Assembly (NCBI RefSeq): GCF_019947135.1
Contig: NZ_JAGSHT010000007.1
Span: 186,001-250,000 of the forward strand
Source: Occultella gossypii
Lineage (GTDB): Bacteria; Actinomycetota; Actinomycetes; Actinomycetales; Beutenbergiaceae
Length of the DNA: 64,000 nucleotides
Reading direction: 5' to 3'
Under the pieces are notes generated by a model. The model saw only the letters and a program-made list of their open reading frames with translations. It did not search any database and was not told where the DNA came from. Shown in pieces: positions 1 to 64,000 of the stretch. The position numbers and the translations under genes were made by a program. The stretch's first letter is position 1. Each line of letters opens with the position of its first letter.

Positions 1-1084
1 CACCGTCGGCGATGCCCGGGCGGCCGAGGTAGTCACGGGCGAGCCAGCTTGCCGCGGCCACCACCGCGGCGACCGGCAGGCCGGCCCGGACCAGTTCGGC
101 GGCCTCGTCGGCGATCCGGCCGTGGCCGATGGTGCCGCCGGCGTCGGTGCCGAGGAACAGTCGCACCCCGGCGTCGTGGAGGTCGCGGACCTGGGCGTAC
201 CGCCGCGCGTACATGGCCCGCATCCGCGCCGCATAGCGCGGGTACTTCGCCTCGCCCTGGGCCGCGATCGCCTCGAACCGGTCGATCTGCAGCATGGTCG
301 GCACCACCGCGACGCCCGCGGCGGCCGCACGCTCGATCTGGACAGGGGTCAGCCCGGTGCCGTGTTCGAGGCAGTCCACGCCCGCGTCCAGCAGCGGGTC
401 GATGGTCTCGGTCGCGAACGTGTGCACCGTGACGCGCGCGCCGGCGTCGTGCGCGGCGGCGATGCCCGCGGTCACCACGTCCGCCGGCCAGAGCGGCTCG
501 AGGTCGCTGTCGGCCCCGCGGGCCCGGTCGATCCAGTCCCCGACGATCTTGACCCAGCCATCGCCGAAGCGGGCCTGCTCGGCCATCGCGGCGGGCAGGT
601 CCGCGACGTCGTCGAGCTCGGTCGCGTAGTGGCGCAGGTAACGCTTCGGCCGGGCGAGGTGGTGGCCGGCCCGGATCAGCTCCGGCGCGTCCACACGAGG
701 GCGCGATCCCTCGGCGGAAGCCGGCGGTTGCGCCGCGGAGCCGCTCGCTCGCGACGGAGTCCGGGCAGGGGCATGCTGCAGCCAGCGGGAGTCGATCGGA
801 GAGCCGGCGTCACGCACGAGCAGGGTCCCGGCGGCGAGGTCGGCCGCGGCCTGGGCCAGGGTGGACGCCTCGTCGACGGCGCCATCCGGCCCCAGCCCGA
901 GGTGGCAGTGCATGTCCACCAGTCCCGGCAGCACCCACCCGGAGATGGTGACCTCCGCCGTCGGGCTCGAACCGGGCTCACCGAGGGTGAGCCGCCCGTC
1001 ACGAACCCAGGCGCGCCCGTACTCGCGCTCGCCATCGGCGACGATCGTGCCGCTGAGCGCGATCACGTCGCCGGAGGAGGTCAT
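1..1084 (-). CDS. Amidohydrolase family protein (3' end beyond window)
   Basis: Metal-dependent TIM-barrel amidohydrolase, read here as about 361 residues with its C-terminus cut by the left edge. Visible motifs are DMHCHL (His59, His61), a VKIVGDW strand near residue 185 whose Lys could be the carboxylated metal ligand, TVHTFA (His about 221), EHG (His about 241) and LGTDAGG (Asp about 312). Order and spacing fit the imidazolonepropionase/prolidase-like branch, which hydrolyses C-N bonds in cyclic amides or peptides. The substrate cannot be told. ATG at 1084 is chosen because the protein aligns from its N-terminal beta-domain onward. It lies 12 bp after the ffh stop, so it may be co-transcribed. 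No signal peptide is visible, so it is probably cytosolic. Confidence 0.85.
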   Translation of the reverse strand, partial: MTSSGDVIALSGTIVADGEREYGRAWVRDGRLTLGEPGSSPTAEVTISGWVLPGLVDMHCHLGLGPDGAVDEASTLAQAAADLAAGTLLVRDAGSPIDSRWLQHAPARTPSRASGSAAQPPASAEGSRPRVDAPELIRAGHHLARPKRYLRHYATELDDVADLPAAMAEQARFGDGWVKIVGDWIDRARGADSDLEPLWPADVVTAGIAAAHDAGARVTVHTFATETIDPLLDAGVDCLEHGTGLTPVQIERAAAAGVAVVPTMLQIDRFEAIAAQGEAKYPRYAARMRAMYARRYAQVRDLHDAGVRLFLGTDAGGTIGHGRIADEAAELVRAGLPVAAVVAAASWLARDYLGRPGIADG

Positions 1085-1096
1085 GACGGCCGGGCG

Positions 1097-2701
1097 TCAG
1101 CGACCGAGGAACTTCTCGAAGCCCTTCGGCAGCTCGAGCGCCGAGGGATCCACCGTGGTCGGGTCCGCCGAGCCCATCCCGAACGCGGACCCTGCGGGCG
1201 CGTTCGCCGGGGCGGACGCACGCTCGGCGGCCTCCCGCTCCTGCTGCGCGCGCTTGGCGGGGTTCCCGGACTTGCCCTTCTTGCCACGCTTGGGCGGCGG
1301 GGCCATCCGGCCACGGGACTTCTTCCCGCCGCCGGGCATCCCACCCTGTCCAAACAGTCCGCCCATACCCCCCTGTCCAGGCAGACCGCCCTTCATCCCG
1401 CCCCGGGCCATCGAGCGCATCATCGTCTTCGCCTGCTCGAACCGGTCCAGGAGCCCGTTGATCTCGCTCACTGTGGAGCCGGACCCCTTGGCGATCCGGG
1501 ACCGGCGGGAGCCGTTGATGATCTTCGGGTTCTGCCGCTCGGCCGGGGTCATGGACTGGACCATGGCCTCGACCCGCACGACCTCACGCTCGTCGAAGTT
1601 CTCCAGCTGCTCGCGCATCTGGCCCATGCCCGGCAGCATGCCGAGCATCTTCTTCATCGAGCCGAGCTGCTTCATCTGCTGCATGTAGCCGAGGAAGTCC
1701 TGCAGCGTGAAGTCGCCGTCGCCGGCGATCTTGTTCGCCATCTCCTCGGCCTGGCCCTCGTCGAAGGCCTTCTCGGCCTGCTCGATGAGGGTCAGGACGT
1801 CACCCATGTCGAGGATGCGCGAGGCCATCCGGTCCGGGTGGAAGCGCTCGAAGTCGGTGAGCTTCTCACCGGTCGACGCGAACAGCACCGGCTTGCCGGT
1901 GACGGTCCGGATGGACAGCGCCGCACCACCTCGGGCGTCGCCGTCGAGCTTGGAGAGCACCACCCCGGTGAAGCCGACGCCGTCCGCGAACGCCTGGGCG
2001 GTGGTGACCGCGTCCTGACCGATCATGGCGTCGACCACGAACAGGATCTCGTCCGGGTTCACGGCATCGCGGATGTCCGCGGCCTGCTGCATCAGCTCGG
2101 CGTCGACGCCGAGGCGGCCGGCGGTGTCCACGACCACGACGTCGTAGTACTTCTCCCGGGCATGCGCCACACCGCTGCGCGCGACCTCGATCGGGTTCCC
2201 GACCCCGTTGCCCGGCTCGGGCGCCCAGACGGGCACGCCGGCCTGGCCACCGACCACCTCCAGCTGGGTGACGGCGTTGGGTCGCTGCAGGTCCGAGGCC
2301 ACCAGCAACGGGGTGTGGCCCTCCGCCTTCAGCCACTTCCCGAGCTTCCCGGCGAGCGTCGTCTTACCGGCACCCTGCAGACCGGCCAGCATGATCACGG
2401 TCGGCGGGTGCTTGGCGAAGGCCAGCTCGCGGCTCTCGCCACCGAGGATCTCGATGAGCTGCTCGTTGACGATCTTGACGATCTGCTGCGCCGGGTTCAG
2501 CGCCTGGGACACCTCGGCCGAGGTGGCCCGCTCGCGCACGGCGGAGGTGAACGCGCGGACCGCCGGGACGGCGACGTCGGCGTCGAGCAGGGCTCGGCGG
2601 ATCTGCGAGACCGTGGTCTCGATGTCCGCTTCGGACAACCGCCCCTTGCCACGTAGCGACTTGAAGGTGGCGGAGAGCCGATCGGAGAGGCTGGCGAACA
2701 C
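1097..2701 (-). CDS. ffh: Signal recognition particle protein Ffh (SRP54)
   Basis: GTPase of the bacterial signal recognition particle. It binds 4.5S RNA and signal peptides of nascent membrane proteins and docks with FtsY. The 534-residue protein has an N-domain, a G-domain with P-loop GLQGAGKTT (about 105-115), DTAGR and SKLDGDARGG motifs, then the Met-rich M-domain (about 300-435) with the RNA-binding stretch GSRRSRIAKGSG. A Gly/Met/Lys-rich low-complexity tail follows (about 440-515), typical of actinobacterial Ffh. The GTG start has AAGGA about 8 bases upstream. It follows glnD with a 109-bp gap and sits in the same neighbourhood as its partner ftsY, as in many actinobacteria. The 4.5S RNA gene is not in this window. 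Confidence 0.97.
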   Translation of the reverse strand: MFASLSDRLSATFKSLRGKGRLSEADIETTVSQIRRALLDADVAVPAVRAFTSAVRERATSAEVSQALNPAQQIVKIVNEQLIEILGGESRELAFAKHPPTVIMLAGLQGAGKTTLAGKLGKWLKAEGHTPLLVASDLQRPNAVTQLEVVGGQAGVPVWAPEPGNGVGNPIEVARSGVAHAREKYYDVVVVDTAGRLGVDAELMQQAADIRDAVNPDEILFVVDAMIGQDAVTTAQAFADGVGFTGVVLSKLDGDARGGAALSIRTVTGKPVLFASTGEKLTDFERFHPDRMASRILDMGDVLTLIEQAEKAFDEGQAEEMANKIAGDGDFTLQDFLGYMQQMKQLGSMKKMLGMLPGMGQMREQLENFDEREVVRVEAMVQSMTPAERQNPKIINGSRRSRIAKGSGSTVSEINGLLDRFEQAKTMMRSMARGGMKGGLPGQGGMGGLFGQGGMPGGGKKSRGRMAPPPKRGKKGKSGNPAKRAQQEREAAERASAPANAPAGSAFGMGSADPTTVDPSALELPKGFEKFLGR

Positions 2702-2810
2702 GCGGATTCCTTAAGCGAGTGGGCGGGACTACCTTCCAGGATATCTTCCCGGCGCCCGGCTTCGGCCCGCGGCCCCGGCCGCGGCCCGGCCGCGGTCTGC
2801 TGCGGTGCGG

Positions 2811-4598
2811 TCAGGGCCGGGGCGTCGCGGCCAGCTGCGCCAGCACCCGCGTGGTCAGGGTGTCCACGAGCTGCGCCCGCCAGGCCGTCCACGCCTTGGG
2901 GCCGGCGGCGCGGGCGTCGGCCTCGGTGAGCACTCGCAGCAGCCGCACCATGGCCGGGCGGTCCTCCATGGTGGTGGCCACGCGTGCGGCGACGGCGGGG
3001 TCCTCCAGATCCGCTCTGGTGGCGGTCTCGGCCAGCACCAGGTGGTGGCGCACCAGGAGCCCGACGTCGTGGCGGGTCTGCTCGGGCAGGCCGAGCCGTT
3101 CGAGGATCGGGCCGACGGTCCGCTCCCCCACCTCGCTGTGGTCCTGCGCTCCCGCGACCTTGCCGATGTCGTGGAACAGGGCGGCCCACAGGACGGTGTC
3201 GCGGTCGGCCGGGTCGCCGCCGCCGTCGAGCTCGCCGCGGCGGGTGGCACCGTGCACGTTCGCGACCGTCTGCACCAGGTGCCGGTCCACGGTGTAGATG
3301 TGCACCGGGCTGCGCTGCGGCCGGTTCCGGACGGCGGCCCACTCGGGGAACCACCGCGTGACCAAGCCGGCCAGGTCGAGCACCTCCCAGATCGGGATCT
3401 GGGCCTCGCCGCTGCGCAGCAGCGAGAGCAGGTGTTCGGTCGCCGACGCCGACCAGGGCGTCGGCAGGTCCACCGTCCGCTGCAGCGAGGCGATCGTCAC
3501 CGGCGACAGCGGGAGCCTGGTGCGGGCGGCCATCGCCGCGGCGCGCAGCGCCAGTTCCGCGTCCACCTCGGGTCTCGCGTCGATGCCGAGGACGAGTTCG
3601 CCGTCGTGCTCCACAAGGTTGTCGGCCACGGTCCGCAGCCGGGGCGGCACCCGCCGCCCCCGGACGAGCGCTGGGCGCAGCCGCAGCGGGGGCCGCCGCA
3701 GGGCCTGCTTCGCGTGGCGCACCGTGGTGTCGAGGGAGTACGCGACCACCCGGGCGGAATGCGCGATCCCGGCGAGCAGTTCGTCGGCGTCCGCGTGGCC
3801 CAGCCGCGCCGCCACGTCGTCCTGGTGGACCCGCAGCAGCCGAAACGCGGGCCGGCCCGTGACCGACGCGAGCGCGTCGCGCACGTCGAGCAGGTGCTCA
3901 TAGGCGCCGTCGACGTCCCCGTGCGGCCGGTCGGTCAGCCACGTCGCGGCGAGCGCCCAGGTCACGATGGCGTCCCGGATCCCCCCGCGGGCCTCCTTCA
4001 GATCCGGCTCGGTCAGATACGCGAGCTCGCCGTGTCGTTCGGCGCGGGCACGGGTCGAGTTCAGGAGCTCGGGCAGCCGGCGACGGGCCGCCGAGCGCCA
4101 GTCCGCGAGGACGGACGAGCGGGCCCGGTGCAGCACCCCTGCGTCACCGGCGAGGCAGCGCACGTCGAGGAGCCCGACGGCGGCCGGCAGGTCCGCGGAC
4201 GCGACGTGTCGGCATTGGGCCAGGCTCCGTACCGAGTGGTCCAGATCCAGCCCGGAGTCCCAGATCGGGTACCAGAGCGCCTCGGCCAGGGCCGCGACCT
4301 GCTCGGGCGCGTGGGTCTGTCCGTCATGGACGAGCATGAGGTCGAGGTCGCTGGTGGGGCCGGCGTCGCGGCGCCCGTGGGAACCGACGGCGCTGAGCGC
4401 CACGCCGGTGCTCACGTCCACGCCGCTGCGCTCCGCGGCGTCGTGCCAGAGGTCGACCAGCGCGCCGTCGACGAGGTCGGCGAGCGCCTGTCGGTAGCGG
4501 GCGCCCGCGGGGCTGGTGGGGTGCTCGAGCCGAGCCCGGCGGAGGCCCCGCAACAAGGGCTGCGGGGCCTCCTCCTGCCCGGTTGGGGACGCGGACAT
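2811..4598 (-). CDS. glnD: [Protein-PII] nucleotidyltransferase GlnD, lacking ACT domains
   Basis: Bifunctional enzyme that modifies and demodifies the PII protein encoded just upstream. In actinobacteria the family generally adenylylates PII at Tyr51. The N-terminal nucleotidyltransferase domain carries GSHGRR followed by the metal-binding SDLDLML (about residues 60-85). A helical linker follows, then an HD hydrolase domain with LFHDIGK (about 465-471) and distal His/Asp residues. The protein has 595 residues and ends soon after the HD domain, whereas well-studied GlnD proteins exceed 800 and carry two C-terminal glutamine-sensing ACT domains. Only about 109 bp separate its stop from ffh, so no ACT coding sequence is hidden there. 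ATG at 4598 lies 5 bp after the glnB stop, in an amtB-glnB-glnD operon. Confidence 0.92.
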
Positions 4599-4603
4599 CA
4601 CGT

Positions 4604-6189
<1,586 letters not shown>

Positions 6190-6200
6190 TCGCTCGCCTT

Positions 6201-6232
6201 TCCACACGCCGGCCGGGCGGCCGGTCTGTGGA
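6201..6232 (-). promoter_or_regulatory. Perfect inverted repeat in the amtB leader, overlapping the ribosome binding site
   Basis: The repeat reads (plus strand) TCCACA-cg-CCGGCCG-gg-CGGCCGG-tc-TGTGGA. Both arm pairs are perfect, separated by a 2x2 internal loop. In the transcript the 3' arm TGTGGA shares its last bases GGA with the Shine-Dalgarno GGAAAGG of amtB, so the folded RNA would partly hide the ribosome binding site. Whether it regulates, protects or terminates is inference. No U-run follows, which argues against a simple terminator. Confidence 0.6.
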
Positions 6233-6250
6233 GAAGACTCTTGGAGCGGC

Positions 6251-6288
6251 GTTTCACTGCCCCACCCCTGGTGTTACGGGCGTGTGAC
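6251..6288 (-). promoter_or_regulatory. GlnR-type operator (four half-sites) upstream of amtB
   Basis: Read towards amtB, the site shows half-sites GTCAC, GTAAC, GGTGG and GAAAC, each separated by exactly 6 bases, which is the a1-b1-a2-b2 layout of actinobacterial GlnR boxes (GTnAC-n6-GnAAC repeated every 22 bp). The third half-site is degenerate. It lies 62-99 bp before the amtB start. GlnR activates amtB-glnK-glnD under nitrogen limitation in Streptomyces and mycobacteria, and the same is inferred here. Confidence 0.75.
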
Positions 6289-6379
6289 AGATTCCCGATC
6301 GATGTGAACGTCAGGTTTCGCGAGACCTTGATCCCGGATCCTGAGACGCCGACGAGGCTCCGGCAGGAGCGCCGGCGGG

Positions 6380-7606
6380 TCAGGCGACGAGCGCGTCGAC
6401 GAAGCCCTTCGGGTCGAACGGCGCCAGGTCGTCCGGCCCCTCCCCCAGTCCGACGAACTTCACCGGCACCCCGAGCTCGCGCTGGACGGCCACCACGATG
6501 CCGCCCTTGGCGGTCCCGTCGAGCTTGGTCAGGACGATCCCGGTGACGTCGACGACGTCCGCGAACACCTGCGCCTGCCGCATCCCGTTCTGCCCGGTGG
6601 TCGCGTCCAGGACGAGCAGCACCTCGGCCACGGGTGCCTGGCGGGCGACGACCCGCTTGATCTTGCCGAGCTCGTCCATCAGTCCGGCCTTGTTCTGCAG
6701 GCGGCCGGCCGTGTCGATCAGGACCACGTCCACGCCGGCCTCGCGACCCGCCTTGACGGCGTCGAAGGCCACCGCGGCGGGGTCGGCGCCATCCCGGTCC
6801 GAGCGGACCACGGGCACGCCCACGCGCTCACCCCAGGTGGCGAGCTGGTCCGCGGCGGCGGCGCGAAAGGTGTCCGCCGCGCCGAGCAGCACGTCCCGGT
6901 CCTCGGCCACGAGCAGCCGGGCGAGCTTGCCGACCGTGGTGGTCTTCCCGGTGCCGTTGACGCCGACCATGAGGATGGTGGCGGGGTGCGGTTCGCCGTC
7001 GTCGCCGATCACGGGGCTGGCGGCCAGGCGGCGGTCCATGCCCGGGTCCACGAGGGTGAGCAGCTCCTCCCGGAGGACGTCGCGGACCTGCTCCGGATCG
7101 GTGGTGCCGAGCACCTTGACCCGGGTGCGCAGCGCCTGCATGAGCTCGTCGGTGGGACCGGCGCCGATGTCGGCGAGGAGCAGGGTCTCCTCGATCTCCT
7201 CCCAGTCCGCCTCGGAGATGTCCCCGCGGGAGAGCAGCCGCAGCAGCGTCGAGCCGAGCGCACCGGAGCGGGCCAGCCGCTCCCGGAGGCGGACCAGGCG
7301 GCCGGCGGCCGGCTCGGGGTGCTCGAGCGCGGGCGCCTCGGGTTCGGCCGGCTCGACGGCGGTGGGTTGCGCCGTCGTGTCCGTGTCCGCCTCGGGCGGG
7401 GCGACCGGACCGGCGGCAGCGTCGGCGTCCACCTCGAGCGTGGCGGTCCCCGAACGGGCACCGCCGCTGTCACCCGACCCCGGCGGCAGGTCGCGCGGCT
7501 TGCCGCCGCGCCCCCGGAACAGGGCGACGGCGCCGCCACCGATGACGACGACGGCCAGGACGAGGTAGATCCAGATGTCTTCGAGCACGACCTCAGTGTG
7601 GCCCAC
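6380..7606 (-). CDS. ftsY: Signal recognition particle receptor FtsY
   Basis: Membrane-associated SRP-receptor GTPase (408 residues) that receives Ffh-ribosome complexes. An N-terminal hydrophobic segment (about residues 11-30) could anchor it in the membrane, as in other actinobacterial FtsY. An acidic Pro/Ala/Glu-rich linker follows to about residue 105, then the NG domain with P-loop GVNGTGKTTT (about 215), DTAGRLQNK and TKLDGTAKGG. The GTG start at 7606 has only a poor ribosome binding site. A second in-frame GTG six codons later is possible but sits too close to its GAGG. It lies upstream of amtB in the smc-ftsY-amtB-glnB-glnD-ffh order common in actinobacteria. Confidence 0.96.
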   Translation of the reverse strand: MGHTEVVLEDIWIYLVLAVVVIGGGAVALFRGRGGKPRDLPPGSGDSGGARSGTATLEVDADAAAGPVAPPEADTDTTAQPTAVEPAEPEAPALEHPEPAAGRLVRLRERLARSGALGSTLLRLLSRGDISEADWEEIEETLLLADIGAGPTDELMQALRTRVKVLGTTDPEQVRDVLREELLTLVDPGMDRRLAASPVIGDDGEPHPATILMVGVNGTGKTTTVGKLARLLVAEDRDVLLGAADTFRAAAADQLATWGERVGVPVVRSDRDGADPAAVAFDAVKAGREAGVDVVLIDTAGRLQNKAGLMDELGKIKRVVARQAPVAEVLLVLDATTGQNGMRQAQVFADVVDVTGIVLTKLDGTAKGGIVVAVQRELGVPVKFVGLGEGPDDLAPFDPKGFVDALVA

Positions 7607-7645
7607 ACCGCCGGTTCGGAGCCACTCCCGGCGTGGGGTCAGGCG

Positions 7646-7942
7646 TCAGCGGCCGGGGCGGGCCCGGTCCATGACCTCACGCAGGTCCACCGGGGTGTGG
7701 TAGGCCGGTCCGTCCTCGGCGAGATCGAGGATGTCGGCCACCGTCAGTGACCGCTGGGCATCGACGGCGGCCCGCTCCAGGAACTCCCCCTGGGCGGCGG
7801 GTTCGGTGCGGGTGCGAACGGACCGCAGCGACTCGCCGAGCCACGAGAACACACCCTCGGCCGGGACGTGCCGGCGCACGAGGACAGCCGCCACGACGAC
7901 GGCGAGCAACACGCCGATGGCGACCACGACCACTGCATCCAT
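7646..7942 (-). CDS. Small single-pass membrane protein, unknown function
   Basis: A 98-residue protein that I do not recognise as a named family. It begins with one long hydrophobic segment (about residues 3-22, rich in Val, Ala and Ile) followed by a basic stretch and a soluble, mixed-charge tail, so it is probably a bitopic membrane protein with the tail in the cytoplasm. I chose ATG at 7942 because the membrane segment starts there. An in-frame open stretch upstream looks non-coding. It lies between smc and ftsY with about 40 bp to ftsY and may be co-transcribed with either. Confidence 0.6.
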   Translation of the reverse strand: MDAVVVVAIGVLLAVVVAAVLVRRHVPAEGVFSWLGESLRSVRTRTEPAAQGEFLERAAVDAQRSLTVADILDLAEDGPAYHTPVDLREVMDRARPGR

Positions 7943-8041
7943 CACCACGTGAGTATCACCCGCGCAGGGACCGGGTCGGTCCGGACTCGCCGAGTCGTCA
8001 TCGGATCGTGACCATGACCTCACTCACTGGTCGCTGGATGT

Positions 8042-11000
8042 TCAGCCCACGTTCTCGTGCAGCCGCTGACTGATCAGGGTCGTGACGCCGTCGCCGCGCA
8101 TGGTGACCCCGTACAGGGCGTCCGCGATCTCCATGGTGCGCTTCTGGTGGGTGACCACGATGAGCTGGGAGTCCTCCTGCAGCTCGCGGAAGATATCCAG
8201 CAGGCGGCCGAGGTTCACGTCGTCGAGCGCGGCCTCCACCTCGTCCATCACGTAGAACGGGCTCGGCCGGGCCTTGAAGATCGCGACCAGGAGGGCCACC
8301 GCGGTGAGCGAGCGCTCGCCACCGGAGAGCAGCGAGAGCCGCTTGACCTTCTTCCCGGGCGGGCGGGCCTCCACCTCGATGCCGGTGGTGAGCATGTTCT
8401 CCGGGTCGGTGAGGATGAGCCGGCCGTCCCCGCCGGGGAACAGCCGCGAGAAGACCCCCTCGAACTGTTCGGCCGTGTCCCGATAGGCCTCGGTGAACAC
8501 CCGCTCGACCCGCTCGTCGATCTGCTTGACGATCTCCAGGAGGTCCGCGCGGGACTTCTTCAGGTCGTTCAGCTGCTCGGTGAGGAACCGGTGCCGCTCC
8601 TCGAGCGCGGCGTGCTCCTCGAGGGCGAGCGGGTTCACCCGCCCGAGCAGGGACAGCGCCCGCTCGGCCGAGCGCAGTCGCTTCTCCTGCTCCGCGCGTA
8701 CGTACGGGCGCGGCTCGGGCACCTCGTCCTCGGGCGTGCCCGGTGCGGGCACGGCGGGCACCAGTTGGTCCGGCCCGTACTCGGCGACGAGCACCTGCGG
8801 GTCCAGCCCCAGCTCCTCGACGGCGCGCTGCTCGTACTGCTCGATCCGCAGCTTCTGCTGGGCCCGCGCCACCTCGTCGCGGTGCACCACGTCGGTGAGC
8901 TCGGAATACTGCTTGGACAGTTCGTCCAGGTCCGCCCGCACCGTGGTCAGCTCCGCATCCCGCTGGGCGCGGGCGTCCTCGGCCTGCTGCCGCTGGGTGT
9001 GGGCGAGGGCAAGGGATGACTCGATCTGCTCGAGCGCGCGGGCGGCACCGGCCCGGACGGCGGCCGCCACCCGGGACTGTTCGGCGCGGCGGCGGGCGCG
9101 CTGGGCGGCCACCTCACGCGCGTGCCGCTCCGCCTTCGCGGCCCGTTCGAGGGACTCGGCGCGACCGGAGATCGCCCGGACCCGCTCCTCCACGGTGCGC
9201 AGCACGAGCCGGGCGTCGGTCTCCTTCGCACGGGTGGCGGTCGCCGCGGCCGCGGTCGCGTCCCGCGCGGCGGTGGCGCCCTCCAGATCCGTCGCGGCCT
9301 GGTCCGGCTCGCGCTGGGCATGCTGGAGCCGTTCGGCGATCTCCGCCAGCTCGGCGGCGTACGTGGTCCGCTTGGCCTCGGCGGCCTCGATGGCCGGCCG
9401 GACCCGCTCGGCCTCGGCGGTGGCGGCCCGCAGCGCGGACCCATGCTGGCCGAGCTTCTCCGAGACCGCGGCGAGCTGCGCGTCGGAGTCGTGCAGCGCG
9501 GTCAGGGTGAGGTCCGCCTCGGCCTTCGCGTCCGCCTGCGCCTGCTTCGCCGGGCCGAGCGCGAACCGGGTCTGCTCGGCCCGGGCGATCGCGGCCGTGA
9601 GCTCGGTCTGTGCCTCCTCGCGGGCGGCGTGCACCTCGAGCACGCTCGGACCACCGGGGCTGCCGCCGCGGGCGTCGGTGTGGCTGAGCACGTCGCCGTC
9701 ACTGGTGACCACGACGAGTCCGGCGCCGTCGGCCGCCGGGGCGCCGGCCAGGGCCGCCCGCGCCGAGCGCAGGTCCTCGACGACCACGACCCCGCGCAAC
9801 AGCCGGGCCACGGTCGGCGCCATCGGACCCTCGACCCGAACGAGGTCACGCGCCCACCGACCACCGGCGGGCGCCTCGCCGAGCGAGCCGGCGCCGTCGG
9901 GCTCCGCCGCGATCGCCAGCCGGGCCTGCCCCGCGTCCTGCTCGCGAACGTGCCGGAGCGCGTCGACGGCGACCTCGACGGACTCGACGGCGGCCGCGTC
10001 GGCGAGCGGCCCGAGCGCCGCGGCGATCGCGTTCTCGAAACCGGGTTCGACGGTGAGCACGTCGGCGAGCGAGCCGAGCACACCCGGGACCGGGTTCCCC
10101 TCGAGCAGCGAGCCGGTGCCGTCCTTGCGGGCCAGGGACAGGTCGAGGGCATCGCGTCGCGCGGTCCAGGTGGCGCGGGCTCCCTCAGCCTCCCGCTCCG
10201 CCTCCTGCAGCTCGCGAACCTTCTCGGTGGCGGCCTCGAGCGTGGCGAGGGCAGCCTCGTGGGCCTCATCGAGGCCCTCCTCACCCTCCTGGGCGCCGAC
10301 GGCCTGTTGTTCCAGGGCGGCGAACGCCTGCTGTGCGGTCTCGGCCCGCTCGACGGCGGAGTCCAGGTTCGCGCGCAGGCGTTGCAGTTCCGCCTCGGTC
10401 GCCTCGAGGCGGCTGCGCCGGGCGCCGACCTGGCCGGTGAGTTGAGCGAGGCCCTCCCGGCGGTCCGCGACGCCGCGGTGAACGGCCGCGAGCGCCCGTT
10501 CGCCCTCGGCCGCCTTCTCCTCCGCGAACCGGCGTTCGGTGGTCGCGGCCTCGAGGTCTGCGCGCGCTTTGCCGATCTCGGTGTCCAGATCCGCCTCGGC
10601 CTGCCGGGCCCGGCGGGCCTGGGCGTCGAGATCGTCCGGGTCCCGGCGGGACTGCTCGGACTCGACAGGTCCGCCGAGGAGGCGGCAGCGCTCGGCGGCG
10701 AGCGTGTGCGTGCCGCGCAACCGCTCGCGCAGGCTGGACAGCCGGTACCACTGCTCGGTGGCGTCGGACAGGTGCGGGGCGGCGGCGGCCGCGGCGGCCT
10801 CCAGGTCCGTGAGCCGGGCCCGAGCCTGCTGCTGCGCGGTCTCCACCTCGGCCCGCTTGGCCCGCAGCGCGGTCTCGTCGGCGACCTCCTGCGCGAGGGT
10901 GGAGGTGAGCTGGACGAGGTCGTCGGCGAGCAGGCGGGCGCGGGCGTCGCGCAGGTCCACCTGGACCACCTGGGCCCGGCGGGCCACGTCGGCCTGCTTC

Positions 11001-11617
11001 GCCAGCGGTCCGAGCTGACGGCGGATCTCGGTGGAGAGGTCGCTCACCCGGGCCAGGTTCGCGGCCATCGCCTCGAGCTTGCGGAGCGCCTTCTCCTTGC
11101 GCTTGCGGTGCTTGAGGACCCCAGCCGCCTCCTCGATGAAGCCGCGGCGCTCCTCGGGGCTGGCGGAGAGCACGGAGTCGAGGCGGCCCTGCCCGACGAT
11201 CACGTGCATCTCGCGGCCGAGGCCGGAGTCGGAGAGCAGGTCCTGGATGTCCAGGAGCCGGCAGCTCGATCCGTTGATGGCGTACTCGGAGCCGCCGTTG
11301 CGGAACAGGGTCCGCGAGATGGTGACCTCGGAGTACTCGATCGGCAGGGCGCCGTCGGCGTTGTCGATGGTCAGGGACACCTCGGCGCGGCCCAGCGGCG
11401 GACGGGAGGAGGTGCCGGCGAAGATGACGTCCGCCATGTTGCCGCCCCGCAGGGTCTTCGCGCCCTGCTCCCCCATCACCCAGGACAGGGCGTCCACCAC
11501 ATTGGACTTGCCCGAACCGTTGGGCCCGACCACGCAGGTGATGCCGGGTTCGAGGTGGAGCGTGGTCGCCGACGCGAAGGACTTGAATCCTCGCAGGGTC
11601 AGCGTCTTCAGGTGCAC
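8042..11617 (-). CDS. smc: Chromosome segregation protein SMC
   Basis: ATPase that compacts and segregates the chromosome together with ScpA and ScpB. The full 1191-residue architecture is present: N-terminal Walker A GPNGSGKSNVVDAL (about 32-45), a long coiled coil, a Gly-rich hinge around residues 500-640, the returning coiled coil, then the ABC signature LLSGGERSLTA (about 1090) and Walker B YVMDEVEAALDD. The start is a GTG at 11617, at the conserved beginning MHLKTLTLRGFKSF. It leads the minus-strand smc-ftsY-amtB block and is divergent from the sugar-transport operon starting at 11879. Confidence 0.97.
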   Translation of the reverse strand: MHLKTLTLRGFKSFASATTLHLEPGITCVVGPNGSGKSNVVDALSWVMGEQGAKTLRGGNMADVIFAGTSSRPPLGRAEVSLTIDNADGALPIEYSEVTISRTLFRNGGSEYAINGSSCRLLDIQDLLSDSGLGREMHVIVGQGRLDSVLSASPEERRGFIEEAAGVLKHRKRKEKALRKLEAMAANLARVSDLSTEIRRQLGPLAKQADVARRAQVVQVDLRDARARLLADDLVQLTSTLAQEVADETALRAKRAEVETAQQQARARLTDLEAAAAAAAPHLSDATEQWYRLSSLRERLRGTHTLAAERCRLLGGPVESEQSRRDPDDLDAQARRARQAEADLDTEIGKARADLEAATTERRFAEEKAAEGERALAAVHRGVADRREGLAQLTGQVGARRSRLEATEAELQRLRANLDSAVERAETAQQAFAALEQQAVGAQEGEEGLDEAHEAALATLEAATEKVRELQEAEREAEGARATWTARRDALDLSLARKDGTGSLLEGNPVPGVLGSLADVLTVEPGFENAIAAALGPLADAAAVESVEVAVDALRHVREQDAGQARLAIAAEPDGAGSLGEAPAGGRWARDLVRVEGPMAPTVARLLRGVVVVEDLRSARAALAGAPAADGAGLVVVTSDGDVLSHTDARGGSPGGPSVLEVHAAREEAQTELTAAIARAEQTRFALGPAKQAQADAKAEADLTLTALHDSDAQLAAVSEKLGQHGSALRAATAEAERVRPAIEAAEAKRTTYAAELAEIAERLQHAQREPDQAATDLEGATAARDATAAAATATRAKETDARLVLRTVEERVRAISGRAESLERAAKAERHAREVAAQRARRRAEQSRVAAAVRAGAARALEQIESSLALAHTQRQQAEDARAQRDAELTTVRADLDELSKQYSELTDVVHRDEVARAQQKLRIEQYEQRAVEELGLDPQVLVAEYGPDQLVPAVPAPGTPEDEVPEPRPYVRAEQEKRLRSAERALSLLGRVNPLALEEHAALEERHRFLTEQLNDLKKSRADLLEIVKQIDERVERVFTEAYRDTAEQFEGVFSRLFPGGDGRLILTDPENMLTTGIEVEARPPGKKVKRLSLLSGGERSLTAVALLVAIFKARPSPFYVMDEVEAALDDVNLGRLLDIFRELQEDSQLIVVTHQKRTMEIADALYGVTMRGDGVTTLISQRLHENVG

Positions 11618-11705
11618 CCCCGCAGCCTAGCGCCGGGGCCGGCCCGCGCCGTGGAGGCGCCCCCTAGACCCCGGGGCAGCCGACGCCCTAGAGTCGAGTT
11701 CGTCC

Positions 11706-11720
11706 GGACATATGGACATA
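11706..11720. repeat. Short direct repeat GGACATA in the smc / sugar-importer intergenic region
   Basis: Two copies of GGACATA at 11706-11712 and 11714-11720, one base apart (8-bp period), lie in the 261-bp divergent region. Further on, GGCATCGTCATGCC (about 11774-11787) forms a small imperfect dyad. Either could be an operator for the DeoR/LacI hybrid regulator at 17487, but no second matching copy was found. Confidence 0.25.
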
Positions 11721-11878
11721 CCACGGTCGGGGAGGACCGAAACGCACCATGCGTCACCAGGGGAACCCACAGGGGCGGCATCGTCATGCCGACGCGGGAT
11801 TCGCCCGTCACCGAACGACATCATCCACGTCCGTCCCACGATGCGCGCGCCTCGTGGTCGATTCCCGGAGGATCCAGC

Positions 11879-13294
11879 ATGAGAAGGAAGTTGGCAGCGA
11901 TCATCGCCGGCACGGCCACGGCGGCCCTGTTGCTCGGCGCCTGTGGCAACGACGGCTCGGACGATCCGACCGACGGCGGTAGCGAGGGCAGTGACGGCCC
12001 GGTCACCCTCACCATCACCCTGAACGCCATCGCGGGCGGCAAGAACGCCGCCGAGGCGGCCTGGATCGAGGACTGGGTGATCCCGGAGTTCGAGGCGGCC
12101 ATGGCCGCCGACGGCACGGACGTCACCGTGGTGTTCGAGCCGCAGGGCGTCGACGACGAGGACTACAAGACGAAGATCTCGCTCGACCTGCAGTCCGGCG
12201 GCGGCGCCGACATCATCGGCATGGACGGGATCTGGGTCGGCGAGTTCGCCGAGGCCGGCTACATCCAGCCGCTCAGCGCCGTCGGCGGCTCGGCCGTGGA
12301 GGAGTGGGAGGGCTGGGACCAGATCTCCGACGCGGTGCAGAACGCCCTCTCCTTCAACGGCGAGCGGTACGGCATCCCCCAGGGTGCGGACGGGCGGGTG
12401 CTCTACTTCAACAAGGACCTGTTCGCCGCGGCCGGGCTGCCCGAGGACTGGCAGCCGACCAGCTGGGAGGAGGTGCTCGACGCGGGCCGGGCGCTGGCGG
12501 AGTCGGGCGTGGCGATCCCGCTGCAGATCAACGCGGGCACGGCCATGGGCGAGGCCACCACCATGCAGGGGCTGCTGCCGTTGCTGGTCGGCACCGGGGC
12601 CGAGGTGTACCGCGACGACCAGTGGATCGGCGGCACCGACGAACTGCGCGACGTGCTCGAGTTCTACCGCACGATCTACGTCGACGAGCAGCTCGGTGAC
12701 GCCGTGCTCCAGCAGGAGGCCGCGGGCCGGGACACCTCGTTCGCACAGTTCGCCGCCGGGGAGATCGGGATCCTGCTCGAGGGCGACTACTTCTGGCGCT
12801 CGGTGATCAACCCGGCCGAGGGCGTCGGGACCGCACCGATGACGAACCGCGACGAGGTCGTCGGGTACACGCGGATCCCGGCGCAGGAGCCGGGCAGCGG
12901 TATCAACGGGCAGGACTTCGTGTCGATGTCCGGTGGGACCGGTCGGGTGCTGAACCCGAACAGCGACAACCCCGAGCTCGCCTGGGAGCTGCTCGCGTTC
13001 ATGAACTCCGCGGAGGCCTACGAGGCCCGCGCCGTGGACGGGCTGAACATCACCCCGCGCGCGGACGTCAACGCCGAGCTGCTCGCCAGCGACCCGATGC
13101 TGACGTTCGTCAGCGACGAGGTGCTGCCGATCACGGCCTACCGGCCCGGCCTGGCCGCCTACCCGGAGGTCTCGCTGGCACTGCAGGAGGCCACCGAGGC
13201 CGTGGTGGCCGGAGACCCGGTGGACGACGCGCTCGCGAACTACGCGGACGCCGTCGCCGGGATCGTCGGGGAGGAGAACGTCGACAATGGCTGA
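11879..13294 (+). CDS. ABC sugar transporter, substrate-binding lipoprotein
   Basis: Extracellular solute-binding protein (family 1, carbohydrate type) of 471 residues, anchored outside the membrane. The N-terminus is a lipoprotein signal: MRRK, a hydrophobic stretch, then lipobox LLGAC with the lipidated Cys near residue 22, followed by an acidic Gly/Ser/Asp linker. Typical fold signatures such as GRVLYFNKDLFAAAGLP (about 180-196) place it with oligosaccharide binders. The start has GGAGG 7 bases upstream. It is the first gene of a complete importer (two permeases, ATPase) beside a heparinase-type lyase, so its ligand is probably an oligosaccharide released by that enzyme. Confidence 0.93.
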   Translation: MRRKLAAIIAGTATAALLLGACGNDGSDDPTDGGSEGSDGPVTLTITLNAIAGGKNAAEAAWIEDWVIPEFEAAMAADGTDVTVVFEPQGVDDEDYKTKISLDLQSGGGADIIGMDGIWVGEFAEAGYIQPLSAVGGSAVEEWEGWDQISDAVQNALSFNGERYGIPQGADGRVLYFNKDLFAAAGLPEDWQPTSWEEVLDAGRALAESGVAIPLQINAGTAMGEATTMQGLLPLLVGTGAEVYRDDQWIGGTDELRDVLEFYRTIYVDEQLGDAVLQQEAAGRDTSFAQFAAGEIGILLEGDYFWRSVINPAEGVGTAPMTNRDEVVGYTRIPAQEPGSGINGQDFVSMSGGTGRVLNPNSDNPELAWELLAFMNSAEAYEARAVDGLNITPRADVNAELLASDPMLTFVSDEVLPITAYRPGLAAYPEVSLALQEATEAVVAGDPVDDALANYADAVAGIVGEENVDNG

Positions 13295-13327
13295 CGCTCA
13301 CCACCGAGGCCGACACCGGCCGGCGCG

Positions 13328-14263
13328 GTGAGCGCGATCGACGCGGCGGCGGGGCCACGGCTCCGCCGCCGCGGCCGGCGCGCGGACGACGTCGCCGGGC
13401 TCGGGCGGGTGCGCGCCGGCGTGTTCGTGGCGCCGGCACTGGCCCTGATCGGCCTGTTCCTGGTCTTCCCGGCGGTCTGGACCATCTATCTGGGCATGAC
13501 GAACTACCGGCTCACCGGCCTCGCGGCGGCGAACCCGGAGTTCGTGGGTCTGGACAACTTCGCCAGCGCACTCACCGACGACGCGTTCTGGCACTCGCTC
13601 TGGCTGACCCTGATCTTCGTGCTGGTCTCCGGGGTGATCGGGCAGACCCTGCTCGGGTTCTCGATCGCGTGGGCGCTGCGGCACGTGCGCGGGTGGGCGA
13701 AGTCGGTCATCGAGACGTTGGTGCTCGCCGCCTGGGTGGTCCCGGCGTCGGTCGCGTCGTTCCTGTGGCTGGCACTGCTCGACCGGCGTACCGGCACGCT
13801 GAACGCGCTGCTCGGCACCGAGGGCACCGCCTGGCTGATCGAGTACCCGATGGTCAGCATCATCGTGTTCAACGTGTGGGTGGGCACGGCGTTCTCGATG
13901 CTGCTGTTCTCCTCCGCGCTCGCCGCGGTGCCGCCCTCGCAGATGGAGAGCGCCCGGATGGTCGGCGCCGGCTCCTGGCAGCAGCTGCGGGACGTGGTGC
14001 TGCCGAACATCCGTGGGCACATCCTGACGAACACGCTGCTCATCACGTTGTGGACGTTCAACACGTTCACGCCGTACCTGCTCACCGCAGGTGGCCCGCG
14101 CGACGAGTCCTCGATCCTCGCGGTCTACATCTACACGACCGCGATCCCCGGCGGGCAGCTGGGCATGGGCGCCGCGATCTCGCTGATCATGCTGGGCATC
14201 AACCTCGTCATCGCGCTCGGCTACCTGCGCGTGGCCCGGGCCGCCTCGGGAGGTTCGAAGTGA
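13328..14263 (+). CDS. ABC sugar transporter permease (MalF type)
   Basis: Integral membrane permease (311 residues, six predicted helices) that pairs with the next permease to form the sugar channel. A cytosolic N-terminal extension of about 30 residues precedes the first helix (VFVAPALALIGLFLVF). The EAA coupling loop that contacts the ATPase is visible near residues 205-225 (MESARMVGAGSWQQL, then LPNIRG). GTG at 13328 is used because the binding-protein gene stops 34 bp before it. The last bases overlap the next gene (GTGA), indicating a tightly coupled operon. Confidence 0.93.
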   Translation: MSAIDAAAGPRLRRRGRRADDVAGLGRVRAGVFVAPALALIGLFLVFPAVWTIYLGMTNYRLTGLAAANPEFVGLDNFASALTDDAFWHSLWLTLIFVLVSGVIGQTLLGFSIAWALRHVRGWAKSVIETLVLAAWVVPASVASFLWLALLDRRTGTLNALLGTEGTAWLIEYPMVSIIVFNVWVGTAFSMLLFSSALAAVPPSQMESARMVGAGSWQQLRDVVLPNIRGHILTNTLLITLWTFNTFTPYLLTAGGPRDESSILAVYIYTTAIPGGQLGMGAAISLIMLGINLVIALGYLRVARAASGGSK

Positions 14264-15162
14264 CCGGCGAGCCCCTGCTGCCGCAGGCGGCCGACGCGCC
14301 GGGTCCCCGCACGGCCGCTCCCCCACCGTCGCTGGGCCGCCGGATGGTGCGGCACTACCTGTCCCGGGTGCTGTTCGTGGTGGCGATGGGCCTGGTGCTC
14401 GCGTTCTTCGCGCTGCCGATGCTGTGGCTGGTGACCGCCCCGTTCGACGCCGATCCGTCCCTCACGGTCGGCTGGCCGGACTGGACCCTGGCGAACTTCG
14501 CCCGGATCGCCGAGAACCGGTATGCCCTCGGTTCGCTGCGGAACTCGCTCGTCCTCGGCCTGGGCACCATGGCTCTGGTACTCACCCTCGGCTCGCTCGC
14601 CGCGTACGCGCTGTCCCGGGTCCGGATCCCGGGCCGGGACGGGCTGCTGTACGCGCTGCTGCTGCTCTCCTCGATCGTCACCGGCACCGCGGCGATGGTG
14701 CCGACGTTCCAGCTGATCACCCAGATCGGGCTGATCAACACCCAGATCGGGGTGATCCTCGTGCTCGCCGGCGGCGTGCTGCCGACCGTCATCTTCATCC
14801 TCAAGGACTTCATGGACTCGATCCCGAAGTCCTACGAGGAGTCCGCCCGACTGTACGGGGCGAGCCCGCTGCAGATCCTGACCCATGTGGTGGTGCCGAC
14901 GGCGCGCCCGGGGCTGGCGTTCGTGGCGGTGTGGACCGTGGTTCAGGTCTGGGGCAACTTCCTGGTGCCGTTCCTGCTGTTGCGGACCCCGGAGTCCCAG
15001 CCGGCGGCCGTGCTGATGTACACCTTCTACACCGAGGGCGGGCAGCCTGACCTGCGCCTGCTCTCGGCCTTCTCGCTCGTGTTCTCCGTCCCGGTGATCG
15101 CGATGTACTTCCTCGTCAACCGCCGGTACGGATTCCGGTTCCACGGAGGGATCAAGTCCTGA
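14260..15162 (+). CDS. ABC sugar transporter permease (MalG type)
   Basis: Second permease subunit (300 residues) with a Pro/Ala-rich cytosolic N-terminus and six predicted helices. The EAA loop reads YEESARLYGASPLQI (about 188-202) followed by VVPTARPG. I chose GTG at 14260 because it overlaps the previous stop (GTGA) and has GGGAGG about 6 bases upstream. Its stop in turn overlaps the ATPase start (TGATG). Tight overlaps on both sides support one transcript from 11879 to at least 16235. Confidence 0.93.
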   Translation: MTGEPLLPQAADAPGPRTAAPPPSLGRRMVRHYLSRVLFVVAMGLVLAFFALPMLWLVTAPFDADPSLTVGWPDWTLANFARIAENRYALGSLRNSLVLGLGTMALVLTLGSLAAYALSRVRIPGRDGLLYALLLLSSIVTGTAAMVPTFQLITQIGLINTQIGVILVLAGGVLPTVIFILKDFMDSIPKSYEESARLYGASPLQILTHVVVPTARPGLAFVAVWTVVQVWGNFLVPFLLLRTPESQPAAVLMYTFYTEGGQPDLRLLSAFSLVFSVPVIAMYFLVNRRYGFRFHGGIKS

Positions 15163-16235
15163 TGGCAGTCATCACCACCACCGCTCTGGTCAAGGAGTAC
15201 CCGGGCGGCGTCCGCGGGGTCGACGGCGTCGACGTCACCATCGCCGACGGCGAGTTCTTCGCACTGCTCGGCCCATCCGGCTGCGGCAAGACCACCCTGC
15301 TCCGCTCGATCGCGGGTCTCGAGTCGATCACCGAGGGCGCCCTCCAGATCGGCGACCGGGACGTCACCGACCTCGAGCCCGGTGAGCGGGGCGTGGCCAT
15401 GGTGTTCCAGGACTACGCGCTCTTCCCGCACATGGACGTCGCGGACAACATCGCCTACCCCCTGAAGATCAAGAGGGTCGGCAAGGGGCCCCGCCGCCAG
15501 ACGGCCACCGAGGTGGGCGACGGGCTGTCGCTGGACGGGCTGATGCAGCGACGCCCGGCTCAGCTCTCCGGCGGACAGCAGCAACGGGTCGCGCTCGCCC
15601 GGGCCGTCGCCACCCGCCCGGAGGTGCTGCTCCTGGACGAGCCCCTGTCCAACCTGGACGCCCGGTTGCGCCTCGAGGCACGCACCTTCCTGAAGGAGCT
15701 CCAGCGCGAGCTCGGCGTCACCACGGTGTTCGTGACCCACGACCAGGCGGAGGCGCTCGCCCTCGCCGACCGGATCGCGGTCATGAAGGCTGGCCGCCTG
15801 CAACAGGTGGGCACGCCACGGGAGGTGTTCTCCCGCCCGGTGAACACGTTCGTCGCGGGGTTCATCGGGTCCACGCCGATGAACCTCGTCGAGTCCGAGA
15901 CGGCCGACGGCGCGGTCCGGGTCGCCGGAGCACCGGTGCCGCTGCCGGCCGGCGCGCAGGGCCGGGTCGGCGACGGCGCCAAGGTGGTCTGGGGCGCACG
16001 TCCGGAGTACCTGAAATGGTCGACCACCCCGGTCGAGGGCGGCATCGAGGCCGAGGTGAGCGTGATCGAGAACCTCGGCGCGTCGGTGCTGGTCTCGGCG
16101 CACCGCGGCGAGACCCGGCTGCAGCTCGTCCTGGACGAGGATGACGAGCCGGCACCCGGTGACCGGGGCTGGGTCCTGCCCACGCCCCGCCGTAGCCTGC
16201 TGTTCGACTCCGAGACCACCGACCTGATCGGCTGA
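15162..16235 (+). CDS. ABC transporter ATP-binding protein (MsmK/UgpC type)
   Basis: ATPase of the sugar importer (357 residues). Walker A GPSGCGKTTLL (about 38-48), Q-loop in VFQDYALFPH, signature LSGGQQQR (about 134-141), Walker B LLLDEPLSNLDA and switch His in VTHDQAEA are all intact. A C-terminal MOBE/TOBE domain (about 240-357) is as in MalK-like proteins that can serve several importers. The second sugar importer in this window (58786-61840) has no ATPase gene, so this protein is a candidate shared subunit, though that is inference. Confidence 0.95.
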   Translation: MAVITTTALVKEYPGGVRGVDGVDVTIADGEFFALLGPSGCGKTTLLRSIAGLESITEGALQIGDRDVTDLEPGERGVAMVFQDYALFPHMDVADNIAYPLKIKRVGKGPRRQTATEVGDGLSLDGLMQRRPAQLSGGQQQRVALARAVATRPEVLLLDEPLSNLDARLRLEARTFLKELQRELGVTTVFVTHDQAEALALADRIAVMKAGRLQQVGTPREVFSRPVNTFVAGFIGSTPMNLVESETADGAVRVAGAPVPLPAGAQGRVGDGAKVVWGARPEYLKWSTTPVEGGIEAEVSVIENLGASVLVSAHRGETRLQLVLDEDDEPAPGDRGWVLPTPRRSLLFDSETTDLIG

Positions 16236-16237
16236 GC

Positions 16238-17479
16238 ATGACCCTCACCCACCGGCTGCACGTGACCATCGACGACCAGATCGAGAACCGGTACCTGCCG
16301 GTCGCCTTCGAGGTGCCGCCGGGGTCGGACTCGGTGGAGGTCCGGTTGTCCTACGACACCTCCGCCGGCGTGCTGGACCTCGGCTGCGAGGGCCCGGCCG
16401 GGTGGCGCGGCTGGTCCGGCGGCGCACGCACCCGGTTCGTGATCACGCCCACCGCGGCCACGCCCGGGTACCTGCCCGGCGAGCTCGAGGCCGGCACGTG
16501 GCACGTGATCCTCGGCCTGCACCAGCTGCCCGGCGTGGGGCTGGACGTCGTGCTCGAGGTCGACGTCCCCGCGACCGGTGCCGTCGAGACCGAACCGGCC
16601 GCCGCCGTCGGGCAGGGCGCACCGCGCGGGTCCACCCGAGACCTACCCGCACCGGACGGCCTGACCTGGTTCGCGGGCGACTTCCACGCCCACACCCTGC
16701 ACTCCGACGGCGCGGAGAGCATCGACCAGCTCGCCGCCCGGGCGGCCGCCGCGGGGCTCGACTTCCTCGCGGTCACCGACCACAACACGACCAGCCACCA
16801 CCCACATCTGCCCGGCGCCGGCGCCCGGCACTCGGTCAACCTGCTCCCGGGCCAGGAGGTCACCACCGCGCGCGGGCATGCGAACGCGTTCGGGGACATC
16901 GGCTGGATCGACTTCCGCGAGAGCGCGCAGCGGTGGGTGCACGAGGTCGCCGCCCGCGGTGGGGTGCTCTCGGTGAACCACGCCGTCGACGGCGACTGCG
17001 CCTGGCAGCACCCGCTCACCACCCTGCCGCGGGCCCTGGAACTGTGGCACATCTCGTGGTTCCGGGATCTGACCGCCTCATTCCCGTGGGCGTTCTGGGC
17101 GCGCTGGGGCGAGGTGGTTCCGATCGGCGGCTCGGACTTCCACAAGCCCGGCCAGGGCTGGACGCTCGGCACGCCGACCACATGGGTGGCCGCGCAGGAG
17201 AACACGCCGGAGTCGATCCTCGCGGGCGTGCAGGCCGGCCGGACCTCGATCAGCGTCGGGGTGCGCCCGGACGCCACACCGGACCCGCTGCACACCCCGA
17301 TGCTGCTGCGACTCGGTGAGGACCTGGTCGCGCTGGCGGCCGAGGGTTCCGTGCTCGTGGACATCGACGGGGCCCGACGGCGGATCACCGGTCCGTCGGT
17401 CACGGTCGCCTCATCCTGGGGTACCGGGCCGTACCGCCTCGAGGACCCCGACCGGCGGGTGCTGGCGATCTGCGCCTGA
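16238..17479 (+). CDS. CehA/McbA-type PHP-domain metallohydrolase
   Basis: Predicted phosphoesterase-like metal-dependent hydrolase (413 residues). An N-terminal beta-rich domain of about 135 residues precedes a PHP domain with all ligand motifs visible: FHAHTLHSDG, VTDHNT, PGQEVTTARGHANAFG, SVNHAVDG and GGSDFHKPG. CehA, an arylester hydrolase, and McbA share the family name, but no reaction can be assigned from sequence. No signal peptide is visible. It follows the ATPase stop by 2 bp, so it belongs to the importer operon and may act on an imported product. Confidence 0.85.
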   Translation: MTLTHRLHVTIDDQIENRYLPVAFEVPPGSDSVEVRLSYDTSAGVLDLGCEGPAGWRGWSGGARTRFVITPTAATPGYLPGELEAGTWHVILGLHQLPGVGLDVVLEVDVPATGAVETEPAAAVGQGAPRGSTRDLPAPDGLTWFAGDFHAHTLHSDGAESIDQLAARAAAAGLDFLAVTDHNTTSHHPHLPGAGARHSVNLLPGQEVTTARGHANAFGDIGWIDFRESAQRWVHEVAARGGVLSVNHAVDGDCAWQHPLTTLPRALELWHISWFRDLTASFPWAFWARWGEVVPIGGSDFHKPGQGWTLGTPTTWVAAQENTPESILAGVQAGRTSISVGVRPDATPDPLHTPMLLRLGEDLVALAAEGSVLVDIDGARRRITGPSVTVASSWGTGPYRLEDPDRRVLAICA

Positions 17480-17486
17480 GCGTCGC

Positions 17487-18593
17487 TCAGATCGTCGTGG
17501 ACGCACGTATCCGCAGCGTCGGCAGCAGCACCTGCCGGCGCGGGCTCAGGGCCTGCTCCCCCGGTGCGTCCCGCTCCGCGAACCGGTCGGCGCACATGCG
17601 CACGGCGAGGCGTCCGAGATCGCGCTTGGGCGGCGCGACGGCCGTGAGCGGAACGGCGGCGTCCGCGGCGCGCTCGTCGTCATAGGCGACGATCGCCAGG
17701 TCCTCCGGCACCCGCAGTCCCGCCGCCGGCGCGGCGTCGGCGAGGTCGACGGCCTCGTGGTCGGAGAGCACCACGACGGCGCTCACGCCGGCCGCGCGAA
17801 CCGAGTCCAGGACGTCGCGCAGGCTCCGGGCGTACTCCGCGCCGGTGCCCGGGCCGACGGTGTGTTCGAACGTCAGCACCGACGGACCCGCCTCCTCGCG
17901 AGCGAGCGCCATCCCGGCGCGCAGCCACGGTCCGGTGGGATTGTGTCTGCGCATGGCGAGCCCGATCCTGCGGTGCCCGAGGGCGATCAGGTGACGCATG
18001 GCCGCGGCCATCCCGAGTGCGTGGTCGGTATGCACGGACTCGATGCCGGAGAACGGATCGGGCACCTCGCGCTCGATCAGCACCACCGGCATCCGGGCGT
18101 CGGCGAGCAGGCGATAGATGCGGGCGTCCGCGGACTGCGTCCGTGCCGGCGTGACGAGCAGGGCGTCCACGCCGCGCGCGAGCATCCGCTCGACCAGGGT
18201 CACCTCGTCATCCCTGGAGTAGTCGGACACCCCGAGCAGGAGCCGGAGCCCGAGCCGGTCCGCCTCGTCGTGGGCGCCGTCCACGACAGCACGGTAGTAG
18301 TAGTCCCGCGCGGGCACGACGATCCCGACCAGGGCACCCTCGCCGTCGTGAGCCGTCTCGCGCGCACTGCGAGCGCTGCGAGCACGCGACCGTGTCGGAG
18401 CGGCCCGGGCAGGCTCGCGAATCGCACCACCACGCACCCGGCGTGATGGCGGCGAGGAGGCGACCACCGAGGCCAGGTCGCGCCGGATCGTGATCACGCT
18501 GACGTCGAACCTCGCGGCGAGCTCGCGAACCTCCACGGCGCCGCTGGCAATGAGTTCCGCAGCGATGCGGGCACGGCGTTCCTCGGTGAGCAC
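17487..18593 (-). CDS. Transcriptional regulator with DeoR-type HTH and LacI-type sensor
   Basis: Likely local repressor of the polysaccharide locus (368 residues). Residues 1-55 form a DeoR-type winged helix (EERRARIAAELIASG, then VRELAARFDVSVITIRRDL). A basic linker leads to a periplasmic-binding-protein-like sensor (about 88-355) as in LacI/GalR (GIVVPARDYYY, HTDHALGMAAAMRHLIALGH, AIVAYDD). The GTG start has a GGGGGG-type ribosome binding site. It is convergent with the importer operon and divergent from the lyase at 18742, a common position for a sugar-responsive regulator. The effector is unknown. Confidence 0.88.
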   Translation of the reverse strand: MLTEERRARIAAELIASGAVEVRELAARFDVSVITIRRDLASVVASSPPSRRVRGGAIREPARAAPTRSRARSARSARETAHDGEGALVGIVVPARDYYYRAVVDGAHDEADRLGLRLLLGVSDYSRDDEVTLVERMLARGVDALLVTPARTQSADARIYRLLADARMPVVLIEREVPDPFSGIESVHTDHALGMAAAMRHLIALGHRRIGLAMRRHNPTGPWLRAGMALAREEAGPSVLTFEHTVGPGTGAEYARSLRDVLDSVRAAGVSAVVVLSDHEAVDLADAAPAAGLRVPEDLAIVAYDDERAADAAVPLTAVAPPKRDLGRLAVRMCADRFAERDAPGEQALSPRRQVLLPTLRIRASTTI

Positions 18594-18701
18594 CCCCCAG
18601 GAATAGCGGGTCGGGGGCCCCCGCGCAACGTGACCGGTTCTGATCGCTTCTCCGCAACTGCTGGACCGGGCCGATCATGCGGGGCGACGCTGAGCGCCGT
18701 T

Positions 18702-18719
18702 CGATGTAACGACGCATCG
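18702..18719. promoter_or_regulatory. Possible operator upstream of the lyase gene
   Basis: Inverted arms CGATG and CATCG separated by 8 bases lie 23-40 bp upstream of the lyase GTG, within the 148-bp divergent region shared with the hybrid regulator. The position fits a repressor site, but the arms are only 5 bp long, so this is a weak call. Confidence 0.3.
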
Positions 18720-18741
18720 TCTGGAGCAACGGAGGCTTCGA

Positions 18742-21700
18742 GTGAGGACAGTTCGAGCGAGAGTCGTGACGTCCGTCGCGACCGCGGTGGCGATGGTCGC
18801 GACGTCGCTGGCCGTGGCCGCGCCCGTGGCCGCGGACCCCGGTTTCACGCCGGAGGCACCGGACAACATCGTCGATCTGGTCCGCACCGACCACCCGAGA
18901 CTGATCCTCGACGACACGGCCCTCAGCCAGGTCGAGCAGTGGATCGCGACCGACGACACGGCCGCGGGGCTGGCCACCGATGTGCTCGGGCAGGCCGAGG
19001 CACTCCTGACCGCACCGGTCACGATCTACGACTTCCCGGACGGGCGCAGCCTGCTCACACCCGTCCGGGTCATCCTCAACCGGACCTACGTGCTGTCCCT
19101 GTCCTACCGGCTGACCGAGGACACCCGGTTCCTGGACCGGGCGTACGCGGAGCTCGAGGCGGCGGCGCAGTTCCCGGACTGGAATCCGGAGAGCTTCCTG
19201 TCCGTGGCCGAGATGCTGCATGCGTTCGCGATCGGATACGACTGGCTGTATCCGGCCCTGACCACGCAGCAGCGCGGCGTGCTCGAGAACGCCATGGTCA
19301 CCCTCGGCTTCGAGCCCGCCCAGGCGGGCTACGACGCCGGTGCGTCCTGGACGACCACGAACAGCAACTGGAACGTCGTGTGCACGAGTGGTATCGGGAT
19401 CGCCGCGCTCGCCCTCGCGGACGTCGAACCCGACCGGGCCGAGTCGCTGCTGCAGGCCGGCCTGTCGCACGTCGGGATCGCGCTCGACGAGTTCGCACCG
19501 GACGGCGGCTACCCCGAGGGCGCGACGTACTGGGACTACGCCACCCGCTACCTGGTGCCGTACCTGGCCAGCCTCGGCACCGCCGTCGGGGACGACTTCG
19601 GGCTCTCGGACGCGCCGGGTCTGGACCGGACCGCGGACTTCTCCATGTACATGGCCGGGCCGTCCGGGCGGACGTTCAACTACGCCGACGCGTCCTCGAG
19701 CTACGGCGGCTCCCCCGCCACCTACTGGATGGCCGACCGCTACGACCAGCCCGGGTACGCGTGGTGGGGCGACGAAGGGCTGACCACGCCGGCCAACCCC
19801 CAGGACCTGCTCTGGTACGGCCTGTCCGAACGGGCCACGCCGGCAGAGAGCGCGATGCCCCTGGACCGGTACTTCAGCGGCACCGAGACCGTCCTGTCGC
19901 GTTCGGCGTGGGATGCCCCGACGGCGCTGTTCACCGGGTTCAAGGCAGGCGACAACTCCAGCAACCACGGCGACCTGGACATGGGCACGTTCGTCCTCGA
20001 CGCCCTCGGCACCCGCTGGGCGGACGAGCTCGGCGCCGATTCCTACAGCCTGCCGGGCTATTTCAGCACCGGGCCCGACGGAGAGCGCTGGACCTACTAC
20101 CGCAAGCGCGCGGAGGGCCAGAACACCCTCGTCATCAACCCCGGGTCGGGAGCGGATCAGTCAGTCGCGGCGACCGGGCACATCATCGACCAGGGGTACT
20201 CCCCCGCCGGCTCGTTCGCCGTGGCGGACCTGACCGAGGCCTACGCCGACCAGGACGTGACCTCCTGGCAGCGGGGCGTCGCGATGATCGACGACCGCTC
20301 CCGGGTGGTCGTCCAGGACGAGCTGAGCTCGACCACCCCGGTCGAGGCGTGGTGGTTCATGCACACGTCGGCGGACGTCGAGATCGCCGAGGACGGACGC
20401 AGCGCGGTGCTGACCATCGAGGGCCGGCAACTGCTCGCCCGGCTGGTCGACGCCCCGGCGCAGGCGCAGTTCTCGGTGATGGCCGCGCAGCCGCTGCCCA
20501 CGTCGCCGAACCCGGACGGGCAGGCGGCGAACGGCCAGTCCAAGCTGACCGTGCACCTGCCCGGGGTCACCGACCTGCGCCTGTCCATCCTGCTGGAGCC
20601 CCTACCGGTCGGTGGCACGGGCGAGCCGGTTCCGGCGGTGACCGACCTGGCCGACTGGACCGTGCCGGCCTCCGGCGCCGCGACGCTGAGCGACCTGACC
20701 CACGACGGCGTCACGATCCCGGGCTTCTCCACCGACGCCCGCACGTTCGTGCTCGAGACCGCCGACCTCGGCGCCATCCAGGCGGTCCCGGCGACGGGCA
20801 CCGACCAGGTGGACGTCCAGATGCCGACCGCACTGCCCGGGACCGCCGTCGTCTGCGTCGGCCCCGCGGGTGAGGACTGCCAGACCCGGTACCAGGTCCA
20901 TCTGACCCGCCCGTACACCGGCCCGCTCACGGGGAGCATCGTCGGCACGAACCCGACGTCGTATGCGATCGACGACGATCTCGGCACCTTCTGGTCGGCC
21001 CAGGGCGACGGCCAGTGGCTGCGCGCCAACCTCCCCGAGGTGAGGACCGTGGACGGGGTCCGCGTGGCGTGGAGCCAGGGCGCCTCGCGGGTGTACACCT
21101 ACGACGTCCAGACCTCGCTGGACGGCGAACAGTGGTCGACGGTGTGGTCCGGCGCCAGTTCCGGCACCACGCTGCAGCTCGAGGACGTCACGTTCGACCC
21201 CGTCCAGGCGGCTCACGTCCGGATCCTCGCGCACGGCAACAACGCCAACATGTGGATGAGCCTGACGGAGCTACGCGTCGTCACCACCGCGGGCGAGTGG
21301 CCGCAGATCGAACGGCCTGCTCCGGAGCCGGCCGCGATCACGATCGGATCCGGCGCCCTGGGGATACACCCACAGACCGTGCAGACCCCGGACCTGAGCG
21401 TATCGATGACAGACGGCTCGACGACCGCGCTGGATCCGACGACGGCGACCCTGCGGTCCTCCGATCCCGCGGTCGCCGAACTCACCGGCGATGGCGTGGT
21501 CGTGGCCCGGGCGCTCGGCAGCGCCGTCCTGACGGCGCTCTGGCGCTCACCGACCGGAACTCTGGTGGGTGGGCGGGCCACCGTGGCGGTGACCGATCCG
21601 GCGACGACCATGCTGACCGCGGCCCGCGACGGCTATGTGCGCGACGGCACCTATGCCGACACCTCCTTCGGCTCGGCCGCCTCGATGACGGTCAAGCGCG

Positions 21701-22524
21701 ACCCGAGCGGCAACAACGCCGGCTTCAACCGGGAGACGTACCTGGCGTTCGACCTGGAGCCAGCCGACGGGCGGGAGCTCGTCGGTGCCGAACTCGTCCT
21801 GACGGCGGGAGTCACCACGGACCGCACCATGGTGGTCGACGTGAGCACCGCGGCCGCGGACTGGACCGAGGCGACGCTGACCTGGAACTCACGCCCCGCC
21901 GTCGGCACCCCGATCGCGCAGTTCACGGCAGGCAGCGCGGTGGCCCCGGTGACCATCGACGTGACCGGCGCCGCGGCGGCGGCGCTCGGCGAAGGCGAGG
22001 CGAGCCTCGGCTTCGCGCTGCTCCAGAACGCTCAGGACAGACAGGCCTTCGGCACCTCCGTGTGGTCCCGCGAGCGCGGCGCGGGCGGCCCCACGCTCGT
22101 CCTGCACTGGGCCGAGGCGACGGCGTGCACGTCCACGGTGACCGGACCGCTCTCCGGCGCGATCGCCCTGACGGGGTCGATGGCGTGCATCGTCGACGCC
22201 GATGTGCGCGGGCCGGTGACCGCCGCGGACGGCACGTCCGTCCGGATCGATGGGTCCACGATCGCGGGCCCGGTGACCGTGCCCAGCGCTGGCGCCGTGA
22301 TCGTGACGGACACGACGATCAACGGTCCGGTGCAGCTGTCCGGGGACTCCTCCTCGATGTGGGTGGAGGCCAGCACGGTTCGGGGGCCGGTCGGTGCACT
22401 GGCCCCCGGCGGCACGTTGGTCCTGCTCGATTCCGAGGTGGTGGGCACCCTGACCTGCTCCGCGGAGTCGGTCACGGTCCTCATCGACACCGAGGTCAGG
22501 GTGGCGCAGCCGGAGTGCGGCTGA
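18742..22524 (+). CDS. Secreted multidomain heparinase II/III-type polysaccharide lyase
   Basis: Large exported protein (1260 residues), probably cleaving a uronic-acid-containing polysaccharide by beta-elimination. A Sec signal peptide ends near residue 33 (PVAADPG). The catalytic region has an alpha-barrel with NSNWNVVCTSG (about 206) and a beta-sheet domain opening with SNHGDLDMGTFVLDALG (about 407), both typical of the heparinase II/III family. Accessory parts follow: an F5/8-type C carbohydrate-binding domain (about 721-848), an Ig-like Big2-type domain (about 866-953), a DNRLRE domain (about 956-1123), and a C-terminal run of about-20-residue repeats containing GPV. GTG with GGAGG upstream is the start. 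The adjacent importer and regulator complete a utilisation locus. The exact substrate is unknown. Confidence 0.88.
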   Translation: MRTVRARVVTSVATAVAMVATSLAVAAPVAADPGFTPEAPDNIVDLVRTDHPRLILDDTALSQVEQWIATDDTAAGLATDVLGQAEALLTAPVTIYDFPDGRSLLTPVRVILNRTYVLSLSYRLTEDTRFLDRAYAELEAAAQFPDWNPESFLSVAEMLHAFAIGYDWLYPALTTQQRGVLENAMVTLGFEPAQAGYDAGASWTTTNSNWNVVCTSGIGIAALALADVEPDRAESLLQAGLSHVGIALDEFAPDGGYPEGATYWDYATRYLVPYLASLGTAVGDDFGLSDAPGLDRTADFSMYMAGPSGRTFNYADASSSYGGSPATYWMADRYDQPGYAWWGDEGLTTPANPQDLLWYGLSERATPAESAMPLDRYFSGTETVLSRSAWDAPTALFTGFKAGDNSSNHGDLDMGTFVLDALGTRWADELGADSYSLPGYFSTGPDGERWTYYRKRAEGQNTLVINPGSGADQSVAATGHIIDQGYSPAGSFAVADLTEAYADQDVTSWQRGVAMIDDRSRVVVQDELSSTTPVEAWWFMHTSADVEIAEDGRSAVLTIEGRQLLARLVDAPAQAQFSVMAAQPLPTSPNPDGQAANGQSKLTVHLPGVTDLRLSILLEPLPVGGTGEPVPAVTDLADWTVPASGAATLSDLTHDGVTIPGFSTDARTFVLETADLGAIQAVPATGTDQVDVQMPTALPGTAVVCVGPAGEDCQTRYQVHLTRPYTGPLTGSIVGTNPTSYAIDDDLGTFWSAQGDGQWLRANLPEVRTVDGVRVAWSQGASRVYTYDVQTSLDGEQWSTVWSGASSGTTLQLEDVTFDPVQAAHVRILAHGNNANMWMSLTELRVVTTAGEWPQIERPAPEPAAITIGSGALGIHPQTVQTPDLSVSMTDGSTTALDPTTATLRSSDPAVAELTGDGVVVARALGSAVLTALWRSPTGTLVGGRATVAVTDPATTMLTAARDGYVRDGTYADTSFGSAASMTVKRDPSGNNAGFNRETYLAFDLEPADGRELVGAELVLTAGVTTDRTMVVDVSTAAADWTEATLTWNSRPAVGTPIAQFTAGSAVAPVTIDVTGAAAAALGEGEASLGFALLQNAQDRQAFGTSVWSRERGAGGPTLVLHWAEATACTSTVTGPLSGAIALTGSMACIVDADVRGPVTAADGTSVRIDGSTIAGPVTVPSAGAVIVTDTTINGPVQLSGDSSSMWVEASTVRGPVGALAPGGTLVLLDSEVVGTLTCSAESVTVLIDTEVRVAQPECG

Positions 22525-22546
22525 GCGAGCCCACTCAGGTGCCAGG

Positions 22547-23350
22547 TCAGATCCCGAGGCGCCGCATCCGGGCGATGACCGCGTCCACCCGGGCGGGACC
22601 GGCGACCGGGCCGCGATCGTCGAGGGTGAGCTCGTCGGCGATCCGGCCGTCGATCATGAAGACCACCCGGTCGGCGCGCGCGGCCACGCGCACGTCATGG
22701 GTGACGACCAGCATGGTGGTGCCCTCGCGGTTGAGTTCGGCGAGCAGGGCCAGGATCTGCTCGGCGGAGTCGCGGTTGAGCGCCCCGGTGGGCTCGTCGC
22801 CGAAGACGATCCGGGGTCGGCGCATCAGGGCCCGGCAGATCCCGGCCCGCTGCAGCTGACCCCCGGAGACCTGGGCCGGCATCCTGGCCCGCAGGTCCCA
22901 GATCCCGGCCCTGGTCATGAGCTCCTTGGCCCTGGCGACGCGGTCCGCGGGGGTGCCGACCCGGTCGAGGGAGCTGGTCAGGACGATGTTCTCGAGCAGG
23001 CCGAGATCCCTGAGCAGGGTGGGCTGCTGGAACACGAACCCCATGTGTTCCCGGCGATGGTCGGCGAGCTCGTCGGGGCTCAGCGCGGTGAGTTCGACGT
23101 CGTCGAGCCGCACGGTCCCGGCGTCGACCGGGTCCATCCCGGAGAGGCTGTGGAGCAGGGTGGACTTGCCCGAGCCCGAGGCGCCCATCACGGTCACGAA
23201 CTCGCCCTCGGCGATGGTCAGGTCGACACCGTGCAGCACCTCGACGTCCTGGCCGTCGAGGGTGAAGCTCTTCCTGAGGCCGCGGGCACTCAGCAGTGCC
23301 GTGCCGGTGTCGGTCGGCGAAACGGTGGTGATCATCGGCGGAGTCCTCAC
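22547..23350 (-). CDS. ABC transporter ATP-binding protein (MacB/LolD-like)
   Basis: ATPase (267 residues) of an FtsX-type exporter or mechanotransmitter. Walker A GASGSGKSTLL (about 57-67), signature SGGQLQR, Walker B IVFGDEPTGALN and switch His in VVTHDVRVA are present. The GTG start overlaps the stop of the upstream permease (GTGA). An ATG five codons later is an alternative. Substrates of this family range from peptides and antibiotics to lipoproteins, and nothing here picks one. No membrane-fusion protein gene is nearby. Confidence 0.93.
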   Translation of the reverse strand: MRTPPMITTVSPTDTGTALLSARGLRKSFTLDGQDVEVLHGVDLTIAEGEFVTVMGASGSGKSTLLHSLSGMDPVDAGTVRLDDVELTALSPDELADHRREHMGFVFQQPTLLRDLGLLENIVLTSSLDRVGTPADRVARAKELMTRAGIWDLRARMPAQVSGGQLQRAGICRALMRRPRIVFGDEPTGALNRDSAEQILALLAELNREGTTMLVVTHDVRVAARADRVVFMIDGRIADELTLDDRGPVAGPARVDAVIARMRRLGI

Positions 23351-25746
23351 TGGTTCTTGATGGTGGCGGAGATGGCGAGGCGGGCGTCCGGCCGCGTGCT
23401 CGCCACGGTGGCGACGGCGACGACGGCGAGGAGCACGAGCGGGGAGGCGGCGTAGGCGAGCCAGGGATCCGCGACCAGGTGCAGCTCGGACAGGCCGATG
23501 CCCGAGAGGAACACTCCGGCGAGGCCGCCGCCGAGCACCTTCGCACCGACCGCACCGACGAGCACGCCGGCGGCGAGCACCGCCGCGGACCGGACCACGT
23601 ACTGGATCTGCACCTGGCGGTCACGGAAGCCGAGCGCCCTCATCACGCCGATCCCGAAGGCGTCACGAACGATCAGCAGCCTCATGAACAGGGCCGTGAT
23701 CAGCGCGGCCACGGCGAACCCGATGGCGAGCGCCGCGATGGCGACGGTGCGCAGGGAGTCGATGGTGCCGCCCATGCTGGCGTCGACGAAGTCACGCACC
23801 GAACTGACCTCGAGCTCGGGGTACGCCGCGGCGTACCTCGCGATCGTCGTGGGCACGTCGACGCCACGGTCGACGTCGGCGTAGACGGTGCTCCCCAAGA
23901 GGTCGGCACTGGTGTGCGGGCCGACCATCTTCGCGGTCCGCCCGCCGTTGGTGATGTCCTGGTAGATCCCGGTGACGGTCAGTTCGAGCGCGCCCGATGA
24001 CTCCGGGACGGGCGCGACCGGGGTCACGGCGATCCGGTCCCCCACCGCGGCACCGAGCGCGTCAGCCTGCAGCCGGGAGAGGGCGATCTGGGTGTCGGCG
24101 GTCGGAGCGACGCCCTCGGAGTAGGTGAGCGGGAACGCGGCCAGGTCCCCGGACTCGATCTTCACGATGGCGGGCACGCCATCGGCATCGAGGGCCGTGT
24201 AGGAAGCCGTGGTGAACATGGCATGGCCGGTCACCTGCGGGTCCTGCGCCAGATCGCGGTCTAGGTCGGCGATCCGGCCGGTGGTCGCGCCGCCCTGGGC
24301 ATCGACCCGGAGGTCGCTGACGCCGGCGCCCATGTAGGTGACGAACGTCGGGGCGGTCACCGTGGTGTGCAGGTTCTGCGGGAGGATCAGGATGAACGCG
24401 CCGAGGGCGTAGACCACGAGCGGGACCAGGTACAGGGCGGGGCGCCGGAGCAGGTCCCGCAGACCGAGCCGGACCGGGGCCCCGGGGCGGTCGCCGAGCG
24501 CGGAGAGCAACCGCGCCGGGCGGCGGCGCGAGGCCGAGGCAGCGGGTTCACCGGTGCGGATCGCCTGGACCGGGGAGACGGTCTGCAGGCGCCGGAGCGT
24601 GCTCCGGACCGCGAGCGCGACCACGGCGACGATCAGGGCACTCAGCCCGGCGCCGACGAGGAAGGCGGGCAGGGCGCGGCCGGCCGGCCCGAAGTAGAGC
24701 AGCACGTCGGCCAGGAGCAGCTGGTTCAGCGCGAGCGAGCCGATCAGGCCGACCACGGCACCGGCCGCGGCGAGGACGAGGTACCGGCGCGTGTAGAGCC
24801 GGCGCAGGTCCCGGTCGCGGACGCCGATCGCCTTGAGGACCCCGATCTCCCGGTAGTCACGGTCGAGCGTGGTGAGCAGGGTGAACCGCACGCAGAGCAG
24901 GGCGATCGCGACCAGGAGCACCGTGACCAAGGTGATGATCACCGAGATGATCCCCCCGGACAGGGAGTTGACCAGGACGAAGAGGGTCCAGGTGATCGTC
25001 GGCCCGTTCGCCTCCAGCCCCGCGGCCTGGTACTCGGTCTCGAACTGCCCGACGGCGTCGGCGTCGGTGAGGCGGAACTGGATCAGGTACTCGATGGCAC
25101 CGGCCGGGCCGACGGCGGTCGTCAGCTCCTCGAGGTCGGTGGCGGAGACGAGCAGCCGCTTGGACGAGGCGTAGGAGGAGTTCATCTGGGAGTCCCGCAG
25201 GAACCCGGCCACGGCCAGCTCCACGTGCCCGCCCGGGCCGGACACGGTGAGAACCTGACCCTCCGCCAGGCCAAGCAGCTGCTGGTAGAACAGCGGCAGC
25301 CAGACGGTGCCGGGCTCGGGGTCGATGACTGCGCCGTCGGTGTCCAGGAGCAGGTCGAACTGCTCGTTCTGGGTCACGAACGCGTCGTCCTGCAGCCCGG
25401 GGGCCAGGGTGGTGTCGGTGCCCTCGCCGGTGACCCGGATGGCGGAGGAGTCCACGTTCAGCATCGGGACCACGTCGTGGGCGTCCACCAGGGGGTTGCC
25501 GGCGGCGAACGCGGCGATCCGCCCCTCATCGACGGACCCGGCGTGCATCTGCAGGAAGTGCGGCGTCTGTGCTCGCTGCATGAGCGCGGCACTGGCGCCG
25601 GTGACGGTGACGATCAGCGCGCCCGCCGAACTCGCGAGTGCGGCGGACAGCGCCACGAACAGCACCAGGACGACGGCGGTCGTCGGGTTGCGCCGGATGG
25701 CGTTTCGAGTGAGCTGGCTCAGGACCTGCCCCTGGCTCGGGTTCAT
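23347..25746 (-). CDS. FtsX-like ABC permease
   Basis: Large membrane subunit (799 residues) with two FtsX-like halves: an N-terminal helix, an extracytoplasmic domain (about 60-270), a block of helices (about 275-395), a second helix near 440, another extracytoplasmic domain, and a C-terminal block of three helices. Segments such as DRDYREIGVLKAIGVRDRDL and AFGIGVMRALGFRDRQV are the repeated coupling motifs of this family. It overlaps the ATPase gene downstream by 4 bp, so the two form one transporter. This layout is typical of actinobacterial exporters often linked to antibiotic or cell-envelope stress, but no regulator is adjacent. Confidence 0.92.
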   Translation of the reverse strand: MNPSQGQVLSQLTRNAIRRNPTTAVVLVLFVALSAALASSAGALIVTVTGASAALMQRAQTPHFLQMHAGSVDEGRIAAFAAGNPLVDAHDVVPMLNVDSSAIRVTGEGTDTTLAPGLQDDAFVTQNEQFDLLLDTDGAVIDPEPGTVWLPLFYQQLLGLAEGQVLTVSGPGGHVELAVAGFLRDSQMNSSYASSKRLLVSATDLEELTTAVGPAGAIEYLIQFRLTDADAVGQFETEYQAAGLEANGPTITWTLFVLVNSLSGGIISVIITLVTVLLVAIALLCVRFTLLTTLDRDYREIGVLKAIGVRDRDLRRLYTRRYLVLAAAGAVVGLIGSLALNQLLLADVLLYFGPAGRALPAFLVGAGLSALIVAVVALAVRSTLRRLQTVSPVQAIRTGEPAASASRRRPARLLSALGDRPGAPVRLGLRDLLRRPALYLVPLVVYALGAFILILPQNLHTTVTAPTFVTYMGAGVSDLRVDAQGGATTGRIADLDRDLAQDPQVTGHAMFTTASYTALDADGVPAIVKIESGDLAAFPLTYSEGVAPTADTQIALSRLQADALGAAVGDRIAVTPVAPVPESSGALELTVTGIYQDITNGGRTAKMVGPHTSADLLGSTVYADVDRGVDVPTTIARYAAAYPELEVSSVRDFVDASMGGTIDSLRTVAIAALAIGFAVAALITALFMRLLIVRDAFGIGVMRALGFRDRQVQIQYVVRSAAVLAAGVLVGAVGAKVLGGGLAGVFLSGIGLSELHLVADPWLAYAASPLVLLAVVAVATVASTRPDARLAISATIKNQ

Positions 25747-25881
25747 GTCTCAAGCCAAGCGGCCCAGGGTGCCCGCCGGTATCGGTGGTGCCCCTGAACC
25801 TCCCCTGATCGTGACCAGGACTCGATCGGGGGTTCCGCGTCAGGGTTGCCGGCCGCGCTCGGCGACCCGGCACTCGGTGAC

Positions 25882-26502
25882 TCAGTCGCCCTCGGCGTCC
25901 GCGTCCTCGTCGGGCACCACGACCGACTGGTCGACCACGTCCGCCTCCTCGGCGAGGTCGTCGAGGTCGGGACGCGCGGTCCCGGGGTGGTAGTCCTCCC
26001 CCACGCCGGTCGGGTCCGGGTGCGCGATCTCCTCGACGAGGTTCTTCGGGTCCGTCTCGTCGTCCTCCACGAGACCGGCGTCGCGCCAGGACTCGTGACC
26101 GGGAAGCGTGCTCATGACTCCTCCTCGACTCGGGTCTGCCCATAGTGGACCGTCCGTGGCCGCGCCGCCACCCACGCCCGAGCCGGTTCGCAACTCCCGG
26201 ATGAGGACGACTGCGAACACGACCAGGGCCACTGCGGCGCGGATGAGTAGACCGCCCGCCGCGTAACCGATCCCGTCCGGGCACACTGAGTCCTGGTGGC
26301 CCGGGGCACCGGAGACCTCACATCCGAGATACAGCACGTCCCGGCCGATCGGGACGCCGACGAACGTCAGGAAGATGCCCGTCGCGAGGAATGCCGCGGT
26401 CGAGAGCCCGAGGGCCCGCAGCACGGCGTCGAACCGGGTCGGGGCGGCCCACCCCCGGGCACCGGCGGCTCCCGGGCCAGCGGTCCGGCGCCGCGCGCCC
26501 AC
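25882..26502 (-). CDS. Membrane protein with acidic C-terminal tail, possibly two genes
   Basis: A 206-residue reading frame of unknown function. The first half has two hydrophobic segments (about residues 30-50 and 80-100) around an extracytoplasmic loop with two Cys. The second half is very acidic and soluble. ATG at 26115 within the frame has an excellent GAGGAGGAG ribosome binding site 3-11 bases before it and would give a separate 77-residue acidic protein. So the locus may encode a fused protein, or the short one alone or in addition. I prefer GTG at 26502 as the long start because GGAGG, at the pheA stop, lies 9 bases upstream. Confidence 0.55.
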   Translation of the reverse strand: MGARRRTAGPGAAGARGWAAPTRFDAVLRALGLSTAAFLATGIFLTFVGVPIGRDVLYLGCEVSGAPGHQDSVCPDGIGYAAGGLLIRAAVALVVFAVVLIRELRTGSGVGGGAATDGPLWADPSRGGVMSTLPGHESWRDAGLVEDDETDPKNLVEEIAHPDPTGVGEDYHPGTARPDLDDLAEEADVVDQSVVVPDEDADAEGD

Positions 26503-26510
26503 GCCCGCCG

Positions 26511-27362
26511 TCACCTCCTGGGCTGGTGCTGGCGGTATTCGTCCGCGGGGTAGACGCCGAGGATCTTCACCTCGGTGGTGAAGAACTCCAGTTCCTCCAG
26601 CGCGCGCCGCAGCCCGATCTCGTCGGGGTGGCCGTCGACCTCCGCGAGGAACTGGGTGGCGGCGAACTCCCCGCCCACCATGTAGCTCTCCAGCTTCGTC
26701 ATGTTGACGCCGTTCGTGGCGAACCCACCGAGCGCCTTGTAGAGGGCGGCCGGGAGGTTGCGCACGTTGAAGATGAAACTCGTCACCACCGGCCCGTTCC
26801 CCGCCGGCGCCCGGACCAGGTCCGGGGACAGCACCACGAACCGGGTGGTGTTGTGGTCCTCGTCCTCCACGTCCGTGGCGAGGATCTCCAGCCCGTAGAT
26901 CTCGGCCGCCAGCGGTGGTGAGATGGCGGCCATGGTGGGATCGGCGGCCTCGGCCACCTCCCGGGCGGCGCCGGCCGTGTCACCGGAGATCACCGGCGTC
27001 AGGTTCAGCGCCCGGATCACGTTGCGGCACTGCCCGAGCGCGTGCACGTGGCTGTGCACGGTCCGGATCGTGTCCAGGGACGCCCCGGGGATCGCCATCA
27101 GGTTGAACCGGATCCGCAGGAAGTGCTCGGCGATGATGTGCAGCCCGGATGTGGGCAGGAAGTGGTGGATGTCCGCGACCCGCCCGGCGAGTGAGTTGTC
27201 GATCGGAATCAGCGCCAGATCGGCGTCGCCGTGCTCGACAGCCGCGAACACGTCCTCGAAGGACGCGCACGCCACGGCCTCCCACTCCGGATAGTGCTGC
27301 TTGCACACGATGTCCGAGTTGGCGCCCGGCTCGCCCTGATACGCGATACGTCCCTTGCTCAC
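26511..27362 (-). CDS. pheA: Prephenate dehydratase
   Basis: Converts prephenate to phenylpyruvate in phenylalanine synthesis (283 residues, usual length). The catalytic domain shows AYQGEPGANSD at the start, PIDNSLAGRV, and the catalytic TTRF motif in NTTRFVVL. The C-terminal ACT domain (about 195-270; NVRNLPAALYKAL, GVNMTKLESY) would bind phenylalanine for feedback inhibition. The start is taken as the GTG giving MSKGRIAYQG, where homology begins. A GTG nine codons earlier is possible. It is followed immediately by the membrane protein gene, whose start region overlaps the stop. Confidence 0.94.
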   Translation of the reverse strand: MSKGRIAYQGEPGANSDIVCKQHYPEWEAVACASFEDVFAAVEHGDADLALIPIDNSLAGRVADIHHFLPTSGLHIIAEHFLRIRFNLMAIPGASLDTIRTVHSHVHALGQCRNVIRALNLTPVISGDTAGAAREVAEAADPTMAAISPPLAAEIYGLEILATDVEDEDHNTTRFVVLSPDLVRAPAGNGPVVTSFIFNVRNLPAALYKALGGFATNGVNMTKLESYMVGGEFAATQFLAEVDGHPDEIGLRRALEELEFFTTEVKILGVYPADEYRQHQPRR

Positions 27363-27432
27363 GACAGGCAGTTTCCCACGTCGGCGCACCCGCGTAGGTG
27401 CGCGGGTCGCCGTCGAGGCCCGACGGCGGCGC

Positions 27433-27657
27433 TCAGGTCGTCGAGGTGCGTCGCCGTCGCGCGCCGAACCAGTACCGGACCGTCTCCCGGATCCCCGCCA
27501 CGACCGTCCCGAGCACCAACATCAACCAGGTGCTCCGGCCGTACCAGGTCTCGCCGTTCATCAGACTCAGCATGATCCCGCCCGCGAACATGATCGCCGC
27601 GGTCACGGCGATCCGCGCGGGCACGGTCCGCGGCTCCCAGGCCAGGACCCGGTTCAT
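27433..27657 (-). CDS. Small membrane protein, unknown function
   Basis: A 74-residue protein with two predicted membrane helices (about residues 15-33 and 44-60) and a strongly basic C-terminus (FGARRRR), suggesting the tail is cytosolic. I chose ATG at 27657 because GGGGGAG lies about 3-9 bases upstream. It begins 18 bp after the mmsA stop and lies before pheA on the same strand. I do not recognise a family, and gene status rests on start signals, hydrophobic pattern and position. Confidence 0.55.
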   Translation of the reverse strand: MNRVLAWEPRTVPARIAVTAAIMFAGGIMLSLMNGETWYGRSTWLMLVLGTVVAGIRETVRYWFGARRRRTSTT

Positions 27658-27675
27658 GCTCTCCCCCACCCGGGC

Positions 27676-29187
27676 TCAGTGCCGGGGCTCGGACGGGAAC
27701 GCGAGCGAGGCCGCCGGCCGCAGTGCGCTGTCCGGCCACCGGCTCGTGACGGCCTTGGCGCGGGTGTAGAAGTTCAGCCCCTCACGGCCGTAGATGTGGG
27801 TGTCACCGAACAGGGACGCCTTGCGCCCACCGAACGAGAAGGAGCCGGCCGGCACCGGGATCGGCACGTTGATGCCGACCATGCCGGCCTGCACCTCCCG
27901 CTGGAACTTGCGCGCCGCCGCACCGGAGGAGGTGAAGATGGCCGCCCCATTGCCGTAGGGGCCCTCGTTCACGATCCGGATGGCCTCGTCGACGTCCGCC
28001 GCGCGCAGCACCACGAGCACGGGCCCGAACACCTCCTCGGTGTACGCCCGCGAGGACCGGTCGATCCCGGTGATCAGCGTGGGACCCACGAAGTAGCCCT
28101 CCGGGTGGCCGGGGACGGTCAGGCCCCGGCCGTCGAGCACCACCTGGGCGCCCTCGGCCTCGGTCTCGGTGATGATCGAGAGGATCCGGTCCCGGGACGC
28201 GGCCGTGATGACCGGTCCCATCTCGGAGTCCTCGCTCGTCGAGGGCCCGACCACCACGGCCTTGCCCTTCTCGGCGATCGCCTTGATCAGCGGCCCGGTC
28301 TCCTCCTCGGTGCCCACGGCGACGACGGCGGAGATTGCCATGCACCGCTGCCCGGCGGACCCGTAGCCGGCCGCGACGAGGTGGTCGGCGGCCTCGTCGA
28401 TGTCGGCGTCCGGCATCACGACGGCGTGGTTCTTGGCGCCGCCGAGGGCCTGCACCCGCTTGCCGTGCGCGGAGCCGCGCTCGTAGACGTGCTTGGCGAT
28501 CGGGGTGGAGCCCACGAACGAGACGGCCTCGATGCCGGGGTGCGCGAGGATCGCGTCCACCAGAGCCGGCCCGCCCTGCAGGACCGAGAACACGCCGTCG
28601 GGCAGTCCTGCCGCGGCCCAGAGCTCGGCGAGCTTCAGCGACGCACTGGGGTCCCGCTCGGACGGCTTGAGGATGAACGAGTTCCCGGCCGCGATCGCGA
28701 TCGGGGCCATCCACAGCGGCACCATGGCCGGAAAGTTGAACGGCGTGATCCCGGCGCACACCCCGAGCGGCTCCCGGTAGGCGTAGGTGTCCACCCCGGT
28801 GGAGAGCTGGTCGGCGTAGGACCCCTGGAGCAGCTGCGGCAGTCCACAGGCGAACTCGATGATCTCCAGCCCGCGGGTGATCTCCCCCGCGGCGTCCGGG
28901 CGGGTCTTGCCGTGCTCGCGGGAGATGATCTCCTCGATCTCCGCGCGCCGGGTCGCAACCTGTTCCCGGAACGCGAACAGCACCCCGGCCCGCTTGGTGA
29001 GCGACGTCTGGGACCACTGGTCGAACGCGGCCTGTGCCGCGGCGACGGCCTCGTCCAGCTCGGCCTGACCGGCCGCCGGGATCACGGCGATCACACTGCC
29101 GGTGGCGGGATCGGTGACGTCGATGGGATCGCCGCCGGTGCTGCGCCGCCGGCCGTTGATCACGTGCTCCACAGTGGGTGCGCCCAT
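27676..29187 (-). CDS. mmsA: CoA-acylating methylmalonate-semialdehyde dehydrogenase
   Basis: Aldehyde dehydrogenase superfamily enzyme (503 residues) that oxidises (methyl)malonate semialdehyde to propionyl- or acetyl-CoA in valine or inositol breakdown. The MmsA/IolA subgroup is recognised by the start TVEHVINGRR, LGGAKNHAVVMPDAD, and the catalytic Cys in SAGQRCMAIS. ATG at 29187 has GAGGAGG 7 bases upstream, and an upstream in-frame extension lacks family similarity. No other valine or inositol genes are nearby, so the pathway is not fixed by context. Its gene is on the same strand as ndk, 70 bp downstream of it. Confidence 0.92.
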   Translation of the reverse strand: MGAPTVEHVINGRRRSTGGDPIDVTDPATGSVIAVIPAAGQAELDEAVAAAQAAFDQWSQTSLTKRAGVLFAFREQVATRRAEIEEIISREHGKTRPDAAGEITRGLEIIEFACGLPQLLQGSYADQLSTGVDTYAYREPLGVCAGITPFNFPAMVPLWMAPIAIAAGNSFILKPSERDPSASLKLAELWAAAGLPDGVFSVLQGGPALVDAILAHPGIEAVSFVGSTPIAKHVYERGSAHGKRVQALGGAKNHAVVMPDADIDEAADHLVAAGYGSAGQRCMAISAVVAVGTEEETGPLIKAIAEKGKAVVVGPSTSEDSEMGPVITAASRDRILSIITETEAEGAQVVLDGRGLTVPGHPEGYFVGPTLITGIDRSSRAYTEEVFGPVLVVLRAADVDEAIRIVNEGPYGNGAAIFTSSGAAARKFQREVQAGMVGINVPIPVPAGSFSFGGRKASLFGDTHIYGREGLNFYTRAKAVTSRWPDSALRPAASLAFPSEPRH

Positions 29188-29257
29188 GGGGTCCTCCTCG
29201 TTGGGGTATCCCACAGTTCTACCCGTCGCGAGGCCCCGCGTCACCCCTTTCGAGCCG

Positions 29258-29686
29258 TCAGCGACCCGGGAACCAGAGCCCGATCTCACGCTCGGCGGAC
29301 TCCACGGAGTCCGAGCCGTGCACCAGGTTCTGCTGTACCTTCAAGCCCCAGTCGCGACCGAGGTCGCCGCGGACGGTGCCGGGCAGCGCCGCGGTGGGGT
29401 CGGTGGCCCCGGCGAGCGCGCGGAAACCCTCGATCACCCGGTTGCCCTCGGCGATCGCGGCGAGCACCGGGCCGGAGCCCATGAACTCCACGAGCGGGGC
29501 GTAGAACGGCTTGCCCTCGTGCTCGGCGTAGTGCGCAGCCAGGAGGTCGTCGTCGGCGGTCCGGAGCTCGACGGAGGTGAGGGTGTACCCCTTCGCCTCC
29601 ACCCGCCGGAGGATCTCGCCGACGAGACCGCGCCGGACGCCGTCGGGCTTGATCAGGATCAGGGTGCGCTCGGTGCTGGTCGTCAT
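29258..29686 (-). CDS. ndk: Nucleoside diphosphate kinase
   Basis: Transfers gamma-phosphate between nucleoside triphosphates and diphosphates (142 residues, usual size). [13 protein letters not shown] near the N-terminus and the active-site His in [16 protein letters not shown] near the C-terminus are intact. The segment before the active site ([15 protein letters not shown]) is about four residues longer than in mycobacteria, a pattern I associate with Cellulomonas-like Micrococcales. ATG at 29686 is the start. It follows the DUF4233 gene, as is usual in actinobacteria. Confidence 0.96.
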
Positions 29687-29705
29687 GGCACTCACAGTAC
29701 TGGCG

Positions 29706-30167
29706 TCAGGATGCTGCGGCGGCCCGCTCGGCCCGCAGCCGCTCGAGGCGTTCGGCGTCGATCTTCCCGCCGAGCCAGACACCCGTGACCCAGATGGCGG
29801 CGAACACGATGCCGATCACGAGCATCATCGGGACCAGGATCCCGCTGAGCAGGAGCAGCGCCTGGACCACGTACCCGGCCACCAGAGCGATCGGGTACTT
29901 CTGCAGGTAGGCGGCCACGATGCACAGGAGCATGCCGACGCCACCGACGACCCAGGTCACCCCCGGCTCGGAGAGCTCCAGCCCGAACGCGACGAGGGTG
30001 GCGAAGAAGACCACGAACACCTCGAGCGAGAGCACGGTCAGGCAGAAGATCAGGCGCGCCGAACGCTGCGGACGCCGGGCCGGTCGCACAGGCGCCGAAC
30101 CCTCGACGGCGGAACTCGCCTCACCGGCGCGGCGCGCCTCGGGCTCTGGGTTGGGGGGCGTGGTCAC
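29706..30167 (-). CDS. DUF4233 membrane protein
   Basis: Actinobacterial membrane protein of unknown function (153 residues) with four predicted helices after a 37-residue hydrophilic, Pro/Ala-rich N-terminus and a short charged C-terminus ([14 protein letters not shown]). DUF4233 proteins are usually found between folC and ndk, and the ndk side is kept here (19-bp gap). The folC side is not: folC lies 14.8 kb away on the same strand. That suggests later insertion or rearrangement upstream. Confidence 0.85.
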
Positions 30168-30186
30168 GATCCCAGGCTAATGCGGC

Positions 30187-31968
<1,782 letters not shown>

Positions 31969-32078
31969 TCAATGGTGCGGGATGCCGACGGCGCGTGAAT
32001 CGTCCCCAGTGGGGAAATGTGCCCCACCAGGGTCCGTCCTGGGGTGGAGACGACGCGGTTCGCCGGGCCTCGCAGGCC

Positions 32079-32116
32079 GACGGGGCCGATGTGGCGTTCA
32101 CCACATCAGCCCCGTC
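32079..32116 (-). terminator. Intrinsic-type terminator hairpin after dhaM
   Basis: Arms of 16 bp (GACGGGGCcGATGTGG and CCACATCaGCCCCGTC, one mismatch, loop CGTTCA) begin 9 bp beyond the dhaM stop. The U-run is poor, as is common in high-GC actinobacteria. It separates the dha operon from the MFS gene. Confidence 0.8.
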
Positions 32117-32124
32117 GCCATGCC

Positions 32125-32829
32125 TCACTCCTCGCCGAAACCGGCCTCCACGTCCGCGACGATCGCCTCCAGGGCCTGCGCGGCCTGCGGCCCGGTGGCG
32201 CGCAGGCGCAGTTCGGCACCGCCGGTCAGGCCAAGGCCCATCAGCGCCAGCACGCTGGCCGCGTCCACCCCGTTCAGCGTCACCTCGGCGTCGAAGTCCG
32301 CCGCCTTGCGGGCCAGGGTTGCCGCCGGCCGGGCATGCAGCCCGAGCCGGTTGCGCAGCACCACGGAGCGCTCGACGGCGTCCGCGGCCTCCGCGGCGAC
32401 GTCGCCCGCCGTGGTGCTCGCCCCGACCGCCGTCGAACCGCCGAACGAGTCGATCGCCGTGCGGGCGGCGGTGCCCACCGCGGAAGCATCGCCGCCGGAC
32501 TGGGCGGCGACCGCGGCCGCGACCGCCCCCTCGACGAACGGGGCGTCGACCATGACCACGCGGTCGTCGTCGAGCACGTCCACGACGGACTCCGCCGTGA
32601 GCGCGGCCGACCCCAGGTCGGTGAGGATCGCGACCGCGGCAGCGCCGCCGTCGAGCAGTGCCGTGACCGCCCGCTCGACCAGGTCATAACTCGTCCCGAT
32701 CCGGCCGTCCTCGGTCCCCCCGGCCGCCCTGATGGCGACGTCCGGTGCCATCTGCTGGGCCACCTCGACGGCGCCCGCAGCCAGCTGCGCGGAGTGGGAG
32801 ACGAGCACGAGCGCCGTGGCGGCGCTCAC
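32125..32829 (-). CDS. dhaM: PTS-dependent dihydroxyacetone kinase phosphotransferase subunit DhaM
   Basis: Phosphoryl carrier (234 residues) that passes phosphate from the PTS to DhaL-bound ADP. The N-terminal EIIA-Man-like domain has LVSHS with the phospho-His near residue 12, and the C-terminal HPr-like domain (about 150-234) has GLHARPA with its active His. It is the two-domain EIIA-HPr form, without the EI-like third domain of E. coli DhaM. The GTG start overlaps the dhaL stop (GTGA). Confidence 0.93.
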   Translation of the reverse strand: MSAATALVLVSHSAQLAAGAVEVAQQMAPDVAIRAAGGTEDGRIGTSYDLVERAVTALLDGGAAAVAILTDLGSAALTAESVVDVLDDDRVVMVDAPFVEGAVAAAVAAQSGGDASAVGTAARTAIDSFGGSTAVGASTTAGDVAAEAADAVERSVVLRNRLGLHARPAATLARKAADFDAEVTLNGVDAASVLALMGLGLTGGAELRLRATGPQAAQALEAIVADVEAGFGEE

Positions 32830-33475
32830 TCCGCCCCCTCGGCCACGTCGGCGGCCACCGCGAGCAGCAGGGCGGAGGACTCCGCACCTGGGTCGCGGTG
32901 CCCGATGGCCCGCTCCCCCAGATAGCTGGCCCGGCCCTTGCGCGCCACCAACGGATCGGTCGACTCGGCACCGGTGCGGGCCGCCGTCGCCGCCGCGCGC
33001 AGCGCCTGCGTGGCCGTCCCACCGCCGTCGGCGACCTCCAGAGCGGCCGCGGCGGCGGGGGTCCACGCGTCGACCATGGTCTTGTCGCCCACCTCGGCCT
33101 TGCCGCGCGCGACGATGCCACCGACGGCGGCGTCGAGCAGTGCCGCGACGCCGGCGGCATCGACCGTGGCGCCGTCGGCGACCTTGGCGGCACGCAGGTA
33201 CGCCGTCCCGTACAGCGGGCCGGCCGCCCCGCCGACCGTGGACATCAGCGTGGTCGCGACCAGCTTGAGCACGTCGCCGACCGACTCCGGCTCCGGGGTG
33301 TCCGGATTGTCCAGCTTGACCAGGACCGCCTTGAAGCCGCGGTCGAGGTTCTCGCCGTGGTCGCCGTCGCCGATGGCGCGGTCCAGATCGATCAGCTCCA
33401 TCCGGTGCTCACCGACGACGGCGGCGCTGCGGCGGACCCATTCGGTCGCCCAGGCGACGTCCAGAACGTCCGCCA

Positions 33476-33476
<1 letters not shown>
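32826..33476 (-). CDS. dhaL: Dihydroxyacetone kinase ADP-binding subunit DhaL
   Basis: All-alpha subunit (216 residues) that holds the ADP/ATP cofactor and phosphorylates dihydroxyacetone bound to DhaK. The Mg-nucleotide ligands are visible in DLDRAIGDGDHGENLDRGF (about 30-48), and the GGAAGPLYGT and DPGAESS signatures follow. ATG at 33476 overlaps the dhaK stop (TGATG), so translation is coupled. The gene order dhaK-dhaL-dhaM in one operon identifies the PEP/PTS-dependent type rather than the single-chain ATP-dependent kinase. Confidence 0.95.
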
Positions 33477-34483
<1,007 letters not shown>

Positions 34484-34593
34484 GACTGCTCCTTCGCATC
34501 TGCGCCCCGGCGATGGGCCGACGGCGTGAGGACCGACACTGCCTTGCCAACTCTGTACCCCACGGCACGGATTTGCCTAGCGATTGGGCCAAC

Positions 34594-34620
34594 GTGCGCG
34601 CGTCACGCGGCCGCGCGCAC
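34594..34620. promoter_or_regulatory. Inverted repeat between dhaK and the DUF3626 gene
   Basis: Perfect 9-bp arms GTGCGCGCG and CGCGCGCAC with a 9-base spacer lie in the divergent intergenic region, 28 bp before the DUF3626 start. A related perfect palindrome, ACGTGCGC-TT-GCGCACGT, is at 34683-34700 inside the first codons of that gene. The two share the ACGTGCGC arm, suggesting one factor or RNA structure. Confidence 0.4.
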
Positions 34621-34647
34621 ACGTGGCCGCCCCCGGCGGCATAATCG

Positions 34648-35487
34648 TTGCGCGATGGCCCCCCGCTCACCCCGGCACAGCAACGTGCGCTTGCGCACGT
34701 GGCCGCGCAGTGTGCCGGGCCGCCGCTCGGGGCGCAGGAGCGGGTGACCCTGCAGTTCCACCCGGACCGGCTCGCGGGCGGCCGTCCGATCCTGGCGGCG
34801 ATGGCCGACGACGGCCGGTACCGCTCGCAGTTCGAGACCGGCACGAGCAACGGCGGGCTGACCGCCCACCCGGGCGGCGACCGCTGGGCTTGGGAGAGCC
34901 GCCTGTTCGGCAGTGCGTACGACGACGCACCGCCGGACCAGCGACCGGTGTACGGCGCGCTGAACCACCGCCGTCGGGCCGTGGGAGGCGCGCAGCGCTT
35001 CGGCTCCGCCCACCTCCGGCTGACCGCCGACGTCAACGCCCGCACCACGTTCTGCTACCCGGACAGCGTGCTCGAGCCGGTGGACTTCGGGGTGGCCGAG
35101 CGGATGCCCCTGATCGAGATTGCCGAGGCGGACTCGGTCGACCTGCTCGACGACTGCATCGAGGCGCACGTGCACGGGCCGGTCCGGATCCCCGACGACG
35201 TCGAGGCGCTGGTGCTCGACCCGTGCTTCCGGGGGACCACCGTGGAGACCGGCGCGGCCCGGCTCGGCTGCGTGGTCGAGTGGCATCCCGGGTTCCGGAT
35301 CACCGCCGACGTGCTGGCGGCGCACCCGGAGTACCGCGGGCGGCGGTTCGTGGACCTCGGACTGCGCCTCGCCGTCGACGGCGTTCTGGACGCGACCATG
35401 ATCGGCACCGCCGCCCACGGCGGGCACTACGACGAGCAGGACCTCAAGCGGGTCTGGCACCTGCTCGCTAGGTTCGGGTCGCCGTGA
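34648..35487 (+). CDS. DUF3626 domain protein
   Basis: Protein of unknown function (279 residues) matching the DUF3626 pattern: TLQFHPDR near residue 35, YRSQFETGTSNGG (about 57-69), RPVYGALNH, GSAHLRLT, and acidic residues towards the C-terminus. The spacing of FHPDR, S-containing QFETGTS and later acidic motifs recalls ADP-ribosyltransferase-like folds, but that is my speculation from memory. The start is taken as TTG at 34648 because no ATG or GTG in frame fits, so this is uncertain. The C-terminus overlaps the convergent methyltransferase gene by 20 bp. Confidence 0.8.
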   Translation: MRDGPPLTPAQQRALAHVAAQCAGPPLGAQERVTLQFHPDRLAGGRPILAAMADDGRYRSQFETGTSNGGLTAHPGGDRWAWESRLFGSAYDDAPPDQRPVYGALNHRRRAVGGAQRFGSAHLRLTADVNARTTFCYPDSVLEPVDFGVAERMPLIEIAEADSVDLLDDCIEAHVHGPVRIPDDVEALVLDPCFRGTTVETGAARLGCVVEWHPGFRITADVLAAHPEYRGRRFVDLGLRLAVDGVLDATMIGTAAHGGHYDEQDLKRVWHLLARFGSP

Positions 35488-36307
35488 GCAGGAGGTACTC
35501 CCACTCCATTCCGAACGACCCGCCGGCGTCACGCCCGTACTGCTCGCCGAGATCGGCCAGCGCGGTGTCCAGGGCGGCGACCTTCTCAGGGTCGGCGGCG
35601 ATGGCGCGGTAGATCGCGATCGTCGGCCCGTACGTCTCCTTGAAGTAGTCGCGGAACGCCTCGCCGTCCGCGAAGGCGTCGACCACGAGGCTGCGCCGCT
35701 GCGCCGAGCGGATCTCGGCGCCGTCTCCGAGCAGCGCGCGGACGTGGTCCTCCCGACCCCACAGCGGTGGGGGCTGGGCTCCGGGCGGGGGCGGTGGGGC
35801 GAACGGCTTCATGGTGGCGAACATCTGGCCGATGAACCCCTCGGGCGTCCAGGACAGCAGCCCGATGGTTCCGCCCGGCCGGGTGACCCGGACGAGTTCG
35901 TCGGCGGCCTCCTGGTGGTGCGGCGCGAACATGACGCCGACGCAGGACACGACGACGTCGAAGGCGCCGTCGTCGAACGGCAGCGCCTCGGCGTCCGCCT
36001 CCTGCCAGTCCAGGTGCAGGCCGGTGCCGGCGACGGTCCGCTCGCCGATCTCGAGGAGGGCGGGGGTGAGGTCGCTCGCGACCACGTGTGCGCCTGCGCG
36101 CGCCGCAGGGATGGCGGCGTTGCCGGTGCCGGCCGCGACGTCCAGGACCCGCTGTCCCGGGGTGATGCCGGCGGCCTCGACGAGCACGGGTCCGAGGGAG
36201 GGGATGATCTCGGCGGCCACCCGGTCGTAGGCGCCGAGGCCCCACATGGTGCGGTGCTTCGCCTTGAGTTCGCGGTCGACAGGGTCGGTGGTGATCGGCT
36301 GTGCCAT
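35468..36307 (-). CDS. Class I SAM-dependent methyltransferase
   Basis: UbiE/Methyltransf_11-type methyltransferase (279 residues). The SAM-binding core is clear: motif I VLDVAAGTGN (about 48-57), acidic loop ASDLTP, DAEALPF (motif II region) and FDVVVSCVGVMFAPHH. A Pro-rich insert PFAPPPPPG near residue 165 precedes a C-terminal cap. The start at 36307 has AAGGAG 8-13 bases upstream. It is divergent from an HxlR regulator with a palindrome in between, so it is likely the regulator's target. The substrate is unknown. Confidence 0.88.
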   Translation of the reverse strand: MAQPITTDPVDRELKAKHRTMWGLGAYDRVAAEIIPSLGPVLVEAAGITPGQRVLDVAAGTGNAAIPAARAGAHVVASDLTPALLEIGERTVAGTGLHLDWQEADAEALPFDDGAFDVVVSCVGVMFAPHHQEAADELVRVTRPGGTIGLLSWTPEGFIGQMFATMKPFAPPPPPGAQPPPLWGREDHVRALLGDGAEIRSAQRRSLVVDAFADGEAFRDYFKETYGPTIAIYRAIAADPEKVAALDTALADLGEQYGRDAGGSFGMEWEYLLLTATRT

Positions 36308-36375
36308 GGTTCGGCGCTCCTTCGTTAGGGGTTCCCAGCGTGCGGCCGGCGGGCCCGCGCCTCCAGTGCCATCTC

Positions 36376-36393
36376 TGAACCGGAGGCGGTTCA
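36376..36393. promoter_or_regulatory. Palindrome TGAACCG-N4-CGGTTCA, candidate HxlR operator
   Basis: Perfect 7-bp arms with a GAGG spacer lie in the 148-bp divergent region between the methyltransferase and HxlR genes, 63 bp before the regulator start. HxlR-type regulators bind short dyads in such positions. Confidence 0.5.
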
Positions 36394-36455
36394 CGATCTG
36401 TACTGGTCCGCGGGACGCGACAGGCGTCTAATTGGCGCAGGACGAGGAGGTCACG

Positions 36456-37133
36456 ATGGCGACGTACGGTCAGTTCTGCCCTGTCGCGAAGGCGATGGAG
36501 GTGCTCGACGAGCGCTGGACGCTGCTGATCATCCGGGAACTGATCTCCGGGAGCAGCCACTTCAACGAACTGCGGCGCGGGCTGCCGAAGATGTCACCGG
36601 CGCTGCTCTCCAAGCGCCTGCGCACCCTCGACCGGGCCGGCCTGGTGCGCCGGGTGGAGGTGGGCGGCAAGGTCAGCTACGCCCTGACCGAGTCCGGGCT
36701 GGACCTGCAGGAGGTGGTCGAGGCACTCGGGGTCTGGGGCCTGCGGTGGGTCGGTGACCTCGGCGAGGACGACCTCGACCCGCACCTGCTGTTCTGGGAC
36801 ATGCGCCGGACCATCCCGGTGGCGGCGTGGCCACGCACGCGCACGGTGCTGGAGTTCCGGCTCTCCGACCTACCCCACCGGGTCGGCGGGTGGTGGCTGG
36901 TGGTCACCGGTGACGACGTGGACGTCTGCGACTACGACCCCGGGTTCGAGACGGTCGCCACGGTCCGGACGACGCTGCGTACCCTGGTCCGGTTGTGGCG
37001 CGGGGAGGCCCGATGGGAGGGCGCACTGCGCTCCGGGGACGTCACCGTCGACGGGCCCGCGGACGTCAGGCAGGCGATCCCGGGCTGGCTCGGGCGGATG
37101 CGCATGGCCGACGTGGCCGCCGCCCGGGCCTGA
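36456..37133 (+). CDS. HxlR-family transcriptional regulator
   Basis: Winged-helix regulator (225 residues). CPVAKAMEVLDERWTLLIIRELISG (residues about 7-31, shown by its parts CPVAKA, RWTLLIIREL) and FNELRRGLPKMSPALLSKRL are the HxlR signatures. The Cys near the N-terminus is often the redox or electrophile sensor. An SCP2-like C-terminal extension (about 115-225) makes it longer than the about-120-residue HxlR core. ATG at 36456 has GAGGAGG 5-11 bases upstream. It is divergent from the methyltransferase gene and probably controls it. Confidence 0.9.
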   Translation: MATYGQFCPVAKAMEVLDERWTLLIIRELISGSSHFNELRRGLPKMSPALLSKRLRTLDRAGLVRRVEVGGKVSYALTESGLDLQEVVEALGVWGLRWVGDLGEDDLDPHLLFWDMRRTIPVAAWPRTRTVLEFRLSDLPHRVGGWWLVVTGDDVDVCDYDPGFETVATVRTTLRTLVRLWRGEARWEGALRSGDVTVDGPADVRQAIPGWLGRMRMADVAAARA

Positions 37134-37217
37134 GTCCTGGGTGGGTGCAGGACTGGCCGTTGTCTCGCCGGGCGTGGCGAGTGGAGCGGCTCCGGCCGGC
37201 CGTGATCCCCTTGGCGC

Positions 37218-37817
37218 ATGTCGAATCCGCTCGAACAAGTCACCCTGACCGGCCACCTGGTCCGGCTCGAGCCACTCTCCCCCGCGCACCACGACGGCCT
37301 CGTGGACGCGGTGCAGGACGGGCAGATGTGGGACCGCTGGTACACCTCGATCCCCCGGCCGGAGGACATGGCTGGTGAGATCGGGAGCCGGCTGGAGCGT
37401 CAGGCTCGCGGCGAGATGCTGGCGTTCACCGCGATCCGGCCTGACGACACCGTGCTCGGGATGACCACCTACTACGACTGGGACCCCGCGGTGCCGCGCC
37501 TGGAGATCGGATACACCTGGAACCGGGCCTCGGCCCACGGGAGCGGCACGAACGCGGAGTCGAAGCTGCTGCTGCTCACGCACGCGTTCGAGACCCTGGG
37601 GTGTGAGTGTGTGGGCCTGCGGACGCAGTGGGTGAACCACCAGTCGCGTGCCGCGATCGAACGTCTCGGTGCGAAGCAGGACGGCGTGCTGCGCGCGAAC
37701 CGGCGCTACCGCAACGGCGCCCTGCTGGACGCGGTCCTCTACTCGATCCTGCGCTCGGAGTGGCCGGCGGTCCGAGCGAACCTGGAGCACCGACTGCGGA
37801 ACCGGATCCCCGGCTGA
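37218..37817 (+). CDS. GNAT-family N-acetyltransferase (RimJ/RimL-like)
   Basis: Acetyltransferase (199 residues) of the Acetyltransf_3 type: start VRLEPLSPAHHDGLVDAV, beta-strand LEIGYTWNRAS, acetyl-CoA loop with ESKLLLLTHAFE, and the late motif TQWVNHQSRAAIERLGA followed by RYRNGALLDAVLYSI. These proteins acetylate N-terminal amines, antibiotics or small amines, and the substrate is not evident. The gene stands alone between the HxlR regulator and a convergent YbaY-like gene. Confidence 0.88.
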   Translation: MSNPLEQVTLTGHLVRLEPLSPAHHDGLVDAVQDGQMWDRWYTSIPRPEDMAGEIGSRLERQARGEMLAFTAIRPDDTVLGMTTYYDWDPAVPRLEIGYTWNRASAHGSGTNAESKLLLLTHAFETLGCECVGLRTQWVNHQSRAAIERLGAKQDGVLRANRRYRNGALLDAVLYSILRSEWPAVRANLEHRLRNRIPG

Positions 37818-37908
37818 TCAGGCCCGTGAGCGTGCGATCTTGCGGCGCATCCCCCGGGTGAGCCGCAGACTCGCACTCCCGCGGCGGTCAACTCTCCGCG
37901 CGGACTCG

Positions 37909-38217
37909 TCAGTTCTCCACGCGGACCAGGAGCAGGTCGGTCAGCGGCTCGTACACGTGGACGAGCTCCGGGGTGCCCCACGTGCCCGCCGATGAGGTCA
38001 GCTTCGCCCACAGGCCGAGCTTCTTCCGGTTCGGAGCGTCGGCCGCGTCCACGGTGAGGGTGAAGTCCGCGTCCCCCACGCCCGCATCGAAGGCCGCCCC
38101 GGCGAGCACCTCGCCGTCGTGGGCGACCAGTTTGACCGTGAAGACCGAGCCCTCCGGCAGCGCGATGCGCTCCCGGATCCCGACGGTGCCGTTGACGGAG
38201 ACGATGTTGGAAGCCAT
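37909..38217 (-). CDS. YbaY/YscW-like small beta-sandwich protein
   Basis: A 102-residue protein resembling the YbaY/YscW family: VSVNGTVGIRERIALPEGSVFTVKL near the N-terminus (shown by GTVGIRERIALP) is the typical first strand pair. Unlike YbaY lipoproteins of proteobacteria it has no signal peptide, so it appears cytosolic. Conserved small proteins like this occur in many actinobacteria without known role. It is monocistronic between convergent and co-directional neighbours. Confidence 0.65.
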   Translation of the reverse strand: MASNIVSVNGTVGIRERIALPEGSVFTVKLVAHDGEVLAGAAFDAGVGDADFTLTVDAADAPNRKKLGLWAKLTSSAGTWGTPELVHVYEPLTDLLLVRVEN

Positions 38218-38298
38218 CTGGTGATGGTAGGTCCGATTGCCCTTGTCAGACGCAAGTGATCGGCGATTGGTATCGCCTCGATCCGTATCGGTCCGGGG

Positions 38299-38745
38299 TC
38301 AGAGCACCCGACCCTCGCGCAACGCGGTGATGGCCTTCTCGACCCGCCTGGTCCGGGTCTCGTCGGTCTTCGCGTCGGCGACCGGCAGCGTGAAGCGCTT
38401 CTGCTTGCTGGCCGAGAGCGACTCGTAGAAGGACTTGGCTGCGGGGTCCTCGGCGAGTGCCGCCGCGAGCTCCGGTGCAACCTCGGCCACGCGGGGTTCG
38501 GTGTCGAGCACGACGTCCACCTCGACCGTGTCGCCGCCGGCGACGCCCGCCGCCGCACGGTTCGCGGCGCTCAGAGAGATCATGAACTGGCCCTCATAGG
38601 AGACGGCCGAGCTGCGGTAGGTGTGTCCGTTGATGGTCACGACGACGAGGTGCCGTTTCGCGGGCCCCAGGGCCGTCATGACCTCCTCCGGAACAGGAAC
38701 GCCAGTGTTGTTTCCGGTCTGATGGATCGTCGTCGTGTATCGCAT
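38299..38745 (-). CDS. DUF1905 / YdeI-OmdA domain protein
   Basis: A 148-residue protein: an N-terminal DUF1905 beta-barrel (TTIHQTGNNTGVPVPEEVM, NGHTYRSSAVSYEGQFMISL, GGDTVEVDV) and a C-terminal bacteriocin-protection YdeI/OmdA-like helical part (LAEDPAAKSFYESLSASKQ, TRTRRVEKAITALREG). Function is not established. ATG at 38745 begins the conserved MRYTT strand, and the longer open frame upstream lacks similarity. It is divergent from an ATPase gene at 38911. Confidence 0.82.
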   Translation of the reverse strand: MRYTTTIHQTGNNTGVPVPEEVMTALGPAKRHLVVVTINGHTYRSSAVSYEGQFMISLSAANRAAAGVAGGDTVEVDVVLDTEPRVAEVAPELAAALAEDPAAKSFYESLSASKQKRFTLPVADAKTDETRTRRVEKAITALREGRVL

Positions 38746-38910
38746 GGGTCCTAGTTTGCCGCTGCTCGCGGCCGGGAGCAGGCCGACATCATCGGCCCAC
38801 ATCAGAAGGGTGGTGGCAATCCCCTCGTTCCGTAGAGACTTGATTTTGTGGACGGATCCCTCGAAAGCAATCCGGTTGATCCGTGCCCGAATGACTGCCA
38901 CCGTGCAGGC

Positions 38911-39459
38911 ATGCCAGATCCGGTCACGACGCCAGATCCCAGCCAGAAGCGGGCCGCTCCGATGTGCATGGTCCTTCTCGGGGGCGCGCCAGGCATCGGG
39001 AAGTCCGCCGTGGCCCGCGAGTGCCTGGGCCTCGCCGCCGCCGGCGCCCGCCTCACCCAATGGGTGGATGTGGACGCTCTCTGGGCGCACCAACCCTGGG
39101 AGGTGAGCGATCGGACGACCGCGATGGTGCAGGCGAACCTACGAGCCGTCATCGCCAATGCCGACGCAGCCGGGATGGAACTCGTCCTGGTCACCTGGGT
39201 GTTCCAGGACGCCCGGATGCAGGACCTGGTCCGCTCGCTCGCGCCGACCGGGCTCGCTACGGTCAGCGTGCAGCTGCACGCCGAGCCCGCGACCTGGCGA
39301 CGCCGGTTCGAGGCCGACCCCGGTCGTCCCGAACTGGGCGACTTCTATCGGCGCCGTTACGACGAGGCGCAACGGACGCCGTCGGACCATGTCCTGCACA
39401 CCGACGGGAAGACCGCCCGGGCCGTCGCCGTTGAGCTGGCTGCGCTGCTACCGGACTGA
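38911..39459 (+). CDS. P-loop ATPase / small-molecule kinase-like protein
   Basis: A 182-residue P-loop protein of the AAA_33-like kinase group: Walker A GGAPGIGKSAVA (about 22-33), then a helix and Asp-containing strand WVDVDALW, a central strand ELVLVTWVF and a basic LID-like segment with TWRRRFEADPGRPEL and DFYRRRYDEA. The fold suggests phosphotransfer to a small molecule, but no substrate can be named. The start is uncertain: ATG at 38911 or ATG at 38962 immediately before the P-loop strand. Confidence 0.7.
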   Translation: MPDPVTTPDPSQKRAAPMCMVLLGGAPGIGKSAVARECLGLAAAGARLTQWVDVDALWAHQPWEVSDRTTAMVQANLRAVIANADAAGMELVLVTWVFQDARMQDLVRSLAPTGLATVSVQLHAEPATWRRRFEADPGRPELGDFYRRRYDEAQRTPSDHVLHTDGKTARAVAVELAALLPD

Positions 39460-39485
39460 GGGTGCGCCGCTGTCTGCTCGCGGGC

Positions 39486-40490
39486 TCACCCCTGGCCGAG
39501 CACCTGTGCGCGTCTATCCGCCCACGCCAACGCGGACGCGATCGCGTCCTCGAGGCTGAGTTCGGCCCGCCAGTCGAGCAACGCGGTCGCCCGGTCGGCG
39601 TTCGCGAAGGCCCCGACGGCGTCCCCCGGCCTCGGCGGCGCCGTCACCGTGGGTACCTCGGCACCGACGACCCGCTCGAACGCGGTGATCAGCTCCCGCA
39701 CCGTCACCCCCGAGCCGGTGCCGATGTTGATGATCACGCTCGGGGCGTCGACTCGCGCGAGGACGTCGTCGAACGTCTCGATCGCGCGCACATGGGCGCG
39801 GGCCAGGTCCCACACGTGGATGTAGTCGCGGAGCCCGGTGCCGTCCCGGGTGGGCAGGTCGGTGCCGGTGATCGTGAACGCCGCCTGCTCCCCGCGGGCG
39901 GCGAGGACGAGCTGGCCGAGCACGTGTGAAGGTTCCTTGTCGTAGATCCCGCTGGTCAGGTCCGGATCCGAGCCGATCGGGTTGAAGTAGCGCAGGATCA
40001 CCGCGCGCAGATCGGTGGCGACGGCCAGGTCCTGCAGGATCTGCTCGATGATCCGCTTGGTGCGCGCGTACGGGGACGTCGGGTCCAGCGGGTCCGCCTC
40101 GGTGACCTCGAACCCCTCCTTCGGCGCGTACAGCGAGGCCGAGGAGGAGAACAGCACCCGTGGCTTGCCGAGCGCGGTCAGCTCGTCGAAGAGCTCCAAC
40201 GACTTGGCGACGTTGTCCCGGTAGTAGAGGTAGGGCTGCGCCACCGACTCCGGGACCACGATCCGGGCCGCCATGTGGATGGTGGCCTCGATGTCGGGGT
40301 GCTCCGCGACGACCCGGCGCAGCAGGTCCCGGTCGGCGACGTCGCCCTCGTAGAAGATCCGGCCCGTCGTGAACGTGCGCGGGCCGCTGAGCAGCGAGTC
40401 CAGGATCACCGGGGTGTGCCCGGCCTGCTCGAGCGCCGTCGCGGTCACCGACCCGATGTAGCCGGCGCCGCCGGTGACCAGTACCTTCAC
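39486..40490 (-). CDS. galE: UDP-glucose 4-epimerase
   Basis: Interconverts UDP-glucose and UDP-galactose (334 residues, usual size). Extended SDR features: NAD-binding TGGAGYIGS (about 7-15), DSLLSG after strand 2, FSSSASLY with the catalytic Ser, and YARTK with Tyr and Lys. The C-terminal substrate domain has YIHVWDLARAH and TGSGVTVRELI. GTG at 40490 gives the conserved start MKVLVTGG. It is monocistronic and convergent with the ATPase gene (26-bp gap). Its product may feed cell-wall polysaccharide synthesis or galactose breakdown. Confidence 0.94.
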   Translation of the reverse strand: MKVLVTGGAGYIGSVTATALEQAGHTPVILDSLLSGPRTFTTGRIFYEGDVADRDLLRRVVAEHPDIEATIHMAARIVVPESVAQPYLYYRDNVAKSLELFDELTALGKPRVLFSSSASLYAPKEGFEVTEADPLDPTSPYARTKRIIEQILQDLAVATDLRAVILRYFNPIGSDPDLTSGIYDKEPSHVLGQLVLAARGEQAAFTITGTDLPTRDGTGLRDYIHVWDLARAHVRAIETFDDVLARVDAPSVIINIGTGSGVTVRELITAFERVVGAEVPTVTAPPRPGDAVGAFANADRATALLDWRAELSLEDAIASALAWADRRAQVLGQG

Positions 40491-40569
40491 GCACGCCAGC
40501 CTAGTGGGCGGTCCGCGGCGGAGTTCGGCGACCGGCGGGCGGTGAGGGCAGGGCCGTCCTTGAGGGGGT

Positions 40570-40649
40570 GACCAGTTGGCCCGGGGGTGCACGGGTGTGT
40601 CGAGACCAGTGGGCCCGGGGGGCACGGGTGTGTCGAGACCAGTGGCTCC
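40570..40649. repeat. Tandem repeat of 33-34 bp, about 2.4 copies
   Basis: Unit 1 (40570-40603) and unit 2 (40604-40636) share GACCAGT, GGCCCGGGG, GCACGGGTGTGTCGA with one base length difference, and a partial third copy starts GACCAGTGGCTCC (40637-40649). It lies in the 241-bp gap between the galE start and the VOC gene. No coding or known element match. Confidence 0.75.
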
Positions 40650-40731
40650 GACGGGCGCGCCCGTCCGGGCGTGGGCAGGACCGTAGGGATGTCCCCACGA
40701 AGGGACGCCACTACGAGGAAGAGGAGTCACC

Positions 40732-41229
40732 ATGACCACCACCCCAGCCACAGATCAAGCCAGGACACCCGCTCCGAACGCCGGCGACTTCCGGCTCGAG
40801 GTCGTCGTCATCCCGGTCGTCTCCGTCGACCGCGCGCTGCAGTTCTACGCCGGGGCGCTCGGCTGGCGCGTGGATGCCGACTTCACGGTCGACGACGGGC
40901 TCCGGGTCGTCCAGGTCACCCCGCCTGGTTCCGGTGCGTCGATCATCTTCGGTGACAAGGTCACGGCGGCAGTTGCGGGCTCGATCGACAGCCTGCTGCT
41001 CGCCGTGCGTGACATCGACGCCGCCCGAGCGGAACTCATCTCCCGCGGAGCCGTGGTCAGTCCCGTCTTCCATGACGCGGGCGGAGTCTTCCACCACTCC
41101 GGCACATCCGCCCGTGTCCCGGGGCGCAGCCCACAGGCGCCGGACTACGCATCGTTCGCATCGTTCGCGGATCCGGACGGCAACACCTGGTACCTGCAGG
41201 AGATCCAGTCCCGCGGACCGGGCCGGTGA
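40732..41229 (+). CDS. VOC-family protein (glyoxalase/bleomycin-resistance fold)
   Basis: A 165-residue protein with the paired beta-alpha-beta modules of vicinal-oxygen-chelate proteins: strand LEVVVIPVVSVDRALQFY, Y..ALGW loop, SLLLAVRDIDAARAEL, and C-terminal FADPDGNTWYLQE with the metal-ligand Glu. The subgroup fits catechol-dioxygenase or glyoxalase-like proteins of unassigned substrate. The GAGGAAGAGGAG ribosome binding site lies 5 bases upstream of the ATG. The stop overlaps the next small gene (GTGA), starting a coupled group of three. Confidence 0.87.
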   Translation: MTTTPATDQARTPAPNAGDFRLEVVVIPVVSVDRALQFYAGALGWRVDADFTVDDGLRVVQVTPPGSGASIIFGDKVTAAVAGSIDSLLLAVRDIDAARAELISRGAVVSPVFHDAGGVFHHSGTSARVPGRSPQAPDYASFASFADPDGNTWYLQEIQSRGPGR

Positions 41230-41405
41230 CCCCGATGGCTGAGACCACCTACGAGTCCGTGGACGATCTGGAGGCGGCACTGCGCCGCGCCGCGGCCGCG
41301 CACGGCGAGCACGAGGAGCGGACCGGCGTGCCCGATCCTGACTGGCCCGCCTGGTACGCGCTCCACATGGCCCGCGAGCGCGCCGGCGCGGAGCTCCCAT
41401 CATGA
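41226..41405 (+). CDS. 59-residue protein translationally coupled to the VOC gene
   Basis: Short gene between the VOC and flavoprotein genes. GTG at 41226 overlaps the VOC stop (GTGA), or ATG at 41235 gives 56 residues. The stop overlaps the next ATG (ATGA at 41402). The protein is acidic and helical, containing ESVDDLEAALRRAA, PDPDWPAWYALHM and a C-terminal GAELP. I recall similar short domains next to or fused with VOC proteins in actinobacteria, but no function is known. Overlap on both sides is strong evidence that it is translated. Confidence 0.75.
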   Translation: MTPMAETTYESVDDLEAALRRAAAAHGEHEERTGVPDPDWPAWYALHMARERAGAELPS

Positions 41406-42814
41406 GCCGCACCGACGTCATCGTCCTCGGGGGTGGCGCGGCCGGCGAACACTGCGCGGGCGCCCTGGCGGGGCACGGCGCCAACGTGCTCCTGGTCGAG
41501 CGCGAGCTCGTCGGGGGCGAGTGTTCGTACTGGGCGTGCGTTCCGTCCAAGACCCTGCTCCGGGCGGGCGAGGCCGTGCACGCCGCGAGGGCAGCCGGCG
41601 CGCACGCGCAGGTCGACGTCGAAGCTGCCCTGGCCTGGCGCGACTTCATGGTCTCCGGCGGGTCCGATGCCGGACAGGAGCGCTGGCTCGCCGACGCCGG
41701 CGTCTCGCTGGTACGCGGTGACGGCGTCCTCACCGGCCCGGGGTCCGTGCAGGTCGGCGGCGAGCACCACACCGCGGAGCACGTCGTCATCGCGACGGGA
41801 TCCGAGGTGTTCGTCCCGCCGATCCCCGGCCTGGCGGACCTGGAGGGCGTCTGGACCAATCGTGAGGCGACCTCCATGACGAGCGTCCCTCGCCGTCTCG
41901 TCGTGCTCGGTGCCGGGCCGGTCGGGGTCGAACTGGCTCAGGCGGTGCGTCGACTCGGCGGGGAGGTCGTCGTGGTCGGCAACGATCCACGGGTCCTTCC
42001 CCGCGAGCCGGCACGCCTCGGCGCCGCCGTCGGCGACGCTCTCACCCGTGACGGCGTCGAGCTGGTCCTCGGGGCGCGCGTCACGGGCGCCCGGAGGTCC
42101 GGTCCGGACGTCGTGCTGGACCTCGACGGCGGACGCGAGGTGCGCGGGGACCGCCTCCTCGTCGCGACCGGACGCCGGCCCCGGGTTCGCGGGATCGGCC
42201 TCGAGCGCGTCGGCGTCGAGCCCGATCCGCGCGGCATCCAGGTCGATCACCGGCTCCGGGCAGGGGACGGGCTCTGGGCGGTGGGCGACGTGACCGGGAT
42301 CGCCCAGCTGACCCACGTGGGCAAGTACCAGGCGGACGTCGCCGTGGCGAACATCCTCGGTGGGTACCGCTCGGCGTCCTACACGGCGGTGCCACGGGTG
42401 GTGTTCACCGACCCGCAGGCGGCCGCCGTCGGCGCGACGGAGGACTGGTTCAGTGGCACGGCCGATCTCGCCGGCGTCCCGAGGCTCGCCACATACACCC
42501 GTGAGTACGCGACCTCCAGCGGCTTCCTCACCCTGCTCAGCGACGGCTCGCGGCTGACGGGCGCGTACGGCGTCGGCCCTGAGGCCGGCGAGTGGCTCCA
42601 GCAGGCGACCCTGGCGATCCGTGCGCGGGTCCCTCTCGACCTGCTGGCGGACACCATCCAGCCGTTCCTCACGTTCTCGGAGATCTACATCGCCGCGCTC
42701 GGGTCGCTCATGCACGCGATCAGGAACGACCCGAGCCATCCGATCGAGGCGCTGACCGCGCACCGGCCCGGCACTCCAGCACGAACTCGTGCACCGCGCG
42801 GTCCGGCCAGGTGA
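41402..42814 (+). CDS. Pyridine nucleotide-disulfide oxidoreductase-like flavoprotein
   Basis: FAD/NAD(P)-dependent enzyme (470 residues) of the dihydrolipoyl dehydrogenase/mercuric reductase group. FAD-binding LGGGAAGEHCAG (9-20), redox-active disulfide C41-SYWA-C46 in GGECSYWACVPSK, NAD-binding VLGAGPVGVELAQ (about 169) and a second FAD motif GDGLWAVGDVTG (about 288) are intact. The C-terminal dimer domain is present, but the usual catalytic HPTxxE reads QPFLTFSE, so the His is missing. A basic tail of about 20 residues ends the protein. It is coupled to the preceding small gene. Confidence 0.88.
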   Translation: MSRTDVIVLGGGAAGEHCAGALAGHGANVLLVERELVGGECSYWACVPSKTLLRAGEAVHAARAAGAHAQVDVEAALAWRDFMVSGGSDAGQERWLADAGVSLVRGDGVLTGPGSVQVGGEHHTAEHVVIATGSEVFVPPIPGLADLEGVWTNREATSMTSVPRRLVVLGAGPVGVELAQAVRRLGGEVVVVGNDPRVLPREPARLGAAVGDALTRDGVELVLGARVTGARRSGPDVVLDLDGGREVRGDRLLVATGRRPRVRGIGLERVGVEPDPRGIQVDHRLRAGDGLWAVGDVTGIAQLTHVGKYQADVAVANILGGYRSASYTAVPRVVFTDPQAAAVGATEDWFSGTADLAGVPRLATYTREYATSSGFLTLLSDGSRLTGAYGVGPEAGEWLQQATLAIRARVPLDLLADTIQPFLTFSEIYIAALGSLMHAIRNDPSHPIEALTAHRPGTPARTRAPRGPAR

Positions 42815-42884
42815 ACCTCCTGGCCTGCCCGCGCCGCCACCGGCGGCCCCCCGACACCACTCGACATCACCCAAGGAGACTCCC

Positions 42885-43598
42885 ATGCCCGGTCCCACGA
42901 TCGTCCTCGTCCACGGCGCTTTCGCCGATTCCTCCAGTTGGAACGGGGCCATCCCCCACCTGCGGCGAGCGGATCTGTCCGTCGTCGCCGTCGCCAATCC
43001 GCTCCGCTCACTCTCCGGCGACGCCAGTTACGTGCGGGACGTGCTCGCCACCATCGAGGGTCCGATCGTCCTCGTCGGGCACTCCCACGGCGGCAGCGTG
43101 ATCACGGAGGCAGCCTCGCGGAATCCCGAGGTCGTCGCGCTCGTCTACGTCGCTGCATTCGCCCCGATGACGGGCGAGAGCGCCCTGACCCTCTCCGGCT
43201 CCTACCCGGGCAGCACGCTGGGCGGCACGCTCACGAACTACCCGACCTCGGCCGACGGACCGGAACTGACCATCCGCCAGGACCTGTTCCCGCAGCAGTT
43301 CGCGGCCGATGTCGAGCCCGGCCTCGCGGCCCTCATGGCAGTCGCGCAGCGGCCGGTCGCCGAGTCCGCCCTCACCGAGGGCCTGCCGACGGACATCCCC
43401 GCATGGCAGCACGCCCCGTCGTGGTTCGTCCTCGCCGGGGACGACCGGAACATCCCGGCGGAGGCGATCCGGTTCATGGCCTCACGCGCCGAGGCGAACG
43501 ACGTCCGCGAGATCCGTGGCGCCTCGCACGCGGTCGCCGTCTCGCACCCGCAGCACGTCGCCGAGAGCATCCTCGCCGCCGCCGGGTGGGCCCAATGA
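42885..43598 (+). CDS. Alpha/beta hydrolase
   Basis: Alpha/beta-hydrolase-fold enzyme (237 residues) of the salicylate-esterase / Abhydrolase_6 type. VLVHGAFADSSSW forms the oxyanion region (6-18), nucleophile Ser in VGHSHGGSV (about 66), an acid in LAGDDRN and catalytic His in GASHAVAVSHP (about 219). AAGGAG lies 6 bases upstream of ATG 42885. Such enzymes are often linked to oxidative-stress or quorum-quenching functions, but the substrate here is unknown. Its stop overlaps the next gene (ATGA). Confidence 0.88.
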   Translation: MPGPTIVLVHGAFADSSSWNGAIPHLRRADLSVVAVANPLRSLSGDASYVRDVLATIEGPIVLVGHSHGGSVITEAASRNPEVVALVYVAAFAPMTGESALTLSGSYPGSTLGGTLTNYPTSADGPELTIRQDLFPQQFAADVEPGLAALMAVAQRPVAESALTEGLPTDIPAWQHAPSWFVLAGDDRNIPAEAIRFMASRAEANDVREIRGASHAVAVSHPQHVAESILAAAGWAQ

Positions 43599-44527
43599 GC
43601 GCCGACGCCAGGCACTCCCCCGCCCGCGGTCGGACACCATCGATGTTCGACCCCCGCCCGCTCCGTCAGCCCCGGACCACGACTCCATCCAGAGATGACC
43701 CGCCCGGCGGGATCCTGCTGACGCTGGACGGCGCCAACACCGACCTGAACGCGGTCGACTGGGCCACGGCCGAGGCGGCGGCACGTGGCACCCGACTCCG
43801 TATCGTCCAGGCGATCCCCTTGCTGTCGGTGGTCTTCGACCCCTGGCTGCTGGCCACCGGTGGCCAAGGAGCGGAGGCGAGCTACGCCGAGGCGCTCGAC
43901 GCTCTGGCGGCGACGGCCCAGCGCGCGCATGACCACGAGCCGCATCTGGCGATCTCGACGCACATGAACACGTTCGGCCCGGACTCCGCACCCGGCGCGG
44001 CGATCGGGGACACCGCGCTCGTGGTCGCCGGTCGCCGGCTCGGACCCGGCCGCGCGCCGAGCCCGATGGCGATGTGGACGGCCAAGAGGTTGCAGAGTGC
44101 GATGGTGGTCGTCCGCCTCGCGGACGCGCCGCCGTCCCCGCGCTCGGCCCTGCGTGCGACCGGCCGGGTGGTCGTCGCGCTCGACCCACGTGACCAGCCC
44201 GACGGTGTGCTCGAGGTAGCGTTCCGGGCGGCGCTTCATCGCGGCGCCGGGCTCACCGTGCTGCACACGTGGGACGTGGGCGGACCGGGGCCGGACCTCC
44301 TGGCCGACATCCTGCAGCCCTACCTCGCCACGTTCCCGGAGGTCGACGTCCGCGGGCGCCTCGTCCGCACCCCGCTCGCGGCATCCGTCGCCAAGGAGAG
44401 CCTTCGCGCGGCACTGGTCGTCGTCGGGCCGCGGCTCCAGGGGCCGCCGCACGCGTCGTCCCGAGCGACCCGCCGTCAGATCATCGGCGGCGCCGGAGCA
44501 CCGGTCGTCATCGTGCCCGGCGGCTGA
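43595..44527 (+). CDS. Universal stress protein-family protein
   Basis: A 310-residue protein with two USP-like halves: strand ILLTLDGANTDLNAVDWATAEAAARG (shown by parts) at about 42 and a second start VVVALDPRDQPDGVLEVAFRAALHRG near 185. The ATP-binding loop of the second half is only partly kept (VVVGPRL, then GGAGAPVVIVPGG). The first about 35 residues are a poorly ordered Arg/Pro-rich extension. ATG at 43595 overlaps the hydrolase stop. Tandem USP proteins of actinobacteria respond to hypoxia or stress, which is family knowledge, not seen here. Confidence 0.8.
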   Translation: MSADARHSPARGRTPSMFDPRPLRQPRTTTPSRDDPPGGILLTLDGANTDLNAVDWATAEAAARGTRLRIVQAIPLLSVVFDPWLLATGGQGAEASYAEALDALAATAQRAHDHEPHLAISTHMNTFGPDSAPGAAIGDTALVVAGRRLGPGRAPSPMAMWTAKRLQSAMVVVRLADAPPSPRSALRATGRVVVALDPRDQPDGVLEVAFRAALHRGAGLTVLHTWDVGGPGPDLLADILQPYLATFPEVDVRGRLVRTPLAASVAKESLRAALVVVGPRLQGPPHASSRATRRQIIGGAGAPVVIVPGG

Positions 44528-44534
44528 CCGTCAC

Positions 44535-44909
44535 CTAGACCGGTCGGTCCAGGTGTGCCCCCGCGCCCACCTGATACGCCTCCGCGACCCAGCCGGCGAA
44601 CACCTCGTCGAGCTCCGCCAGGTCGCTGACCCGGAAGTGATGCACGAACAGTCGCTTGGTGTACGGCGCGGCGCTGCGGATCCGCGGGTCGGAGACCACA
44701 CGCTGCAGGTCCAGGTAGCCGACCAGGTGGCCCTTCTCGGTGGGCCGGGCGCCCGCGAACCCGCGCCGCGTGCCCTTGACCGTGATGGTCGTCTTGGCGA
44801 CGGCGTACGTGAACGGGCCGCACGCGGCGACCAGCTCGACGAACCGCTCGTAGAGCGCGACGGCGTCGGCCGGCTTGTCCCGCAGATGGTCCTCCACCGT
44901 CCACTCCAT
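44535..44909 (-). CDS. DUF5655 domain protein
   Basis: A 124-residue protein fitting the DUF5655 pattern: TVEDHLRDKPADAVALYERF, strand AKTTITVKGTRRGFAGARPT, LVGYLDLQRVVSDPRI and the C-terminal HHFRVSDLAELDEVFAGWVAEAY. This domain often follows DUF4287 or stands alone and resembles a transport- or nucleic-acid-related small fold, but its function is not known. It lies 12 bp after the folC stop, on the same strand, at the right border of the accessory segment. Confidence 0.8.
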   Translation of the reverse strand: MEWTVEDHLRDKPADAVALYERFVELVAACGPFTYAVAKTTITVKGTRRGFAGARPTEKGHLVGYLDLQRVVSDPRIRSAAPYTKRLFVHHFRVSDLAELDEVFAGWVAEAYQVGAGAHLDRPV

Positions 44910-44921
44910 GGAACTCGCCCC

Positions 44922-46355
44922 CTAGTCCCGCCGGAACAGCGCCCGTGCCTCGGCGGCCAGGATCACCGATCCCGCCACCAGCACGCCCGTGCCGGACGCG
45001 ATCTGGTCGGAGTCGCCCTGCTCGGTCAGGTCCGCGGCCAGTGCCACGGCCTCCCCGACGTGCTCGGCCGTGTGCACCCGGTCCTCGTCGAAGATGTCCC
45101 TGGCGATATCGGCCAGGTCGTCGATGTCCATGGACCGCATCGAGGACGAGCGGGTGATGACGATCTCGTCCAGGGCTGGCTCGAGGACGCTCAGGATGCC
45201 CTCGGCGTCCTTGTCCGCCATGATCCCGACGACGCCGACGAGCCGATGGAACGCGAACGCCTCGCCGAGCGCGTCGACGAGCACCTGGGCGCCGGCCGGG
45301 TTGTGCGCGGCGTCGACGAGCACGGTGGGGCTGCGCCGGACCACCTCGAGGCGGCCGGGCGAGTCGACGTCCGCGAACGCGGCCTCGACCACACCGCCGT
45401 CGAGGGCTCCCCCGCCGGTGAACTGTTCGACGGCGACCAGCGCCAGCAGAGCGTTCTGCGCCTGGTGGGCTCCGTGCAGCGGCAGGAAGATCTCGGTGTA
45501 GAGCCCGCCGGTGCCGCGCAGGTCGATGAGTTGCCCGCCGACCGCGACGGTCCGGTTGACCACCTCGATGTCGTAGCCCTGGGCCACCACCCGTGCCCCA
45601 CGCGCGTGCGCCGCCCCCGCGATGATGACGGCCGCGTCCTCGGGCTGTTCGGCAGTCACCACGATGGCGGCTGGGTCGAGCGCCTTGATGATGCCGGACT
45701 TCACGGTCGCGATCTCGGTGATGGTGTGCCCGAGCCAGCGCTCGTGGTCCCGCGAGATCGGGGTGAACACCGCCACCTCGCCATCCACGACGTTCGTGGA
45801 GTCCCACTCCCCGCCGAGCCCCACCTCGACCACGGCCACGTCCACGGGGGTATCGGCGAAGGCCGCGAACGCGAACCCGGCCAGCACCTCGAAGAAGCTC
45901 AGCCGGGACTGCCCCTTCTCCTCGAGCTGGGCATCCACCATCGCCACGTACGGCTCGATGTCGCGCCAGACCTCGACGAACCGGACGGCGGAGATCGGTT
46001 GGCCATCGATCGCGATCCGCTCCCGGACCGTGTGCAGGTGCGGAGAGGTGAACCGTCCGGTGCGCAGCCCGAGCTCGCGCAGCAGCCGTTCCACCATCCG
46101 CGAGGTGGAGGTCTTTCCGTTCGTGCCGGTCAGGTGGATCGCCCGGAAGGACTTCTGCGGGTCGCCGAGCAGCTCGACCAGCGCCGCGACGCGGTCGATC
46201 GTCGGATCGATGTCGTGCTCGGGCGCTCGCGTCAGGATCGCCGAGTAGATCGCCTTGGCCTCGGCCTCGGCGGCCGCCTCCGCGGCACGCTCGGCCGGCG
46301 AGACCTTCGGCTTGTCCTCTTCACCGAATCCGTACCGGTGGCTGGTGACGTTCAC
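44922..46355 (-). CDS. folC: Bifunctional folylpolyglutamate synthase / dihydrofolate synthase
   Basis: Mur-ligase-superfamily enzyme (477 residues) adding glutamate to dihydropteroate or folates. ATP loop [11 protein letters not shown] (about 76), [25 protein letters not shown], and the second-domain motif [10 protein letters not shown] (about 340) are present. GTG at 46355 overlaps the ileS stop (GTGA) with AGAAGG upstream, and the longer open frame is shadow. A charged N-terminal extension of about 40 residues is Ala/Glu-rich. In many actinobacteria it is followed by DUF4233 and ndk, but here by DUF5655 and the accessory region. Confidence 0.95.
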
Positions 46356-49300
46356 AGGCTGACCTTCTCCAGATCGATGCCGACGCCGTGGTCGCCGTCC
46401 TCGGAGACGATCGGCGACACGTCGACGGCGACCGAGAGCGCGAGCGTCTCGGCGGCGATGAATTCCTGACGGTCCGTCACGGCCTGCACCCACTGGCCGG
46501 GCACGGACAGTCGCAGCGAGATCCGGTCTGCGACGTGCAGGTCGGCCGCCTTTCGGGCGTCCTGCACCTGACGGACCACGTCCCGGGCGTAGCCCTCACC
46601 GATCAGCTCGTCGTCCAGTTCGAGGTCGAGCACCACGAACCCACCACCGTCCAACACCCCGGCGGCGATCGAGTCGCCGAACCGGTCCTCGATCTCGGTG
46701 CTCAGCGAGTACTCCCCCTCCTCCAGAGCGATCCCGGAGACCGTCACCGCGCCGTCGGTGGACTGCGCCCACGCTCCGGTCCGGGCGCCCTGGATGACCT
46801 TCTGCACGTCCTTGCCGAGCCGTGGGCCGGCGGCGCGGGCGTTCACGGTGAGCTTCGTGTACACGCCGTAGTCGGAGGCGGCTCCGTCGGCCAGGTCGAT
46901 CACCTGGACCTCCTTGACGTTGACCTCCTCGGCGATCAGGTCCGTGAACGGGCCCAGTGCGGCGGTGTCCTCCACCACCACGCGGACCTTGCGCAAGGGC
47001 TGCCGCACCCGGAGCTTGTTCGCCTTGCGCAGGCCGTGCGTGGTGGAGACAACCTCGCGGACCGCGTCCATTGCCGCCACCAGGTCGTCGGCGGCGAGCA
47101 GTGCCGAGGCCGTGTGGTCGGCCGGGTTCTCCGGGTCCGGATAGTCGCTGAGGTGCACCGAGCGTCCGCCGGTCAGCCCACGCCAGACCTCCTCGGTGAC
47201 CATCGGCGCCAGCGGTGCCATCACCCGGGTGAGTACCTCCAGGGCCGTGTACAACGTGTTGTACGCGTCGGCGTCCTCGTCCCAGAACCGTTGCCGGGAG
47301 GTCCGTACGTACCAGTTCGTGAGCAGGTCCAGGTACTCGCGCACCCGGGCGCACGCGCCGGAGATGTCGTACACCTCCATGTCGGCGCGCACCACCGCCA
47401 CCAGGGTGCGCGTGCGGGCCAGCAGGTACCGGTCCATGTCGTCCAGCTCGGGCACCTCGTCGGGGCGCGGGGCGCGAGCATCCAGGCCCGCACCGTCGTT
47501 CGTGGTGTTCGCGTACAGGCCGAAGAAGTACCAGGTGTTCCACAGCGGCAGCAGGATCTGCCGCACGGCGTCCCGGATGCCTTCCTCGGTGACCACGAGG
47601 TTGCCGCCGCGCAGGATCGGCGAGGCCATCTCGAACCATCGCATCGCGTCCGAGCCGTCACGATCGAACACCTCGCTCACGTCCGGGTAGTTGCGCAGCG
47701 ACTTACTCGCCTTGCGCCCGTCGTTGCCGAGCACGATGCCGTGCACCACCACGGTGCGGAACGCGGGCCGGTCGAACAACGCGGTGGCCAACACGTGCAG
47801 CAGGTAGAACCAGCCGCGGGTCTGGGGGATGTACTCCACGATGAAGTCGCCCGGGTAGTGGTGCTCGAACCAGTCGGCGTTCTCGAACGGGTAGTGCACC
47901 TGGGCGAACGGCATGGACCCGGAGTCGAACCAGACGTCCAGCACCTCCGGGATCCGGCGCATCGTGGACGCCCCGGTGGGGTCGTCGGGGTTCGGCCTGG
48001 TGAGCTCGTCGATGAACGGGCGGTGCAGGTCCGGCACCGGCACGCCGAAGTCCGCCTCCAGGTCCGCGATCGAGCCGTAGACGTCGGTGCGCGGATACTC
48101 CGGGTTGTCGCTGACCCACACCGGGATGGGTGTGCCCCAGTACCGGTTCCGGGAGATCGACCAGTCCCGGGCGTTCGCGAGCCACTTGCCGAACTGCCCG
48201 TGCTTGATGTGCTCGGGCACCCAGGTGATCTGCTCGTTGAGCTCCACCATCCGGTCCCGGAACTGCGTGACCCGCACGAACCAGGAGGAGACGGCCTTGT
48301 AGATCAGGGGGTTCCGGCACCGCCAGCAGTGCGGGTAGGAGTGGTCGTAGGTCTCGTGCCGCACCACCACGGGGCGCACGGCCGGCGCGAAGGTCCCGAC
48401 GGCGCCGGTTCCGGCCTTGAGGTCGGCGATCGCCCTCGGGTTCGCCTCGAACACCTGCAGGCCCTCGTAGTCGGGCACCTCGGCGGTGAACTTGCCGGCA
48501 TCGTCCACCGGCACCACGGGCGTGATCCCGGCGTCGCCGCAGACCGTCATGTCGTCTTCGCCGAAAGCGGGGGCCAGGTGCACCAGGCCGGTGCCGTCCT
48601 CGGTGGTGACGAAGTCGGCGAGCAGGATCTGGTGCGCGTTCTCACGGCCGGCGAAGTACGGGAACGGCGGGGTGTAGGTCCGTCCGGCCAACTCGGCGCC
48701 GGTGAGCGTGGCCACCACCTCGGGCTCCTCGCCGAGTTCGCGGGCGTAGGCCTCGAGCCGGGTGGAGGCGAGCAGGACCCGCTCCCCCGCCAATGCTCCC
48801 TCGGTCGGCGTGACCACCAGATACGTGATCTCCGGCCCGACGGCGATCGCCAGGTTCGAGGGCAGCGTCCACGGGGTGGTGGTCCAGATGAGCGCCAGCT
48901 CCCCGGTCTCCAGGCGCAGGCCCACGGTCAGCGCCGGGTCCTGGCGCATCTGGTAGACGTCGTCGTCCATGCTCAGTTCATGGTTGGACAACGGGGTCTG
49001 GTCATGCCAGCAGTACGGCAGGACTCGGTAGCCCTCGTAGGCCAGGCCCTTGTCGTGGAGCTGCTTGAACGCCCAGATCACCGACTCCATGTAGGAGGGG
49101 TCGAGGGTCTTGTAGTCGTTCTCGAAGTCCACCCACCGGGCCTGCCGGGTGACGTACTCCTCCCACTCCTTGGTGTAGCGGAGCACGGACTCACGGCAGA
49201 CGGCGTTGAAGGCCTCGATGCCCATCTCTTCGATCTGCGACTTGTCCGTGATGCCGAGGATCCGCTCGGCCTCCAGCTCGGCGGGCAACCCGTGGGTGTC

Positions 49301-49609
49301 CCAGCCGAACCGGCGCTCCACCCGCTTGCCCAGCATGGTCTGGAACCGGGGCACGACGTCCTTGACGTACCCGGTGAGGAGGTGCCCGGGGTGCGGCAAC
49401 CCGTTCGCGAACGGCGGCCCGTCGTAGAAGACGAACTCGTTGGACCCGTTCTCCCCGGCCGGCCGGTTGTCGATCGAGGCCTGGAAGGTCCCGTCGGATT
49501 TCCAGTACGCGAGCACCTCCTGCTCGAGCGCGGGGAAACTCGGGGAGGGTGCTACGCCGTCGGCCTGGGTGTGGCGGGGGTAGTGCTGCTCGCTCGGCTG
49601 GGTGGCCAT
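46352..49609 (-). CDS. ileS: Isoleucyl-tRNA synthetase
   Basis: Class I aminoacyl-tRNA synthetase (1085 residues). The HIGH motif reads HPGH (73-76) and KMSKS reads KASKS (about 630-636, in [13 protein letters not shown]). Length and the C-terminal domain fit the eukaryote-like type 2 IleRS usual in actinobacteria, a clade known for low sensitivity to mupirocin. The editing CP1 domain (about 200-400) has [14 protein letters not shown] at 49609 gives [10 protein letters not shown], with AAGGA about 10 bases upstream. A longer open frame upstream belongs to the T-box leader. It is coupled to folC. Confidence 0.96.
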
Positions 49610-49836
49610 CTGCGCGGATCCTTCGTGGGTACGGGTTGCCTGCCGCACGAGGACGATGCGCGCCCGGGTTCGGGACGTACCGCGGTACCACCTCGCTTGC
49701 CGCGTGCCCGAGGACACCCGACCGCTCCTTGAAGGCTATGACGGGCCCACCCGTTCCGGTTCTACTGAGCCGGCCCGCGGGCGGGTCGACCGTTCTTCCG
49801 GAAGGCTCACCGGTGATGGCCGGGTCAATGCCTCTG
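49610..49836 (-). ncRNA. Translational T-box riboswitch (tRNA-Ile) upstream of ileS
   Basis: Read towards ileS, the leader has a short stem I with specifier AUC (complement of 49815-49817) in GGCCAUCACCGG, followed by the linker GCCUUCCGGAAGAACG. It ends with the highly conserved T-box sequence AGGUGGUACCGCG (complement of about 49681-49693), whose UGGU bulge pairs with tRNA ACCA. The ultrashort stem I and absence of a U-run terminator match the translational class described in actinobacterial ileS leaders. The ribosome binding site (AAGGAUCC) lies just past it. Uncharged tRNA-Ile would open it. The 5' end is inferred from the -10 box. Confidence 0.9.
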
Positions 49837-49842
49837 TGTGCG

Positions 49843-49848
49843 AGTCTA
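49843..49848 (-). promoter_or_regulatory. Probable -10 element of ileS promoter
   Basis: TAGACT lies just before the T-box leader and places the transcription start near 49836. A weak TTACGA 19 bases upstream could be the -35. Only the -10 is convincing. Confidence 0.4.
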
Positions 49849-50089
49849 GCGCCGACGTCACGCTGATTCGTAAGCAGCCCGCAGCCAGGACCGGACCCGG
49901 CGTCCCGCTGACCGACATCGCCTGCGTCCGCACAATCATCGCCCGACGGCTCAGAGTCACGCCCGGTCGGTGCCGCGCCCGATTTCCAGCGGGTTGGACC
50001 GAGATCCCAGCGACCCGGAAGTTCCCTTTACCGGCATCACCGCCCGCACTAGCGTGAATGGTCACCGAGACCCATGGAGGGCGACGACG

Positions 50090-50662
50090 ATGTCTGAACT
50101 GACGGTGGACGTGATCACCTCGCTCGACGGTTATGGAGCCGCTGAGGGCTGGCCGGGGTTCTGGGGCATGGAGGGCCCCGAGTACTTCGAGTGGATGGCG
50201 AGTGAACCGACCGACTACACAGTGCTGATGGGTCGCAAGACCTACGAGCTGATGTCCGGGTTCGCCAGTAGTGGCGCGGAGGACGTCGGACCGCTGGACA
50301 GCCTGCCGAAGGTCGTGTTCTCATCGACGCTCTCGGAGCCGCTGGGCTGGCGGAACACTCGGCTGGTCAGCGGAGACGCCGTCGAGGCGGTCCGGGCGAT
50401 GAAGCAGGACGGGGCCACGCTGCGTACCCTCGGGAGCCTCTCGCTGTGCCGCGCGCTGCTCACCGCTGGGCTGGTCGACCGGTTCCGGGTCGTGGTGTTC
50501 CCGGTGGTGAACGGGGCGACCGGTTACGACAACATCTACGCAGACTGGCCCGACGTGCGGCTCGACCTGCTGGACCAGAAGGTGTTCGACGGCCGGCTTC
50601 AGATGCTCGAGTACCGGCCGACGGTGCTCGACGGGCCGCCCGGCGCACCAGCCCCCGCGTAG
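50090..50662 (+). CDS. Dihydrofolate reductase-family protein (RibD C-terminal-like)
   Basis: A 190-residue protein of the RibD_C/DHFR fold: VDVITSLDGYGAAEGWP at the start, VLMGRKTYELMSGF (about 44-57), LPKVVFSSTL, and C-terminal LVDRFRVVVFPVVNG. These stand-alone relatives (YyaP/YwjB group) are NAD(P)H-binding reductases of unknown substrate rather than the essential folate enzyme. ATG at 50090 has GGAGG 9 bases upstream. It is divergent from ileS and monocistronic, converging with the GNAT/ligase genes. Confidence 0.85.
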   Translation: MSELTVDVITSLDGYGAAEGWPGFWGMEGPEYFEWMASEPTDYTVLMGRKTYELMSGFASSGAEDVGPLDSLPKVVFSSTLSEPLGWRNTRLVSGDAVEAVRAMKQDGATLRTLGSLSLCRALLTAGLVDRFRVVVFPVVNGATGYDNIYADWPDVRLDLLDQKVFDGRLQMLEYRPTVLDGPPGAPAPA

Positions 50663-50699
50663 CTCCACGAGCCGCCGCCTCACCCACCGACGGCGTGGG

Positions 50700-51014
50700 T
50701 CACCGCCCCTGGTCGGGGTCCGGCCAGTGCACCGAGTCGTCGTAGTCGTGGTGGCGGCGCAGGTAGGCGACGATGAACGGGCAGTACGGCACGATCGTCT
50801 CGCCCCGGGCGACGGTGTCGTCGAGGGCACCGCGCGCGAGTGCGCTACCGAGCCCCTGGCCGGCGAACTCGTCGTCGACGACCGTGTGGCTGAACGCGGT
50901 GCCGGCGGCCTCGGTATGGAAGGCGGCGATCCCGGCCCTGGTCCCTCCGACCCAGATCTCGTACTGCCCCTCCGCGTCGTTGCGGACGATCGTCGGTACC
51001 TCGGTCTGGCTCAC
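50700..51014 (-). CDS. GNAT acetyltransferase (YjdJ-type) with its own start
   Basis: Alternative, separate gene sharing the 3' part of the ligase frame: 104 residues from GTG 51014, with GAGGGG about 9 bases upstream. It is a complete small GNAT_2-like domain (EGQYEIWVGGTRAGIAAF, HTVVDDEFAGQGLGSALARGALD, VPYCPFIVAYLRRHHDY), a type that stands alone in most bacteria. The acetyl-CoA loop GQGLGSAL is intact. It may be translated independently from the upstream ligase. Confidence 0.6.
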   Translation of the reverse strand: MSQTEVPTIVRNDAEGQYEIWVGGTRAGIAAFHTEAAGTAFSHTVVDDEFAGQGLGSALARGALDDTVARGETIVPYCPFIVAYLRRHHDYDDSVHWPDPDQGR

Positions 51015-52625
51015 CCGTGACTTCCCCTCGTGACGTGATGGCCCCGGGCCTCGATGCCCGGGCGTTGTGTGTGACTGCCCCGCACCCACCGTATCAACGC
51101 GCCGCGGTGCGCGGGCCGAGCCCAGTTCGTCCCGGGCCCGCCCGAGCAGGGCCGCGGCGTCGACGTCGACGCCGCTGACCTCCACGTGCATCACCTGCCC
51201 GAGCCGCTCGTCGGGCACCGCGTGGACGACGGCGTCGCTCACCTCGTGCTGGCCCAGGAACCAGTCCCGCACCTCACCCAGGTGGACGTTGTGGCCACCG
51301 ACCACGACGACGTCGTCCGCGCGCCCGGCCAGGAACAGGCGGCCCTTGGCGTCCAGGTGGCCGACGTCCCCGGTGGCCACGAAGCCGCCCGGGGTGTCGG
51401 CGGCCCGCCACGGCGAGCGGAGCCACAGTCGTCCGGTGACACCGTCGGGCACGTCGTCACCGTCGTCGTCGCGGATCCGCAGGCGGACCCCGGTGGCCGG
51501 CCGGCCCACCGTGCCCGGGGCGTCCCGGAGGTCGGCGGCCGTGGCGATCGTGGCGGTGCCGGTCTCACTGGTACCGAAGAAGTCAACGAGAGCGCCCGGG
51601 TAGAGCGCCTCGATCCGGGTGGCGAGGTCGACGGGCAGCGGCGCGGAGCCTGCCGCGATCCGACGCAGCGGTGGGCGTGGCGCGTGCGCCTCGAGCACCT
51701 CCGTGAGCCCCAGGAGCTGCGCCGGAACACCGAGCACTGCCCCGACCCGGTGGGTGTGGATGAGCTCGGCCCAGCGTTCGGGGGTCTGGCCGTGGCCGAG
51801 CACGACCGGCGCCCCGATCACCAGGGCGGCCGAGAACACGCTGAGCCCATGCCCGTGCGACAGCGGCGCGGTGACGAGCACCGGCTCGCCGCGGCGCAGT
51901 CCGAGCGCCGCGAGCAGGCTGAGCACGGTGCCGAGCTGCGCGCGTCGCACCCCCGGCCGGGCGGTCGCGTGTGGGGTGTCCGTGGTCCCGGAGGTGAGCA
52001 GGTGCAGCGTCCCGACCCGCCGCCGTCGCCACCGATCGGCCGGATGGGCGAGGCTCGCACGAACGGTGCCCTGGTCGGGCCGCGGCGAGCAGTCGTAGCG
52101 GCGGATCACGGAGGCGAGGGCGGCGCCCGGACCGAAGGCCGAGGCGAGGCCGGGGGCAGTTGCGTCGTCATGGACCAGGAGGTCGGGGCGGGCCTGGTCA
52201 AGGATCGACCGCAGCCGATCGGTGCCGATGCTCGGGCCGATGAGCACGGCGTCCACGCCGAGGGCCCCCGCGGCGATCATGGTCGCGACCTGGCCGCGGT
52301 GGTCGCGGGCGTGCACGGCGATCCGTGGCGCAGGATCGCCGCCGGCCGCGCGCCGGGCGGCGCGGGCCGAGCGCAGCGCCTCGGTGAGCCGCGCGGCGGC
52401 GACGTCGACCGCGCGGGCCAACCCCTCGCCGTCGAGCGGGCCCAGGTGATCGACGAGGACCGGGCCGTGCGGGCTCCGGCGTGCTGCCGCGAGGGCCGCG
52501 CCGGGCAGGGTGGTGCCGTAGCGCCACAGTGGGCCCACTGCGGGCAGCTCCGCAACCCGCGGTGCCATCGCGCTCAGCACCGCGGCGGCCTCGGTGACGG
52601 CGTGCCAACCGGACCGGTGGCTCAC
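50700..52625 (-). CDS. AMP-dependent acyl-ligase-like protein, open in frame into a GNAT domain
   Basis: Frame of 641 residues. Residues about 30-530 are an ANL-superfamily (acyl-CoA synthetase-like) domain: motif A3 reads LLTSGTTDTPHAT (usually TSGTTGxPKG), A5 FFGTSETGTA, A7/A8 ATGDVGHLDAKGRLFLAGRADD and VVVGGHNVHLGEV. The C-terminal domain stops after SARAPRRVDTV, so the A10 region with its catalytic Lys is absent. No stop codon follows; the frame passes a CCCGGGC-N6-GCCCGGG hairpin and enters an intact GNAT protein. GTG at 52625 overlaps the SDR stop (GTGA). A true fusion, a decayed ligase, or a lost stop are all possible. Confidence 0.7.
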   Translation of the reverse strand: MSHRSGWHAVTEAAAVLSAMAPRVAELPAVGPLWRYGTTLPGAALAAARRSPHGPVLVDHLGPLDGEGLARAVDVAAARLTEALRSARAARRAAGGDPAPRIAVHARDHRGQVATMIAAGALGVDAVLIGPSIGTDRLRSILDQARPDLLVHDDATAPGLASAFGPGAALASVIRRYDCSPRPDQGTVRASLAHPADRWRRRRVGTLHLLTSGTTDTPHATARPGVRRAQLGTVLSLLAALGLRRGEPVLVTAPLSHGHGLSVFSAALVIGAPVVLGHGQTPERWAELIHTHRVGAVLGVPAQLLGLTEVLEAHAPRPPLRRIAAGSAPLPVDLATRIEALYPGALVDFFGTSETGTATIATAADLRDAPGTVGRPATGVRLRIRDDDGDDVPDGVTGRLWLRSPWRAADTPGGFVATGDVGHLDAKGRLFLAGRADDVVVVGGHNVHLGEVRDWFLGQHEVSDAVVHAVPDERLGQVMHVEVSGVDVDAAALLGRARDELGSARAPRRVDTVGAGQSHTTPGHRGPGPSRHEGKSRVSQTEVPTIVRNDAEGQYEIWVGGTRAGIAAFHTEAAGTAFSHTVVDDEFAGQGLGSALARGALDDTVARGETIVPYCPFIVAYLRRHHDYDDSVHWPDPDQGR

Positions 52626-53476
52626 CACCGGTTCCGCAGCGCGGTGCGCAGGAGCAGGTCGGAGGTCGCGGGAGCGAGCGCACTGACCGCGCCGCCGAGC
52701 CGGGCCCACCAGGGTGAGATCAGCCGAGGCCGGTCCACGATCGCCCGGCAGACGAGCGCGGCCGCGTCGTCGGCACCGAGGCCCGGCGCCGTGGCGTACC
52801 GCGCGGTCGGGGCACTCATGGCGGTGTGCACAAGAGGTAGGTGGATGGACGTGGTGGCCACGCCGTCGGCCGCCAGTTCGGGTGCCACGGCCCGCAGCCA
52901 GGCCTCGAACGCGGACTTGCTCGCCGCGTACGCGGAGTAGCCCGGGCTGGGCACGTCCACGCTCGCGGACGCCACGGAGATCAGGTGACCGGCGCCGTCG
53001 GCCGTCATCTCCCGCAGCAGCGGCAGCAGCAGGGCGATCGGACCCAGCGCGTTGACGCCGGCGAGGCGCTGCACGTCGTGGAAGCGGTCGGTGTAGTCCG
53101 CGAGGCTGCGGCGGATGCTGTGCCCGGCGTTGGAGATGACGACGGCGGGGGTGCCGTGCTCGCGCAGGGCCGCCTCGGCGGTGGTGCGGGCGGCGTCGGT
53201 GTCGCGCAGGTCGACGCGGTAGGTGTCGGCGCGTCCGCCGAGGGTCCGGACCCTCCCGGCGACGTCCTCGACCTCCTCGCCGCGGGCGAGCAGCACCACG
53301 TGCGCGCCGACGGCCCCGAGGCGGATCGCGATCCGTTCGCCGACGCCCCGCGACGCGCCGGTGATCAGCACGGTTCGCCCCGTCACGACCTCGCGTACCG
53401 CGTCCGGCCCGGGCCCGAAGCCGGCCATGCCGAGAAGCGCGCGCACGGCCACCGGCCACCCCTGGTTCCCCCGCAT
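52622..53476 (-). CDS. Short-chain dehydrogenase/reductase
   Basis: NAD(P)-dependent classical SDR (284 residues) with an N-terminal extension of about 33 residues. TGASRGVGE cofactor loop (about 39), NAG (about 113), and the Ser-Tyr-Lys triad in SVASAS and YSAYAASK (about 176-183) are present. A C-terminal segment (SPWWARLGGAVSAL, LLLRTALRNRW) is amphipathic, as in membrane-associated fatty-acyl SDRs of mycobacteria. ATG at 53476 is preferred; GTG at 53497 is possible. It overlaps the acyl-ligase-like gene (GTGA), and an SDR/acyl-ligase pair suggests fatty-acid or aldehyde chemistry. Confidence 0.88.
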   Translation of the reverse strand: MRGNQGWPVAVRALLGMAGFGPGPDAVREVVTGRTVLITGASRGVGERIAIRLGAVGAHVVLLARGEEVEDVAGRVRTLGGRADTYRVDLRDTDAARTTAEAALREHGTPAVVISNAGHSIRRSLADYTDRFHDVQRLAGVNALGPIALLLPLLREMTADGAGHLISVASASVDVPSPGYSAYAASKSAFEAWLRAVAPELAADGVATTSIHLPLVHTAMSAPTARYATAPGLGADDAAALVCRAIVDRPRLISPWWARLGGAVSALAPATSDLLLRTALRNRW

Positions 53477-53544
53477 GCCCGCGAGCCTAACCGCCACGCG
53501 AGGTCAACTACGCTCGACCCGATCCGACCGTCGAGGAGATGCCA

Positions 53545-54684
53545 GTGCCACGCATGCGCGAACTGCCGCCCCTGCCCTTGACGCATTCCGGCGAGTGGCC
53601 CGACCGCCGCGCGGAGCTCGTCGACGCGTTCGCGCGGCACGTGTACGGGCGGACACCCACCGGCGGGACCACCGCAGGAGTCGAGGATCGCGGCTCCGTG
53701 GCGGTGCGGGGCGGGCGCCGGTCGGACCTGGACGTCACCGTCACCGGCCCGCTCGGGGAACGCGTCGTGCCGGTCCTCGTGCACGTGCCCGAGGGGGCAA
53801 CGGGCCCAGTCCCCGTGGTCATCGGCCTGAACTTCGCCGGCAACCACACCACGACACCGGCACCGGGCGTGCGGATCCACCGCAACGCCGGGACCGAGCG
53901 GGGCGCGCGGGCGTCCCGGTGGCCGTACGAGGAGATCCTGCGTCGGGGCTACGCGGTCGCCACCGCGCACTGCGACGACCTCGAGGTCGATGCTCCCGGT
54001 CACGCGGACGACGGCGTGCGGGGCCTGTTCCCCGGCGACCCGGCCGACCCCGCGGGCTGGGGCACGATCGGTGCGTGGGCGTGGGGGCTCAGCCGGATCC
54101 TCGACGCCGTCGCCGAGGTCCCCGGGATCGACCCGGCCGCGGCCGTGGCGATCGGGCACTCCCGGCTCGGCAAGGCGGCCCTCTGGGCGGGCGCGCAGGA
54201 CGAGCGGTTCGCCGTCGTGGTGTCCAACGACTCCGGCTGCGGCGGAGCGGCCCTGCACCGGCACCGCGGGCCAGGCAAGGAGACCATCGCCGCCATCACC
54301 ACGAGCTTCCCGCACTGGTTCGCGCCCGGCTTCGCCCGCTACGCCGACCGTGAGGACGACCTGCCGGTGGATGCCCACCAGCTGCTCGCGCTCATCGCAC
54401 CCCGCGCCCTGCATGTGGCGAGCGCGGTCGAGGACGCGTGGGCGGACCCGCTCGGCGAGTACCTGGCCACCGTGGCCGCCTCGCCGGCCTACGAATCGTT
54501 CGATCTCACGGGCACCCGGGTCGATGGCGAGGAGCCCGTGTCACTACCGGCCCTGGGTGAGCGGGTCGAGGGCCGCCTCTCCTATCACGTGCGATCCGGC
54601 GGCCACGACCTCACCGCCGAGGACTGGGGCCACGCGCTGGACGCGGCCGACGGCGTGCTCAAGGTCGCAGGGCCGCACCGGTGA
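53545..54684 (+). CDS. Glucuronoyl esterase-like alpha/beta hydrolase (CE15-type)
   Basis: Hydrolase (379 residues) resembling carbohydrate esterase family 15. The nucleophile elbow GHSRLGKAALWAG (about 203) and VSNDSGCGGAALHRHRG next to it, plus FPHWFAPGFARY and late HDLTAEDW with the catalytic His, are the hallmarks; these enzymes cut ester links between glucuronate and lignin alcohols. There is no signal peptide, so it would act inside the cell on imported small esters. GTG at 53545 has GAGGAG 6-7 bases upstream; the ATG at 53539 abuts that site. It overlaps the convergent flavoprotein gene by 26 bp. Confidence 0.8.
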   Translation: MPRMRELPPLPLTHSGEWPDRRAELVDAFARHVYGRTPTGGTTAGVEDRGSVAVRGGRRSDLDVTVTGPLGERVVPVLVHVPEGATGPVPVVIGLNFAGNHTTTPAPGVRIHRNAGTERGARASRWPYEEILRRGYAVATAHCDDLEVDAPGHADDGVRGLFPGDPADPAGWGTIGAWAWGLSRILDAVAEVPGIDPAAAVAIGHSRLGKAALWAGAQDERFAVVVSNDSGCGGAALHRHRGPGKETIAAITTSFPHWFAPGFARYADREDDLPVDAHQLLALIAPRALHVASAVEDAWADPLGEYLATVAASPAYESFDLTGTRVDGEEPVSLPALGERVEGRLSYHVRSGGHDLTAEDWGHALDAADGVLKVAGPHR

Positions 54685-56002
54685 CGGCCGGCCCGGACGC
54701 CTGCGGGGCATGCGGCGTCCCGGGGTCACCTGGCACGATCGCACCCTGCGCGCGGATGGCGTTCCGGACCTCCGCCACGCCCACCCGGGTGGCTCCCCCG
54801 GCCGGCCCGGCAAGGGCCGCGAGCGCACCCACGGCCTGTCCCATCGCCATGCAGGAAGCCTGCACCCGGGCCGCGGAGTTCGCGACCCGGTCCGCGCTGA
54901 GCGAGCGGCCGGCCACGACGATCCGCTCGCTGCCCGCGGGGATCAGCGCCCGCAGCGGGATGGTCGGGAACGTGCCGACCTCGAGCATCCGGAAGTCCAC
55001 CCCGGCGCCGTCCGCGCGGTGGATGTCGATCGGGAAGTAGCTGTAGCTCACGGCGTCCTCCCACAGCCGGCCGGACGCGTAGTCCTCGCCGGTGACGGTG
55101 ACCAGACCCTCGATCATCGAGGTCTCGCGGATACCGGTCTCGAGGGCAGCCCAGTCGACCGTGGTGGCGCCGAGACGCGGCTGGCCCTTGAGGAACGTGA
55201 GGATCCGCAGGAGCGCGGCCCGGCCGGCCATCTCCGCGTCCGTTCGTTCGGCGCTGGTGGCGCCCTTGATGCCGGTCACGTGGATCGCGTTGAGGCCCCT
55301 GTTGCGCAGCAGCGTCCGCAGCGGCGCATCGGCGCTGCTGAAGTCCTGCGCCCGCAGTCGCCCGTCGGCGACGGCCCGGGTGTACTCCACGTCCAGGGCG
55401 TCCAGGTCGAGGGCCTCGAAGTCATACCCACCGAGGCGGACCATCAGCGTGCCCGGCTGCAGCTCCTCGTGCTGGCGGCGGGGCAGACCGGCCTGACCCA
55501 CCACATTCGCGTCGCCGGTGGCGTCGACGACCATCGCGGCGCGCACCCGGACCAGCCCCTCCTTGGTGCACAGGGTCAGGTCGCAGCCGTCCGGATCCTG
55601 CGCTATGTCCCCGAGCATCGTGTGCATGAGGACGTCCACCCCGGCGTCTGTCACCAGCTCGTCGAGGACCGCGGAGTAGATCACCGGCGTCACCCGCACG
55701 GACAGCTTCCAGTGCGGACGATCCCAGTCGGTGAAGTCCGGCAGCGCGTCTCCCGCGAGCGACACCGCTCGTGTCACGGCGTCCCAGCCGATGCCTGCGA
55801 TGACCTGCCGGCCCCACGCGTGGAAGAGCGACGTCGTGAACACGCCGGCCACGGTGGTGGTGCCGCCGAGGGCGCCGTTCTTCTCCACCAGGAGCGTGCG
55901 CGCCCCCATCCGGGCCGCCTGGACCGCAGCCGGGTATCCGGCCGGGCCTCCTCCGATGACCACCACGTCGTACGGCTCGGCCAGGTCAGGTGCGGTACCC
56001 AC
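54659..56002 (-). CDS. FAD-dependent oxidoreductase (FAD_oxidored family)
   Basis: Flavoprotein (447 residues) with an N-terminal dinucleotide loop VVIGGGPAGYPAAVQAAR (about 13-30), LLVEKNGALGGTTT, a mid motif VVDATGDANVVGQAG and the C-terminal GRSLSADRVANSAARVQASCM followed by AVGALAAL, the pattern of the FAD_oxidored (PF12831) group. Members oxidise or dehydrate sugar acids or are linked to polysaccharide use, but the substrate is unknown. Downstream of iclR on the same strand with a 47-bp gap. Uncertain whether it shares the iclR promoter. Confidence 0.85.
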   Translation of the reverse strand: MGTAPDLAEPYDVVVIGGGPAGYPAAVQAARMGARTLLVEKNGALGGTTTVAGVFTTSLFHAWGRQVIAGIGWDAVTRAVSLAGDALPDFTDWDRPHWKLSVRVTPVIYSAVLDELVTDAGVDVLMHTMLGDIAQDPDGCDLTLCTKEGLVRVRAAMVVDATGDANVVGQAGLPRRQHEELQPGTLMVRLGGYDFEALDLDALDVEYTRAVADGRLRAQDFSSADAPLRTLLRNRGLNAIHVTGIKGATSAERTDAEMAGRAALLRILTFLKGQPRLGATTVDWAALETGIRETSMIEGLVTVTGEDYASGRLWEDAVSYSYFPIDIHRADGAGVDFRMLEVGTFPTIPLRALIPAGSERIVVAGRSLSADRVANSAARVQASCMAMGQAVGALAALAGPAGGATRVGVAEVRNAIRAQGAIVPGDPGTPHAPQASGPAVTGAALRP

Positions 56003-56049
56003 TCATCGTCTCCCTCGACGTCGATGTCTCGTTGGTGAACACGCTCGTC

Positions 56050-56829
56050 CTACGCAGGTAGCGTGTGCTCGCCGAGACGCTGTGCGAGCTCCCCGGCCGC
56101 CTGCTGCAGCTCGTGACGACACCGGTCCGCCTGCTCCGCGGAGAACCGCGCGGTGGTGCCGCTCACGGAGAGCGCCGCGACCACCTCGCCGTCGCGGTCG
56201 AACACCGGCACGGCGACGCAGCGGACGCCGAGGATGTACTCGCCGTCGTCCTCGGCCCAGCCCCGCTCCCGGGCCGCCGCGACGTCCGCCCGCAACGACG
56301 CGACGTCGGGCCGGGTGTGCTCGGTGAAGACCTCGAGCCCGCCGTTCCCGTAGAGCTCGGTCAGGCCGGCATCGTCCAGGGCCGTGAGCAGCGCCTTGCC
56401 GAGGCCGGTGGCGTGGCAGGGCAGGCGCGCTCCGATGCGCTGGTCGAACACGAGTTTGTGGGTGCCGTGACTCTTGGCGAGGCAGACCTGGTCCGCGCCG
56501 GACCGGATCGCGAGCCGGACCGTCTCGCCCGTCGAGTCCCGCACGGCGTCCATGAACGGGCGCGCCCGTTGGCTCAGGCTCTGTGCGCCGTCGTAGGCCT
56601 GGCCGACCTCCCAGGCGCGCAGGCCAAGGGTCACCCGCATGGTGACGGGATCGCGCTCGGCCCAGCCGGCTTCGACCAGTGCGCCGATCAGGTGATGCGC
56701 GCTCGACTTCGGCAGATCGAGCGCCACCGCCACCTCGGTGAGACTCAGGCTCTCGGAGTCGGCAAGCAGCTCCAGCACCCGCAGGCCGCGGGCGAGCGCA
56801 GGTGCGCCGGTGCGTCGTTCGGTGTCCAC
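56050..56829 (-). CDS. IclR-family transcriptional regulator
   Basis: Regulator (259 residues): N-terminal winged helix (RGLRVLELLADSESLSLTEVA, LDLPKSSAHHLIGALVEAGW) and a C-terminal IclR effector domain (about 75-255; LPCHATGLGKALLTAL, GVRCVAVPVFDRDGEVVAALSVSG). GTG at 56829 has AGGGG 8 bases upstream; a GTG seven codons earlier is possible. It is divergent from the amidohydrolase gene and has a TCGTTC-N8-GAACGA palindrome in its own promoter; the same half-site layout recurs at 61909 and 63100, which marks likely regulon members. The effector is probably an organic or sugar acid, by family analogy. Confidence 0.93.
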   Translation of the reverse strand: MDTERRTGAPALARGLRVLELLADSESLSLTEVAVALDLPKSSAHHLIGALVEAGWAERDPVTMRVTLGLRAWEVGQAYDGAQSLSQRARPFMDAVRDSTGETVRLAIRSGADQVCLAKSHGTHKLVFDQRIGARLPCHATGLGKALLTALDDAGLTELYGNGGLEVFTEHTRPDVASLRADVAAARERGWAEDDGEYILGVRCVAVPVFDRDGEVVAALSVSGTTARFSAEQADRCRHELQQAAGELAQRLGEHTLPA

Positions 56830-56842
56830 TACTGATCCCCTG

Positions 56843-56862
56843 TCGTTCACTCTGTCGAACGA
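56843..56862. promoter_or_regulatory. IclR operator candidate TCGTTC-N8-GAACGA
   Basis: Perfect 6-bp arms with an 8-base spacer overlap the region just upstream of iclR (14 bp from its preferred start) and face the divergent amidohydrolase gene. The inner GTTC-N8-GAAC recurs at 61910-61925 and 63101-63116. Confidence 0.65.
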
Positions 56863-56974
56863 TACTTCACCATGGACAACCTGGCCGCCCCGTCGCCACG
56901 CAGCCCCGTGGTATCGCGAAGGGCCGGCTCGCTAGGCTTTCCGCGCACGCCCCGCCGGCCCGAGGAGTCGTCCC

Positions 56975-57832
56975 GTGATCATCGACGCGCACGCCCACGC
57001 TTGGGCGCGCTGGCCCTATCCGGCCGCCGTGCCGGACCCGCTCACCCGCGGCAGCGTCGGCTCGCTGCTGTACGAGATGGACGCGGCCGGCGTGGACCGG
57101 GCGCTGGTGGTCTGCGCCGGGATCGGCGGCGGTGAGGACCGCACTGACAACACCCGCAACAACGACTACGTCCTGACCGCCGCGGCCGAGCACCCGGATC
57201 GCCTGAGTGTCGCCCTCGACGTGGACTCGCGATGGACACCCGAGTACCACCTTCCCGGCGCGCCCCAGCGGCTGGCGAGGGCGCTCGCGGAGGCGGGCGA
57301 CGCCGTCGGGCAGGTGGTCGGGGTGACCCACTACCTCACGGACGAGACCGACGACTGGTTCGGAAGCGACGACGCTGACGGCTTCCTCTCCACGCTCGCC
57401 GCACATGGTCTGCTCCTCTCGCTGCACGCGCGGCCGGCGTGGTTCGGGGCCGTCGCCGCGGCGGCGCGAGCGCACCCGGACGTGGCGGTGCTGATCCACC
57501 ATCAGGGCCACGTCGATGCCGATGCACCGGGCGAGGTCGCGGCCCTGCGTGACCTCGCAACGGTGGCGAACGTGTACGTGAAGGTCAGCGGGTTCCACTA
57601 CCTCACCGAGCGCACGTGGGACTTCCCCTACCCCGACCGGCGCGTGCTGGCGGATCTGCTGGAGCACTTCGGGCCGCAGCGGCTGGCGTGGGGATCGGAC
57701 TTCCCGGTCTCCCGTCCGCACCTGACCTATCGGCAGACCCTGGAGGCAGTCCGGGCGCATTCAGGGCTCGACGGCGGATCCTCGGCCGCCGTACTCGGCG
57801 GCACCATGGCGGGGCTGCTCGGGCTCGGCTGA
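56975..57832 (+). CDS. Amidohydrolase-2-family metal-dependent hydrolase
   Basis: TIM-barrel hydrolase (285 residues) of the amidohydrolase-2 type (decarboxylases and lactonases such as LigI-like proteins). Metal ligands: IDAHAHAWARWP (about 3-14), LSLHARPAWFG (about 148), LIHHQGHVDAD (about 172) and WGSDFPVSRPH (about 231). GTG at 56975 has GAGGAG 7 bases upstream. It is divergent from iclR across a 145-bp region with the operator. Lactone hydrolysis in sugar-acid breakdown would fit the cluster, but is inference. Confidence 0.86.
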   Translation: MIIDAHAHAWARWPYPAAVPDPLTRGSVGSLLYEMDAAGVDRALVVCAGIGGGEDRTDNTRNNDYVLTAAAEHPDRLSVALDVDSRWTPEYHLPGAPQRLARALAEAGDAVGQVVGVTHYLTDETDDWFGSDDADGFLSTLAAHGLLLSLHARPAWFGAVAAAARAHPDVAVLIHHQGHVDADAPGEVAALRDLATVANVYVKVSGFHYLTERTWDFPYPDRRVLADLLEHFGPQRLAWGSDFPVSRPHLTYRQTLEAVRAHSGLDGGSSAAVLGGTMAGLLGLG

Positions 57833-57834
57833 GG

Positions 57835-58716
57835 TCAGCTTGAGAAGGGCTCCAGCGCGCCGCTGAAGTCCAGTTCGTCCGGCTCGAGCCACTGGGCCAC
57901 GACCTCGGTCACGGCCTCGACATGCGTTGAGTCGGCGACCACGAGCTGCACCTCGAGCAGTCCGCTGACGCCGCTGCCGGTCGACAGCAGGTCCAACTCC
58001 TCCCAGACGGCGTTGAGAGCGTCCTGCGCCGCGCGGATCTCGGACTGCAGCGGCAGGTCGCTGGTCTGCACGCACAGCGGCCCGGCGTAGACCTCGCGGA
58101 AATCCTCCCGGGCCTCGGTCGCGTCGCCGGAGACGAGCACGTTCATCACGTCGCCACCGCCGGAGACGTAACTGAGCACGTACCCGTCGTAGGCCTCGAG
58201 GAGCATCATCAGGTCCGACTGCTGGGTGAGCAGGTCGGTGCCCTCGGGCCCACCGCCGGCCTGGGTCTCGTCGTCACACAGCTCCGGGAACTCGAGGGGT
58301 TCGGGCGTCGGCGCCACCCACCCGGCCGGCGGCTCGGAGGTCGGCGGCTCGGTCAACGTGAAGGAGGTCCCGTCGTAGGTGCCGACTACCCAGGCGTCGC
58401 CCCAGGTCCGTCCAGAGGCCGATTCGTGGTCCAGCGTGTCCCAGCGCTCGAAGCCGATCAGTTCGGGTCCAGCGCACTGGGGCGGGTACGACGTCAGGAT
58501 GCCGCCGAGACAGATCTCGGCCGGCTCACCATCGACCTGCATGATCGTGCCGACGCCGACCAGGACCTCGCCGGCCGGGTCGGAGTTGGTGCCACTGATC
58601 GTCGGACCACCGTCCGACGGGCCGCCGCTGCCCGGTGAACCGCCGAGCCCACCGCACGCCGCAAGCACCAGCCCCGCGACCACGCCCAGTGCCGCTCCCA
58701 CCCACCGTCGCCCCAT
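57835..58716 (-). CDS. Lipoprotein of unknown function
   Basis: Predicted lipoprotein (293 residues): MGRR, hydrophobic stretch, lipobox LAAC with Cys21, then a Gly/Ser/Pro-rich linker. The mature part is acidic with four or so more Cys that may form disulfides outside the cell (CLGG, PPQCAG, ELCDDE, GPLCVQ). I recognise no family; the design suggests a surface or binding protein. It lies 2 bp after the amidohydrolase stop on the opposite strand and 69 bp upstream of the ABC permease stop; co-transcription with neighbours is not indicated. Confidence 0.75.
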   Translation of the reverse strand: MGRRWVGAALGVVAGLVLAACGGLGGSPGSGGPSDGGPTISGTNSDPAGEVLVGVGTIMQVDGEPAEICLGGILTSYPPQCAGPELIGFERWDTLDHESASGRTWGDAWVVGTYDGTSFTLTEPPTSEPPAGWVAPTPEPLEFPELCDDETQAGGGPEGTDLLTQQSDLMMLLEAYDGYVLSYVSGGGDVMNVLVSGDATEAREDFREVYAGPLCVQTSDLPLQSEIRAAQDALNAVWEELDLLSTGSGVSGLLEVQLVVADSTHVEAVTEVVAQWLEPDELDFSGALEPFSS

Positions 58717-58785
58717 GCCGAGCCTCCCTCGTCCTACCGGGCTTATGTCGCGCGCGCCGCCTGGATTGCAGGAACGGGGTACCCG

Positions 58786-59616
58786 TCAGCCCTTCAAGCC
58801 GCTCGCGAAGCCCTTGATGATGTACTTCTGCAGCAGGAAGTAGACGATCAGCACCGGCAGGATCGCCATCACGATGCCCGCGAACGTCATGCCCCAGTTC
58901 GTCGCGTACTCACCGCGGAACGCGTAGATCGCCACGGTCAGGGTTCGCTTGTCCGAGCCGCCGAGGTAGAGCAGCGGGGTCAGGAAGTCGTTCCAGATAT
59001 TGATGGCGTTGATGATGATCACCGTGCCGGTCACCGGCCGCAACAGCGGGAACGCGATCCTCGAGTAAACCTGCCACTGCGAGGCGCCGTCCACCCGAGC
59101 CGCCTCCTCGTAGGTCGGTGACTGAGCGCGCAGGAAGCCGGTGTACAGGAAAATCGTGATCGGCAGCAGCGACCCGACGTGGAACACGATCAGCGAGGTG
59201 TAGGTCTGCAGCAGACCGAGGTCGCGCATCAACGTGTAGAGCGGCACCATGCCCAGTTGCAAGGGGATCATCATCCCGAGCAGGAACAGCATGAGCAGCA
59301 CCCCATGGATGCGACGGCCTCCCCGGACGATGGTGAACGCGGCCGCCGAGCCGATGAGGACCAGCAGCACGATGCTGAGCGAGGTGACCACCACCGAGTT
59401 GGCCAGGGCGCGGCCCAACTCTCCCTCGGCCCAGGCGTTGGTGAAGTTCTCGAGGTTCAGCGACTGCGGCAGCGCGATCGCGGACTCAGCCACCTCCGCC
59501 GAGGACTTGAACGCCATCGTCACCATCACATAGACGGGGAAGATGAACGCGACGACGGCCGCGATCATGACGATCTCGAGCCAGATGTTGCTCGCTCCGT
59601 ACCGAATCCGGGACAT
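58786..59616 (-). CDS. ABC sugar transporter permease (MalG type)
   Basis: Second permease (276 residues, six predicted helices) of an importer. The EAA loop reads YEEAARVDGASQWQVYSRIAFPLLRP (shown by YEEAARVDGASQW), and the C-terminus ends in FLLQKYIIKGFASGLKG, typical for CUT1 permeases. ATG at 59616 overlaps the preceding stop (TGATG). No ATPase gene follows: the next genes are an unrelated lipoprotein and hydrolase, so the importer must borrow an ATPase. Confidence 0.93.
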   Translation of the reverse strand: MSRIRYGASNIWLEIVMIAAVVAFIFPVYVMVTMAFKSSAEVAESAIALPQSLNLENFTNAWAEGELGRALANSVVVTSLSIVLLVLIGSAAAFTIVRGGRRIHGVLLMLFLLGMMIPLQLGMVPLYTLMRDLGLLQTYTSLIVFHVGSLLPITIFLYTGFLRAQSPTYEEAARVDGASQWQVYSRIAFPLLRPVTGTVIIINAINIWNDFLTPLLYLGGSDKRTLTVAIYAFRGEYATNWGMTFAGIVMAILPVLIVYFLLQKYIIKGFASGLKG

Positions 59617-60542
59617 CACGCCTCCACCTCGCCGCGTCGAGTCGCCGAGATCTGCACGAAGGCGATCATCGCCACGATCATCGTCAGCACGAGTGCGATC
59701 GCGGTGCCGTAGCCGTAGTGGCCGAGCACGAACACCTCGCGGTACATCAGCAGGGAGAGGGTCTCGGTGGCGTATCCGGGCCCACCGCTGGTCATCACGA
59801 AGACCTGGTCGAAGAGCTTCAGTCCGCCGATCATGGTCAGCGCCAGCACGATCGTGGTGGCCTGCCCGATCATCGGCCTGGTGATGCTCCAGAACCGGCG
59901 CCACCGGCCGGCCCCGTTGAGCGAGGCAGCCTCGTACAGTTCCTCCGGCACCCCCTGCAGGCCGGCGAGGAAGATCACCATGGACAGCCCCACGTGCTGC
60001 CACACGACGGTCACGATGACCGACCACAGCGCGACCGACGAGTCCCCCAGCCAGTTCTGGACCAGGGCATCGAGCCCGATACCGGATAGCACCGTGTCGA
60101 TCGGCCCGCCTCGCGAGTACATGAACTGCCAGAGCACGCCGATCGCGATCGGGGGCAACAGCATCGGGGCGAAGAACAGGGTGCGCAGCAGGTTCCGCGA
60201 GCGGATGGCGGTGTTCAGTGCCAGTGCCAGCACGAGCCCGAGCAGGCTCTGTCCGATCACCACCGCCACGGACAGTACGAGCGTGTTTCGCAGCGAGGCG
60301 AGTGCGCGCTCGTCCTGGACGAGCTCGGCGAAGTTCGCGCCGCCGATGAACGAGGGGTAGGGCCCACCGTTCCAGTCGGTGAACGCGTAGTAAGCACCGG
60401 ACAGGCTCGGGTAGACGACCACGACGCCGTAGGCGACCAGGGCGGGCACGATGAACCACCACGAGACCCTGGTCCGTGGTCGGCGCCGCCGCTCCGGCTG
60501 ACGTGCCAGGCCACCCAGCGGCGCAGTCTGGACTGACGTCAC
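59616..60542 (-). CDS. ABC sugar transporter permease (MalF type)
   Basis: First permease (308 residues) with an Arg-rich N-terminus, six predicted helices (first: WFIVPALVAYGVVVVYP), and an EAA loop with LYEAASLNGAGRWRRFWSI. The GTG start overlaps the binding-protein stop (GTGA). Order lipoprotein-permease-permease is the usual CUT1 carbohydrate importer layout. Substrate unknown, but neighbours (CE15-like esterase, flavoprotein, zinc dehydrogenase) suggest a uronate- or alcohol-type sugar derivative. Confidence 0.93.
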   Translation of the reverse strand: MTSVQTAPLGGLARQPERRRRPRTRVSWWFIVPALVAYGVVVVYPSLSGAYYAFTDWNGGPYPSFIGGANFAELVQDERALASLRNTLVLSVAVVIGQSLLGLVLALALNTAIRSRNLLRTLFFAPMLLPPIAIGVLWQFMYSRGGPIDTVLSGIGLDALVQNWLGDSSVALWSVIVTVVWQHVGLSMVIFLAGLQGVPEELYEAASLNGAGRWRRFWSITRPMIGQATTIVLALTMIGGLKLFDQVFVMTSGGPGYATETLSLLMYREVFVLGHYGYGTAIALVLTMIVAMIAFVQISATRRGEVEA

Positions 60543-61840
60543 GCGCCGTCCCCGAAGGCCGCATCCATCTCGGCCAGCAGCTCATCGATGGTCTTGGTTC
60601 CCTCGACCACCTGTTGGCCGGTCGCCATCAGCACCTGTTGCACCTCACCGTTCGGCCAGAGGTGATTGGCGAACGGCGTGGTCCGGTCCTCGTCCCGGAA
60701 CACCTGCAGCACGTCGTTCAGGTCGTTGTCGACCGGGTCCGCGTTCGCGAGCGCGGGCACCATCGCGGTCTCCTCCGCATACTGCGCCGCACGGGCCGGG
60801 TCGGAGAGGTACTCCAGGAAGGCCAGCGCAGTCGGGGCGTTCTCAGCATTGGCGTTCACCACGAGGTAGTCGGGCGAGAACGGGGTCCAGGTCTCGGCCG
60901 GGTCGTCGGTGGCCGGGAGGGCGAAGATGCCGATGTCGTCGAGCCCACCGGGCGCGTAGTCCGCGAGCACCGCAGCCGACCCGGAGGTGAGCGCGATCAT
61001 CGCGGCATCCCCGGTTCCGACCTGCTGGATCGTTTGGTCGCTCGCGACGCCGAGCGGCTGGTCGGTGGTGTAGCCGAGCTCGATCAGGGAGAGGAACTTC
61101 TCCCAGGTCTCATGCCACCCCTCCGACTCCGCGAACGTCGTCTCGCCGGCCGCACGCTGCTCGATGAAGTCGGGGTCGAGGTTCGCCACGAGCGACGCCG
61201 AGAGCATGTACGGGATGAACTGGATGTACGCGGGTGTGCCCAGCCCGAGCGCGATCGGCGTCGTGCCCGCGGCCTTGATCTGTTCGCAGACGTCGAGGAA
61301 CTCGGTCCACGTGGTCGGCACCTCGACGCCGACCTCCTCGAAGACGCTCCGGTTGTAGAACATCAGGAGCCCCTGGCCGCTCATCGGGTACGCGAACAGG
61401 CCGTCGTCGTTGCTCATCAGGGGCAGGAACGAGTCCGGCACCTGCTCGACCCACGGCTGGTCGGACAGGTCCATGACGTTGCCCTCGCCGGCCAGCGAGA
61501 GGACGGCCGACGGTACCGACGAACCCGGCGCCGAACGGAACATGTCCGGCGCGGTCCCGGACGTGATCTGGATCCGCAGCTGCTCGTTCAGGGAGTCGAC
61601 CTGCTGGAACTCGGCGTCGATGGTCGCCCCGGTCTCCTCCTCGAACTGGTCGTAGAAGAGTTCCAGGCCGCGGTTCTGCTCGGGGCTCGTCGCGAGCGTG
61701 AGCTCACCACCGATCTCCCCGTCTCCCGATCCGTCGGGATCGGAGCCTGGTCCAGTGCTTGACCCGCACGCGACGAGCGTGCCGGCGAGCGCCAGCGCAA
61801 CCACGGGAAAGAGTCCGCGCGAGCGGGACCGACGAGACAT
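60539..61840 (-). CDS. ABC sugar transporter, substrate-binding lipoprotein
   Basis: Solute-binding protein (433 residues) with a lipoprotein signal: MSRRSRSR, hydrophobic run, lipobox TLVAC with Cys about 25, then an acidic Ser/Gly/Asp linker. Features such as YPMSGQGLLMFYNRSVFEEVGV (parts: GQGLLMFYNRSVF) and WTEFLDVCEQIKAAG are those of CUT1 carbohydrate binders. ATG at 61840 has GGAGGG 5 bases upstream. The operator candidate GTTC-N8-GAAC lies 70-85 bp upstream. First gene of the importer operon. Confidence 0.93.
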   Translation of the reverse strand: MSRRSRSRGLFPVVALALAGTLVACGSSTGPGSDPDGSGDGEIGGELTLATSPEQNRGLELFYDQFEEETGATIDAEFQQVDSLNEQLRIQITSGTAPDMFRSAPGSSVPSAVLSLAGEGNVMDLSDQPWVEQVPDSFLPLMSNDDGLFAYPMSGQGLLMFYNRSVFEEVGVEVPTTWTEFLDVCEQIKAAGTTPIALGLGTPAYIQFIPYMLSASLVANLDPDFIEQRAAGETTFAESEGWHETWEKFLSLIELGYTTDQPLGVASDQTIQQVGTGDAAMIALTSGSAAVLADYAPGGLDDIGIFALPATDDPAETWTPFSPDYLVVNANAENAPTALAFLEYLSDPARAAQYAEETAMVPALANADPVDNDLNDVLQVFRDEDRTTPFANHLWPNGEVQQVLMATGQQVVEGTKTIDELLAEMDAAFGDGA

Positions 61841-61908
61841 AACGCCCTCCATTGATGCGAGATGTGGTTCCGGCTCGGATTCCGGGCCGAACGGAACACC
61901 ATCGGTGG

Positions 61909-61928
61909 CGTTCCATATGTTGAACTGC
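61909..61928. promoter_or_regulatory. IclR operator candidate upstream of importer operon
   Basis: Read towards the binding-protein gene: GCAGTTCA-ac-ATA-tg-GAACG. It carries GTTC-N8-GAAC and matches 16 of 20 bases of the site at 63100-63119. Confidence 0.6.
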
Positions 61929-62047
61929 AGTTTGTTCAGGTGAACCCACGTTAGCACCGGCTCATGACGACAGCTCCGGTGACCCCGTTCAGGTGGATCG
62001 GCCCAGGCGTCGAACCGGTGCCCGTCGAAGGCCCGCCGCCGTGTCCC

Positions 62048-63091
62048 TCATGACCGGAGTCGATCCGGCGCGAACGCGACGAGGATCTTGCTCGCGGGGT
62101 CCGAGCCGTCGGCCAGGCCGGCGAACGCGGCCTGCGCCTGTTCGGGGCCGACGGTGCGCGAGATGAGCGGCGCCAGCTCCGCGCTCGCCCCGGCAGCCCA
62201 TGCGGCGGTGTCCGCGAAGTGGACAGGTGCGTAGCAGAACGCGCCGACCAGGGTGCGTTCCGCCGTCGAGATCGCGTAGGCGGGTAGCTCGACGGTCGGT
62301 GCGCCCATGCCGACGAGCACCACGGTGCCGCCGGCCGCCGTCGCGGCGAGTGCGGTCGCCAGGGTCGCGCTCACGCCGACGGCGTCGATGGTGACGTCGA
62401 TCTCGCCGGCCGACTCGTGCACGTCGTCGGCGCCGGGATCGACGACGGCGAACCCGAGCCGGGCGACGAGCGTCCGGCGGGCGGGGTGGGGCTCCGAGAC
62501 GAGGACGGACGCCGCGCCGAGCCGGCGGCAGGCGATCGCGACGGCCTGCCCGATCGGGCCGCCTCCGAGAACGAGCACCCGCGAGTCCGAGTCGACGCCG
62601 CCGCGCAATGCCGCGTGGTAGCCGACCGCGAGGGGCTCGACGAGGGCGCCGACGGCGACATCGCCGGCGAACGGTACGAGGTTGGCCGCGGGGGCCGCGA
62701 GGTAGTCGGCGAACGCGCTCGAGATGGCGGGGTCGACGCCGATCACGCGGCGCCGGGCGCAGATGTGGGCGTTGCCCTCGAGGCAGCGCGCGCACGTGCC
62801 GCAGGCGAGGTTGGGATTCAGTACCACGACGTCACCGAGCGCGTGGCCGGTGGCGCCGTCACCGAGCGCCGCGACGATGCCGACCGTCTCGTGCCCCATG
62901 ACCTGACCGGGCTGGCGACGCCCGTTCTCGCCGGTGTAGCCGTGCAGGTCGGAGCCGCAGATCCCGGTCGCCACGATGCGCACGAGCACCTCCCCCGGCG
63001 CCGGGAGGGGGGTGGGTCGATCCTCAAGGAGGAGGGTGCCGAAGTCGGCGAGCACGAGTGCGCGCATCTGTGCGGGGACGGTCGTGGGCAT
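62048..63091 (-). CDS. Zinc-dependent alcohol/polyol dehydrogenase (MDR family)
   Basis: Medium-chain dehydrogenase (347 residues). Catalytic zinc site: GICGSDLHGYTG (Cys about 43) and GHETVG (His about 68), structural zinc Cys cluster CGTCARCLEGNAHIC (about 98-112) intact, cofactor loop VLGGGPIGQAVAIA (about 172). It resembles sorbitol/threonine/galactitol-type dehydrogenases, so oxidation of a sugar alcohol or sugar acid is likely. ATG at 63091 is chosen; an operator copy ends 9 bp before it, implying a very short leader or a leaderless transcript with a later start (ATG 63067). Confidence 0.9.
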   Translation of the reverse strand: MPTTVPAQMRALVLADFGTLLLEDRPTPLPAPGEVLVRIVATGICGSDLHGYTGENGRRQPGQVMGHETVGIVAALGDGATGHALGDVVVLNPNLACGTCARCLEGNAHICARRRVIGVDPAISSAFADYLAAPAANLVPFAGDVAVGALVEPLAVGYHAALRGGVDSDSRVLVLGGGPIGQAVAIACRRLGAASVLVSEPHPARRTLVARLGFAVVDPGADDVHESAGEIDVTIDAVGVSATLATALAATAAGGTVVLVGMGAPTVELPAYAISTAERTLVGAFCYAPVHFADTAAWAAGASAELAPLISRTVGPEQAQAAFAGLADGSDPASKILVAFAPDRLRS

Positions 63092-63099
63092 CGGTGCCT

Positions 63100-63119
63100 C
63101 GTTCTCTATTGTGAACTGC
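63100..63119. promoter_or_regulatory. IclR operator candidate immediately upstream of the dehydrogenase gene
   Basis: Read towards the gene: GCAGTTCA-ca-ATA-ga-GAACG. GTTC-N8-GAAC (63101-63116) lies 10-25 bp before the ATG, where bound protein could block transcription or initiation. Confidence 0.6.
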
Positions 63120-63200
63120 GTTTCTAGATGCGGAACCACCCTAACGGGCTAGCACTGCCGGTGTCGACGTGCCGAGGCGGTGTCGGAGGTGAGTGACACG

Positions 63201-64000
63201 ATGGGCCGCATGCCGTTGACGACCGTTGCGCTCCCGTTCACCCCCCCGCTCGACGGTGACGCGATGTGGGACTACCTCGCCGCGCGCATCATCGCCGGCG
63301 TCGAGGAGATCGACGCGCACACCTACCGGCGCACGCTGGCGCTGCCGCACGGTCCCGGCGTGATCACGATCGCGCGGCCGGCACCGGGTGCGTCCAGCCT
63401 GAGCCTGGAGGTTTGCGCACATGCCGGGGACCTCGATGCCGCGGCCGCCGCGGCCGGCCGGATCGCAGATCTGGGTGCCGATCCGGCCGCGATCGTCGCC
63501 GGGCTGGGTGAGCATCCGTGGCTCGGACCTCTCGTGCGTGCGCGGCCCGGAGTGCGCGCACCGGGACAGGCGGACGGGTTCGAGATCGCGGTGCGGGCGG
63601 TCCTGGGCCAGCAGGTCTCACTCGCTGCCGCGTGTACGCACACCTCCCGCCTCGCCCGGGCGATCGGGACTCCGCTGGCCGCACCGAGCGGCGCGCTCAC
63701 CCACATGTTCCCGACCCCGGCGCAGCTCGCCCGGGTCGACCCGGACGACGGTGAGACGCTCGCGATGCCAGCCGGGCGCCGTCGGGCCCTGATCGCGCTC
63801 GCCCGGGCCGCCGACGACGGACTCGACCTTGACGGCGGACTCGACGCGGACGAGGCCGAGCGGCGCCTGCTCGCGCTTCCCGGGATCGGGCCGTGGACGA
63901 CGCAGTACGTACGTATGCGCGCTCTCGGCGACCCGGACGCCTACTGTGGCACCGACCTGGTGCTCCGGCGGGCGGCGGAGCGGCTCGCGGGCGCGACGGT
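63201..64000 (+). CDS. alkA: DNA-3-methyladenine glycosylase II (AlkA-like), 3' end beyond window
   Basis: DNA base-excision enzyme removing alkylated bases; 266 residues visible, the C-terminus cut by the right edge. N-terminal AlkA_N-type domain (LPFTPPLDGDAMWDYLAAR), then the helix-hairpin-helix GPD fold: FEIAVRAVLGQQVSLAAA (about 129-146) and LPGIGPWTTQYVRMRALGDP (about 223-242) with the catalytic Asp in YCGTDL shortly after. ATG at 63201 has GGAGG 11 bases upstream; GTG at 63189 is possible. No Ada domain precedes it, so regulation by methylation is not indicated here. Divergent from the zinc dehydrogenase gene. Confidence 0.9.
   Translation, partial: MGRMPLTTVALPFTPPLDGDAMWDYLAARIIAGVEEIDAHTYRRTLALPHGPGVITIARPAPGASSLSLEVCAHAGDLDAAAAAAGRIADLGADPAAIVAGLGEHPWLGPLVRARPGVRAPGQADGFEIAVRAVLGQQVSLAAACTHTSRLARAIGTPLAAPSGALTHMFPTPAQLARVDPDDGETLAMPAGRRRALIALARAADDGLDLDGGLDADEAERRLLALPGIGPWTTQYVRMRALGDPDAYCGTDLVLRRAAERLAGAT

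Follow-up and report, generated by a model that had tools for sequence, protein, structure and literature searches.

The window, i.e. the whole stretch of 64,000 nucleotides analysed here, harbors a cluster of genes for a regulator, a sugar importer and several enzymes:

54659..56002, minus strand, FAD-dependent oxidoreductase (Pfam FAD_oxidored)
56050..56829, minus strand, IclR-family regulator (Pfam HTH_IclR and IclR_C; likely start GTG at 56829)
56975..57832, plus strand, hydrolase of the Amidohydro_2 family (Pfam), a candidate sugar lactonase, divergent from iclR
58786..59619, minus strand, ABC permease B (Pfam BPD_transp_1)
59616..60542, minus strand, ABC permease A (Pfam BPD_transp_1)
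60539..61840, minus strand, binding lipoprotein of a sugar ABC importer, ATG at 61840 (Pfam SBP_bac_1)
62048..63091, minus strand, zinc-dependent (MDR) dehydrogenase (Pfam ADH_N and ADH_zinc_N)

The regulator scores above the Pfam cut-offs for both domains of the IclR family (HTH_IclR 57.2 bits, IclR_C 149.1 bits), and an LPKS-x-x-HH helix segment is kept in five aligned orthologues. None of the named IclR equivalogs (BhcR, PcaR/PcaU, IclR, AllR, KdgR) matches it above the NCBIfam cut-off, the best being BhcR with 198 bits against 350. The genes for the FAD oxidoreductase and IclR share one strand, are separated by a gap of 47 bp and probably form one operon.

The initial annotation had noted the dyad GTTC-N8-GAAC at 56845-56860, 61910-61925 and 63101-63116 and proposed it as the operator of an IclR regulon. 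A pattern scan of the window confirmed all three copies, and a count by eye agrees that those at 61910 and 63101 have 16 of 20 bases in common when flanks are included. The dyad is, however, neither confined to these promoters nor as rare as had been estimated. Six copies are present in the window, three of them in open reading frames, where they are read as Phe-x3-Asn (FVTQN, FPVVN and FTDWN, respectively):

25366..25381, no strand assigned, single dyad in a long open frame, a codon match and not an operator
50497..50512, no strand assigned, single dyad in an open frame, a codon match and not an operator
60369..60384, no strand assigned, single dyad inside the gene for permease A, a codon match and not an operator

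Dinucleotide shuffles of the window predict 0.42 single dyads per window. Less than one chance copy per 64 kb had been expected, but the 5,844,339 bases of the genome hold 365, which amounts to about 4.0 per 64 kb. Frequent copies across the genome had been named beforehand as evidence against the proposal, and they are indeed frequent, in a count that takes coding and non-coding copies together. From the three coding copies in the window we infer that codon use causes the genomic surplus. The single dyad is common in this GC-rich genome and unfit for use alone.

A more specific element emerged when the three promoter sites were scanned for partner dyads at all offsets from 16 to 60 on both sides. 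Each of the three is accompanied by a weaker second dyad, missed in the initial annotation, that lies exactly 20 bp farther from the start codon and begins at 56865, 61930 and 63121, respectively:

56845..56880, minus strand, predicted tandem operator before iclR, also divergent to the amidohydrolase gene (proximal dyad 56845-56860, weak distal dyad 56865-56880)
61910..61945, minus strand, predicted tandem operator before the operon of the sugar-binding protein (proximal 61910-61925, distal 61930-61945)
63101..63136, minus strand, predicted tandem operator before the zinc dehydrogenase gene (proximal 63101-63116, distal 63121-63136)

None of the coding dyads at 25366, 50497 and 60369 has a second dyad at the 20-bp offset. 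The one at 60369 is flanked by partner dyads with two mismatches at -36 and +36. The longest iclR open reading frame, with its start at 56850, reaches into the dyad at 56845; as the likely start is the GTG at 56829, which follows AGGGGAT, we place the dyad in the iclR leader. The whole element measures 36 bp. Dyad centres are 20 nt apart in 16 of 16 aligned sites, an offset that was preset by the search pattern for all but the three window sites. The stronger dyad is the proximal one in seven of ten non-redundant sites, both are equal in the other three, and the distal dyad is the stronger one in none. A tandem with three mismatches also occurs in the window at 10025.

With up to two mismatches allowed, the tandem is found at just four places in the 5.84 Mb genome, namely the three window sites and one on another contig (C35), where it precedes an enolase-Gfo/Idh-FAH operon. 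In seven genomes searched at the same stringency, 16 of 23 tandem places belong to regulon genes or fall within the iclR cluster; in G150, one of four tandem matches is at the regulon. Conservation in relatives with the same genes had been suggested as a check and is borne out: the tandem is kept before iclR in all six genomes with an IclR orthologue (60-96% identity). The site before the dehydrogenase gene is kept in G001, G002 and Agromyces. At this locus G001 and G002 lack the transporter genes, and the operator of the binding protein operon is missing there too. Locus L049 and contig C57 of G002 are the same record and were counted once. The tandem search found no regulon site in G003, which has neither an IclR orthologue (best match 36%) nor the enolase, and no tandem at four Streptomyces loci with IclR relatives of 29-30% identity. 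A weight matrix was built solely from six Phytoactinopolyspora and Agromyces sites, themselves found by the same tandem pattern. It ranks the three sites as the top three of the window, with better-strand scores of 33.8, 26.0 and 20.1 versus 3.1 for the next place, and also recovers the C35 site (36.0). On the gene-facing strand, the iclR and C35 sites of the window genome score only 13.9 and 20.3, while the highest value in 129,792 bases of its other loci is 11.2.

Taken as a whole, it is very probable from these sequence comparisons that the IclR protein encoded at 56050-56829 controls the units of the window and the operon on C35 through 36-bp tandem operators. We infer that the protein binds these sites, the most likely bound form being a dimer of dimers. 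Predicted targets are its own operon (iclR and the FAD oxidoreductase gene), the operon of the sugar importer, the gene for the zinc dehydrogenase and, in trans, the C35 operon for an enolase-superfamily dehydratase, a Gfo/Idh oxidoreductase and an FAH hydrolase. The divergent amidohydrolase gene is a probable further member, as judged from its divergent position and synteny: relatives with 40-54% identity occur in three loci, L051, L052 and, truncated by the end of the locus, L050. The original idea of a shared IclR operator that joins regulator, importer and dehydrogenase is thus supported, on the grounds of tandem scarcity, the six iclR promoters, the paralogues treated below and gene linkage in distant relatives, and not on the rarity of the single dyad.

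As to the mode of control, two of ten non-redundant sites lie farther upstream and are treated below; in seven of the other eight the proximal dyad centre lies 13-24 bp from the start codon, the eighth being the enolase site of the window genome at -40.5. In eight of the ten sites, a TANNNT box precedes the tandem by no more than 30 nt (0.88 expected). A scan of 55900-63400 for consensus sigma-70 promoters found none. Since most sites are near the start codon and eight of ten follow a TANNNT box, repression appears the likelier mode: a tetramer on the operator would mask the start of transcription, and a sugar acid or its breakdown product would release the repressor. The IclR family also includes activators of the PcaU/PobR type, and the Agromyces GH5 site and the binding protein site of the window are centred far upstream, at about -98 and -78 relative to the start codon. 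That this IclR acts as an activator is still rather unlikely in view of the positions of the other sites and of the upstream boxes, which would make the sites coincide with the transcription start or follow it.

It may also be asked whether the C35 operon belongs to a separate regulon, as it resides on another contig with a different IclR gene about 10 kb from its site. We regard this as improbable. The neighboring iclR gene has no such site upstream, while the C35 site shows the same tandem and polarity as the window sites and is kept in G001 and G002. In addition, relatives of the enolase and Gfo/Idh genes (44-60% identity) are clustered with iclR, dehydrogenase and importer genes in three distant genomes (L050, L051 and L052), joined by an FAH relative (44-60% identity) in L052. 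Agromyces and two Phytoactinopolyspora have genes of the C35 operon in one cluster with those for IclR, dehydrogenase and importer, and this arrangement supports a single regulon independently of the motif.

Even less probable is a reading in which the sites are real and bound by another protein, be it an IclR paralogue or a member of another family with a similar dyad. The genome contains 16 IclR_C genes, including the one near the C35 site, and tandems of this kind also occur in genus g6, next to a non-IclR gene pair at the one locus read. However, the tandem precedes this iclR in all six genomes and none of 15 paralogues in its own genome at up to two mismatches, and gene and sites are absent together in G003. 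Paralogue L102 has a tandem with three mismatches at the same offset. Outside the Occultella group, a tandem with at most one mismatch was detected in 14 of 149 searched genomes; in none of these loci (L035-L048, 3 kb each) did the window IclR find a match within about 1.5 kb (tblastn, E 1e-3), so that they were discounted as chance occurrences or parts of other systems. In L036, the only one whose open reading frames were read, the tandem adjoins a regulator of the XRE-cupin type. Such loci imply that the tandem pattern alone does not name the binding protein. Finally, 365 genomic dyads and three coding matches among six in the window might suggest chance or codon-driven matches without a common regulator, but for the tandem form this is very unlikely given its conservation, its genomic scarcity, the 20-bp partner at all three promoter sites and at no coding one, and the top rank of these sites with a matrix made from relatives only.

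Tandem IclR operators and this type of half-site have already been published, and the present regulon is a new example. Suvorova and Gelfand (2021, PMC8222616), whose survey covers 181 orthologous groups, report tandem sites spaced 18-22 nt apart for 94 IclR groups, and group 1 motifs include the subgroup NGT-12-ACN (NGTYCRAW4TYGRACN). Our sites agree with group 1, as described there, in dyad type and half-site spacing, in palindromes placed in tandem two turns apart (20 nt, within the reported range), in site centres mostly at -20 to -80 from the start and in sugar or sugar-acid genes as targets. The outer bases fit the subgroup motif and the spacer letters fit in part. The motif given for NpdR of Rhodococcus opacus, GTTCMRYATMRTGAWS (PMC8222616), is an almost identical dyad, but the NpdR pathway is that of trinitrophenol and not of sugar acids. 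TtgV of the same family binds DNA as a tetramer (Lu et al., 2010, cited in PMC8222616), and a tetramer is predicted for the present IclR. No title on this regulon turned up in the literature on IclR operators, rhamnonate, NpdR and the diketo pathway; it may stand in the supplementary tables of PMC8222616. What the analysis adds is a compact operator, two dyads 20 bp apart, at four transcription units (three in the window and one on contig C35), and an IclR orthologue group that spans three actinobacterial genera. TtgV controls an efflux pump, unlike the sugar regulon considered here.

The enzymes resemble those of the oxidative L-rhamnose/L-fucose route in matches below curated cut-offs. This applies to rhamnonate dehydratase (185 bits against 393), didehydro-deoxyrhamnonate hydrolase (311.5 against 500) and, with a weak match of the amidohydrolase, L-fucono-1,5-lactonase (37.8 against 400), so that for the L-rhamnonate/L-fuconate pathway the proteins are similar to dehydratase, hydrolase and lactonase without being members of these families. 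The best NCBIfam match of the zinc dehydrogenase, L-idonate 5-dehydrogenase, is likewise below cut-off (158 against 469). The set suggests an oxidative, non-phosphorylating route, in which a sugar would be converted via lactone, aldonate, 2-keto-3-deoxy acid and diketo acid to pyruvate and a hydroxy acid. Route 3 of L-fucose/L-rhamnose oxidation, as outlined in PMC11199699 (FucA-C, F, G; LRA5, LRA6), is alike in using a lactonase, a dehydratase and a hydrolase of similar types; it differs in that the operator-linked genes here include Gfo/Idh and Zn-MDR dehydrogenases and in that matches remain below family cut-offs. Tentatively, IclR with tandem operators whose stronger dyad is proximal might control an undescribed variant of an oxidative sugar-acid pathway with Gfo/Idh and zinc MDR dehydrogenases, acting on a sugar from plant or other polysaccharide and split in Occultella over two loci joined by the operator alone. 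The tie of the enolase-Gfo/Idh-FAH operon to an importer and a candidate lactonase narrows the search for the substrate. In the window genome, no SDR gene was seen among those linked to the operator. In P. alkaliphila, an SDR gene is situated behind the epimerase site.

The initial annotation had described GTTC-N8-GAAC dyads at three promoters only, those of iclR (56845), of the gene for the sugar-binding lipoprotein (SBP) of the importer (61910) and of the zinc dehydrogenase gene (63101), with less than one match per 64 kb expected by chance. All three dyads are present, but three more occur at 25366, 50497 and 60369 inside open frames, where they translate as Phe-x3-Asn codons. Dinucleotide shuffles yield an expectation of 0.42 dyads per window; the scan of the whole genome returned 365 dyads (reversed control pattern: 8) or 4.0 per 64 kb, and the earlier estimate is therefore wrong. 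Codon use probably causes much of this genome-wide excess. Whatever its cause, a lone GTTC-N8-GAAC is weak evidence.

The three promoters share a more elaborate arrangement. When every offset from 16 to 60 was searched on either side of each dyad, a partner with one or two mismatches was found exactly 20 bp farther from the start codon at all three promoter dyads (56865, 61930 and 63121), resulting in a 36-bp tandem; the three coding dyads lack a partner at this distance. Further partners with two mismatches lie at -28 (56845), +24 (61910) and at both -36 and +36 (60369, coding), such that 20 is the only offset common to the promoter sites. Dyad-like places have a window-wide frequency of 0.0011 with up to one mismatch and 0.0073 with up to two. 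Tandems with up to two mismatches number four in the whole genome, and three of these are the promoter sites of the window. Allowing three mismatches adds 22, one of them in the window at 10025, with five in all for the reversed control at that setting. For the 15 other IclR_C genes of the genome, the stretch from 600 to 100 bp upstream of the domain holds no tandem with up to two mismatches (offsets 16-30); one of these genes, at locus L102, has a three-mismatch tandem at offset 20.

The fourth tandem resides on another contig, C35:

C35:38357-38392, fourth tandem operator, 32 bp between it and the probable ATG of an enolase-superfamily gene

The enolase-superfamily gene is followed by genes for a Gfo/Idh oxidoreductase and a fumarylacetoacetate-hydrolase-type protein (FAH), and the site is kept in G001 and G002, two other genomes of the Occultella group. 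The best named matches in the operon are L-rhamnonate dehydratase (185 bits, cut-off 393) and 2,4-didehydro-3-deoxy-L-rhamnonate hydrolase (311.5, cut-off 500). As no match to rhamnose or fucose pathway enzymes attained its curated cut-off, we do not class the system as either pathway. At L031:10378-10413, this operator may have a third, weak dyad 20 bp farther upstream; the pair including it has matrix scores of 16.4 here, 16.4 in G001 and 9.9 in G002.

IclR from Occultella aeris is 96% identical to that of the window, and orthologues with 60-66% identity are present in Phytoactinopolyspora alkaliphila, P. halotolerans and Agromyces sp. H66. Comparison of orthologous promoters revealed the tandem (up to two mismatches) before iclR in each of the six genomes that have an orthologue. 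Even with up to three mismatches allowed, it is missing from the four Streptomyces loci whose IclR relatives share 29-30% identity. A weight matrix built from six Phytoactinopolyspora and Agromyces sites, themselves picked with the dyad pattern, gives the three window sites better-strand scores of 33.8, 26.0 and 20.1 (next place in the window, 3.1) and the C35 site 36.0; the top score in 129,792 bases of other loci of the genome is 11.2.

In this genome and six relatives together, 16 of the 23 tandems with up to two mismatches are at the regulon. The whole-genome counts are 3 of 3 in G001, 3 of 4 in G002, 0 of 1 in G003 (also Occultella group), 2 of 3 in P. alkaliphila (one at iclR, the other at an epimerase gene 4.5 kb from it and included for its nearness), 1 of 4 in P. 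halotolerans and 3 of 4 in Agromyces (iclR, dehydrogenase and a GH5-type gene, the last counted by nearness), with 0, 2, 0, 2, 0 and 0 for the reversed control. G003 has no IclR orthologue (best match 36%), nor was an enolase orthologue found there. Inspection of the seven non-regulon places showed that all lie within stop-free frames longer than 240 codons, at most a hint of coding sequence where the DNA is GC-rich. Tandems with up to one mismatch occur in 17 of 149 genomes. Fourteen of the 17 are not of the Occultella group, and their 14 loci all lack an IclR match, which counts against specificity. Six of them belong to genus g6, in which six of eight searched genomes carry a well-conserved tandem of the same form:

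L035-L040 (G021, G019, G023, G008, G016, G022), position 1501-1536, g6 tandem

No IclR match lies near these six loci. In L036, the one locus in which open frames were read, the tandem adjoins genes for an XRE-cupin type regulator and an AzlC-like permease (named by eye). This tandem architecture may thus also serve another regulator.

Gene linkage provides evidence that does not use the motif. The order is permease B, permease A, SBP, dehydrogenase, two operators, iclR, 841-aa protein, enolase, amidohydrolase, Gfo/Idh, FAH in Agromyces; permease B, permease A, SBP, dehydrogenase, amidohydrolase, operator, iclR, 835-aa protein, enolase, Gfo/Idh in P. halotolerans; and operator, iclR, dehydrogenase, SBP, permease A, permease B, enolase, Gfo/Idh in P. 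alkaliphila, with a partial amidohydrolase at the locus end. Genes that Occultella carries in two places, on C29 and on C35, thus form a single cluster in Agromyces and Phytoactinopolyspora, which argues for one pathway; FAH was seen in the iclR cluster of Agromyces only. Two large proteins, without Pfam match at E 0.001, are possibly an unknown enzyme of the same pathway:

L051:10893-13397, 835 aa, directly after iclR in P. halotolerans
L052:10765-13287, 841 aa, directly after iclR in Agromyces

Against full conservation, the G001 and G002 loci lack SBP and both permeases, and the closest SBP relatives in G001, G002 and G003 reach only 39-41%. Of the initial annotation, then, the observation was partly right and the statistics failed, while its conclusion of a shared IclR regulon is supported and extends further than stated.

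When each of ten non-redundant sites is read towards its gene, mismatches are more numerous in the distal dyad than in the proximal one at seven sites and equally numerous at three; at no site does the distal dyad have fewer. For the iclR site of this genome and for the C35 site, the better-scoring matrix strand faces away from the gene (gene-facing scores 13.9 and 20.3), so the matrix gives no support for polarity at these two. Measured from start codons that we picked, seven of these sites have their proximal centre 13.5 to 23.5 bp away; the enolase site has it at -40.5, and at the remaining two, those of SBP and the GH5-type gene, it falls near -78. TANNNT is a form of actinobacterial -10 boxes, and eight of the ten tandems have such a box in the 30 nt upstream of them, where base composition predicts 0.88; the exceptions are the GH5-type site and the iclR site of this genome. 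A strict sigma-70 scan of 55900-63400 gave no site. Judged from this layout, an IclR tetramer would sit on the start region and act as a repressor.

According to Suvorova and Gelfand (2021; PMC8222616), group 1 IclR motifs include NGTYCRAW4TYGRACN, with the half-site spacing of the present dyad, tandem sites 18-22 nt apart are given for 94 orthologous IclR groups, and regulons contain sugar and sugar-acid genes as well as COG3618. Oxidative fucose and rhamnose routes comprise lactonase, dehydratase, 4-dehydrogenase and hydrolase (PMC11199699). Our case fits both frames as an additional member.

Among the four Occultella-group genomes, the importer operon with its operator (58786-61840) is found only in that of the window; in G001 and G002, the dehydrogenase and lipoprotein genes are about 700 bp apart at this place. 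Two further genes lie nearby:

53539-54684, glucuronoyl-esterase-like gene (Pfam GCE_fung, 117 bits), beside an FAD oxidoreductase
57835-58716, predicted lipoprotein, no Pfam match, between amidohydrolase and importer

The former has no tandem in front at up to three mismatches and is kept in G001 and G002, where the predicted lipoprotein is about 75% conserved.
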